From Candidatus Zipacnadia bacterium (GTDB taxonomy: Bacteria; Armatimonadota; Zipacnadia; Zipacnadales; UBA5352): a stretch of 38,432 nucleotides of DNA. Made by a program: the position numbers and the translations under genes. Location: the NCBI GenBank assembly GCA_029821265.1, contig JALGTR010000006.1, positions 1 to 38,432 of the forward strand, written 5' to 3'. Below, piece by piece: positions 1 through 38,432 of the stretch (its first letter is position 1; each line of letters opens with the position of its first letter). The notes beneath the pieces are model-generated. The model saw only the letters and a program-made list of their open reading frames with translations, did not search any database and was not told the origin of the DNA.

Positions 1-188
1 TATGTGGAGCGCTGTGCCGGGCGCTCGCGCGGGTGCCTGCCGGCGATGGTGCGATGCCCCGGGCCAACTTCGGAATGCTGCCTGAGTACCCGGAGGACCG
101 TGGCAGGTCGAAGGACAAGCGGCGCGCCCGGCAGATCGAGGCGGCGGTAGCCGCAGCGGGGCAATGGGCGCAACAGGCAATGAGGTAG
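1..188 (+). CDS. trmFO: TrmFO, C-terminal end (partial at window edge)
   Basis: This is the last ~61 codons of a gene that begins before the window; the reading frame starts at base 3 and ends with TAG at 186-188. The translated tail contains PRANFGMLPEYPED followed by a basic KDKRRARQ stretch, which resembles the C-terminal NFGLLP region of TrmFO. TrmFO is the folate- and FAD-dependent enzyme that makes 5-methyluridine at position 54 of tRNA. Gene order supports the call: trmFO is followed by xerC, hslV and hslU in Bacillus and many relatives, and those three genes follow here. The rest of the protein is outside the window, so no FAD-binding motif can be checked. Confidence 0.72.
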   Translation, partial: CGALCRALARVPAGDGAMPRANFGMLPEYPEDRGRSKDKRRARQIEAAVAAAGQWAQQAMR

Positions 189-260
189 CAGTTTCGCTCA
201 GGCAGAGAGATTGAGTATCATTGCAGACAGATCGCTGCACACCGTGGCAGCAGGCGCTGA

Positions 261-1217
261 ATGCTCATGCACGCGGGATGGCTGGACGGGTTCCTGCGCT
301 ATCTGACCGATGTACGGCAACTCTCCCCGGCCACTGCTGAGGCCTACGCGAAGGACGTCACGCAGTTCGCCGACTTCCTGGCCAGCGAGTGGGGGGAGGA
401 CCGTGCGTACGACTGGCAGGCGGTGAGCTACCGCACCGTGCGGCAATTCCTCGCCGACCTGGCGAGGCAGAAGTATGCGAGCTCGAGCATGGCCCGGAAG
501 CTTGCGGCCGTGCGCTCGTTCTTCCGCTACCTGCTGCAGGAGGACGCGGTGCAGCAGAATCCGGCGGCGATCGCGCCAACGCCGAAGCGGCGCAGGGAGC
601 TGCCGGCCCATCTGTATCACGACGAGGTGCAGCAGCTTCTGCGGGCCCCGGACGAGAGCACGCCGCTCGGCCAGCGCGATCGCGCGATCCTCGAGGTGCT
701 CTACGCCACCGGCGTGCGGGTGAGCGAACTGGTGGCGATGGATCTCGCGGACATCGACTTCGCGGCGCGCCAGGTTCGGGTGGTGGGCAAGGGTAACCGC
801 GAGCGGATCGTACTGCTGGGCGAGCCGGCGACGCGGGCGTTGCGCGGGTATATCTCGGATGGTCGCGAGAGGCTGCTGCGCAAGTCGTCCGAGCCGGATG
901 ACGATGCAGTGTTCCTGACAAAGAGTGGGCGGAGACTGTCGGTGCGCGCCGTCCAGCAGCGTGTGGACAGGTACGTGCTTCAGACGGCCGCGAGCAGCAG
1001 GATCACCCCGCATGCGCTCCGACACACATTCGCGACGCATATGCTCGACGGCGGCGCCGACCTGCGCACGATCCAGGCGCTCTTGGGGCATCGATCGCTG
1101 AACACTGTCGGGGTCTACACGCATCTGAGCACGGAGCGCGTGAAGCAGGCATATCAGGCCGCCCACCCGCTGGCGGACGACAGCGGGCCCGGTGAGACGG
1201 GCGCCTCGGAGGAATGA
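261..1217 (+). CDS. xerC: Tyrosine recombinase XerC
   Basis: A 318-aa site-specific tyrosine recombinase, of normal XerC/XerD length, expected to resolve chromosome dimers at dif with a partner recombinase. The N-terminal SAM-like core-binding domain covers roughly residues 5-95. The catalytic domain shows the full set of active-site residues: R153 (ATGVRVSEL), K177 (VGKGNRER), H251 and R254 (HALRHTFATH), H277 (LLGHRSL) and the nucleophile Y286 (GVYTHLS). ATG at 261 is used; an in-frame ATG at 267 is an alternative, and neither has a strong Shine-Dalgarno. XerC rather than XerD is inferred from the trmFO-xerC-hslV-hslU neighbourhood. It overlaps or abuts hslV, which implies translational coupling. 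Confidence 0.93.
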   Translation: MLMHAGWLDGFLRYLTDVRQLSPATAEAYAKDVTQFADFLASEWGEDRAYDWQAVSYRTVRQFLADLARQKYASSSMARKLAAVRSFFRYLLQEDAVQQNPAAIAPTPKRRRELPAHLYHDEVQQLLRAPDESTPLGQRDRAILEVLYATGVRVSELVAMDLADIDFAARQVRVVGKGNRERIVLLGEPATRALRGYISDGRERLLRKSSEPDDDAVFLTKSGRRLSVRAVQQRVDRYVLQTAASSRITPHALRHTFATHMLDGGADLRTIQALLGHRSLNTVGVYTHLSTERVKQAYQAAHPLADDSGPGETGASEE

Positions 1218-1219
1218 AG

Positions 1220-1765
1220 ATGACACGTTCGACGACTATCATCGTGGTGCGACGCGACGGGAAGACCGCGATGGCCGGCGACGGCCAGGTGAGCATCGAG
1301 GATACGATCGTGAAGTCCACGGCGCAGAAGGTGCGCACGATGCGCGATGGTGACGTGATCGCCGGCTATGCGGGGGCCGCGGCGGACGCACTGGCGCTGT
1401 TCGAGCGGCTGGAGGAGAGCCTGGACGAGTACAACGGGAATCTGCCCCGCGCGTGCCTGGAGTTGGTGAAGCAGTGGCGGACCGACAAGGTTCTGCGACA
1501 GCTCGAGGCGCTGCTGCTGGTGGCCGATGAGGATGACATCTTCCTTATCTCCGGCACGGGTGACGTGATCGTGCCGGACGAGGACGTCATGGCGATCGGC
1601 TCGGGCGGCGGCTATGCCACCGCCGCGGCGAAGGCGCTGTTGCGGGAGACCTCGTTGTCGGCGCGAGAGATCGCCGAGAAGGCGTTGCGCATCGCCGGCG
1701 AGATCTGCGTGTATACCAACGGTAACCTAACAATCGAGGAACTGCCGAACGAGCGAGACGCGTGA
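1220..1765 (+). CDS. hslV: ATP-dependent protease peptidase subunit HslV
   Basis: Proteolytic subunit of the HslUV (ClpYQ) protease, a double hexamer capped by HslU hexamers in the cytoplasm. It is an N-terminal threonine peptidase. The characteristic STTIIVV start, AGDGQ, VIAGYAG, KQWRTDK and IGSGGGYA segments are all present, and the length (about 181 aa) is normal. The mature enzyme should begin at the first Thr of STT after removal of a short propeptide. ATG at 1220 is preferred because GGAGGA at 1208-1213 lies 6 bases upstream. ATG at 1214, which overlaps the xerC stop as ATGA, would leave no Shine-Dalgarno spacing. It is followed 82 bp later by hslU. Confidence 0.96.
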   Translation: MTRSTTIIVVRRDGKTAMAGDGQVSIEDTIVKSTAQKVRTMRDGDVIAGYAGAAADALALFERLEESLDEYNGNLPRACLELVKQWRTDKVLRQLEALLLVADEDDIFLISGTGDVIVPDEDVMAIGSGGGYATAAAKALLRETSLSAREIAEKALRIAGEICVYTNGNLTIEELPNERDA

Positions 1766-1847
1766 CGGCAGGTCGGTTGGCGAGAGCGAGATGACGCGGC
1801 GCCCCGTGCCTGGCGCCGTGTTCCCAAGCCCCAAGGGGAAATGACAG

Positions 1848-3299
1848 ATGTTCCGCAAGCAGACGGACGTGCCAAGCCTGAGCAACGAGCTGACGCCGCG
1901 GGAGATCGTCGCGGCGCTGGATCGATATATCGTGGGACAGAACGATGCGAAGCGGGCCGTGGCGATCGCCCTGCGCAATCGCGTGCGGCGCCAGCACATC
2001 GCGGAGGACCTGCGCGATGAGGTCATCCCCAAGAACATCCTGATGATCGGGCCCACCGGAGTGGGAAAGACCGAGATCGCCCGGCGGCTGGCACAGTTGG
2101 CGAAGGCGCCCTTCATCAAGGTCGAGGCGACGAAGTTCACCGAGGTGGGATATGTCGGCCGGGACGTGGAGTCGATCATCCGCGACCTCGTGGATGTCGC
2201 CTACCGGATGGTGGAGAAGGAGCACCTCAAGCGCGTGCGATCCGAGGCCGAGCGACTGGCGGAGGAGCGGCTGCTCGAACAGCTCGCCGGTGGAGAGGAG
2301 CCGCCGCAGGCGCCGATGTGGGGGATGCCGGGCATGGGCGGCCAGCAGCAGACGGCCGAGCAGATTCAGGCCGAGCAGGAGCGGCTGCGCAAGCAGCGCG
2401 AGCAACAGAGGAAGGTCCGCGAGTACACCCGGCGACGACTGGCAAGCGGCGAACTCGAGGACCATGAGGTCGAGGTGGAGGTCGAAGAGGGCGGGACCAT
2501 GCAGAACCTGCAGATCTTCTCCCCGCAGGGCATGGAGGAGATGGGCTTCAACATGCAGGAGATGCTCGGTAACATCTTCCCGCAACAGACCACGACCCGA
2601 CGGATGACCGTGGCGGAGGCCCGCGAGGTGCTGACCGAGCAGGAGGCCCAGCGGCTGATTGACAGCCACGCCATCGCCGCAGAGGCCATCGAGCGGACCG
2701 AGCAGTCAGGCATCGTCTTCCTCGACGAGCTGGACAAGATCGCCGGACGTGAGGCCTCGACCGGCGCGGGAGGGCCGGACGTCTCGCGGGAGGGTGTGCA
2801 GCGCGACATCCTGCCGATCATCGAGGGCTCAACGGTCCAGACGAAGTACGGGCCGTGCGACACCCTCCACATTCTGTTCATCTGCGCGGGCGCGTTCCAC
2901 GTCTCCAGCCCGTCGGACCTGATCCCCGAGCTGCAGGGACGATTGCCGATTCGCGTCGAGCTCGATAGCCTCACCGAGGAGGACTTCCGCCGGATCCTCG
3001 TTGAGCCGGAGAACTCGCTGGTGCGCCAGTACACCGAGCTGCTGCAGACCGAGGGTGTGGAGATCGAGTTCACCGAAGAGGCGCTCGACGAGATCGCACG
3101 GATAGCCGTCGAGGTCAACGATCAGACCGAGAACATCGGCGCGCGGCGGCTCTACACGCTCATGGAGCGGCTGCTCGAGGAGCTGTCGTTCGAGGCGCCT
3201 GAGGTCTCCGGCCAGAAGATCACCGTTGATCCCGATTACGTCCGGTCGCAGCTCAAAGACCTCGCGGGCGATGAGGACCTGAGCCGGTACATGCTCTGA
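1848..3299 (+). CDS. hslU: HslU ATPase subunit of HslUV protease
   Basis: AAA+ unfoldase (483 aa) that feeds substrates to HslV. Walker A GPTGVGKT is at about 68-75, the pore-loop motif GYVGRD at 101-106, and Walker [10 protein letters not shown] at 289-297. The sensor-2 region contains [10 protein letters not shown], and the C-terminus ends LSRYML, close to the SRYIL-type tail that docks into HslV. Residues ~110-260 form the inserted I-domain. It is rich in Glu/Gln/Arg and contains a Met/Gly-rich patch (WGMPGMGG), as is common for this variable domain. The Shine-Dalgarno AAGGGGAA lies upstream of the ATG. With hslV it forms a canonical operon. The downstream neighbour is convergent, separated by 50 bp with no clear terminator. 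Confidence 0.97.
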
Positions 3300-3349
3300 G
3301 ATTCGTCAACGGAGACACGCACAATTGCTCACGCCCGCCCGGTGGCGCC

Positions 3350-3919
3350 TCAGCTGAGGCCGGCGTACAGCAGCAGAGCGCCAGGGGAGCTGTATGTCCC
3401 GGAGATCACGCGGTTGAGCCCGACTTCAGGGAGGGCGCGCACTGTTGCGACAGCGAAGATCGCTGCGAGCGCGCCGCCGGCAATCAGCGCTCCGAACAGG
3501 CGCCACGGCAGATCGACGCCCATAGTGGCGCAGGCGACGAATCCGCCGATGCAGCTCATGGCCTCGGACATCGCGGTCACCGCGACCGCGTGATGCGCGA
3601 TCGCACCGAGACCGCCCGCCACGAGCTGCTGTAGCAGCACCGCCACGACGACCTGGATGACCGGGAAGCCAGGCATCACCAACAGCACAGTGAGGGTCGT
3701 TCCGCAGCCCATGCCGAGGGATGCGTCCACGTACTGGGCGACGAAGGAGAGACCCGCCGGGAAGAGGTAGTCAGCCAGCTGCCGCCGTCCGCTGGCTCGG
3801 GGGATGTCAAGGCCGCCCGAGAAGGTCATGTAGGCCGCGAAGCCTATGATCCCGAGAATCGACGCAATCCACATGGTTGTGAGCGCATGCCGAACGTGAC
3901 GGACGGGCTCGTCCGACAT
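3350..3919 (-). CDS. TauE/SafE-family membrane protein lacking its central region
   Basis: A 189-aa hydrophobic protein. Its first half carries the family's N-terminal repeat: an SLGMGCGTTLT segment, then a helix ending GAIAHH at residues 109-110. Its second half matches the family's C-terminal repeat: AVAVTAMSEAMSCIGGF, then VRALPEVGL. In full-length TauE/SafE anion permeases (roughly 250-300 aa), these two blocks are separated by about 90-100 residues. Here H110 is followed directly by the second block. The family exports sulfite, sulfoacetate or related organosulfur anions. With the middle helices gone this copy is probably non-functional or degraded. An assembly collapse is possible. It is last in a minus-strand series that includes a sulfatase. 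ATG at 3919 has only a close GGGAG. Confidence 0.72.
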   Translation of the reverse strand: MSDEPVRHVRHALTTMWIASILGIIGFAAYMTFSGGLDIPRASGRRQLADYLFPAGLSFVAQYVDASLGMGCGTTLTVLLVMPGFPVIQVVVAVLLQQLVAGGLGAIAHHAVAVTAMSEAMSCIGGFVACATMGVDLPWRLFGALIAGGALAAIFAVATVRALPEVGLNRVISGTYSSPGALLLYAGLS

Positions 3920-4035
3920 GCGCTCCCGAATGATCCTGACCAGCGAACCGTGCTCCGTCTATCGCCTCCCGATCGCAACGCGCGGGGGCGCCGCGTCATC
4001 CTGTCGGCTCAAGCCTCCAGACGCGCCGGCCTCCA

Positions 4036-6663
4036 TCACCGCTGGTGCCGGGCGAGTGGCACCACCTCACCATCGACGCGCAGCTCGGTGCCTCCCGAAA
4101 GCGCGCCTGTAACGCCGCCATCCGCGCCGCGGCGAACCACGGCCACACGGGCCGTTGTCGCGACGCCGCCGGCCTCCATCACCTGCGGCTCATCGAACGC
4201 GTAGAGGACCGTTGCCTCCGCGCCGTCATGGGCTATGCGGACGGCGATCATCTGCTCCGTCCGGCGCAGGACCTCAGCCTGCACGTCGGGGGTCTGGGCG
4301 TCCGGATGCGGCACGATCAGCGTCACGAACTGCTGCGGCGTGGCCCCGGACCTGCTGTAGACGGCCGTCGGTATCGCGCGGTGGTTGGCGCGCGGTATCC
4401 AGCCCAGAACCGGATCCTCCTGGCCCTTCACGATCCGAAGCGAGAGGCCGTCGGTCGCCAGAGGCATGAGGGTGACGTTGGGGCCCTCGGCATTCGCACT
4501 CGAGACCGTGAGGCCATCTTCCGCGATCTCAGCCTCCTCGGCGTCGAAGTTGAAGAGCGCCTCGAAGGTGTGTTCACCCTCGGCCTCAAGCAGCCGGTCG
4601 ATCACCAGGAAGTGGCCCGGCTTCACGAAGATCACGCTGCGCTCGTGCGTCACCGGCATGCGTTCAGCGCCGTAGCCCTCCTCATAGCGTCCCACGCACC
4701 AGTCAAACAGCGGCGTGCTCGTCCAGACGCCCTCGAGCGGGGTGTCGGTCTCGTAGGTTTCGGGCAGTCCCCGCCGAGCCTGGCCCATGCCATCGACCAT
4801 GATCGTGTTGTGGGCCGCGGTCGAGAGCACGAACCGACGCCATTTGGAGCGATCGTAGACGTAGGTGCCGGCCTCGGTCAGCAGCGGCTGCCCGTAGCCG
4901 TAGAGGTAGATGCCGAGCCTGTCCTCATGTTGGTGGCCGGTGCCGAAGGGCCCGACCTCGAACATCATGTACAGGTCATCGGGCTCCCAGCCTGAGCGCA
5001 TGACGGCCTGCCCGGCCCATGGGAAGAAGTGCGACTGCTCGGCCACCGGCTCTCCCTCGGAGCCGAGTGTCGCGCCCCAGAGGAAGCGCTCGTCGCCCCA
5101 GATGTCGTAGCCCTCGCGCAGGGAGCCGAGCACGTTTGTGTCGCCGGAGTCGTTGAGCGGCGGCAGGCGCCCGTCCTGCTTCATTGCAAGAAGGTTGTAT
5201 TCATACATGCGCTTGAGGCGATCCATGTAATCGCCCGGGATCTCGAAACCGTTGCGCAGGGCCGGATCGGTGGCGCGCTTGAAGTTGCTACGCGCGACCT
5301 GGTGGTATCCGGTCGAAAGCTCCTTCTGGGCGCCGTCGGGGTAGACCTGACGGTCCAGCTCCATCAGCAGCCTTCCGTAGGCCACCTCCCGCCATCGCTC
5401 GGCCTCGGTGAACTCGGGGAACATCACACCGATGTGCGCCAGTCCGTTGCACTCCATCGTGACCCAGTTGCCGCCGTGCTCGGGGTGTTCGACGGTCATC
5501 CTGGTGAGTGTGCGGCCATGTTCGACCCACGACTTGAGGAAGGTGCAGTGCGCCTCCGGCGTCATGGCGTCGGCGAAGAGGAAGTAATGGTAGGCGTCCA
5601 TCCACGAGCCGGCGGTGCGTATCCCCTGCTCGATCGTGCGCCAGGTCGGGCCGGAGTTGGGGTTGCCGAGCACGGGCGCGGGCTCGTCGTGAATCCAGTC
5701 GAGCATCTGCGAGACGAACTCCTCGGCGTACTTGTCATCGCCGGTGGCCCACCACGCCTCCCCGAGTATGCGCCAGTTCTGAAAGCGGTTGAGCTGATAG
5801 GTCCACTCGGGGGTGTACTCGGGCTCGTCAGGGTCGAAGCCGTTGAACTTCCAGTCGATGTCCTCGCCCAGATAGGCCTCGCGTCCGAAGCGGTCGAACA
5901 TATGTGAGAGCACGTAGTCGGCGCGCGAGGTGTCGAAGTCCGGGTCGCGATTCTGGTCGTAGTCTCTCGGATCGAAGGTCCACTCGGGCCAGTCTCGATT
6001 ACGGAAGTAGTTGAGAAGCTCCGCCTTCGCGAGGGCATAGTCGCCGGCCGCGACGGCCTCGTGGACCGGCCTGAGCCCCTCTATATCGGTGCGGAGTAGG
6101 GAGAAGAACTCCTCGTCCGACAGTAGCGGCCCTGGGCCGCCGATGTCACTGCGCAGCTCGAGCTGATCGATATGAACCACCGCCTCGGGATGCGGCTCAT
6201 TCTCCCACCCTGTGGCCGTGAAGCGGATTGAATCCACCTGGTCCCAGCCTCGGGGGGATCGCACGCCGGAGTTATCGCGCAGCAGCAGGCCGAAGCGACG
6301 CCAGCCGGTGAAGTTCAGCGGCACGGCGACCGACCAGTAGTCCATGCCCTCGGTCGCGGGGTTCTCGGAGGAGATAATGCACATAAAGCGCGCGTCGAGT
6401 TCGGTCTGGTTGTGCACCCAGAATGTGAACGCGCCATACTCCGACCAGTCGTGCGGGATCTCGCTGCTGCTGACTGAGGGCGTCTGAGGATGGTTGCGCC
6501 ACAAAGCCGAGCTATTGCCCGAGTGGGCGACCTCGGTCGAAAGCTCGAAGCCCTCCCACCCCTCGACGCTCTCGAAATCCTCGAAGATGTAACGCTCGCC
6601 CTCCTGGGCGCAGGCGGAAGAGGCGAGCATGATGATAGCCGCGAGACAGCTGATCAGTCGCAT
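4036..6663 (-). CDS. Secreted heparinase II/III-family polysaccharide lyase-like protein
   Basis: An 875-aa exported protein. ATG at 6663 is chosen because GGAGGGAG lies just upstream and a signal peptide follows immediately (hydrophobic residues 4-18, ending ACAQ). An open frame continues upstream but has no such signals. Residues ~22-170 look like a beta-sandwich carbohydrate-binding domain (EDFESVEGWEGF at the start, VVHIDQLEL at the end). Residues ~185-500 form the alpha/alpha-toroid, with WRTIEQGIR at 341-349, an NWVTMECNG segment and a candidate catalytic Tyr at 453 (STGYHQ). The heparinase II/III-type beta-sheet domain follows, with GTGHQHED at ~574-581 and AAHNTIMVDG near 616. Such enzymes cleave uronic-acid glycans (heparinoids, alginate) by beta-elimination. 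The exact substrate cannot be read from sequence. Confidence 0.85.
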   Translation of the reverse strand: MRLISCLAAIIMLASSACAQEGERYIFEDFESVEGWEGFELSTEVAHSGNSSALWRNHPQTPSVSSSEIPHDWSEYGAFTFWVHNQTELDARFMCIISSENPATEGMDYWSVAVPLNFTGWRRFGLLLRDNSGVRSPRGWDQVDSIRFTATGWENEPHPEAVVHIDQLELRSDIGGPGPLLSDEEFFSLLRTDIEGLRPVHEAVAAGDYALAKAELLNYFRNRDWPEWTFDPRDYDQNRDPDFDTSRADYVLSHMFDRFGREAYLGEDIDWKFNGFDPDEPEYTPEWTYQLNRFQNWRILGEAWWATGDDKYAEEFVSQMLDWIHDEPAPVLGNPNSGPTWRTIEQGIRTAGSWMDAYHYFLFADAMTPEAHCTFLKSWVEHGRTLTRMTVEHPEHGGNWVTMECNGLAHIGVMFPEFTEAERWREVAYGRLLMELDRQVYPDGAQKELSTGYHQVARSNFKRATDPALRNGFEIPGDYMDRLKRMYEYNLLAMKQDGRLPPLNDSGDTNVLGSLREGYDIWGDERFLWGATLGSEGEPVAEQSHFFPWAGQAVMRSGWEPDDLYMMFEVGPFGTGHQHEDRLGIYLYGYGQPLLTEAGTYVYDRSKWRRFVLSTAAHNTIMVDGMGQARRGLPETYETDTPLEGVWTSTPLFDWCVGRYEEGYGAERMPVTHERSVIFVKPGHFLVIDRLLEAEGEHTFEALFNFDAEEAEIAEDGLTVSSANAEGPNVTLMPLATDGLSLRIVKGQEDPVLGWIPRANHRAIPTAVYSRSGATPQQFVTLIVPHPDAQTPDVQAEVLRRTEQMIAVRIAHDGAEATVLYAFDEPQVMEAGGVATTARVAVVRRGADGGVTGALSGGTELRVDGEVVPLARHQR

Positions 6664-6681
6664 GATCTCCCTCCGTGGGTG

Positions 6682-6718
6682 GCGGATGCGGGAGAGGCTC
6701 CCCCGCATCCGCGTTTTT
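6682..6718 (+). terminator. Hairpin plus T-run between PEBP and lyase genes
   Basis: A perfect 11-bp GC stem (GCGGATGCGGG at 6682-6692 with CCCGCATCCGC at 6702-6712) and a 9-nt loop, followed by G and TTTTT at 6714-6718. It has the shape of an intrinsic terminator read on the plus strand. Both flanking genes run on the minus strand, so it would stop antisense transcription. On the minus strand the same stem lies 5' of the lyase gene and could act as an intercistronic stabiliser. Its role is inference. Confidence 0.55.
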
Positions 6719-6736
6719 CGTCGGTCGGCGTCAGGC

Positions 6737-7390
6737 TCAGTCGCGGCCGTAGAGTCCCTCGAGCATCGCCTCGCCGATGATCTTCCCGTCCATCGCCGCC
6801 TCGAGCTGGTCCTTCGTGGCGCCCGGCTCAAGCTCAAGCCGCTCGCGCAGGGCGTACCCCCGGAACTGGTAGCGATGGGGTCTGCCAGGCGGCGGCGCCG
6901 GCCCCATGTATCCGATGTCACCGCCGGAGTTCACGCCCTGGATCAGCTGCGGATCATCGAGCGTCTCCTGAGGCGGGATGTCCTCGGGCAGACCGCCGAT
7001 CTCCGGGTCCATGCCATAGACCACCCAGTGCGTCCAGCCGCCCTTGCGTGGCGCGTCCGGGTCGTGGCAGATGAGCGCGAGCTCAACCGCGTCCTCCGGC
7101 ACGCCCTCGAAGGTCAGTGGCGGCGAGACATCAGCGCCATCGGCCGTGTACTTCTCGGGAATGATCTCCCCGTCGGCGAAAGCATCCGATGTGATCGTCC
7201 AGGCCATCTCCTCCTGCCCCTCCTCCGGTCCGTCCTGCGTCATCTGGTCGTCAAGCGTCTTGTCCACGAGATCCGAAGGCTGGCCTGCCAGAGGCTCGCC
7301 CTCAGGTTCTCGCTCACAGCCCGCCGACAGCAGCAGCGCGACGACCGCAGCCACTGTCAGCATCATAAAGGTACGTGTGTGTGTCGTCAT
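6737..7390 (-). CDS. PEBP/YbhB-type lipoprotein
   Basis: A 217-aa predicted lipoprotein. ATG at 7390 gives a signal peptide with lipobox LSAGC (Cys25), and AGGAGG sits 8 bases upstream of that start. A longer frame upstream lacks these features. The mature part is a phosphatidylethanolamine-binding-protein (PEBP, YbhB/YbcL) domain: IIPEKYT and DVSPPL near its start, the DPDAP motif of the ligand pocket, THWVVYG, and GRPHRYQF as the second conserved element. Bacterial members have no well-defined reaction; they are thought to bind anionic or phosphorylated small ligands. An acidic Glu/Asp/Gln-rich linker joins the lipobox to the domain. It lies between the metallo-hydrolase (34 bp upstream) and the heparinase-like gene. 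Confidence 0.88.
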   Translation of the reverse strand: MTTHTRTFMMLTVAAVVALLLSAGCEREPEGEPLAGQPSDLVDKTLDDQMTQDGPEEGQEEMAWTITSDAFADGEIIPEKYTADGADVSPPLTFEGVPEDAVELALICHDPDAPRKGGWTHWVVYGMDPEIGGLPEDIPPQETLDDPQLIQGVNSGGDIGYMGPAPPPGRPHRYQFRGYALRERLELEPGATKDQLEAAMDGKIIGEAMLEGLYGRD

Positions 7391-7424
7391 CCCCACTGCC
7401 TCCTCATGATCCCGTTGCCTGCTC

Positions 7425-8801
7425 CTACTGCTCCATCGGACACGCGGTCTCGTAGCACGCCCGCATCGAGCCGAGGAAGTTCTCGACCTCCTCGAAGCCG
7501 TTGCGCTTGAGGATCGAGGCGGCATTCGAGGCGCGGTAGCCTGTGCCGCAGAAGGTCACGATCGGGCGGGTGTCGCCGATCTCGTCGAGTCGCTCCTGAA
7601 GCTCGCCGACGAAGATATGCTGCGCGCCCTGCAGTGAGCCGTGCTCGAACTCATCGTCCTTGCGTACGTCGAGGAGCAGAAACTGCTCGCCAGAATCGTA
7701 GCGGCGCTTTATCTCCTCGACGAAGATCTGCGGGATGCTGTCGAAGGGCAGCGCATGGACCGCCCACTCCTCCATCCCGCCCTCGAGCCATCCCGCGACG
7801 TCAAGGTAGTCGAGGCGTTGAAGTTGGGCCCAGGCGTTCTCGAACATCGCGCGGTTCTCGACCACGAGACCGATCTGTGTGCCGTACTCGAGCTGATAGC
7901 CGATGTAGCCCGAGAGCATGGGCATGGTGATATTGAGCGCGCCAGGGATGTGCGCTCCGCCAAAGGCTTCAGCGCCGCGCAGGTCCAGCACCAGCATGCC
8001 ATCCTGGCGCAATGCCTCGAACTGCGGCGCGGTCAGCGGCTGGGGCTCCTCCTCTATCGCCTCACGAAGCAGCTGCGGGCCGGCCTGGTTTTCCGCATGG
8101 ATGTACTCGAAGCACATCGGCATGTGGTGGAACTCCTCGGCCTTGAACCTGACGAACTCATCGCGATCGGTCATCTGCAGGATCCTGTTGTGTCTGCGCT
8201 CATAGCCAAGGGTGGAGAACTCGCGGCTGGCTATGGACTCGCCGCAGACCGAGCCGGCGCCGTGGGCCGGATGGATGATCGTCTGGTCGCCCAGCGGCAG
8301 AAGCTTCTCGAAGATGCTGTCATACAGCAGGCCCGCGACGTGCTCGCGCTGGTCGGGAAAGAAGTCCGTGCGCCCCACGTCGCCGACAAACAGTGCGTCG
8401 CCGGTGAAGACCGCGACGGCCTCATCGTCGCTGAACTCCGTGTCGTAGACCGCGATCGAGATGCTGTCAAATGTGTGGCCGGGCGTGTGGAGGACCTTAA
8501 GGACCAGGTAGCCCACTCGGAAGCTGTCGCCCTCCGCCACGTCGTTGCCGTAGCCCCAGTCCGTCGCCTCATGATGGTAGATCTCGGCGCCGGTGCGATC
8601 GGCAAGCTCTCGCGAACCGATGATGTAGTCCTCATTGCGATGCGTCTCGAACACCCGCGTGATCTGCAGGCCCTCGTCACGAGCGATATCGATGTACAGA
8701 TCGACATCGCGACGCGGGTCAATCACCGCGGCCTCACAGCCGCTGCCAATCACATACGACAGGTGCGCAAGTCCCTCGGACCTGATCTTTTTCAATATCA
8801 A
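7425..8801 (-). CDS. MBL-fold hydrolase with two rhodanese domains (persulfide dioxygenase-like)
   Basis: A 458-aa fusion of a metallo-beta-lactamase domain (about 1-250) and two rhodanese domains (about 260-350 and 365-450). The usual HxHxDH motif reads H54-R-N-E-D-Y59, so the second-metal ligands are missing. The three residues matching the ETHE1-type mononuclear iron site are kept: H54, H109 (HTPGHT) and D135 (TGDALF). HPAHG at 177-181 is also present. This suits a glutathione-persulfide or related sulfur dioxygenase rather than a two-zinc hydrolase. The second rhodanese has an active-site Cys418 (TFCGTGYR); the first lacks one and is probably structural. The start is TTG at 8801, supported by GGAGGAG 7 bases upstream. 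It likely handles sulfane sulfur in the cytoplasm. Confidence 0.87.
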   Translation of the reverse strand: MILKKIRSEGLAHLSYVIGSGCEAAVIDPRRDVDLYIDIARDEGLQITRVFETHRNEDYIIGSRELADRTGAEIYHHEATDWGYGNDVAEGDSFRVGYLVLKVLHTPGHTFDSISIAVYDTEFSDDEAVAVFTGDALFVGDVGRTDFFPDQREHVAGLLYDSIFEKLLPLGDQTIIHPAHGAGSVCGESIASREFSTLGYERRHNRILQMTDRDEFVRFKAEEFHHMPMCFEYIHAENQAGPQLLREAIEEEPQPLTAPQFEALRQDGMLVLDLRGAEAFGGAHIPGALNITMPMLSGYIGYQLEYGTQIGLVVENRAMFENAWAQLQRLDYLDVAGWLEGGMEEWAVHALPFDSIPQIFVEEIKRRYDSGEQFLLLDVRKDDEFEHGSLQGAQHIFVGELQERLDEIGDTRPIVTFCGTGYRASNAASILKRNGFEEVENFLGSMRACYETACPMEQ

Positions 8802-8846
8802 CCGAACTCTCCTCCACCTCGCACGGTTGGTGTGGCCAATGACGGC

Positions 8847-9830
8847 CTATGATCTGCTGACGGCATCGATGAGCGCGCGCATGTATCCAATGGCATAGGC
8901 GCGCCCGCGATGCCCGTAGGGCGTGTCACCTGCGATCCGCGGCGTGTGGTCGGGCATCATTGCGTAGCGGTAGCCGATCTCGTGGTACGCGCGCATCGCC
9001 TCCAGCATGTCGGTGTCGCCGTCGTCAACAAAGGATTCGTCGAAAAACGGCACAGACCCCTTCACGTCCCGGAAATGAACGTGATTGATCCGATCCTGCT
9101 TCCCGAACAGGTAGATGACCTCGATCGGGTCCACGCCCATCTCGGCGATCGTGCCCTGGCACAGATTCAGGCCGTTGGCCGGCGAGGGTACCTCCTCAAA
9201 CAGCCGCTGCAGGCCCTCAATCGTACCGATGATGCGGGCCTCGCCGCGCAGGAAGGGCGTCGGCGGATCGTGCGGGTGCAGGGCCAGGCGAATGTCCTGC
9301 TCCTCGGCGACGGGGATGATCGCGCGCAGGAACCAGAGCATGCGCTCCCACATCGTGTCGGCGTCCATGGCCTCCTCCGCCTCCACCGGGCCGACGTCCT
9401 TCACGGCCTCGTAGTCAAAGCGCCGCACCACCGCGCCCCCGCGTCCCTCACCGCGCGTGCTGCCCCACACGTCTGGCACGCTCCAGGTCCACTCCACGAC
9501 GGGCACCCCGAAGCTGCCGACAACGCGCAGGGTCTCGCGCACGTCCTCCGCCTCCTGCTCCCGCTCCGGGCGGCCCAGACGCGCATTCCAGTACTGGGTG
9601 TTGCGGCCCTGCGGCAGCAGGAAGACCGCCAGCTCGAGCCCGTACTGATCAAGCTGCTCGATGATGCGCTCGAGGTCCTCGGCGTGCAGCACATTCCCGT
9701 TCTCGCGGCTGATAAGATCGTGACCGCAGATCTTCACAGCCGGGACGCCCAGATGGGCCGCAAACGCCAGATCTTCGGGGTCGAACATCGCCGGCTCGCC
9801 CGTCAGTCTCATGCCAAGGCACAGCTTCAT
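8847..9830 (-). CDS. Mannonate dehydratase-like (UxuA-type) TIM-barrel protein
   Basis: A 327-aa protein of the xylose-isomerase-like TIM-barrel superfamily. Its motifs follow UxuA mannonate dehydratase: ALHPHDPP (His185), NLCQGT (Cys224), NHVHFRDVKG (His250/252) and MPDHTP (Asp294, His295). These give the Cys/His/Asp metal-ligand pattern of that family. UxuA converts D-mannonate to 2-keto-3-deoxygluconate in hexuronate catabolism. Here the protein is somewhat shorter than typical UxuA (about 350-400 aa), so a related sugar-acid dehydratase or isomerase is possible. ATG at 9830 has GAGGTGA 7 bases upstream. It starts 12 bp after the sulfatase stop, so the two are almost certainly co-transcribed. 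This supports a role downstream of uronate-containing glycan breakdown. Confidence 0.8.
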   Translation of the reverse strand: MKLCLGMRLTGEPAMFDPEDLAFAAHLGVPAVKICGHDLISRENGNVLHAEDLERIIEQLDQYGLELAVFLLPQGRNTQYWNARLGRPEREQEAEDVRETLRVVGSFGVPVVEWTWSVPDVWGSTRGEGRGGAVVRRFDYEAVKDVGPVEAEEAMDADTMWERMLWFLRAIIPVAEEQDIRLALHPHDPPTPFLRGEARIIGTIEGLQRLFEEVPSPANGLNLCQGTIAEMGVDPIEVIYLFGKQDRINHVHFRDVKGSVPFFDESFVDDGDTDMLEAMRAYHEIGYRYAMMPDHTPRIAGDTPYGHRGRAYAIGYMRALIDAVSRS

Positions 9831-9842
9831 CGGTCGGTCACC

Positions 9843-11162
9843 TCAGACGTGCGGTTCCGCGTTGTCGAGCGGTTCGTTCTCAGCGCGCTCGCGCTGGAGC
9901 TTCGTGGGTGCGTAATCGCCATACAGCAGAGGATCGTTCGTCTCGACCATCCAGTCATAGACGCGGGTGCGCAATCGCCACGCTGCATCCTGGTGGTCAG
10001 GGTCGTCGATCACGTTGTTCTGCTCAAGCGGATCGGCCTCGAGATCATACAGCTCCTCCTCGGGGCGCACTTCGTTGTAAAAGTCCTCGATCATCTCCTG
10101 CCCGCCGGGGCCGCGATAGATGTCCGCCGGCATGTAAACCAGCGGCCGGCGGCCGAAGTTGCGGATGTACTTGTACCGGTTCGTGCGAACCCCGCGCATG
10201 GGGTTGTACTGGTCGTGCCAGGTCATCTCACAGAAGATATCCTCGCGGGGCTCGTAGGCCTCGCCGTCGAGCAACCCCAGGAAGCTCCGGCCATCCACCT
10301 GCGGTGGCACCTCCGCACCCGCAAGGTCGAGCAGCGTCGGCAGCAGGTCGCAGTTGGTCAGCAGTTCGTCATGCTTGCGGCCGCCGTCAAAATGCCCCGG
10401 CCAGCGCATGACGAGCGTGGTCATGATCCCCGGATCGTAACAGGTGCCCTTCGCGCGGGGCATCGCGATGCCGTGGTCGGTGGTGAAGATGAAGAGCGTA
10501 TCCTGCGCGAGGCCGCTGCTCTCGAGCGCGTCGAGGACGATACCAACCGCCTCGTCGAGCCGCCAGATCAGCCCGTGCAGCCCCGCGAGATCCTCGCGAA
10601 TCCCGGGGCGATCCGGAAGATATGGCAGGGTCTGCAGGGTGTTGGGATCGTCGCGGTCGTAGCCCTCGCGTTCGTAGGGGCGATGCGGCTCGGCAACGCC
10701 GGCGGACACGAAGAACGGCTGCCCGTCCCGGGCGTCGCCGTGCAGGAAATCGCTCAGTGCCGACGCCACGGTTCGAGCGTCATTCCCCGTCTGCTCAATG
10801 GTCTGGTAGCCGAGACGAGCGGGCTCATTGTGCTCGTGCTGGTGGCCGATCAGGCGGGTGTGATAGCCGGCGCGGTTAAGGTACATCGGTAGCGTGACCT
10901 CATTCGCGCCGATCTCCCAGCCGATGTGGGCGAGGCCCACGAGCCCGTTGTTATGCGGGTAGCGGCCGGTCATGATCGAGCCACGCGAGGGCGAGCACTG
11001 GGCGGCGGTGCAGGCATACGTAGAGAACAGCACCCCGTCGTCGGCCATCCCGTCGATGTTTGGGGTCTCGATGGGCGCGCCGAGGCAGCCCACATACTGG
11101 CCGAGGTCGTGGCAGATCATCTTCACGATATTCGGTCGCGACCCGTGGCTTGCGCCGGGCAT
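9843..11162 (-). CDS. Type I sulfatase (formylglycine-dependent)
   Basis: A 439-aa alkaline-phosphatase-superfamily sulfatase. The maturation motif C56-S-P-S-R60 followed by GSIMTGR is intact, so Cys56 should become formylglycine. The N-terminal metal segment reads NIVKMICHDLG, with CHD instead of the usual ADD. A second metal region reads FTTDHG, with PRAKG after it. The family hydrolyses sulfate esters or N-sulfates, commonly on glycans. No signal peptide is visible (the protein starts MPGASHGSRPN), so it would act in the cytoplasm on imported oligosaccharides. ATG at 11162 has GGAGG 11 bases upstream, slightly long spacing. It is the first gene of the minus-strand series. No sulfatase-maturing enzyme is encoded in this window. 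Confidence 0.92.
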   Translation of the reverse strand: MPGASHGSRPNIVKMICHDLGQYVGCLGAPIETPNIDGMADDGVLFSTYACTAAQCSPSRGSIMTGRYPHNNGLVGLAHIGWEIGANEVTLPMYLNRAGYHTRLIGHQHEHNEPARLGYQTIEQTGNDARTVASALSDFLHGDARDGQPFFVSAGVAEPHRPYEREGYDRDDPNTLQTLPYLPDRPGIREDLAGLHGLIWRLDEAVGIVLDALESSGLAQDTLFIFTTDHGIAMPRAKGTCYDPGIMTTLVMRWPGHFDGGRKHDELLTNCDLLPTLLDLAGAEVPPQVDGRSFLGLLDGEAYEPREDIFCEMTWHDQYNPMRGVRTNRYKYIRNFGRRPLVYMPADIYRGPGGQEMIEDFYNEVRPEEELYDLEADPLEQNNVIDDPDHQDAAWRLRTRVYDWMVETNDPLLYGDYAPTKLQRERAENEPLDNAEPHV

Positions 11163-11547
11163 GGCAGTTGCAGCCTCCGATCAGGCGACGGGAGCAACAG
11201 GCGGGCGTCATCACGCTCCCGCGCAGTGATTGCGCCGGGTGTGTTCTTCGCCACCAGTGCCCGCGCCCCTTCATCCGGTGGAACTCAGCCGCGAAGCTCC
11301 GCTCCGGCACGAAGATGCGCCTCGACTGACCGCACGACGATGAGATTGAACACACTGGGGGGAAGGCCACGCACCTGCCGTGACCTCCCGTGCAACGACC
11401 CCGGGATCGTCGTGGGGCGATTCGGTGAACTACCGCGGCTTTCCCCCACTCCTGGAGCGCGGCGCCCGCGCTGGCGATCATCGGGTGCAGGTCCTCCGCC
11501 GGCTGCGGACGAACACAGAGCCGACCACGCGAAGGGAGGTCCCATCA
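11163..11547 (+). other. Divergent intergenic region (385 bp)
   Basis: Gap between the minus-strand sulfatase and the plus-strand gene at 11548. It must hold promoters for both directions. I see no convincing -35/-10 pair, operator or RNA motif. Open frames cross it on both strands but have no start signals or recognisable protein content. Confidence 0.5.
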
Positions 11548-12249
11548 ATGGACCGCAGGGAGCAGATCATCGAACGCTGGGGCGAGTGGCTACCGCCTGA
11601 GCCGCATCGGCAGGCCGTCGTCGATTTCGTGGCGCGTGGCCGGGCAACCATCGCCCGGCCCGACGAGGACCGGCCGCCCGTGCTGCTCTACGAGGATGGC
11701 GGGGCGATGTCGCTTCCGCTCGTGCGCTACGACGGCTCCGAGCCGTTCTACTCCGCCGAACGGCCGCAGACCGAATCCGGCGAGCGACGCACCACGAAGT
11801 ACAGCGACGTGTGCGGCACCGTCGATGAGTTCAAGCGCATCGTGCAGCAGGGACCCGAGGCACTGGAGCGCAGGGGCGATGAGATCGCGGAGCTTTTCGA
11901 TGACATTCGGTATATGATCGGGCGGATGTACCGGCGACAGCGGGAGTACATCACCTTCGCCGACCAGTTGAGGGAGGCGCTCGACCGGCTTGAGAGCCTG
12001 GAGATCGTCGACCGCGCGCCATCGGACGAGGGCCTGGCTGAGATCGAGAGCATGCTCAGGTCGGGCCGGGCTGACGACGCGGGACGCCTCAATGAGCTCG
12101 CCGAGCAGGTTCGGGCCGTGGCGCAGGCGCAGGAGGACAACCTGCGCGAGCAGAAGGCCGCGGCCATCGACGTGCTTGCGGCCTATCGGCGGGTCAGAGG
12201 TGGCCGCGACTGGACTGAGGCGGAGGCGGCGATTGAGGACGAGGACTGA
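11548..12249 (+). CDS. Hypothetical protein with long helical/coiled-coil region
   Basis: I do not recognise this 233-aa protein. ATG at 11548 is chosen because GGGAGG lies 8 bases upstream; the open frame extends further 5' without start signals. Residues 1-90 are mixed, with a DRPPVLLYEDGG segment that could be a small beta unit. From about residue 95 to the end the sequence is strongly charged and helical, rich in Glu, Arg, Ala and Leu with few helix breakers, typical of a coiled coil. There is no signal peptide or membrane segment. It precedes the Gfo/Idh/MocA gene by 108 bp and may be co-transcribed. No function is proposed. Confidence 0.7.
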   Translation: MDRREQIIERWGEWLPPEPHRQAVVDFVARGRATIARPDEDRPPVLLYEDGGAMSLPLVRYDGSEPFYSAERPQTESGERRTTKYSDVCGTVDEFKRIVQQGPEALERRGDEIAELFDDIRYMIGRMYRRQREYITFADQLREALDRLESLEIVDRAPSDEGLAEIESMLRSGRADDAGRLNELAEQVRAVAQAQEDNLREQKAAAIDVLAAYRRVRGGRDWTEAEAAIEDED

Positions 12250-12357
12250 CGCCTGGCGGAAAGGAAGTCGCTTCGGCGCGAGGAAAAGGCGGGCGCGCGA
12301 GACATGCAGTCAACGGGCGCCAGAGAGCGCTCAACCGCATAGAGGGAGATGGAGGAG

Positions 12358-13386
12358 ATGGCTGTTCGACTGGGATTCGTCGGGACCGGCGGGATCGCTA
12401 ACCGCCACCTGAGCTGCGCGCAGAGACACGATGATATGGAGATCGTCGCCACCTGCGACGTCGTCCTCGAGCGTGCGCAGGAAGCCGCGGACAAATACGG
12501 CGGCGAGGCATTCGAGGATTTCGAGAAGATGTATGACGATGTCGAACCGGACGCGATCGTCATCTGCACGCCGCCATTCGCGCACGGGGACATCGAAGAG
12601 GAGGCCGCCAGGCGCGGCATCCATTTCTTCGTGGAGAAGCCGGTCGCGATCAGTATGGAGATGGCCGGCCGCGTCCTTGACGCGGTCCGCGAGCATGATG
12701 TCATCACGCAGGTCGGCTATATGTTCAGGCTTTCGCCTCCGATCGTGAAGGCGCAGAAGATGCTCTCCGACCGCGCGATCGCGATGGTCCAGGCGCACTA
12801 CTACATGCCCGGGCTGCCCAACAAGAGCTGGTGGACGAAGATGGACATGGGCGGCGGGCAGCTCGTCGAGCAGGCCACGCACATGCTCGATCTCGGCCGC
12901 TTCCTCGCGGGCGACGTCAAGAGCGTCATCGGCAAGACCTCCCGAGTCCGCGACTGGGAGCCGCCGGCGGGCTACGAGCCCGGCCCGGGCCTGGTGGAGT
13001 ATGCCGAGGGCTTCGAGATCCCCGACACCACCGCGCTGATCCTGGAGTACGAGAGCGGCTCGATGGGCACGCTCTCCTGCTCGCTGGTTCCGCAGGTTGC
13101 GTGGGACAACGGCTTCAAGGTCGTGGCCGATGGCGCACTGCTGACCATAGACGGCCCGAACGCCAGCTGGAAAACTGACGACGGTGACGTCGAGGAGGCC
13201 GCGCCCGACAACTGGGCCGACCTCGTGCTCGTGGAGTTCGTCAATGCGGTGATGGGCGAGGGTGAGGCGAGTATTCCCTACGAGGAGGGCGTCAAGTCCC
13301 TGGCGATCTCACTTGCAGGCTACGAATCGGTCGATCGCGGGTGCGAGCCTGTGGAGATCGCGGAGATACTGCCGGAGGGGATCTGA
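12358..13386 (+). CDS. Gfo/Idh/MocA-family NAD(P)-dependent oxidoreductase
   Basis: A 342-aa cytoplasmic dehydrogenase. The N-terminal Rossmann fold shows GFVGTGGIANRH, with the NAD(P)-binding glycines, and CTPPFAH. The family's EKP motif is present (FVEKPVAI), contributing the conserved Lys. The C-terminal domain contains GGGQLVEQATHMLDL, which supplies the catalytic-region His and Asp. The family oxidises or reduces sugars and inositols; the substrate cannot be assigned. ATG at 12358 is preferred because AGAGGGAG lies 9 bases upstream. ATG at 12349 would sit directly on that sequence. The gene ends 38 bp before a strong hairpin and converges with the lipoprotein gene. Confidence 0.9.
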   Translation: MAVRLGFVGTGGIANRHLSCAQRHDDMEIVATCDVVLERAQEAADKYGGEAFEDFEKMYDDVEPDAIVICTPPFAHGDIEEEAARRGIHFFVEKPVAISMEMAGRVLDAVREHDVITQVGYMFRLSPPIVKAQKMLSDRAIAMVQAHYYMPGLPNKSWWTKMDMGGGQLVEQATHMLDLGRFLAGDVKSVIGKTSRVRDWEPPAGYEPGPGLVEYAEGFEIPDTTALILEYESGSMGTLSCSLVPQVAWDNGFKVVADGALLTIDGPNASWKTDDGDVEEAAPDNWADLVLVEFVNAVMGEGEASIPYEEGVKSLAISLAGYESVDRGCEPVEIAEILPEGI

Positions 13387-13424
13387 ACCGCCTCCGGCGC
13401 CTCGTCGCTGTGTGGACGGAACGC

Positions 13425-13449
13425 GGGCGCGGCCGATTCGGCCGCGCCC
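13425..13449 (+). terminator. Bidirectional hairpin terminator between convergent genes
   Basis: A perfect 11-bp stem, GGGCGCGGCCG (13425-13435) with CGGCCGCGCCC (13439-13449), and a 3-nt loop. It lies between the convergent oxidoreductase and lipoprotein genes. The plus-strand sequence after it (GATCTATTCCGTTTG) is only moderately T-rich, so it is not a textbook intrinsic terminator. Position and stem strength make a shared terminator likely. Confidence 0.7.
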
Positions 13450-13496
13450 GATCTATTCCGTTTGATGGCCTTCAGGCCGACTGCGCAGCGGGCGCC

Positions 13497-13784
13497 CTAC
13501 TGGCCCCCGCCATCAGCCTCCGCCTCGGTTTCCTCGGCCTCGGGGGCCGCAGGCTCCTCATCCTCGGTCGCCTCTCCGACCTCCGCGTCAACAGGCGGTG
13601 CCGCAGGCTCGACGCCTGCTTCCGGCGGCATCGGTGTGCCATCGGGCGCCGGCGCCTGCATTACCGGATCCGGCGGCTCGACAGTCGTCGTCTCGGGCTC
13701 CTCGCCCGGGCAGCCGACCATGACCGCGACAACAAGCACGGTTGCCGCAATCAGCAGCACAATGGCCAACTTTCGCGACATCAT
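13497..13784 (-). CDS. Small acidic, Pro/Glu/Ala-rich lipoprotein
   Basis: A 95-aa predicted lipoprotein with no recognised family. ATG at 13784 has GGAGGG 7 bases upstream; the next codon is also ATG. A hydrophobic stretch leads to a lipobox-like AVMVGC (Cys25). The rest is low-complexity and strongly acidic, dominated by Glu, Pro, Ala and Val with a run of Thr and a GGGQ end, so it is likely unstructured. It would be a membrane-anchored, disordered chain. It lies 100 bp downstream of the large secreted protein gene on the same strand. An open frame extends further upstream, but that part is the non-coding frame of the neighbour. Confidence 0.72.
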   Translation of the reverse strand: MMSRKLAIVLLIAATVLVVAVMVGCPGEEPETTTVEPPDPVMQAPAPDGTPMPPEAGVEPAAPPVDAEVGEATEDEEPAAPEAEETEAEADGGGQ

Positions 13785-13884
13785 AGTGTTTCCCTCCTGC
13801 ATCTCCATGCGTTGCAGTGTTACGACTGATATATTCGCCGCGCTCGATTCACCACCTGCCTCCCGCCGAATGAGACGCGCCGGG

Positions 13885-16602
13885 TTACCCTCCCACCCGA
13901 AGCTCAAAGACCTGCTCTGAGCGCCCCCCGAACTGGTTTGTGACCGCGATTTGCACCCGCGCGGAACCGATGTCGGCCTCGGACGGAGTGCCCGAGAGCA
14001 GTCCGCTTTCGGCATCGATCGACAGCCACTGTGGTCCATCCTCGAGCGCGAAGATGTTCTTCTCAATGTCCCAGAACCGGTCGCCGGGGGCCTCGTAACG
14101 GTGCTGCGCGTCGCCCAGCGATCGCAGGCTCCGGACCTGGTATTGGTACCTCTCGCCCGCGGTCGCACGAGACGCGGGCCTGCTGAAGATGAATGGATGC
14201 GGCGCCTCGGCGTAGTCGGAGTTGCCGCTTTCGGTGCCGGCGGCGTCGATGGCCACCACCCGGTAGAAGACGCGGTTCATATTCTCGTGGTTCGCGTCCG
14301 GCGAGATCACCACCATCGAGGTGCGATCCGTTTCGGCGATGAAGTTGCCGGGCACCTCACCGATCGTGTAGCGGGTGTAGGGATCGCGATGTGCCGGAAA
14401 GCCCTTCTCGTCGGAGCCGAAGACGGCGTAGCGCACGGGGCGCGCGCCGAGCGGGTTGGGGTTCCACCGCAGCGTGCCGATAGGTCCGTCCATCTCCAGT
14501 CGCACGTTGACCGGCACCCGCGGTCCCTGCCAGGTGAACCTACGAGGCTCGCTCCACCGCCCCCACGTGCCCCAGCGATCCTGGGTCCGCATCCGCCAGT
14601 AGTACGTGACGTCCGGCGAGTAGATGCCCGTGAAGGGTACAACGTAGCTGACCGTCGGCACCATTACGTCGAGGCTCGTGCGATACGGCCACGCGAAGTC
14701 CTCACGGCGCGAGACCTGCAGATGATAGCGCGCAGCCCCGGCGACCGGCTCCCAGGCGTACTTCAGGATGGATTCCGCGACCTGTTGCCCCGGCCCCGGA
14801 TAGACCATCCGTGGCGGCTCGAGCGGAGTGATCGCCTCGGTCTCGCGCCACTGGTGAGTTATGCGCACCCGGTGAGGTCCGTCGGTCTCGTCGCTGTACA
14901 CGCAGGAGTTGCTGCCCAGGCGCAGCCGGGGCAGCGACTGGGGCGCGGCCATCACGTCCGTCTCAATGGCGAGCGAGCGCAGGCCTGCCGAAGGCTCTTC
15001 CCCCGCCGACGACAGCCCCACGCGTACGAAGTATTCATACTTCGCGGGATCGGTGAGCACCTCCAGCGCATCCTCGAGCGCGACCTCGGCCCGATGCCCG
15101 GCTCCGCCGGTCTCCGCCCACAGTTCCGTGAAATGCTCCCCGTCGAGCGAAAGTGCGATTGAGTACCGGTCGTCCTGCCGTCGGCCGGTGAACTCCGCGC
15201 GAACCGTCCCGCCGCAGATCGCGTAGGGCACTGAGATTCGGTAGGTAATCGAGGCCTCGCGCGAGGAGCCGGCGACGGAGGCGTCGCCGCTGACCGCAGG
15301 CACGATGTCGACGGCTCTCGCAGCGTCAGAGGCGACGCGCTCAGGGCTCAGATGCGGCTCGTAGACGAATTTCGAGTTGCCGAAGTACTTCGGCTGGTGC
15401 GCGCGCTCGGAGTTCTCGGCGCAGATCTTGCCGATGTTGTCCCAGCGGAACTCGACACGCTCGCCGGGACGCAGTGTATAGGCGATCTCATGGCCACGGA
15501 GAGTCGGGAAAGCCTCACCGTCGTCGGGCCCGAACAGCGCCGCAGGCGCCTCACTGGGCACAAACCGCCCGACCACTGGACCGTAGTTCAGCTCCCGCCG
15601 TGCGAGATCGTGATCGCGCGCGATGGAGTCGCCCGAGACCGGGATGTGGTTCTCGCGATCAAGGTAGAAGCAATCCATATCGATGTCCATGAACTGATAC
15701 TCGCGCCCCACCAGCGCCTCGCACTGCACGTGGCCATGGAGCGCTCGGTTCTTCGAGCCCGGGAAGCCGCCGTGGTGGTAGAGAGAGCAGCCGGAGTTGC
15801 CCGCATCATCGCAAAGGTTGAAGCCGAAGATGTTCATCAGGCGCACAGGATCGTGTGGCACGTTGTTGCCGAACAGCGGGCTTTCATGGTAGAGGTTCAT
15901 CCGCATGTTCTGCCAGATCAGGTAGACCCGGTCCTGGTCGGTCTCGGCGCCCCGCGTGAACTCCTCAAGCAGCGACTCGAATGTGTACCAGTTCCCCCGT
16001 TCGTTGATCACCAGCCGCGGGTTGACGACCGGTGTGTCGCCGGCGTTCTCGATGGTAAGCTGCACGTTGGGTTGGAACGCCACGCGGTAGCTGCTGGAGG
16101 CCACCGTGAGGGTATTCTCCATGTCCAGCGTGCCGCCCATCGTGATGGTGTACTCATGACTGGAGCCGTCGATCTCCTCGACGTGGCTGCGCTCGGTGCT
16201 GGGCAGGGAGGAGATGCCGCCGAGCATGCTGACGGGATTGGGCGACGCCACCTCATAGACCCGACCGTTGGTTCGCGGATCGGTGTTGTCGGAGGCCGAG
16301 AAATACAGCGCCTCGCGCGTCCAGTGCGAGTAGCGCCCCTCGCCCTTCTCACGGATCTCCCTGTGCGGCGAGTGCGGCGGCCCGAGGCGCTGGCCGTCCT
16401 CGAAGACGAGAAGCTGCGAGCCGTTGGAGCTGAACTTGTCGCCGTCCTCTCCGAAATCCATGGACGCGATGTAGCAAAAGCCCGTCTCGTGGCGGATCGC
16501 GCCGGTGGGGATCGGGTAGCGCCTGAGGTCCTGCGCGGTCGCCGACATCGCGATCGCCCCCGCGATCATCGTGATCACTGTGACCGTCGTCAGACGGGTC
16601 AT
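13885..16602 (-). CDS. Large secreted protein: transglutaminase-like, Fn3-like and Ig-like domains
   Basis: A 905-aa exported protein with signal peptide 1-23 (cleavage after ATAQ) and GGAGG 7 bases before the ATG. Residues ~200-330 resemble a transglutaminase-like cysteine peptidase fold. C264 (FNLCDDAG) with H291 (LHGHVQCE) and D306 (QFMDID) have the order and spacing of the Cys-His-Asp triad. Residues ~400-560 form a beta-rich region. Residues ~590-790 contain fibronectin-III-like segments, such as YAWEPVAGAARYHLQV and YYWRMRTQDRWG. The last ~75 residues match a putative-Ig (He_PIG) repeat: GPQWLSIDAESGLLSGTP. It probably binds or processes extracellular polymer or protein. The catalytic assignment is inference from motif spacing. 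Confidence 0.75.
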   Translation of the reverse strand: MTRLTTVTVITMIAGAIAMSATAQDLRRYPIPTGAIRHETGFCYIASMDFGEDGDKFSSNGSQLLVFEDGQRLGPPHSPHREIREKGEGRYSHWTREALYFSASDNTDPRTNGRVYEVASPNPVSMLGGISSLPSTERSHVEEIDGSSHEYTITMGGTLDMENTLTVASSSYRVAFQPNVQLTIENAGDTPVVNPRLVINERGNWYTFESLLEEFTRGAETDQDRVYLIWQNMRMNLYHESPLFGNNVPHDPVRLMNIFGFNLCDDAGNSGCSLYHHGGFPGSKNRALHGHVQCEALVGREYQFMDIDMDCFYLDRENHIPVSGDSIARDHDLARRELNYGPVVGRFVPSEAPAALFGPDDGEAFPTLRGHEIAYTLRPGERVEFRWDNIGKICAENSERAHQPKYFGNSKFVYEPHLSPERVASDAARAVDIVPAVSGDASVAGSSREASITYRISVPYAICGGTVRAEFTGRRQDDRYSIALSLDGEHFTELWAETGGAGHRAEVALEDALEVLTDPAKYEYFVRVGLSSAGEEPSAGLRSLAIETDVMAAPQSLPRLRLGSNSCVYSDETDGPHRVRITHQWRETEAITPLEPPRMVYPGPGQQVAESILKYAWEPVAGAARYHLQVSRREDFAWPYRTSLDVMVPTVSYVVPFTGIYSPDVTYYWRMRTQDRWGTWGRWSEPRRFTWQGPRVPVNVRLEMDGPIGTLRWNPNPLGARPVRYAVFGSDEKGFPAHRDPYTRYTIGEVPGNFIAETDRTSMVVISPDANHENMNRVFYRVVAIDAAGTESGNSDYAEAPHPFIFSRPASRATAGERYQYQVRSLRSLGDAQHRYEAPGDRFWDIEKNIFALEDGPQWLSIDAESGLLSGTPSEADIGSARVQIAVTNQFGGRSEQVFELRVGG

Positions 16603-16663
16603 GGCGTGGCCTCCTCGTGACAGCCCATCGACTGCGCGGAGTATTGCACGGCCGCGCCGCGAG

Positions 16664-16685
16664 GACCTGCCGCCGGAGGCAGGTC
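16664..16685. repeat. Inverted repeat in divergent promoter region
   Basis: GACCTGCC (16664-16671) and GGCAGGTC (16678-16685) form a perfect 8-bp inverted repeat with a 6-nt spacer. It sits in the 127-bp gap between the divergent large secreted protein gene and the flavodoxin gene. It could be an operator or a hairpin in the flavodoxin leader. No regulator can be named. Confidence 0.45.
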
Positions 16686-16729
16686 TGGGCCAGATAGCGC
16701 CGAACTGCGAGGGAAGAGGAGATGGCTCA

Positions 16730-17284
16730 ATGAGGACACTGATTGCCTACGAGACTGCTCACGGTAGCACAGAGGCCGTCGCGGAGGTCATCGCCGGGCG
16801 GCTGCGCGATCTGGGCGCAGACGCGGATCTGCAGCGTTGCCGTAATGTGGATGCCGTCGAGCCGTACGACACATTCGTCGTCGGCTCTCCGGTATGGGGA
16901 GGAAACTGGCTGAAGCCGGCCCGGAGGTTCGTGCGGCGGTTCGAGGAGCAGCTTGCACAGGCGCCGATCGCCTACTTCCACACGAGCGGAGCGGCAGGGG
17001 ACCCGCAGCAGCGCCCCGAGATCGAGCAGATGATGGAGCGAACACTGCCCGCCTACGCGCCCGGGGTGGAGCCCCTGTCGATCGCGGCCTTCGCCGGCGT
17101 GATCGACTACGACCAGTACAATTTCGCGCTGCGGCTGGTCATGAAGGCGGTCGTGGGACGCGCCGGTGGCCCCACGACCGGCCGTCATGACATGCGTGAC
17201 TGGGATCATATCCGCTCATGGGCGGATGAGATCTACCGCATGTTCTCGGTGGAGCTCCAGGGCCGCCGGGGAAACGTGAACTGA
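16730..17284 (+). CDS. Flavodoxin-domain protein (HemG-like)
   Basis: A 184-aa cytoplasmic FMN-binding protein. The phosphate-binding loop is YETAHGSTEAVAE near the N-terminus. It is followed by VVGSPVWGGNWLKPARRFVRR, which resembles the second FMN loop and helix of menaquinone-dependent protoporphyrinogen oxidase (HemG) and related flavodoxins. The C-terminal segment WDHIRSWADEIYR is also typical of that group. No heme-biosynthesis gene is nearby, so I name only the domain. ATG at 16730 has AGGAGA 7 bases upstream; the frame is open further upstream without a better start. Its stop is one base from the stop of the convergent minus-strand gene, so the two transcripts must overlap. Confidence 0.85.
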   Translation: MRTLIAYETAHGSTEAVAEVIAGRLRDLGADADLQRCRNVDAVEPYDTFVVGSPVWGGNWLKPARRFVRRFEEQLAQAPIAYFHTSGAAGDPQQRPEIEQMMERTLPAYAPGVEPLSIAAFAGVIDYDQYNFALRLVMKAVVGRAGGPTTGRHDMRDWDHIRSWADEIYRMFSVELQGRRGNVN

Positions 17285-17285
17285 T

Positions 17286-18386
17286 CTACTCCGCGTATGA
17301 GACCGCGACCTCGGCGAGCCACATCAGGTTCTGGCGTTCGGCCTGCCCGCCCATCGGCGGCTGGAGGATTTGGATGGCGCTCGTCCTCACCGGCTCGAAA
17401 CGGTGCTCGGAATGCTGCTTCTCCTCCTGGTCGCTGACGGTCAGTTGCGTCACCCACTCGCCATCCACCAGCGCCTGGATCTCGTAATGGCGCGAGGTGC
17501 GCCAGGTCTCGTAGTAGGGCCACCACAGATCCACTCCGTTGACCACACGCGGTTCCGGGAAGCGCATCCGCAGCCAGTGCTCGCCATCGCTCTCGGCCGA
17601 CAGCCAGGTCTTCCCGGCCGTCGTCGTATCGCTCTCGGTCATCGGCTCGCCGTCGAAGATGACGCTCCAGTCCTCCCATCGCGGGGAGTCGGTGATGCTG
17701 TCGACCGTCACGATGGTCCCGTCATCAAGCTCGAGCGACGGAGCGAGCGACCAGGTGAGCGTGCGGCGCAGCACATCCTCGTCGATCGCGTAGTCGTCAA
17801 CCACGATCTCGAGCGTTCCGGAGGTCATCTCGTCCAGCCCTTCGATCATCCACGGGAAGACCTTGACCGTGCCCCGGCGCTCATCGCGCATGGTGAGCGT
17901 GACGGCGGGGTGGTCGAGGTCGAGGTGTCGTCCCGCGACGACCACCGAAGTGGCGGAGGGGTCGATCGGGTTTTGATCGTCGGCCACCGCGAGGAGGATA
18001 CGTCGCGGCACCCGCTCGATCCAGCCCAGGTCCACGCTCTCCTCATCGACGTAGCTGTGGCCGTTCACCGTGAAGCGGACGACGCGCGGCGGGGTGTCAT
18101 CATCCATCGCCAGCCACTCAGGCGGGTCGATGACCACGAGAGCCGAACCGCCGGCAATCGCCTCCGGCCCGAGCGTTATCGTGGCGCGACCATCGATCAC
18201 GCGCGGCTCAAGCTGGTGCCACTCACCCTCGGCGTTGCGGGCCCAGACGGTGCCGACCTGGCCCCGGGCGTCGAGGGCGATCGTCACCGGTCCGGTCGAG
18301 CGTACATGCCAGCGCTCCGGAGCGTCCTGCGCAAATGCTCCGGCAAGTGTGAGGAATGCTATCACTGCGACGGACAGGGAGCGCAT
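17286..18386 (-). CDS. Secreted protein with C-terminal F5/8-type-C (discoidin-like) domain
   Basis: A 366-aa exported protein. The signal peptide covers residues 1-19 (hydrophobic core, ending GAFAQ), and GGAGG sits 7 bases before the ATG at 18386. Residues ~20-215 are beta-rich, with no family I can name. Residues ~215-366 look like a discoidin/F5/8 type C carbohydrate-binding domain: ITDSPRWEDW, AGKTWLSA, a hydrophobic LRMRFPEPRVVNGVDLWW strand pair, YEIQALVDGEW, and ending IQILQPPMGG then LAEVAVSY. Such domains bind glycans or cell surfaces. No catalytic motif is visible. It is transcribed alone from the divergent region that also drives the barrel operon. Confidence 0.78.
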   Translation of the reverse strand: MRSLSVAVIAFLTLAGAFAQDAPERWHVRSTGPVTIALDARGQVGTVWARNAEGEWHQLEPRVIDGRATITLGPEAIAGGSALVVIDPPEWLAMDDDTPPRVVRFTVNGHSYVDEESVDLGWIERVPRRILLAVADDQNPIDPSATSVVVAGRHLDLDHPAVTLTMRDERRGTVKVFPWMIEGLDEMTSGTLEIVVDDYAIDEDVLRRTLTWSLAPSLELDDGTIVTVDSITDSPRWEDWSVIFDGEPMTESDTTTAGKTWLSAESDGEHWLRMRFPEPRVVNGVDLWWPYYETWRTSRHYEIQALVDGEWVTQLTVSDQEEKQHSEHRFEPVRTSAIQILQPPMGGQAERQNLMWLAEVAVSYAE

Positions 18387-18742
18387 GACGCCACCTCCTC
18401 GCGGCTGTGAGTTGCTGTTGCCCTGTTCGCCCCCTCAGGGCGCAGGTCCTCTCTCACGGCACAGGTTTCCGCGAGGGGTTGACGACTGTGAGCGGTATCT
18501 GATGCCCGCGTTCGGCTCGGCCACGATGGCGTCAGAGGGGTGACGAGGAGATATTTTGGTTGCATTAGAATCGCCACATGGTGTAGAATTCCCGTGCGAC
18601 AGGGAGACCTGTGACGCCATGACAATAATCCGGGTCGTATCGCTTCAGGCGCTTCAGCGGGGAAGGGCCTGGTCGGCGGGACGTACGGGGCCACCGAAGC
18701 GTATCGCCGCCGCACTATTCGCAGATCTCGGAGGCAGCAGCT
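18387..18742 (+). other. Divergent intergenic region and long leader (356 bp)
   Basis: The region separates the minus-strand discoidin-like gene from the plus-strand barrel gene. It contains one AT-rich island around 18550-18590 holding a promoter-like pair. If that promoter is used, the barrel mRNA has a leader of about 145 nt. I recognise no riboswitch or RNA gene in the leader. Open frames here look non-coding. Confidence 0.6.
18560..18589 (+). promoter_or_regulatory. Sigma-70-type promoter for barrel/ketosynthase/kinase operon
   Basis: TTGCAT (18560-18565), an 18-bp spacer, and TAGAAT (18584-18589) fit a housekeeping promoter and lie in an AT-rich patch of otherwise GC-rich DNA. Transcription would start near 18596 and read into the gene at 18743. 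This is a pattern match only. Confidence 0.5.
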
Positions 18743-19825
18743 ATGGTTCCCAAGCGGACGGCCGGGCTATTACGTCTCGACTCAACGCGACACTGTCGCC
18801 ACGTCGGACGACCCCGTACGAGGACTTCTTCGCGCCATCTGATGCTTTCTGTCGTTTCGCTATGGCTCATTTGGGCCCTTCCCGTCGCAGCCCAGGGGCC
18901 CGGCGTGGAATCGTACGGCGTCCCTCATCTCTTCTCGCTCCCGACTGCGACGACCGCCCGCCAGTTTGGCATGGGCGGCGTATCCACCTGCGTCCGGGAT
19001 GTCGGCTTCCCCAACCCCGCCTTCGCCGGTGATCTCGACGGCCAGCAGGGCGGACTCCGCGGATGGCGTACGGACTTCGACGGCGACGGGATGCAGCTCA
19101 CCGCCTGGCAGGCCTGGTATGCCACACCGATCGGCGAAGGCGAGGGCATCCAGGTGCTCGGCGTCGAGCTGGATTCAGATCGTGGCGCGGTGGCGGTCGG
19201 TCCCGGGCAGGCGCTGCCGGGCGCGATCTCCGAGACCGACGCCGCGGTCCACTACGGACGGCGTCTCTCAGACCGCTGGCTGGTCGGCGGCGGCGTGGCG
19301 CCGGTGCTGCACAGCAGCTTCAACCTCTTCACCCCCGATGGGATCGTCGCGGCCCACGCCGATAGCACCGCGACCTTCGGCTTCAGGCTCGGGGCGCTCT
19401 ACCAGTGGGCGCCGGAGGGCTACGCGGGCTTCGTCTTCGACCGCTACAACGAGGACGTCTCGTTCCGGGCGGGCGCCGCCCCGCCGATGGACTTTGACTT
19501 CACCTCCACCGAATGGGCGCTTGGCATCTCAGGGCGCGTCAGTGAGCGAGTCTTCGCCGCCGCCGAGTGGATGGCGCTTGAGAGCGAGGACGGGGATGTT
19601 CGCAGCAAGACCGACGGGCTGCACTTCGGTGTTGAAGTCACCGCGACGGACGCGCTGGACCTCCGTGCGGGACTGAACGACGGTTCTCTGTCCCTTGGAG
19701 CCGGGTATGCGATCGACGGCTGGGTCGTCAATTACGCGTGGATCGACGACTGGAATGACGACGCGGTCGGCGCGGCATTGGGCGGCTCCGACACCCATCA
19801 GCTTGAGATCGGGCGATACTGGTAG
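18743..19825 (+). CDS. Outer-membrane beta-barrel-like protein
   Basis: A 360-aa predicted exported protein. ATG at 18743 has GGAGG 8 bases upstream. It gives a long Arg-rich n-region (~33 residues) before the hydrophobic core LSVVSLWLIWALPVAAQG. A shorter start at 18842 would give a conventional signal peptide but has no Shine-Dalgarno. The mature protein consists of repeated amphipathic strands with alternating hydrophobic residues, Gly and aromatics, and ends IGRYW. A terminal aromatic residue is the usual outer-membrane barrel signal. Segments such as TARQFGMGGVSTC near the N-terminus recall PorV/PorQ-type barrels. A ketosynthase-like gene follows after 22 bp, indicating an operon. Confidence 0.72.
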   Translation: MVPKRTAGLLRLDSTRHCRHVGRPRTRTSSRHLMLSVVSLWLIWALPVAAQGPGVESYGVPHLFSLPTATTARQFGMGGVSTCVRDVGFPNPAFAGDLDGQQGGLRGWRTDFDGDGMQLTAWQAWYATPIGEGEGIQVLGVELDSDRGAVAVGPGQALPGAISETDAAVHYGRRLSDRWLVGGGVAPVLHSSFNLFTPDGIVAAHADSTATFGFRLGALYQWAPEGYAGFVFDRYNEDVSFRAGAAPPMDFDFTSTEWALGISGRVSERVFAAAEWMALESEDGDVRSKTDGLHFGVEVTATDALDLRAGLNDGSLSLGAGYAIDGWVVNYAWIDDWNDDAVGAALGGSDTHQLEIGRYW

Positions 19826-19847
19826 GGAAGGGTCAAGCGGTTCAGCA

Positions 19848-21125
19848 ATGAGGCCTTCACTGACAGATATACGCAATCGTGTGGTCATCACCGGTCTGGG
19901 CGTCGTATCCTCGACGGGGATAGGCCGTGAGAGCTTCTGGGAGGCCGTCCGCGACGGCCGCTCGGGCATATCACACGTCGAGGGCTTCGACGTCTCGAAC
20001 CTGTACTGCCGGATCGCCGGTCAGATCAAAGACTTCGATCCCACGCAGTACATGGATCGATCCGAGGCGCGACGGTGTGGCCGCTTCGTGCACTTCTCGG
20101 TGGCGGCGGCCGAACACGCCGTCGAGGATGCCGGGATCGACCTCAGCCGGGTCGATCCATTCCGTAAGGGCGCGATCTTCGGCACCTCCGTGGCCGGCAG
20201 CGGCAACATTACCGATGAGATCTACCGAAAGTACTACGACCGCGGACCGCGAGCCTGCGGCGTCCTCGATCACCTCGAGATGGCGCCACACGCAGCTACG
20301 GCCCGGGTGATGATCCGCTGGGGGATGAAGGGCCCGAGCGGTTCCGTCGCGAGCGGCTGCTGTTCGGGCCTGGAGGCGATTGCATCGGGGGCCAACCTGC
20401 TCCGCGAGCGTGAGGCGGACGTCATGGTCGTCGGCGCGTCTGAGGCTGTGGTGAGCGAGTTCGGGCTCTCGTTGCTGGCGCTCACTGACATCATGACACA
20501 CCGAAACGAGGAGCCTGAGACCGCCTGCCGGCCGTTTGACGCGACCCGAGACGGGATCGTCGTGAGCGAGGGTGCCGGGGCGGTCGTCCTTGAGCGGGCG
20601 ACGTACGCGATGGAGCGCGGCGCCCCGATCTTCGCCGAGGTTCTCGGCTACGGCACGGCCACCGAGGGACAGCACCTCGCGAAGGCGGACCCCAGTGGCG
20701 AGGAGCTTGCCAACGCATTCAGGCAGGCACTGCGAGAATCGAGGCTCAGTCCGGTCGATGTGGACTACGTGTGCGCCCACGGCATCGGCAATCGGGAGTA
20801 TGACGCCGCCGACATGCGGGCCATCAAGCTCGTGCTCGGCGAACGCGCGTACAACATTCCCGTGAGTTCGATCAAGGGAACGACCGGCCAGCCGTTTGCC
20901 GCCGGCGGCACGTGGCAGACGACTGCGGCATGCATGACCCTCCAAACGGACACCATCGCGCCGACAATCAACTACCGGGTGCCTGACCCTGAGTGTGACC
21001 TCGACTGCGTCCCGAACGTTGCGCGGCCTGCCCGGGTCGATACGCTCATGGTCAACTCGCACAGCTTCGGGGGCACGCATTCGGCGTTGATTCTCAGGCG
21101 CTTTGATCCCGCAGCCGCGGCATAG
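19848..21125 (+). CDS. Beta-ketoacyl synthase (FabF-like) with altered active site
   Basis: A 425-aa thiolase-fold ketosynthase. It starts with VVITGLGVVSS. The nucleophile region is VASGCCSGLEAI, with C171 aligning to the catalytic Cys. The first catalytic His is in AHGIGNRE (H311), where HGTGT is usual. The conserved Lys is K343. The second catalytic His, normally in a TGH motif, is Gln here (KGTTGQPF, Q348), and NSHSFGGTHS replaces NSFGFGG. So condensation may be altered or lost while acyl transfer to Cys remains possible. ATG at 19848 is used; its Shine-Dalgarno is weak. The gene lies 22 bp after the barrel gene and 39 bp before a histidine kinase. No acyl carrier protein is adjacent. Confidence 0.85.
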   Translation: MRPSLTDIRNRVVITGLGVVSSTGIGRESFWEAVRDGRSGISHVEGFDVSNLYCRIAGQIKDFDPTQYMDRSEARRCGRFVHFSVAAAEHAVEDAGIDLSRVDPFRKGAIFGTSVAGSGNITDEIYRKYYDRGPRACGVLDHLEMAPHAATARVMIRWGMKGPSGSVASGCCSGLEAIASGANLLREREADVMVVGASEAVVSEFGLSLLALTDIMTHRNEEPETACRPFDATRDGIVVSEGAGAVVLERATYAMERGAPIFAEVLGYGTATEGQHLAKADPSGEELANAFRQALRESRLSPVDVDYVCAHGIGNREYDAADMRAIKLVLGERAYNIPVSSIKGTTGQPFAAGGTWQTTAACMTLQTDTIAPTINYRVPDPECDLDCVPNVARPARVDTLMVNSHSFGGTHSALILRRFDPAAAA

Positions 21126-21164
21126 CGTTTCTCGACAGCAGCAGCCCTTAGGAGACGCATCTGG

Positions 21165-23645
21165 TTGATTAAGGAGACGGCGCTTGCAGTCACGGCGACG
21201 GCGGCCGTCGCGCTGGGGATCGCGGTCTACCAGCGCAACCCCGACCGTGTGTGGAACCGCCTGTTCGCGGTTCATGCGGCGGGCGGCGGTGTCTGGGCGT
21301 TCCTGAACTACATGATCGAGACCGCCGAGACGCCCACTGAGCTCGGGCTCTGGCTGCGTCTTACGCACCCCGTCGTCGCCATGGTCATCTGCACCGTCGT
21401 TGACTTCGCCTGGACGTTCCCCGAACGCATCGACTACGTGGACACCCATCGGCGCATGCTTCTGTACGGCATCGGCCTCTTCTTCGGAATGTCGGGAGCG
21501 GCCCCGAACCTGTACCACTCAATCTCGATCACCCCCCATGCCGTTGCCGTCGACTATGGCTGGCCGTTCGTCGCCTTCGGGATATTCACGGTCGTCGCAC
21601 TCGGATACGCTGATGTCGTGCTGCTGCGCAAGGCCATTCGGCTCGAGGGCGTGCAGCGTGTGCAGGTGGTGTGGGTGCTCATTGGCCTGGCGGGCAGCCA
21701 CCTGATCGCCAGCCTCGTGATCATCATCATCCCGCTGGTCTGGGGCACCACGGCCTACAGCGGCTGGGGCGCGGCCGGGTATATCGTGACGCTGCTCGGG
21801 ATGGGATATGCCATCGCGAAGCATCGCCTGATGCGACCGGATATGGCGCTGAGACGCCTCGCCGGCGCCATGGCCTCGGCCAGTATTGTGCTTTCGGTGG
21901 GCATTGGGCTGCTACAGACTCTGGAACCGCTGCTGGTCGCGCAGGGCGTCCCGATGCCGCTGGCCTACATCGTCGTGGGGCTGCTGATGGGGATGCTCAT
22001 CCTCATCGCCCACGAGCAGGTCTCCGAGTGGATGCGCCGGATGCTCACCTCAGGCAACGACCCGGCCGTCGTCCAGGCCGAGGCGCAGTCGAACATCCTT
22101 CGCACCCTCGACGCGGATCAGCTTGGCCACAGCCTCGCTCAGGCGATCCACGACGCGCTTGAGCCGTCTCGCGTCGTGGTTTACACGAGATCAGACGACA
22201 GCAACTGGCTGCAGCCGCGTGCTTTCATCGCGGCTCGCGACGATGATACACGTGCGAGCCCGCCGGCACTGCCGCTCGACCACGAGCTGGTGCGCCTCGT
22301 GGCGGACGAGGCTGGCCTCATCACGCGAGACCAGGTCTTCCGTTTCCAGTCGCTCGACGAGGCGCGCAGGCTCTCAGCGGAGATGTCGGAGCTTGACGCG
22401 CAGACCCTGGCGCCGATGATGTGGGAGGACGAGCTGATCGGGCTGGTCCTCGTCGGCCCGAAGCTCTCGGGTGACATGTACACTGACGAGCACCTGCGGT
22501 TTGTCGCCGATATGGCGCTGCAGGCCTCGCTCGCGCTGCGCAATGCCGAGCTCTACGCGCAGACCGCCGCCCTGAAGGAGTTCAACGAGCGGATCCTGCG
22601 GGAGATGGACAACGCGGTGGTGGTCACGAACCCGTCCGGTCGCATCGTGGTCTGCAACCGCGCCGCCGAACGGGTGTTGGGCATCGATGCACGCCAGGCG
22701 CGTGGGGCGCGCATCGAGGTCCTCCCGCAGGGCATCGCGAACTGCATCCGCGCGAGTCTGGGCAGCGGCCGGATCCTCTCCAGCCAGCAGTTCCGGATCG
22801 AGCGCGACGGAACGACGGTTCCGGTCGCCTGCAGCACCTCACCGCTCGCCGGTGACGGCGACGCGTCACAGGGCGCCGTGGCTGTTATCAGCGATCTCAC
22901 GTTGATCGAGCAGCTCGACAAGGAACGCCAGGAGGCCGAACGCCTCTCGCTGATCCGCCTTATCTCGGCGGGCATGGCGCACGAGATCCGTAACCCGCTC
23001 GTGGCCATCCGCACATTCGCGGAGCTGGCGCCGAAGAGGCTGGACGATCCCGAGTTCCGCTCGAATTTCCTGACCGTCGCCCAGCAGGAGATCAAGCGGA
23101 TCGACAAGCTCGTGGGCGATCTACTGACGCTTTCGAAGCCGGCGGACGTCGTGGTAGAGGCGATTCCGATCGCCGACATCTGCCGCCAGGTGGTCCGCTC
23201 GCTGTCGGGCGTGGCAGAGGCCAAGAACGTGACGATTAACCTGCATACCAGCTCCCTTTCCGGCCACGCCGAGGGAGATCCGTCGCGTCTGCATCAGGCG
23301 ATCATGAACGTCGTCAGCAACGCCATCGAGGCCGAGCCGCCACGCGGCCGTGTGGAGGTCACGGCTACCGAGGCGCACACGCGGGACGGCGATGTCGTGC
23401 GTATCCGGGTGCACAACAGCGGCAGCTACATCCCGGAGGAGCATATCGAGGAGATCTTCCGGCCCTTTGTCAGCCGCAAGCCTGAGGGGACGGGCCTCGG
23501 GCTCGCGATCTGCCAGACGATCATCGAGGAGCATCAGGGCCAGATCAGCGTGCATTCTACGCCCGAGGACGGAACCGAGTTTGTGATCGAACTGCCGTAC
23601 GAATCTGCAAGAACGCCAACCATGCCGGCTGGTGAACGTCGATGA
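21165..23645 (+). CDS. Membrane histidine kinase: 7TM-type sensor, GAF, PAS, HisKA, HATPase
   Basis: An 826-aa sensor kinase starting at TTG 21165, with AGGAGA 9 bases upstream. Residues ~1-290 hold about eight hydrophobic helices resembling the N-terminal 7TM histidine-kinase region. Next come a GAF-like domain (~310-465) and a PAS domain (~475-580, starting ILREMDNAVVVTNPSG). The HisKA box is GMAHEIRNPL with phospho-acceptor H606. The ATPase domain is complete enough to be active: N-box NVVSNAIEAE, a G1-like HNSGSYI, FRPFVSRK and GTGLGLAI. It has no receiver, so phosphate probably passes to partners. The next gene overlaps its stop by 4 bp (ATGA), which indicates translational coupling. Confidence 0.92.
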   Translation: MIKETALAVTATAAVALGIAVYQRNPDRVWNRLFAVHAAGGGVWAFLNYMIETAETPTELGLWLRLTHPVVAMVICTVVDFAWTFPERIDYVDTHRRMLLYGIGLFFGMSGAAPNLYHSISITPHAVAVDYGWPFVAFGIFTVVALGYADVVLLRKAIRLEGVQRVQVVWVLIGLAGSHLIASLVIIIIPLVWGTTAYSGWGAAGYIVTLLGMGYAIAKHRLMRPDMALRRLAGAMASASIVLSVGIGLLQTLEPLLVAQGVPMPLAYIVVGLLMGMLILIAHEQVSEWMRRMLTSGNDPAVVQAEAQSNILRTLDADQLGHSLAQAIHDALEPSRVVVYTRSDDSNWLQPRAFIAARDDDTRASPPALPLDHELVRLVADEAGLITRDQVFRFQSLDEARRLSAEMSELDAQTLAPMMWEDELIGLVLVGPKLSGDMYTDEHLRFVADMALQASLALRNAELYAQTAALKEFNERILREMDNAVVVTNPSGRIVVCNRAAERVLGIDARQARGARIEVLPQGIANCIRASLGSGRILSSQQFRIERDGTTVPVACSTSPLAGDGDASQGAVAVISDLTLIEQLDKERQEAERLSLIRLISAGMAHEIRNPLVAIRTFAELAPKRLDDPEFRSNFLTVAQQEIKRIDKLVGDLLTLSKPADVVVEAIPIADICRQVVRSLSGVAEAKNVTINLHTSSLSGHAEGDPSRLHQAIMNVVSNAIEAEPPRGRVEVTATEAHTRDGDVVRIRVHNSGSYIPEEHIEEIFRPFVSRKPEGTGLGLAICQTIIEEHQGQISVHSTPEDGTEFVIELPYESARTPTMPAGERR

Positions 23646-25642
23646 CGATTACGGTGTTATCCAATGTCAGCGCGGATTGTGCACAGGCCGTGCGCGATGC
23701 CGTGGCGGATCGCGCCATCGTGCTGCATCCGGGCGGGATCGAAGCGACTGTTGAACTCCTCCAGTCGATACGAGCAGATCTGGTTGTGATGGAGGTTCAG
23801 CAGTTCACGCAGACCGCCGTGCGCTCCGTCGCGAATCTCCGCGAGCACGCCCCCGACGCGGTGCTGCTGTGCATCGCCCCCGACGAGGTCATTGAAGACT
23901 TCCGCTACGAGCAGGTAACCGGCCCCGACCGCTGGGTGCGTCTCAGCGCGCCGGCCCACGAACGCGATGAGATCGTCGATGCGGCGCTCGAGACCGCTGA
24001 GATGCGCGCGGAGATGGCCGCCATCGAGCGCGATACCACCGAGCCGCCGATCATCGAGGAGGGCCAGAGCCGCGGGGCGAGCGACATCGACGCATTCCGG
24101 CGCCTGATGGGCGGGGTGGCGGGCCGGTTCGACCTCGACCGCCTTCTCGAAGCCTACGTCGATGCGGTCAGCCACTTCGTCAAGTGCGCCAGCTACTGCC
24201 TGCTGTGGGAGGACGGAGAGAGGCATCTGACCGTCCGTGAGCAGCGTGGTCTACGGTCGGAGATTGCCCGCGATGCCCGGCTCTCTCGTGCCGACGCGCT
24301 CCCCAGCTGGTACCGCCGCAACCGACGGGTCGTCACCTCCGCCGAGCTGGCCTCGTGGCAGGATCGACAGCTCGCGGGGCGCATCAGGCGAGAGATGGAG
24401 CTTTTCGGCGCCCAGCTCGCAGTCCCATTGATGGTGCGCGGACGCCTCGCTGGAATCCTGATGCTCGGCGAGAAGGTGCTCGGCGAATGCTACCTCAGCC
24501 AGGAGATCGAGGTGCTCTTCACGGTCTCGAGCCACGTCTCGCTCGCCGCCGAAGGCATCGAGCTGCATCAGGAACTGGGTCGCGCGAAGGTCTACGCCGA
24601 CTGCATCGTTGAGAGCATGGCCGGGGGACTGATCACCCTCGGGCCTGACGGGCGCATTCAGGTCTGCAATCCGCGGGCGACACAGGTTCTGGGACTCGAT
24701 CGCAGCGCGGTGGAGGGATCCGACCTGCGGGCGCTTCCGTCGCCACTTGGCGACATGCTCTACGCCGCCCTTGCCGATCCGGCAGGCGGCGGCACGCGTG
24801 AGGAGGTCGCCATCCGGGGCGGCGAGACAATGCTGCGCGTGAGTACCTCCGCCCTCGTCGACGAGGACGGCGAGGTCATGGGAAGCGTCCTGATGCTCTC
24901 TGACATCACCGCCGAGAAGGAGCTTGACGCCGAGCGCGGCAGACGTGAGAGGCTGGAGGTGCTCCGCAAGATCGTGGGCCGGATAGCTCACGAGGTGAAG
25001 AACCCGCTTACCGCTGTGAAGACCTACGCCGAGCTGATCAGCGGCCGTCCAAGCGAGGATGACCGGCTCGCGAAGTTCTGGTCCGAGACGGTCCTGCCGG
25101 AGATCGATCATCTCGATGACATGCTCAGAAACCTGCTGCGCATGGTCGAGCAGCCCGAGCCCCACGTGGAGTCGGCGAGTCTGGAGGACCTGATCAAGCA
25201 GGCGGTTGAGGCGGTCCCGCTGGCGCCGGAGATCAGGCAACAGGCGTTCAATGTGGAGATCGACCGCAACCTGCCGTGGGTGATGGTCGATCCGCAGCCA
25301 ACTCGTGATGCGCTCGCGCACCTGCTGCGCTACCTCGCGGGCAGCAAGCCGTATATCGTGCACGTTGAGGCGCATCTGGAGCGCGATGAGGATCCAGGCC
25401 AGATCGTGGTCAATATGAAGCGTCATCATCGGACCAACGGGCAGTTCGACCCCCAGAGGATATTCGATCCGCTACACGTGCTGCAGGATCCCGAAGCCGA
25501 TCTTGGTCCGGTCATAAGCCAAAGGATCATCTCCAATCAGCGCGGCGATGTGAGCGCAGCCCTGGAGGACGGGCTAATGACGATGAGAATCACACTTCCG
25601 CGATCCACCTTCTCAGGCGAACCCGACCGGGGGGTGAGCTGA
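23642..25642 (+). CDS. Histidine kinase-like protein with pseudo-receiver and degenerate ATPase domain
   Basis: A 666-aa soluble signalling protein. Residues ~1-125 look like a receiver fold, but the phospho-Asp position reads ADLVVMEV, with Glu51 in place of Asp. GAF (~150-310) and PAS (~320-430) domains follow. The HisKA box GRIAHEVKNPL is intact, with H450. The C-terminal ATPase region has lost its signatures. The N-box place reads HLLRYLAGSKPY, no DxG motif is present (NMKRHHRTNG there), and GTGLGL is replaced by ADLGPVIS. It can probably be phosphorylated or dimerise but not bind ATP normally. ATG at 23642 overlaps the upstream kinase stop, and the hybrid kinase starts 1 bp after its end. 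Confidence 0.85.
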   Translation: MTITVLSNVSADCAQAVRDAVADRAIVLHPGGIEATVELLQSIRADLVVMEVQQFTQTAVRSVANLREHAPDAVLLCIAPDEVIEDFRYEQVTGPDRWVRLSAPAHERDEIVDAALETAEMRAEMAAIERDTTEPPIIEEGQSRGASDIDAFRRLMGGVAGRFDLDRLLEAYVDAVSHFVKCASYCLLWEDGERHLTVREQRGLRSEIARDARLSRADALPSWYRRNRRVVTSAELASWQDRQLAGRIRREMELFGAQLAVPLMVRGRLAGILMLGEKVLGECYLSQEIEVLFTVSSHVSLAAEGIELHQELGRAKVYADCIVESMAGGLITLGPDGRIQVCNPRATQVLGLDRSAVEGSDLRALPSPLGDMLYAALADPAGGGTREEVAIRGGETMLRVSTSALVDEDGEVMGSVLMLSDITAEKELDAERGRRERLEVLRKIVGRIAHEVKNPLTAVKTYAELISGRPSEDDRLAKFWSETVLPEIDHLDDMLRNLLRMVEQPEPHVESASLEDLIKQAVEAVPLAPEIRQQAFNVEIDRNLPWVMVDPQPTRDALAHLLRYLAGSKPYIVHVEAHLERDEDPGQIVVNMKRHHRTNGQFDPQRIFDPLHVLQDPEADLGPVISQRIISNQRGDVSAALEDGLMTMRITLPRSTFSGEPDRGVS

Positions 25643-25643
25643 C

Positions 25644-27272
25644 GTGGGTGCCAGAATACTTGTCGTCGATGACGAGGCCGGGCCGCGCGAATCGCTGCGG
25701 ATGATCCTGAACCTCGAGCATGACGTGCGCATGGCCTCCAGCGGCCGCGAAGCGCTGGAGATGATTCAGGACGAGCGGCCGGACCTCGTGTTCCTCGACA
25801 TCCGGATGCCCGGCATGGACGGCACCGAGGTGCTGCGGCGGATCAAGGAGATCGCGCCGGAGGTCGAGGTGGCAATGATCACCGCATACGCCGCCGTGCA
25901 GAGCGCTCAGCGCGCTATGCGCCTCGGGGCCCTCGACTACATCACGAAGCCGTTCGGCGTCTCGGAGGTCGAGGCCGTGGTCGAGCGGGCGCTCGCCCGT
26001 CGTCGTGAGGAGCGCGAGGGCCGACTACTGCTCGAGCAGCTCAGCGCCACGATCTCGCAGCTCTCGGAGGAGCTGTCGGGCGATCGCGACGGTGGGGATA
26101 ATTCGCTGGCGCGCGAACTCGCGTCCGCGCACAGCCACATCGAAGGGCAACTAAGCGAGGTTCTGAGGCTCAGCTCCATCGGCGAGGTCGCCGCAGAGGT
26201 GGCGCATGACCTCAACAACTTCCTGTCAACGATTCTCTTCCGCATCGAGATCATGATGCTCGACCTCGACCAGACCCAGCAGCTTGACCCGCAGTCGCTC
26301 GCGGACGGTCTACAGCAGATCGCGCTGGCCGCTCGCGACGGCGGCGAGGCCCTCGAGCGCATCTCGTCGCTGACCGGCAGCAACCCATACGAGCCCACCG
26401 ACCGGGTCGATCTGAACGAGGTCATGCGCTCAGCGGTGGAACTGAGCCGGGGTCGGGTCGATCACAGCGAGCGCTACCGCGTCGAGATGGATCTTGGCGA
26501 GCTTCCCCAGATCGACGGAAGCCCGCCGGGCCTGCGCACGGTCTTCACGAATCTCATCATCAATGCGTTCCACGCGCTCGAGGATGAGGAACACGGCGGG
26601 ACGGGTATCACGATCAGGACCCGTCGGGAGGGCGACCGCGTGGTCGTTGAGGTGCGTGACGACGGCGTCGGGATGTCCGAGGACGTCCTCGCTCGCCTCG
26701 CAGAGCCGTTCTTCACTACGAAGGGCGAGCGGGGCACCGGGCTGGGGCTGTCCGTCGCACACAAGGTCATCGCGCAGCACAATGGCACCATCGAGTTCGA
26801 CAGCACGCCCGGCGAGGGCACGCGCGTGCAGGTCTGCCTGCCGATCGAGCAGACCGACGCCGCTCCGCGTTCGCATGCCGGCGTCCCGACCGTCATGGTG
26901 GTCGATGATCAGGAGGGTATGCTCGTTGTGACGCGGGAGATCCTGCAGACCTACGGCTACCGCGTCGTCACCGCGTCGTCGGGCGAGGAGGCGCTACAAC
27001 TGCTCGAGCACGCGATTGACAACCCGGGCGAACCGGTTCCGGAGGTGCTGATCTCCGATTACCGCATGCCGGGGATGACGGGCACCGAGCTCGCCATTGA
27101 GGCGCGTCGGCTGAGGCCGGACATTCCGGTGATTATGCTCAGCGCGTTCCTCGAAGAGGCCGGGCCAGAGGCGCTTGAGATCGCCAACGTGGCGCTCGAG
27201 AAGCCCTTCGACCTCCACGAACTGTGCCGCATCGTCGGCGAGCAGATCGAGCAGAGACCGGTCGCGAGCTGA
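25644..27272 (+). CDS. Hybrid kinase: receiver, HisKA, HATPase, receiver
   Basis: A 542-aa soluble protein beginning at GTG 25644, one base after the previous stop, with GGGGGTGAG upstream. The first receiver (1-120) has DDE, D52 (LVFLDIRMPG) and the switch Lys in ITKPF. A HisKA-like segment with H188 (EVAHDLNNF) follows. The ATPase domain has N-box NLIINAFHA, DDGVGM and GTGLGLSV, and looks active. A second receiver (~415-540) has VDDQ, D472 (ISDYRMPG) and LEKPF. There is no DNA-binding or other output domain, so the output is either another protein or conformational. It is the last gene of the operon and probably exchanges phosphate with the two kinases upstream. Confidence 0.93.
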   Translation: MGARILVVDDEAGPRESLRMILNLEHDVRMASSGREALEMIQDERPDLVFLDIRMPGMDGTEVLRRIKEIAPEVEVAMITAYAAVQSAQRAMRLGALDYITKPFGVSEVEAVVERALARRREEREGRLLLEQLSATISQLSEELSGDRDGGDNSLARELASAHSHIEGQLSEVLRLSSIGEVAAEVAHDLNNFLSTILFRIEIMMLDLDQTQQLDPQSLADGLQQIALAARDGGEALERISSLTGSNPYEPTDRVDLNEVMRSAVELSRGRVDHSERYRVEMDLGELPQIDGSPPGLRTVFTNLIINAFHALEDEEHGGTGITIRTRREGDRVVVEVRDDGVGMSEDVLARLAEPFFTTKGERGTGLGLSVAHKVIAQHNGTIEFDSTPGEGTRVQVCLPIEQTDAAPRSHAGVPTVMVVDDQEGMLVVTREILQTYGYRVVTASSGEEALQLLEHAIDNPGEPVPEVLISDYRMPGMTGTELAIEARRLRPDIPVIMLSAFLEEAGPEALEIANVALEKPFDLHELCRIVGEQIEQRPVAS

Positions 27273-27324
27273 AGCCGCCCCAGGCCCTCATCGCTCACGG
27301 TCGGGCGCGACGGGCCGCGCGGGG

Positions 27325-28965
27325 TTAGCGCCGGAGGATGTACCGGTTCGCCGAGGCCACCATCTCCCCCATCGCCTCGGCGTCACCGATCGTGCACCAC
27401 AGCCGGGAGAGGTCGCGGAACTTGCGTGCCCCCACGCCCAGGCAGTGGGCGATCAGCGCGTTGTCGTCCGGCACTGACGTGAGGATGCCGGATGCCTCGA
27501 GCTCGGCCGCGAACCACATCGTCAGCCTTGTGAACTCGGCGAAGTCCATGCCGCCGACCGTGTATGGAAGCGGCTCCCACATTGAGGGAGGAAACAAAAG
27601 CTTGATCTTGTAGTCGAGACCGACCTCGGTCAGCGCCCGGGCATCGAACTCGAAGCCGTACTGCTCCGGAGCGTTCCACCACGGAGTGCCGGGCAGCAGT
27701 CCGGGGAACTGCACCGGTACCGAGTCCGGACGAATCTCGCGCAGGAACTCGAGGCTCTCCTGCAGCGTCTCCTCTGTGTCGAATGGCAGCGGCACGATCA
27801 TGCTCGCGACCACGAAGATGCCCGCATTCTGCGCCGCCACGACCGTCTCATGCACCTGATCGAGATTGATTCCCTTCCGCACCGCCCTGTCCAGCACCGC
27901 CTGGCAGCCTGATTCGATGCCGAAGAAGATCGCGTGCAGCCCGGCGCGCGACATCTGCTCGAAGTGGTCCGACCGCGCGCTCGCGAAGTGCCCGAAACAC
28001 GTGAAGTCAACGTCCAGTCCACGCGCGATGATCTCGTCGGCGACCTCGGCCATCAATCGCCCGGGCGTCGCCGAGCCCGCGAAGCGGAATGCGTGGACGC
28101 CATGCGCCTCGATCAGCGCCTCCATCCGGTTCGCGAGTACCTCCGCGCTCGCGGTTCGCAGCCGCCGGCCGCTCTCGACCGGATGCGTGCAGAACCCACA
28201 CCCCTGCGGACAGCCCCGACTGTCATCGATCACGATGATCTTGATCTTCTCGTCGCCGGCCATCGCCGGATAGACGTCCTCGTCGTAGATCGGCTCGGGC
28301 AGGTTGTCCATCTGCACGTCGTCAGCCCGCGGGTTGTGTACCGTCGAGCCATCGCTGAGGTAGATCGCGCCCGGGATCTCGCGCAGATCGCCGCGGCCGA
28401 GAGCGAGGTCCGCCAGCATCCGAATCGCGCGCTCACCCTCGCCGTCGAGCAGGCACGTGAATGCGCTCGTGCGCTCGTAGATCGCCTCCCCCCACCACGA
28501 TGCCTGCGGGCCGCCGCCGAAGATGGGCAGATCGGGGAACTCCTCGCGCAGGCGCTCGGCGATGATCACACTGCCGGTGAATCCGTCGCCATTCCATAGC
28601 TTCAGCCCGACGAAATCAGGCCGCAGCTCGCGCACCTGCCCGGCGACCTCGTCGGCGATCTCGTGCATCTGCCTCCGCTGGTGCTCCTGAAGCGTCTCAT
28701 CGAGCTGTCGCAGCCTGCGGCGAGCGTCATCGTCGAGGGCCCCGCCCCTTCCGCCGAGAAGCGCCATGGCATGCGGCCTCAGTGCCTCGGTAAGCTCCTG
28801 AGGAAACAGCCGCCGCATCGTCGAGACCGTGCCGAAGTCAAGGATTCGCGTGCTCCACCCGGCCTCAGCGAGGGCGCCGGCGAGGTTGGCCAGGCCGTTG
28901 TCGGGCGTCAGACTGCTGGGCGTGTACGGGTAACCACCGTAACTGATAAGCAGCGCATCGGGCAT
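27325..28965 (-). CDS. Radical SAM protein with B12-binding-like N-terminal domain
   Basis: A 546-aa protein. Residues ~1-200 resemble a B12-binding Rossmann-like domain (PDFVGLKLWNG, IFGGGPQASWW), although the DxHxxG cobalamin motif is not visible. The radical SAM domain carries C252-x3-C256-x2-C259 (GCPQGCGFC), the iron-sulfur ligands, followed by the TIM-barrel segments FRFAGSATPG and IFFGIESGCQ. Such proteins catalyse methylations, ring formations or other radical steps on lipids and natural products; the substrate is unknown. ATG at 28965 has no clear Shine-Dalgarno. It converges with the hybrid kinase gene and is divergent from the secretin-N-like gene. Confidence 0.88.
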   Translation of the reverse strand: MPDALLISYGGYPYTPSSLTPDNGLANLAGALAEAGWSTRILDFGTVSTMRRLFPQELTEALRPHAMALLGGRGGALDDDARRRLRQLDETLQEHQRRQMHEIADEVAGQVRELRPDFVGLKLWNGDGFTGSVIIAERLREEFPDLPIFGGGPQASWWGEAIYERTSAFTCLLDGEGERAIRMLADLALGRGDLREIPGAIYLSDGSTVHNPRADDVQMDNLPEPIYDEDVYPAMAGDEKIKIIVIDDSRGCPQGCGFCTHPVESGRRLRTASAEVLANRMEALIEAHGVHAFRFAGSATPGRLMAEVADEIIARGLDVDFTCFGHFASARSDHFEQMSRAGLHAIFFGIESGCQAVLDRAVRKGINLDQVHETVVAAQNAGIFVVASMIVPLPFDTEETLQESLEFLREIRPDSVPVQFPGLLPGTPWWNAPEQYGFEFDARALTEVGLDYKIKLLFPPSMWEPLPYTVGGMDFAEFTRLTMWFAAELEASGILTSVPDDNALIAHCLGVGARKFRDLSRLWCTIGDAEAMGEMVASANRYILRR

Positions 28966-29226
28966 TTGAGATCAGGCTTTCAGCAGGAATTGGCGTCGGG
29001 GCACATCCACCTGCACGATTCCCGAACGTCCCGGAGGATTCCTCCAGCGGAAGGACTAATGTCCATGTGAGACCTCTCGCAGCACGGTTCTGATCCCCCG
29101 GGGCTGGCAATGCGCTGGCTCCGCGGAACTGTCGGCCCTCTGAGGCGTTAGAATGCATTGCACGGCGTGCTGTCCACGACACGCGGAACGCTCCGTGAGC
29201 AGAGCGGCGTCGAGAGGGGCTGCGCG

Positions 29227-29997
29227 ATGAATCGCATCGTTGCCGGGATATGCCTCAGCGTGCTCGTGATCGCACCCGCGTCCGCGGTGGAGGTAGTCAT
29301 CCCGCTGCAGCACGCGGACGCCGTGGACGTGGAGCAGCTCCTCACCTGGCCCCGCGAGGACCGTCCGGGCGGCGCGACCGGCGACGCGTCGCTGCCTGAG
29401 GGCATCGATGCGGTCGAGGCGCTGCCGGGGCCCAATGCCCTGCGAGTCGTCGGCTCAGAGGCCGCCATCGCCCAGTTGCACCAGTTGCTTGCATTGCTGG
29501 ACGTGGAGCCGCCGTCTGTGGCGATCGCCACGGGGGCTATCGACATCTCTGACCCGACCGCGCTCGCGAGGATCCTCGTGACGCGCCGGATCGCCCGGGG
29601 CACCATCCCCCGCCTGACGGTGCTGACGCGTCTGAGCGATGCCGAGGTGGCTGCGCTCGTGACGGCTGGCGGAGACCTGAAAGAGCCGCTTGTTGTCTCC
29701 CCCGGGGGCCCGCCCGGCGGGCTCATCTTCGAGACCGGGCGGGTTGAGGACGGCATCAGCCCTGCCTCGAGCGGGATGGCAGTCGCGGGAGAGACCGCGC
29801 TGGGCGGCGCTGCTCGGGTGCGAGCCGATCTCTGGACGTACGATCTGCGTCCCCTGACCGATGGCCGTCACGGCTCGCTCGCCATGCTTCTGAGTATCGG
29901 CGACGGGGACGCAGCCGTCCTGGCGCGGATCAGCGGCGATGGTCAGATCCTCAGCCCGATCTACGTCGTATCGGCAACGCCTGTGGCCGGGAACTGA
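29227..29997 (+). CDS. Secreted protein with secretin-N-like domain
   Basis: A 256-aa exported protein. ATG at 29227 has GAGAGGGG 7 bases upstream and a signal peptide follows (hydrophobic core, ending APASA). The first ~100 mature residues resemble a secretin/NolW N-domain: VVIPLQHADAVDVEQLL, then NALRVVGSEAAIAQLHQLLALLDVE. The rest is beta-rich and unrecognised, with a Gly/Pro-rich stretch (SPGGPPGG). There is no secretin pore domain, so it is not a full secretin. It might be a periplasmic accessory protein or a free-standing relative. The FAD oxidoreductase gene starts 4 bp after its stop, so they are co-transcribed. Confidence 0.72.
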   Translation: MNRIVAGICLSVLVIAPASAVEVVIPLQHADAVDVEQLLTWPREDRPGGATGDASLPEGIDAVEALPGPNALRVVGSEAAIAQLHQLLALLDVEPPSVAIATGAIDISDPTALARILVTRRIARGTIPRLTVLTRLSDAEVAALVTAGGDLKEPLVVSPGGPPGGLIFETGRVEDGISPASSGMAVAGETALGGAARVRADLWTYDLRPLTDGRHGSLAMLLSIGDGDAAVLARISGDGQILSPIYVVSATPVAGN

Positions 29998-30001
29998 CAC
30001 C

Positions 30002-31441
30002 ATGCGTCAGGCGGCTGACATCGCGATCGTGGGAGCCGGCTCCGGCGGTATCGGGGCGGCGCTGGCGGCGGGAAGGGCCGGAGCACGAACGGTGCTGATC
30101 GAGCGCGCGCCGACGATCGGAGGGACCGTCGTGCGGGCGGGCGTCTCCACCTGGGAGCCGGTGGCAGGCGCGACCGGCCTGCCATTCGAGGTCTACCTGC
30201 GTCTCCGCGAGATCCCGCGTGCCGTGGCGTGCTATTCCTACGGGCGGCACATCTGCTGGCCCGCGTCCGACCGGGCCCCATTCCCCGGTGGAGAACACGT
30301 CATCGACCCCACCGTCGGCTACATCGACACGCTCCAGCGCCACGGCATGACGAGCCTCCGTGAGTGCGAGCAGTTCGCCCGCAACACGCTCCACGGCGTC
30401 GTCTTCGAACCTGAGGTCTACGCGCGAGTTGCCTATGAGATGCTCCAGGAAGCTGGGGTCGATCTGATCACAGGGGTGGCGGCTGTCGGCGCCGAGGCGC
30501 GCGACGGAGAGATTCGCCGACTTCGGCTCGCCGACGGCAGCCGACTCGAGGCTGCCGCGTTTATCGACTGTACCGGAGACGGTGCCCTCTGCAGCGCCGT
30601 CGGCTGCGAGATGATACAGGGCCGAGAATCGCGCGATCAGTACGGCGAGCCACACGCTCCTCCCGAACCGTCACCGGCGACGAACGCCGCGACCCTCATC
30701 TACCGCGTGATGCCCGCAGACGAGGCACGGATCGAACCGCTCCCCCCGGGGATACCCCCGGAGTGCTGGTGGCGCGAGCGCTTTCCGGCGGTGAGTGCGG
30801 TTCAGGCGCCCCGCGGCGGGTACATCATGAACATGCTCCCGAGCGCCGGATGGCGCGAGATCGCCGCCCTCGGACGAGATCTGCGCGAAGAGTGCCGCCG
30901 GCGTGTCCTCGCGCACTGGCACCATCTGCAGAGGGAATATCCGGAGTTCCGTGCGTACCGCATAGCGTGGATCGCGCCCGAGGTGGGTCTTCGTGAAGAG
31001 CGTCGGGTGATCGCCGATTACGTCCTGACGGAGCACGATCTCCTCGGCGGGCTCTCCACCCAGGACCACAGCGACATCATCGCCATCACCGATCACGCGA
31101 TGGATCTGCACGGCGAGGGTGGCGGCTGCAGCGAACTCACCGAACCATGCGGCGTACCGTGGCGCTGCCTCGTTCCGCGCGGTACCCGAAACCTGCTGGT
31201 GGCCTCTCGCGCGGCCGGGTTCTCGTCGATCGCGGCGTCAGGCTGCCGACTCTCACGCACTATGATGCAGCTCGGCCAGGCCGCGGGCCTCGGCGCCGCA
31301 ATGGCACTCGACCACGCCTGCGATATGCGCGACGTCCCGACCCACCTCCTGCGCGCCGCCCTCGCCCGGGAGCACGTGCAGCTCGAGCACCCGATGCCCG
31401 ATGGCCTGCGCGAGAGGCTCCGCTCTGCCGAGGCCGGGTGA
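30002..31441 (+). CDS. FAD-dependent oxidoreductase (FAD_oxidored family)
   Basis: A 479-aa flavoprotein. The dinucleotide-binding fold is IVGAGSGGIGAA (residues ~8-19) ending in VLIER. Family hallmarks follow: FIDCTGDGALCSAVGC, EVGLREERRVIADYVLT and, near the end, RNLLVASRAAGFS and AASGCRLSRTMMQLGQAAGLGAA. Proteins of this type are common next to carbohydrate genes in Planctomycetota and Armatimonadota, but the substrate is generally unknown. There is no signal peptide. ATG at 30002 is 4 bp after the stop of the secretin-N-like gene and has only a weak Shine-Dalgarno, suggesting coupling. It converges with the YkoF-like gene 10 bp away. Confidence 0.9.
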   Translation: MRQAADIAIVGAGSGGIGAALAAGRAGARTVLIERAPTIGGTVVRAGVSTWEPVAGATGLPFEVYLRLREIPRAVACYSYGRHICWPASDRAPFPGGEHVIDPTVGYIDTLQRHGMTSLRECEQFARNTLHGVVFEPEVYARVAYEMLQEAGVDLITGVAAVGAEARDGEIRRLRLADGSRLEAAAFIDCTGDGALCSAVGCEMIQGRESRDQYGEPHAPPEPSPATNAATLIYRVMPADEARIEPLPPGIPPECWWRERFPAVSAVQAPRGGYIMNMLPSAGWREIAALGRDLREECRRRVLAHWHHLQREYPEFRAYRIAWIAPEVGLREERRVIADYVLTEHDLLGGLSTQDHSDIIAITDHAMDLHGEGGGCSELTEPCGVPWRCLVPRGTRNLLVASRAAGFSSIAASGCRLSRTMMQLGQAAGLGAAMALDHACDMRDVPTHLLRAALAREHVQLEHPMPDGLRERLRSAEAG

Positions 31442-31451
31442 GGGCACGGGC

Positions 31452-31712
31452 TCAGCCCTGGACCTCTCGCGGGCAGGCGTTGGACACGGTCACCTGCATG
31501 ACGACGTCGCCTTCGTCGCAGGCGGCCTCGAATGCCGTCTGCAGCGCACGGAAGAGCGTCCCCGCATCACCGACGACCAGTGTGCTCATCGGCCCCGGGG
31601 TAACCTGCAGCCCGGCCTCCTCGAGCGCTGCTGCGAACGCGTCGATCGCCGGCCCCAGATGCGCGGTCCGCAGCGGGTACACGGAGACCTGTGCGCTGAC
31701 AACGCTCTCCAT
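31452..31712 (-). CDS. YkoF/MTH1187-type thiamine-binding protein
   Basis: An 86-aa single-domain protein. The pattern VSAQVSVYPLR, a central helix, PGPMSTLVVGD, a second helix and GDVVMQVTVSNACP matches the ferredoxin-like YkoF/MTH1187 (DUF77) family. Members bind thiamine or its pyrimidine moiety and usually form dimers or tetramers. ATG at 31712 is preferred because GAGGGA lies 9 bases upstream. GTG at 31721, which overlaps the upstream stop as GTGA, is an alternative that would add three residues. It follows the methyltransferase gene directly on the minus strand. No thiamine transporter or TPP riboswitch is visible nearby. Confidence 0.82.
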   Translation of the reverse strand: MESVVSAQVSVYPLRTAHLGPAIDAFAAALEEAGLQVTPGPMSTLVVGDAGTLFRALQTAFEAACDEGDVVMQVTVSNACPREVQG

Positions 31713-31717
31713 CGCCC

Positions 31718-32215
31718 TCACTCCCTCACGAAGTGCAGGACCAGCCCGGCATAGTCATCGCGCAGCCGGAAGCCCTCACCCGTCACCTCGCGCGTAATCT
31801 CATCCGCGTCCAGGTGCATCGGGTAGACCGACAGGACGCCACCGGGCCGGATGACCCGGTGCATCTCGGCGATCACGGACGCGCGATCGTCGAGCTTCTG
31901 CAGCACATCGTAGAGGAGCCCAACGTCACATGAGCCATCTGCCAGTGGGATCTCGGTCGTGCCATCCCCGAGGATCGCCCGGAGGCAGTCTATTCTCGCC
32001 TTCGTAACATCCTCCATGCGGTCGGCGTCGCAGTCGATCGCGTGAACGATCCCACTCTCACCGACCAGCTCTGCCGCGGGGATCGCGTATGTGCCGGCGC
32101 CACAGCCGAAGTCCACCACTTCATCGCCGGCCTTCACCGGCACACTTTCGAGCACCTCTCGCGCCCGTTCCGCCAGCCACAGCTTCTGTTCGCGCTCCGT
32201 ATCAGGTAGAGTCAT
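31718..32215 (-). CDS. Class I SAM-dependent methyltransferase
   Basis: A 165-aa cytoplasmic methyltransferase. Motif I is EVVDFGCGAGTYAIPAA, followed by the acidic loop AIDCD; CDVGLLYDVLQ and VIRPGGVLSVY form the later motifs of a UbiE/MerR-like class I fold. It is short for the family, with no extra substrate domain, so the substrate is unknown. ATG at 32215 is chosen because AGAGG lies 7 bases upstream. ATG at 32218 or GTG at 32221 (overlapping the upstream stop as GTGA) are possible. It is tightly coupled to a second methyltransferase upstream and the thiamine-binding protein downstream. Confidence 0.87.
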   Translation of the reverse strand: MTLPDTEREQKLWLAERAREVLESVPVKAGDEVVDFGCGAGTYAIPAAELVGESGIVHAIDCDADRMEDVTKARIDCLRAILGDGTTEIPLADGSCDVGLLYDVLQKLDDRASVIAEMHRVIRPGGVLSVYPMHLDADEITREVTGEGFRLRDDYAGLVLHFVRE

Positions 32216-32217
32216 CA

Positions 32218-32916
32218 TCACACCTCTGCGATAATAGCAATGAAGCCTCCCAGGTCACTGCCAGACTCTACTGCTCTCGCATCCCGGCGCGCCTGTTCGG
32301 CGAGTTCCTCCGGACTGTCAGTTGGCAGCTCAAGTAGCGTTGTCCTCCATTCAACCGCCTTCGCCCCGGTGCTGGCCTTCACCAGCGAGGCGAGCTCACG
32401 CGGTCCGTGCAGGCGAGCCCGCGAGAGCGTCTCCCCCGCCTCACCCCGCAGAATCCGCTGCCCGTAGGCTGATCGTGCGTTGAGCCCACCGACGAAGATG
32501 CGGCCCCTCGCCACCCGCGCCATCTCCCGCAGGGCAGCGGCCTCATCGCGCACGAACTCGAGCACCGTCACGGCGGTCACGAGGTCGAAGGTGCGATCCG
32601 CGAAGGGCAGGCTCTCGGCGATGCCCCCCACGACGTGGGCGGTGTCGGCCCGCGTCCTGCGCAGCCGCGTCGCCGCCGCGTCGCGCATTCCCTCGTCCGG
32701 CTCCAGGCCCACGGTCTCGAGGCCAGCAGCGGCGAGACGAGCCACGAGCCGTCCGGTTCCGCAACCGACGTCGAGCGCCCTCTCGCCTGAATGCGGCTGC
32801 GCCAGCGCCTCCACGAGCTCCCACTCCCGCTCCTCGGCGTACGCGCCCCACGGCGTGTGATACCACGCATCGTAGGCGGCGACGTCATCGGTAAAGGGCT
32901 CGCGCGCTTCATTCAC
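32218..32916 (-). CDS. Class I SAM-dependent methyltransferase
   Basis: A 232-aa cytoplasmic protein with motif I ALDVGCGTGRLVARL, acidic loop GLEPD, SLPFADRTFDLVTAV and a helix with FVRDEAAALREMARV, a standard class I (Methyltransf_11-type) domain. The C-terminal ~80 residues are helical and may form the substrate cap. The start is taken as GTG at 32916 because AGGAGA lies 10 bases upstream. The frame is open further upstream, but those residues overlap the divergent promoter region and look non-coding. It is unrelated in detail to the methyltransferase that follows. No substrate is indicated. Confidence 0.87.
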   Translation of the reverse strand: MNEAREPFTDDVAAYDAWYHTPWGAYAEEREWELVEALAQPHSGERALDVGCGTGRLVARLAAAGLETVGLEPDEGMRDAAATRLRRTRADTAHVVGGIAESLPFADRTFDLVTAVTVLEFVRDEAAALREMARVARGRIFVGGLNARSAYGQRILRGEAGETLSRARLHGPRELASLVKASTGAKAVEWRTTLLELPTDSPEELAEQARRDARAVESGSDLGGFIAIIAEV

Positions 32917-33011
32917 GTGCGGGGCGTCTCCTTCCTGACGCGACAGGTATCTTCCGCCGTGCGCAGAATACTCATTACCGGCGCCCACGTCAACAGACCG
33001 GAGGGACAGCC

Positions 33012-34340
33012 ATGGGACAGCTCATCGTCGGTACATCGAGACGCAACATCACTCCCCCCATCGGGGCAAGCATGGCCGGCTACGCGGGCCGAGACCACGG
33101 CGCCGAGGGCGTGCGGGACGAGCTGTTCGTCCGCGCCATCTTCATCTGCGACGGCGAAAGCTGCGCCGTCCTGCTGTCCCGTGATCTATGCATGGCAGGC
33201 GAAGGCGAGCTGGATCTGCTCGCAGAGATGTTCGACAAACGCATGGGCCTCTCCCGCGATCAGCTCTTCATCGCTAACACCCACACGCACTCGGGACCGT
33301 CAACGGGATACGATGAGAATGCCGACAACCGCGACTACGTCGAGAACCTCGCGGCGGTCTGCGTCGGCGCGGCCGAGCAGGCGCGCAGGGCTGCGCGCCC
33401 GGCCGTCATGACCCGCGCTCAACGCCCCGTGCAGTGCGGTGTCAACCGGCGCGAGCGCCGGCCGGACGGCACGTACGTCCTCGGCGTCAATCCCGAGGGA
33501 CCCGTGGACCGCGTTGTTGACGTGCTCCTGTTCGCGGACGCCGAGACTGAGGCACCGCTGGCGACGGTCTTTCGCCACGGCTTCCACGGAGTGGTGATGG
33601 GCCCGGACAACTACCTCCTGTCGGGCGACGCGCCGGGCGCGGCTGAGCGCTTTGTTGAGGCGAACATGCCCGGGCTCGCGCCCTTCCTCGCCGGGGCCTC
33701 CGGCAACATCAATGCACATCCCCGGGGCACATTCGAGGCCGTGGACCTCCTCGGCCGGCGCCTCGGCGCTGCCGTCATCCAGGCGGCAACCGAGACCAGC
33801 GAGCCGCGCTCAGAGGTGACCATCGCAGCGCTGACGCACAGCTTCGAGCTGCCCCTCGAGGACCCGATGCCCGAGGACGAACTGCGCGCTGTGATCGAGG
33901 AACTGGAGCCGGCGATGAAGCGCTTCGAGGCCGGGGACGATGTCGAAGGCCTTAGCCGCTGGAGCGCCCAGCGCCGTCTGCGCCACGCAAAGGCTCAGCT
34001 TGAGGCCCTCGAGGCGGGCGAGGTGGCCGCGGGCGCCCCATATGTCGTCCAGGTGCTGGCTATCGGCGACGTCGCGCTCATCGGCTTCCCGGGCGAGGTC
34101 TTCTACGAGATCGGCCGCGAGGTGAGGGAGCGATCCCCGTTCGCCCTGACGCTCGACGTCACACACGTCAACACGCGAAGCGGCTACGTTCCGACCGCCC
34201 GCGTTCATGACGAGGGGGGCTACGAGATGCAGGCCCGCGTTCACCACCAGGGCCGTGGCATCGCCCGCAACGCCGACGAGGTCCTCATCGTTGAGAGCAC
34301 CCGCGCGCTGACAGATGCCCGCCAGACACTCGGCGACTGA
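33012..34340 (+). CDS. Neutral/alkaline non-lysosomal ceramidase-like hydrolase
   Basis: A 442-aa protein. The N-terminal part matches neutral ceramidase-like proteins: SRRNITPPIG near the start, FIANTHTHSGP with the zinc-binding HTHSGP motif, FRHGFHGVV and FLAGASGNIN. Such proteins hydrolyse amides such as ceramide, but many bacterial members act on unknown substrates. It has no signal peptide (it starts MGQLIVGTSR) and lacks the long C-terminal domain of classic neutral ceramidases (~650-750 aa). GGAGGG lies 6 bases before ATG 33012. It is divergent from the methyltransferase operon and converges with the E1-alpha gene 55 bp away. Confidence 0.85.
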   Translation: MGQLIVGTSRRNITPPIGASMAGYAGRDHGAEGVRDELFVRAIFICDGESCAVLLSRDLCMAGEGELDLLAEMFDKRMGLSRDQLFIANTHTHSGPSTGYDENADNRDYVENLAAVCVGAAEQARRAARPAVMTRAQRPVQCGVNRRERRPDGTYVLGVNPEGPVDRVVDVLLFADAETEAPLATVFRHGFHGVVMGPDNYLLSGDAPGAAERFVEANMPGLAPFLAGASGNINAHPRGTFEAVDLLGRRLGAAVIQAATETSEPRSEVTIAALTHSFELPLEDPMPEDELRAVIEELEPAMKRFEAGDDVEGLSRWSAQRRLRHAKAQLEALEAGEVAAGAPYVVQVLAIGDVALIGFPGEVFYEIGREVRERSPFALTLDVTHVNTRSGYVPTARVHDEGGYEMQARVHHQGRGIARNADEVLIVESTRALTDARQTLGD

Positions 34341-34395
34341 CGATTCTCCGGGCCCGGCCAGCAGAAGATGGCCGATAGCACGATTCGACCGGACA

Positions 34396-35364
34396 TCAGA
34401 TCACGTCGAAGTCGGCGAACACCCCATCTGCGACGGTCTCAGGATCCGGCTCCGGGCTCTCTGAGGCGAACTGAATCGCCTCTTCGATCTCGCGCTCGAC
34501 CTGCGCCGCCAGCCTGTCGAGCGCATCAGGCGTGCAGATGTCCCTCTCGATCAGCTTCGCCGCGGCGACAGTCAGCGGATCGCGCTGCAGCCAGCGCTGC
34601 TCCTCCTCGTCGGTCCGGTAGAGACACTCGTCGCTCTTGGAGTGGCCGCACTGGCGGTAGGTCTGTGCCTCCACCAGTGTCGGGCCACCACCCGCCCGGG
34701 CCCGCTTCGCCGCGTCACTGACCGCTGACGCGACGGCCTCGACGTCGTTGCCGTCACAGCGCACCCCCGGGATCCCCCAGGCGGAGGCCCGCTCCGCAAC
34801 ACTTGGAACGCGAAAGGCCTCCTCGACGGGCGTGCTCATGGCGTACATGTTGTTCTCACACAGGTAGACCACCGGAAGCTCCCACATGGCCCCGATGTTC
34901 ACCGCTTCGTGGAACGCCCCCTGCCCTGTCGCCCCGTCGCCGAAGAACGCCAACACAATCCGGCCGGTCTGCTGCAACTTCTGGGTCAGCGCGGCACCCG
35001 TGGCGATCGGAATCATACCCGCCGTGATGCCGTGCGAACCAAGGAAGCCGATTGAGAAGTCCGCAACGTGCTGCGAGCCGCCGCGCCCTCCCGCGTACCC
35101 CGTCGATCTGCCGAAAAGCTCGGCCATCAGGCGTCGCGGATCGGCCCCCTTCGCGAGGAAATGTCCGTGACCGCGGTGGTTGGACGTCACCATGTCGTCA
35201 GGCTGCAGCGCCGCGATCGCCCCGACCGCCGAGGCCTCCTGGCCTATGCAGAAGTGCGCCGTGCCGACGATGAGGCCCTGGGCAAAAAGCTCCTCCACGG
35301 CCTCCTCGAAGCGCCGGATCAGAAGCATCATCCGGTAGCATTCGCGAAGCTGTATCGGTGTCAT
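34396..35364 (-). CDS. TPP-dependent 2-oxoacid dehydrogenase E1-alpha subunit
   Basis: A 322-aa E1-alpha (pyruvate, acetoin or branched-chain keto acid dehydrogenase type). The TPP motif begins GDGATGQGAF at 142 and ends with NN at 171-172. SNHRGHGH at 61-68 and YRQCGHSKSD, a phosphorylation-loop-like segment, are typical. E1-alpha normally works with an E1-beta and E2/E3, none of which is in the window; downstream on this strand there is no room before the convergent gene. ATG at 35364 overlaps the upstream ketosynthase-like stop as ATGA, with GAGAGG 8 bases before it. In this operon it may supply an acyl group from a keto acid, which is inference. Confidence 0.9.
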   Translation of the reverse strand: MTPIQLRECYRMMLLIRRFEEAVEELFAQGLIVGTAHFCIGQEASAVGAIAALQPDDMVTSNHRGHGHFLAKGADPRRLMAELFGRSTGYAGGRGGSQHVADFSIGFLGSHGITAGMIPIATGAALTQKLQQTGRIVLAFFGDGATGQGAFHEAVNIGAMWELPVVYLCENNMYAMSTPVEEAFRVPSVAERASAWGIPGVRCDGNDVEAVASAVSDAAKRARAGGGPTLVEAQTYRQCGHSKSDECLYRTDEEEQRWLQRDPLTVAAAKLIERDICTPDALDRLAAQVEREIEEAIQFASESPEPDPETVADGVFADFDVI

Positions 35365-36293
35365 CCACGCCACCTCTCGAAGACGACGGCCCCCGACCCG
35401 TCGCGTGAAACGGCCGCAAGCGGCTCTTCGGCGTCGGCCGCCAGCACTGCGCAGCAGGCCGCCGACAGCGCCACTGAAGCCCCGAACGCATGCCCGCAGG
35501 CCTCAGACGCGTCGATGACCCGCGCGCAGTCCGTCCCGGCGGCGAGCAGCGCCCGCTCGCCTGCCGCGGTCGCGCACGGCGCCAGGCAGGCCGCTCCGAT
35601 CAGCTCGGCGATCGGCTTCGCGCCGCGCTCCAATGCCTGCGCGGCCGTCTCGAGCACGAGGATCGCCGAGCCCTCGCCGATCGGGCCGGGGAAGCCCGCG
35701 TCGCCCAGCGCCGCGACGACGGGTTTGCTCAGGGCCTCCGCGCCCCCTGCCAGCATCAGGTCCGCGCGACCGGTCCGAATCGCGGTCATGGCGTACTTCA
35801 ATGCCGCCGCTGAGGACGCGTCTCCCAGCGAGTGCGTCATGTTCGCCCCCTGCAGCTCGTACTCGATGGAGATCAGCGCGGCCGGGCTGTTGATGAATGA
35901 GTGCGTGAAGATCATCGGCGAGCCGAAGCGGAGGCCGCGCTGCTGAACGCGAGCGGTCATGTTGAGCATCGACTCGGTCGTCCCCCACGCGGTGCCGAGA
36001 GATGCGCCAAGGCGCTCGCTCGCAAAGCCAGGATGCCGTGCGCCCTCCCAGCCGAGGTCGGCGTCGCGGACGGCAAGGTAGCAGGCCGCCAGCGCCAGGT
36101 CGGAGCACGGGTCCATGTACGTCTTCGAGCTCTCACGGAAGTCCTCCGGATCGTAGTCCGCCGCCAGCAGGTCCTCCGCCGGCCGCTCGCCTGCCTGCAG
36201 GGCGTCGATCAACGGCTCCACCCCCGCGCCGAGGCCGTGGATCGCCCCGACACCGGTGACGACGATGCGCGCGTCGTCCGATCGGCTTTGCAT
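35361..36293 (-). CDS. Ketosynthase-like protein lacking active-site Cys (chain-length-factor-like)
   Basis: A 310-aa, shortened thiolase-fold protein. It begins with IVVTGVGAIHGLG as in FabF. At the nucleophile position, where ACASG is expected, it reads SLGDASSAA with D158, so it cannot form the acyl-Cys intermediate. The HGTGT block is missing; only the second His region survives (EACGHAFGAS, H268). This resembles the catalytically inactive KS-beta/chain-length factor that pairs with KS-alpha in type II polyketide systems, although those usually have Gln at the Cys position. ATG at 36293 is 2 bp after the stop of the complete ketosynthase, with AGGTGA 7 bases upstream. Heterodimer formation is likely but inferred. 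Confidence 0.85.
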   Translation of the reverse strand: MQSRSDDARIVVTGVGAIHGLGAGVEPLIDALQAGERPAEDLLAADYDPEDFRESSKTYMDPCSDLALAACYLAVRDADLGWEGARHPGFASERLGASLGTAWGTTESMLNMTARVQQRGLRFGSPMIFTHSFINSPAALISIEYELQGANMTHSLGDASSAAALKYAMTAIRTGRADLMLAGGAEALSKPVVAALGDAGFPGPIGEGSAILVLETAAQALERGAKPIAELIGAACLAPCATAAGERALLAAGTDCARVIDASEACGHAFGASVALSAACCAVLAADAEEPLAAVSRDGSGAVVFERWRG

Positions 36294-36295
36294 CG

Positions 36296-37501
36296 TCAGC
36301 TCACCTCTCCCAGCACCACGCAGGCGTTGTTCCCGCCGATTCCTGCCGAGATGGATATCGCCCGTCGCACCTCGACGTGGCGCGCTACGTTCGGCACATG
36401 GTCGAGGTCGCACTCGGGGTCAGGCTCGCGGTAGTTCAGGGTCGGTGGCACAACGTCTTCAGTGATCGCCAGAGCGGTCGCGATCGCCTCCGCCGCGCCG
36501 GCCGCCCCCATCATGTGCCCCACTGCGGCCTTTATCGACGATACCGGAATCTCTCGCGCCCGGCTGCCGAGCACTGCCTTGATCGCCTGCACCTCCGCGG
36601 GGTCATGCGGCTGCGTGCCGGTCCCGTGTGCGTTCACGTAATCGATGCCTGCGGGATCGACGCCGGCGTCCTCGATGGCCTCGCGCACCACGCGGGTCAT
36701 CCCCGCGCCGCCCTGGTCTGGCGCAGTAAGGTGATACGCATTGTTGTTCTCCGCCCAGCCGAGGACCTCACAGACGATCTTCGCGTCCCGCCGGCGGGCA
36801 TGTTCCAGCTCCTCAAGCACCAGCGCCGCGCCGCCCTCGCCGAAGATCGTCCCGGAGCGGTCCGCGGAGAAGGGCCGGATCATCTCGTCAGTGATCGTGC
36901 GCAGCGTGCTCAGCCCCGAGAGCGGGGTGGGCGCCAGGGCGTCGCAGCAGGCGACGAGGACTGCCCGCGCCTCGCCGAGACGGATCATGTCCAGCGCCAC
37001 GCCGAGCGCCGCCGCGCCCGACGCGCAGGCCACGGAGAGCAGCGCGCATGGCCCCCCGATGCCGAATGCGGTACAGGCGTGCTCGGCCGCAGTCACGAAC
37101 GCAAACTCCTCGAAGTCCGCCTGCCGCACCTGCCCCTCCAGCAGGCCCTCGACATACGTCTCCCAGGCGTTTGAGCCGCCGAAGTTGGTGGCGTACACGC
37201 CGCCGAAGCCCGGATCGCGCTCGGCCGACGGGACGATCGCAGCCCTGACGATCGCCTCGCGCGCGGCCACAAGCATAAACTGCGTGCCGAGGTCCGGCGC
37301 CTCCTCCAGCCCGAATGCCTCCGGCTGGAAATGGAAGTCACGCACCTGTCCTGCGCTCTCGTTACGCAGCCCCTCGGGATCGAAGCGATCGATGCGATCG
37401 ATCCCCGAGCGGCCCTCTATCAACCCCTCCCAGAATGCGTCGAGATCCCTCCCAAGGGACGACACCACGCCCATCCCGGTTATCACTGCCCGTCGGTTCA
37501 T
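36296..37501 (-). CDS. Beta-ketoacyl-ACP synthase II-like (FabF-like), catalytic
   Basis: A 401-aa ketosynthase of normal length with the full Cys-His-His set: C159 (SVACASG), H292 (NAHGTGTQ) and H329 (KAAVGHMMGAAG), plus K324. It starts MNRRAVITGMGVVSSLG and ends with ISAGIGGNNAC. ATG at 37501 is used, with GGGAG about 10 bases upstream; the longer frame has no signal. It would condense an acyl donor with malonyl-ACP. Operon position makes it the KS-alpha partner of the following Cys-less protein, with a FabG-like reductase upstream. I do not call it the housekeeping FabF because no acpP, fabD or fabH is adjacent. Confidence 0.93.
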   Translation of the reverse strand: MNRRAVITGMGVVSSLGRDLDAFWEGLIEGRSGIDRIDRFDPEGLRNESAGQVRDFHFQPEAFGLEEAPDLGTQFMLVAAREAIVRAAIVPSAERDPGFGGVYATNFGGSNAWETYVEGLLEGQVRQADFEEFAFVTAAEHACTAFGIGGPCALLSVACASGAAALGVALDMIRLGEARAVLVACCDALAPTPLSGLSTLRTITDEMIRPFSADRSGTIFGEGGAALVLEELEHARRRDAKIVCEVLGWAENNNAYHLTAPDQGGAGMTRVVREAIEDAGVDPAGIDYVNAHGTGTQPHDPAEVQAIKAVLGSRAREIPVSSIKAAVGHMMGAAGAAEAIATALAITEDVVPPTLNYREPDPECDLDHVPNVARHVEVRRAISISAGIGGNNACVVLGEVS

Positions 37502-37922
37502 GCTCACCCGGCTCCCGCCGCGCTGTCGTTCGCCCGCTCCTCGATGTGAAGAGACGCCCCGGCCCGCGGGTGTTTCCATGGGCGAGGCGTCTCAGGGTTC
37601 CTCGTGGGCGTGTCGGGCTCCTCCCGCGCCGGGGCTCCGCCCAGGCAACCTGACCGTCGAGCCACCCCAGACGACCGGCGCCCGCGTGCCGCGCAGAAGC
37701 GTGCTGCGCACGCTTCCCCAACGCCCCGCCCGTGCCGCCCCGCGCGCCCTCAAATGTGCGCGCATACAATGCCGCCCGGCTCCTGCAGGAGCCGGGCGCG
37801 GGGCGGCACGGAGGCCTGCACTGCAGGCCTCGGCTCTGCCGGCGGGGCGTCGGGGGGCCGCACTTTGTGCGGCCTGCGCGGCTCTGACCGAGGGCGGGGC
37901 GGCGAAGCGTAAAGCGACGGCC
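37502..37922 (-). other. Hairpin-rich intergenic region (421 bp)
   Basis: This long gap inside an otherwise tight minus-strand series is extremely GC-rich. Open frames cross it in several phases, but their translations are low-complexity Arg/Ala/Pro/Gly with no recognisable protein or start signal, so I call it non-coding. It contains at least four perfect inverted repeats, listed separately. Whether a promoter for the ketosynthase lies here cannot be seen. Confidence 0.6.
37696..37874. repeat. Cluster of four perfect inverted repeats
   Basis: Four hairpins within 179 bp. One is 37696-37716 (9-bp stem GAAGCGTGC, loop TGC). The second is 37774-37797, a 24-bp perfect palindrome centred on CTGCAG. 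The third is 37811-37831 (10-bp stem GAGGCCTGCA, 1-nt spacer). The fourth is 37856-37874 (8-bp stem GGCCGCAC, loop TTT). The stems differ in sequence, so it is not a simple repeat family. None is followed by a T-run on either strand. Confidence 0.75.
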
Positions 37923-38432
37923 TCACATTCGCAGTCCGCCATCGACGCTGATGGTCTGCCCTGTGACGTAGCCCGCGGCATCTGAGCAGAGCCATGCCAC
38001 GAGCGGCGCGACGTCGCTGGGTACCCCGAAGCGGCCGAGGGGGATCAGTGCAAGCATTGCCTCGGCGCGCCTGTCGTCCATCCCGGCGGTCAGGTCCGTC
38101 TCGATGATCCCGGGCGCGACCACGTTGCAGGTGATGCCCTGTCCGGCCAGCTCGCGCGCGGTGGTTTTGGTAAGGCCAAGCAGGCCAGCCTTCGCGGCGG
38201 CGTAGTGCGCACGCATCACGTCGCCCATCAGACCCGCGTCCGACGATATGTTGACGATCCGCCCCCAGCGCCTCCGCATCATCTGTCGGATGGCGGCCTT
38301 CGTGCAGTGAAACGCGCCGTCGAGGGAGACCGCGATCACCTCGCGCCAGCGCTCCGGCTTGAGCATCATCAGATAGCCGTCGTCGATGATCCCGGCGTTG
38401 TTGACGAGAATGTCCAGCCCACCGAGCTCGGC
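37923..38432 (-). CDS. SDR-family 3-oxoacyl reductase (FabG-like), N-terminus beyond the window
   Basis: This covers 169 codons of a short-chain dehydrogenase/reductase; the first ~75 residues, including the NADP-binding TGxxxGxG loop, lie past the right edge. The frame is open to base 38432 and reads LDILVNNAGI there. The catalytic Ser lies in NISSDAG, and Y-x-x-x-K is in YAAAKAGLLG. VVAPGIIETDL and the FabG-typical C-terminus TGQTISVDGGLRM are present. It reduces 3-oxoacyl-ACP (or a similar substrate) with NADPH. It is in the same orientation as the ketosynthase pair, 421 bp upstream of it, so a joint pathway is likely but the gap leaves the operon uncertain. Confidence 0.88.
   Translation of the reverse strand, partial: AELGGLDILVNNAGIIDDGYLMMLKPERWREVIAVSLDGAFHCTKAAIRQMMRRRWGRIVNISSDAGLMGDVMRAHYAAAKAGLLGLTKTTARELAGQGITCNVVAPGIIETDLTAGMDDRRAEAMLALIPLGRFGVPSDVAPLVAWLCSDAAGYVTGQTISVDGGLRM

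Follow-up and report, generated by a model that had tools for sequence, protein, structure and literature searches.

How a beta-barrel protein, a FabF-type ketosynthase and three signalling proteins come to stand in one row, and what they might do together, is the question raised by a locus of a Candidatus Zipacnadia bacterium (Armatimonadota). The window, i.e., the whole stretch of 38,432 nucleotides that was analysed, is an entire contig (C120) of a 4.24-Mb genome. An earlier note on this DNA had read the five genes as a single operon behind one promoter-like pair, encoding a membrane sensor circuit that lacks a DNA-binding output and is linked to a ketosynthase-derived lipid or metabolite at the cell envelope. 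The gene calls bear out the layout: a barrel gene (18743-19825, 360 aa), a ketosynthase (KS) gene (19848-21125), and the genes for HK1 (21165-23645, TTG start), HK2 (23642-25642) and HK3 (25644-27272, GTG start), all on the plus strand. Gaps of 22 bp, 39 bp and 1 bp separate barrel from KS, KS from HK1 and HK2 from HK3, respectively, and HK1 overlaps HK2 by 4 bp (ATGA). In an alignment of nine same-family loci, a conserved GGAGG-ATG fits the barrel start at 18743. The count of five stood, with the correction that a sixth gene belongs to the locus too, namely one for a B12-binding radical SAM protein (Pfam) at 27325-28965 on the minus strand, convergent to the operon.

The promoter-like pair was found as described, with TTGCAT at 18560-18565 and TAGAAT at 18584-18589 of the plus strand, an 18-nt spacer between them (TTGCAT-N18-TAGAAT, 18560-18589) and the barrel gene downstream. 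Its -35 element matches the consensus at only 3 of 6 positions, and a generic sigma-70 scan does not list the pair, which falls below the scan threshold. In an alignment, all nine loci of the window's own family (f1) have it (9/9), a count that is circular in that the pattern was taken from f1; the count in f4 is independent, and there the f1-derived pattern lies upstream of the barrel in 6 of 7 loci, against 0.04 expected by shuffling, which extends the conservation of the promoter to a second family. The pattern also precedes the barrel in 2 of 8 f6 loci (0.10 expected) and in 0 of 4 f2/f3 loci, and it occurs in none of 139 segments of 420 nt taken from the region between the barrel and a point shortly beyond the KS. 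Between the five genes, a generic scan revealed no promoters or terminators above expectation. Together with the conserved gene order described below, this sequence pattern supports the proposal of a single unit, and the five genes are very probably co-transcribed.

The search for the same order in related genomes, as the earlier note had suggested, recovered barrel-KS-HK1-HK2-HK3 in 19 genomes (18 relatives plus the window), all of one order of the Armatimonadota (Ca. Zipacnadia and relatives), with HK3 cut by a contig end in some of them. The full order is present in families f1, f3, f4 and f6; MAG contigs end inside many loci, and f2 and several other contigs stop earlier and agree with the order up to their ends. 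All four gene junctions recur in loci L004, L005 and L006, and the KS and kinase genes stay together in relatives. Neither of the outcomes that would have refuted the earlier note, separation of these genes in relatives or a promoter or terminator between them, was thus observed. The nearest named relatives, Candidatus Zipacnadia AB_3033_Bin_59 and Armatimonadetes UBA5352, share 73-74% identity with the window in the KS. A barrel profile search gave matches in 45 of the 291 genomes of the phylum; the KS adjoins the barrel in all 30 of the best loci from this search, a pairing that persists where barrel identity has fallen to 33%. In the order, 31 of 41 genomes encode a full-length KS of the clade described below, and the system is common there, not universal. 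As a control for synteny, 28 relative loci were compared: the KS is kept in 28/28 and the radical SAM gene in 16/28, as against 1 (13885), 1 (flavodoxin), 4 (F5/F8), 1, 1 and 2 of the 28 for other neighbours in the window.

Three genomes depart from this arrangement. In G290 no HK3 stands beside HK2; in this locus (L082, G290:C67) a different radical SAM-like protein (3579-5069) follows HK2 in the expected place of HK3, and the radical SAM gene, relocated by rearrangement, still flanks the operon. The barrel of G287 is divergent, and that of G286 is located elsewhere. As for the surroundings in the window, an F5/F8 type C domain protein is encoded divergently from the operon (17286-18386, minus strand), and likewise upstream in several same-family genomes; a tRNA-Lys(CTT) gene lies at 12861-12953 on the minus strand.

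The barrel protein combines an N-terminal extension and a signal-like segment with a C-terminal Trp, the residue in which most barrels of the alignment end. An AlphaFold (AF2) model built from four sequences predicts about 14 strands at moderate confidence (pLDDT 70.7), and the top 14 matches of a Foldseek PDB search with the barrel are TodX or FadL without exception (E 4e-10 to 5e-8, TM 0.51-0.61), which are import channels for hydrophobic substrates (PMC7728783). Outer-membrane barrels are all somewhat alike in fold, and the stronger argument is an NPA motif (codons 19013-19021), which is essential for the hatch of FadL (PMC8407342); of the 47 alignable barrel rows, 44 have it, and the two aligned f30 barrels read APT. 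The protein has no Pfam match at E 0.01, the FadL family model included, and its NCBIfam score against PorV_fam is 19.1 bits, under the cutoff of 90. An identity as PorV of type 9 secretion, suggested by this weak match and by one type 9 structure ranked 31st in the Foldseek search, was considered and dropped. Modelled fold and motif point to a FadL/TodX-like barrel, one that is not filed as a family member. This likeness gives a chemical basis to the earlier idea of a lipid at the envelope, and strengthens it; that the lipid derives from the KS is a further step that we infer, and the ligand of the kinases could be unrelated to the KS. Relatives of the barrel, mostly with NPA, also stand alone in L090-L103 and other loci, where no KS or kinases of this kind are neighbours.

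The ketosynthase matches Pfam PF00109/PF02801 and, over its full length, the FabF model TIGR03150, scoring 392.4 bits and not reaching the curated cutoff of 493.75. Its active-site residues are C171, H311, K343 and Q348 (codons starting at 20358, 20778, 20874 and 20889). Like FabF, it keeps the Cys, the first His and the Lys; unlike FabF, it carries Gln for the second catalytic His, as do 33/33 members of its clade, whereas His stands there in each of the 38 other ketosynthases of the comparison. Across this clade, which is monophyletic with a support of 0.997 (FastTree, midpoint root), the catalytic Cys and the first His are invariant, and the Lys is kept but is Arg in family f30. The assignment to the FabF family holds, with a modified active site. 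A housekeeping FabF is ruled out by the curated cutoff, by the incomplete Cys-His-His triad and by another, separate His-type ketosynthase that the genomes carry. The Gln at this position could mean that condensation is altered or lost. Searching with a short nucleotide pattern built on the Gln motif was uninformative, as every genome matched. At E <= 1e-160 no such KS was found in 82 genomes of one further phylum and 80 of another; since this threshold is strict and the search had no positive control, the zero counts do not show absence.

On the minus strand of the window, a second ketosynthase gene (36299-37579), of the His type, lies directly ahead of one for a shorter KS-like protein (35364-36413), in which the active-site stretch, GDASS, has no Cys. 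An SDR gene and an E1-type dehydrogenase stand beside the two, and judging from the sequence the whole segment (34399-38369) resembles a type II pair of KS and chain-length factor that the end of the contig truncates.

The three signalling proteins were confirmed as such, with the correction that HK2 is a predicted pseudokinase. HK1 has the architecture 7TM-GAF-PAS-HisKA-HATPase (Pfam), and its phospho-His, N, G1, F and G2 boxes are present in the window and in relatives, the G1 Asp being Asn; by its intact motifs it qualifies as a canonical membrane histidine kinase. HK2 is made up of a receiver-like N-terminal domain that lacks the phospho-Asp, GAF, PAS, a HisKA domain with H450 and an ATPase-like domain. 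A Pfam search found no HATPase_c in it, and no row of the alignment that covers the region has an N, G1 or G2 box; with the ATP-binding boxes lost, an active kinase was rejected. The phospho-His, in a HExxxP-type motif, is kept in nearly all rows and is Gln in L115. Spo0B likewise joins a phospho-His helix pair to an ATPase-like domain without nucleotide-binding motifs. The structure model of HK2 is of low overall confidence (pTM 0.34), which is why its domain-level pattern alone was used, and by this pattern and the alignment HK2 reads as a pseudokinase resembling Spo0B, from which it differs by the added receiver-like, GAF and PAS domains; its phosphotransfer is putative. In HK3, REC(D52)-DHp(H188)-HATPase-REC(D472) (Pfam, motifs), two canonical receivers flank a canonical kinase of the HDLNN type with N, G1, F and G2 boxes, which relatives share, and no output domain follows. 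The inputs of HK2 and HK3 are cytoplasmic, either GAF/PAS or receiver.

The expected lack of a DNA-binding output is true of the window's lineage, none of the five proteins having a DNA-binding domain, but it does not extend to related loci. Family f30 (G189, G190, G191), of the same phylum and outside the window's class, has the same KS clade and HK1, with a class I methyltransferase between them that is found only in this family; its barrel lacks NPA and is related weakly (37 bits or less). G189 additionally encodes HK2, a REC-HD-GYP protein and, upstream, a hybrid kinase. Its locus (L114, G189:C40, 2697-13860) reads divergent barrel, hybrid GAF-kinase-REC, KS, methyltransferase, HK1, HK2 and REC-HD-GYP, the last of which hints at a c-di-GMP output. 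Two genomes of a different group, G291 (titled Nitrospirota) and G298, have the Gln-type KS behind an NtrC regulator; one strand of L122 (G298:C72, 1829-13538) encodes NtrC, a Cys-His-Gln KS, a PF13557 barrel, two B12 radical SAM proteins, a PrsK-like 7TM-GAF kinase and REC-GAF. From f30 and the NtrC-linked loci it follows that parts of the gene set recur while the output module changes.

What the operon might do was approached through these comparisons, which make up all the evidence for a circuit. We propose, at somewhat less than even confidence, that it encodes a self-contained circuit for an acyl or other hydrophobic molecule, consisting of the KS, a FadL-type channel and a His-Asp-His-Asp phosphorelay with no DNA-binding output of its own. 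The Cys-His-Gln KS would make or modify the acyl molecule, the radical SAM protein would probably modify it further, the FadL-like channel would pass it across the outer membrane, in one direction or the other, and HK1 would sense the molecule or its effect on the membrane. Phosphate might then move from the His of HK1 to the REC1 Asp of HK3, on to the His of the Spo0B-like HK2 and finally to REC2 of HK3 or to an unlinked regulator, an order that we infer from the distribution of kinase, receiver and kinase-dead phospho-His modules among the proteins. In a more specific version, put forward only tentatively, this would be an acyl-signal system in which the KS makes a hydrophobic signal, a co-transcribed FadL-type channel takes it through the outer membrane, and the likewise co-transcribed relay of 7TM kinase, pseudokinase and REC-kinase-REC reads it, with outputs exchangeable by lineage (unlinked, REC-HD-GYP or NtrC).

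Precedents for separate steps, which are no evidence of membership, come from FadL, which takes up long-chain AHLs in rhizobia (PMC9938287), from PpyS, a ketosynthase that produces quorum signals (PMC4578411), and from phcBSRQ of Ralstonia, which combines a signal methyltransferase, a kinase, a REC-kinase and a REC (PMC8578825). Like the window operon as read here, phcBSRQ unites in one operon the enzyme of a fatty-acyl signal with a sensor kinase, a REC-kinase and a REC, and leaves out the final DNA-binding regulator (PMC8578825); the window operon differs in having a ketosynthase as the enzyme, an outer-membrane channel gene in first place and a pseudokinase as second kinase, and it lacks a PhcB homologue, a methyltransferase being found in f30 only. 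No published description of the gene combination was found in the open-access papers searched, which is weak evidence of novelty.

Two other readings remain real rivals to the proposed circuit. In the toluene system, the FadL-family channel TodX is genetically linked to the multi-kinase signalling of TodS/TodT, and the window operon shows the same kind of linkage. By analogy the channel might import a fatty acid or hydrocarbon that the kinases sense, with the KS elongating or loading the acyl chain. The nearest barrel folds, TodX and FadL, belong to channels that bring in hydrophobic substrates (PMC7728783). Nutrient import is the usual role of FadL-type channels, which counts against the proposed circuit, and the cytoplasmic inputs of HK2 and HK3 would suit such uptake. 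On the other hand, unlike the Tod genes, the operon has no catabolic genes and no DNA-binding regulator: among the window genes examined, no acyl-CoA dehydrogenase, ligase or oxygenase was recognised, and the linked extra genes are for radical SAM and, in f30, methyltransferase. Uptake and sensing of a nutrient is possible, if rather doubtful. Unlikely, in turn, is a circuit for envelope lipids, in which a special lipid, of the membrane or linked to exopolysaccharide, would be the product of KS and radical SAM, the barrel would serve the outer membrane, and the kinases would tune synthesis to the state of the envelope in the manner of PrsK-type 7TM-GAF kinases. XrtA/PEP-CTERM PrsK/PrsR resemble the loci in the 7TM-GAF-kinase architecture and in the NtrC gene of L122, whose 7TM-GAF kinase aligns with PrsK over the greater part of its length at 195 bits, short of the cutoff of 300, and the radical SAM protein has weak matches to lipid-associated families, e.g., HpnJ and rSAM_ladder_B12. 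Yet HK1 of the window matches PrsK in the kinase region only, no PEP-CTERM/exosortase gene was noticed, and other lipid-pathway genes are absent inside the operon.

It is quite improbable that the KS makes no product and acts as a non-condensing acyl-binding subunit reporting acyl-chain status to the kinases: the second His is invariably lost, but the catalytic Cys and first His are invariant and the Lys/Arg is kept, and an Asn at the equivalent position is compatible with condensation in FabH-type enzymes. Adjacency by chance, or plain local synteny with no shared function, is hardly credible. All relatives with the full order belong to one order, as it would predict; the synteny control nonetheless rejects it, in that the KS is always kept and other neighbours rarely are, and the barrel-KS pair survives deep divergence of the barrel and variants of the gene set recur in a distant family and a second lineage.

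If the proposed circuit holds, one operon would unite the synthase of a lipid-type signal with its outer-membrane channel, its sensor and its relay, in a phylum whose signalling has hardly been studied. The recognisable KS clade would show where to search for such systems elsewhere, and a pseudokinase set between two active kinases would make the role of non-catalytic kinases in phosphorelays directly testable.
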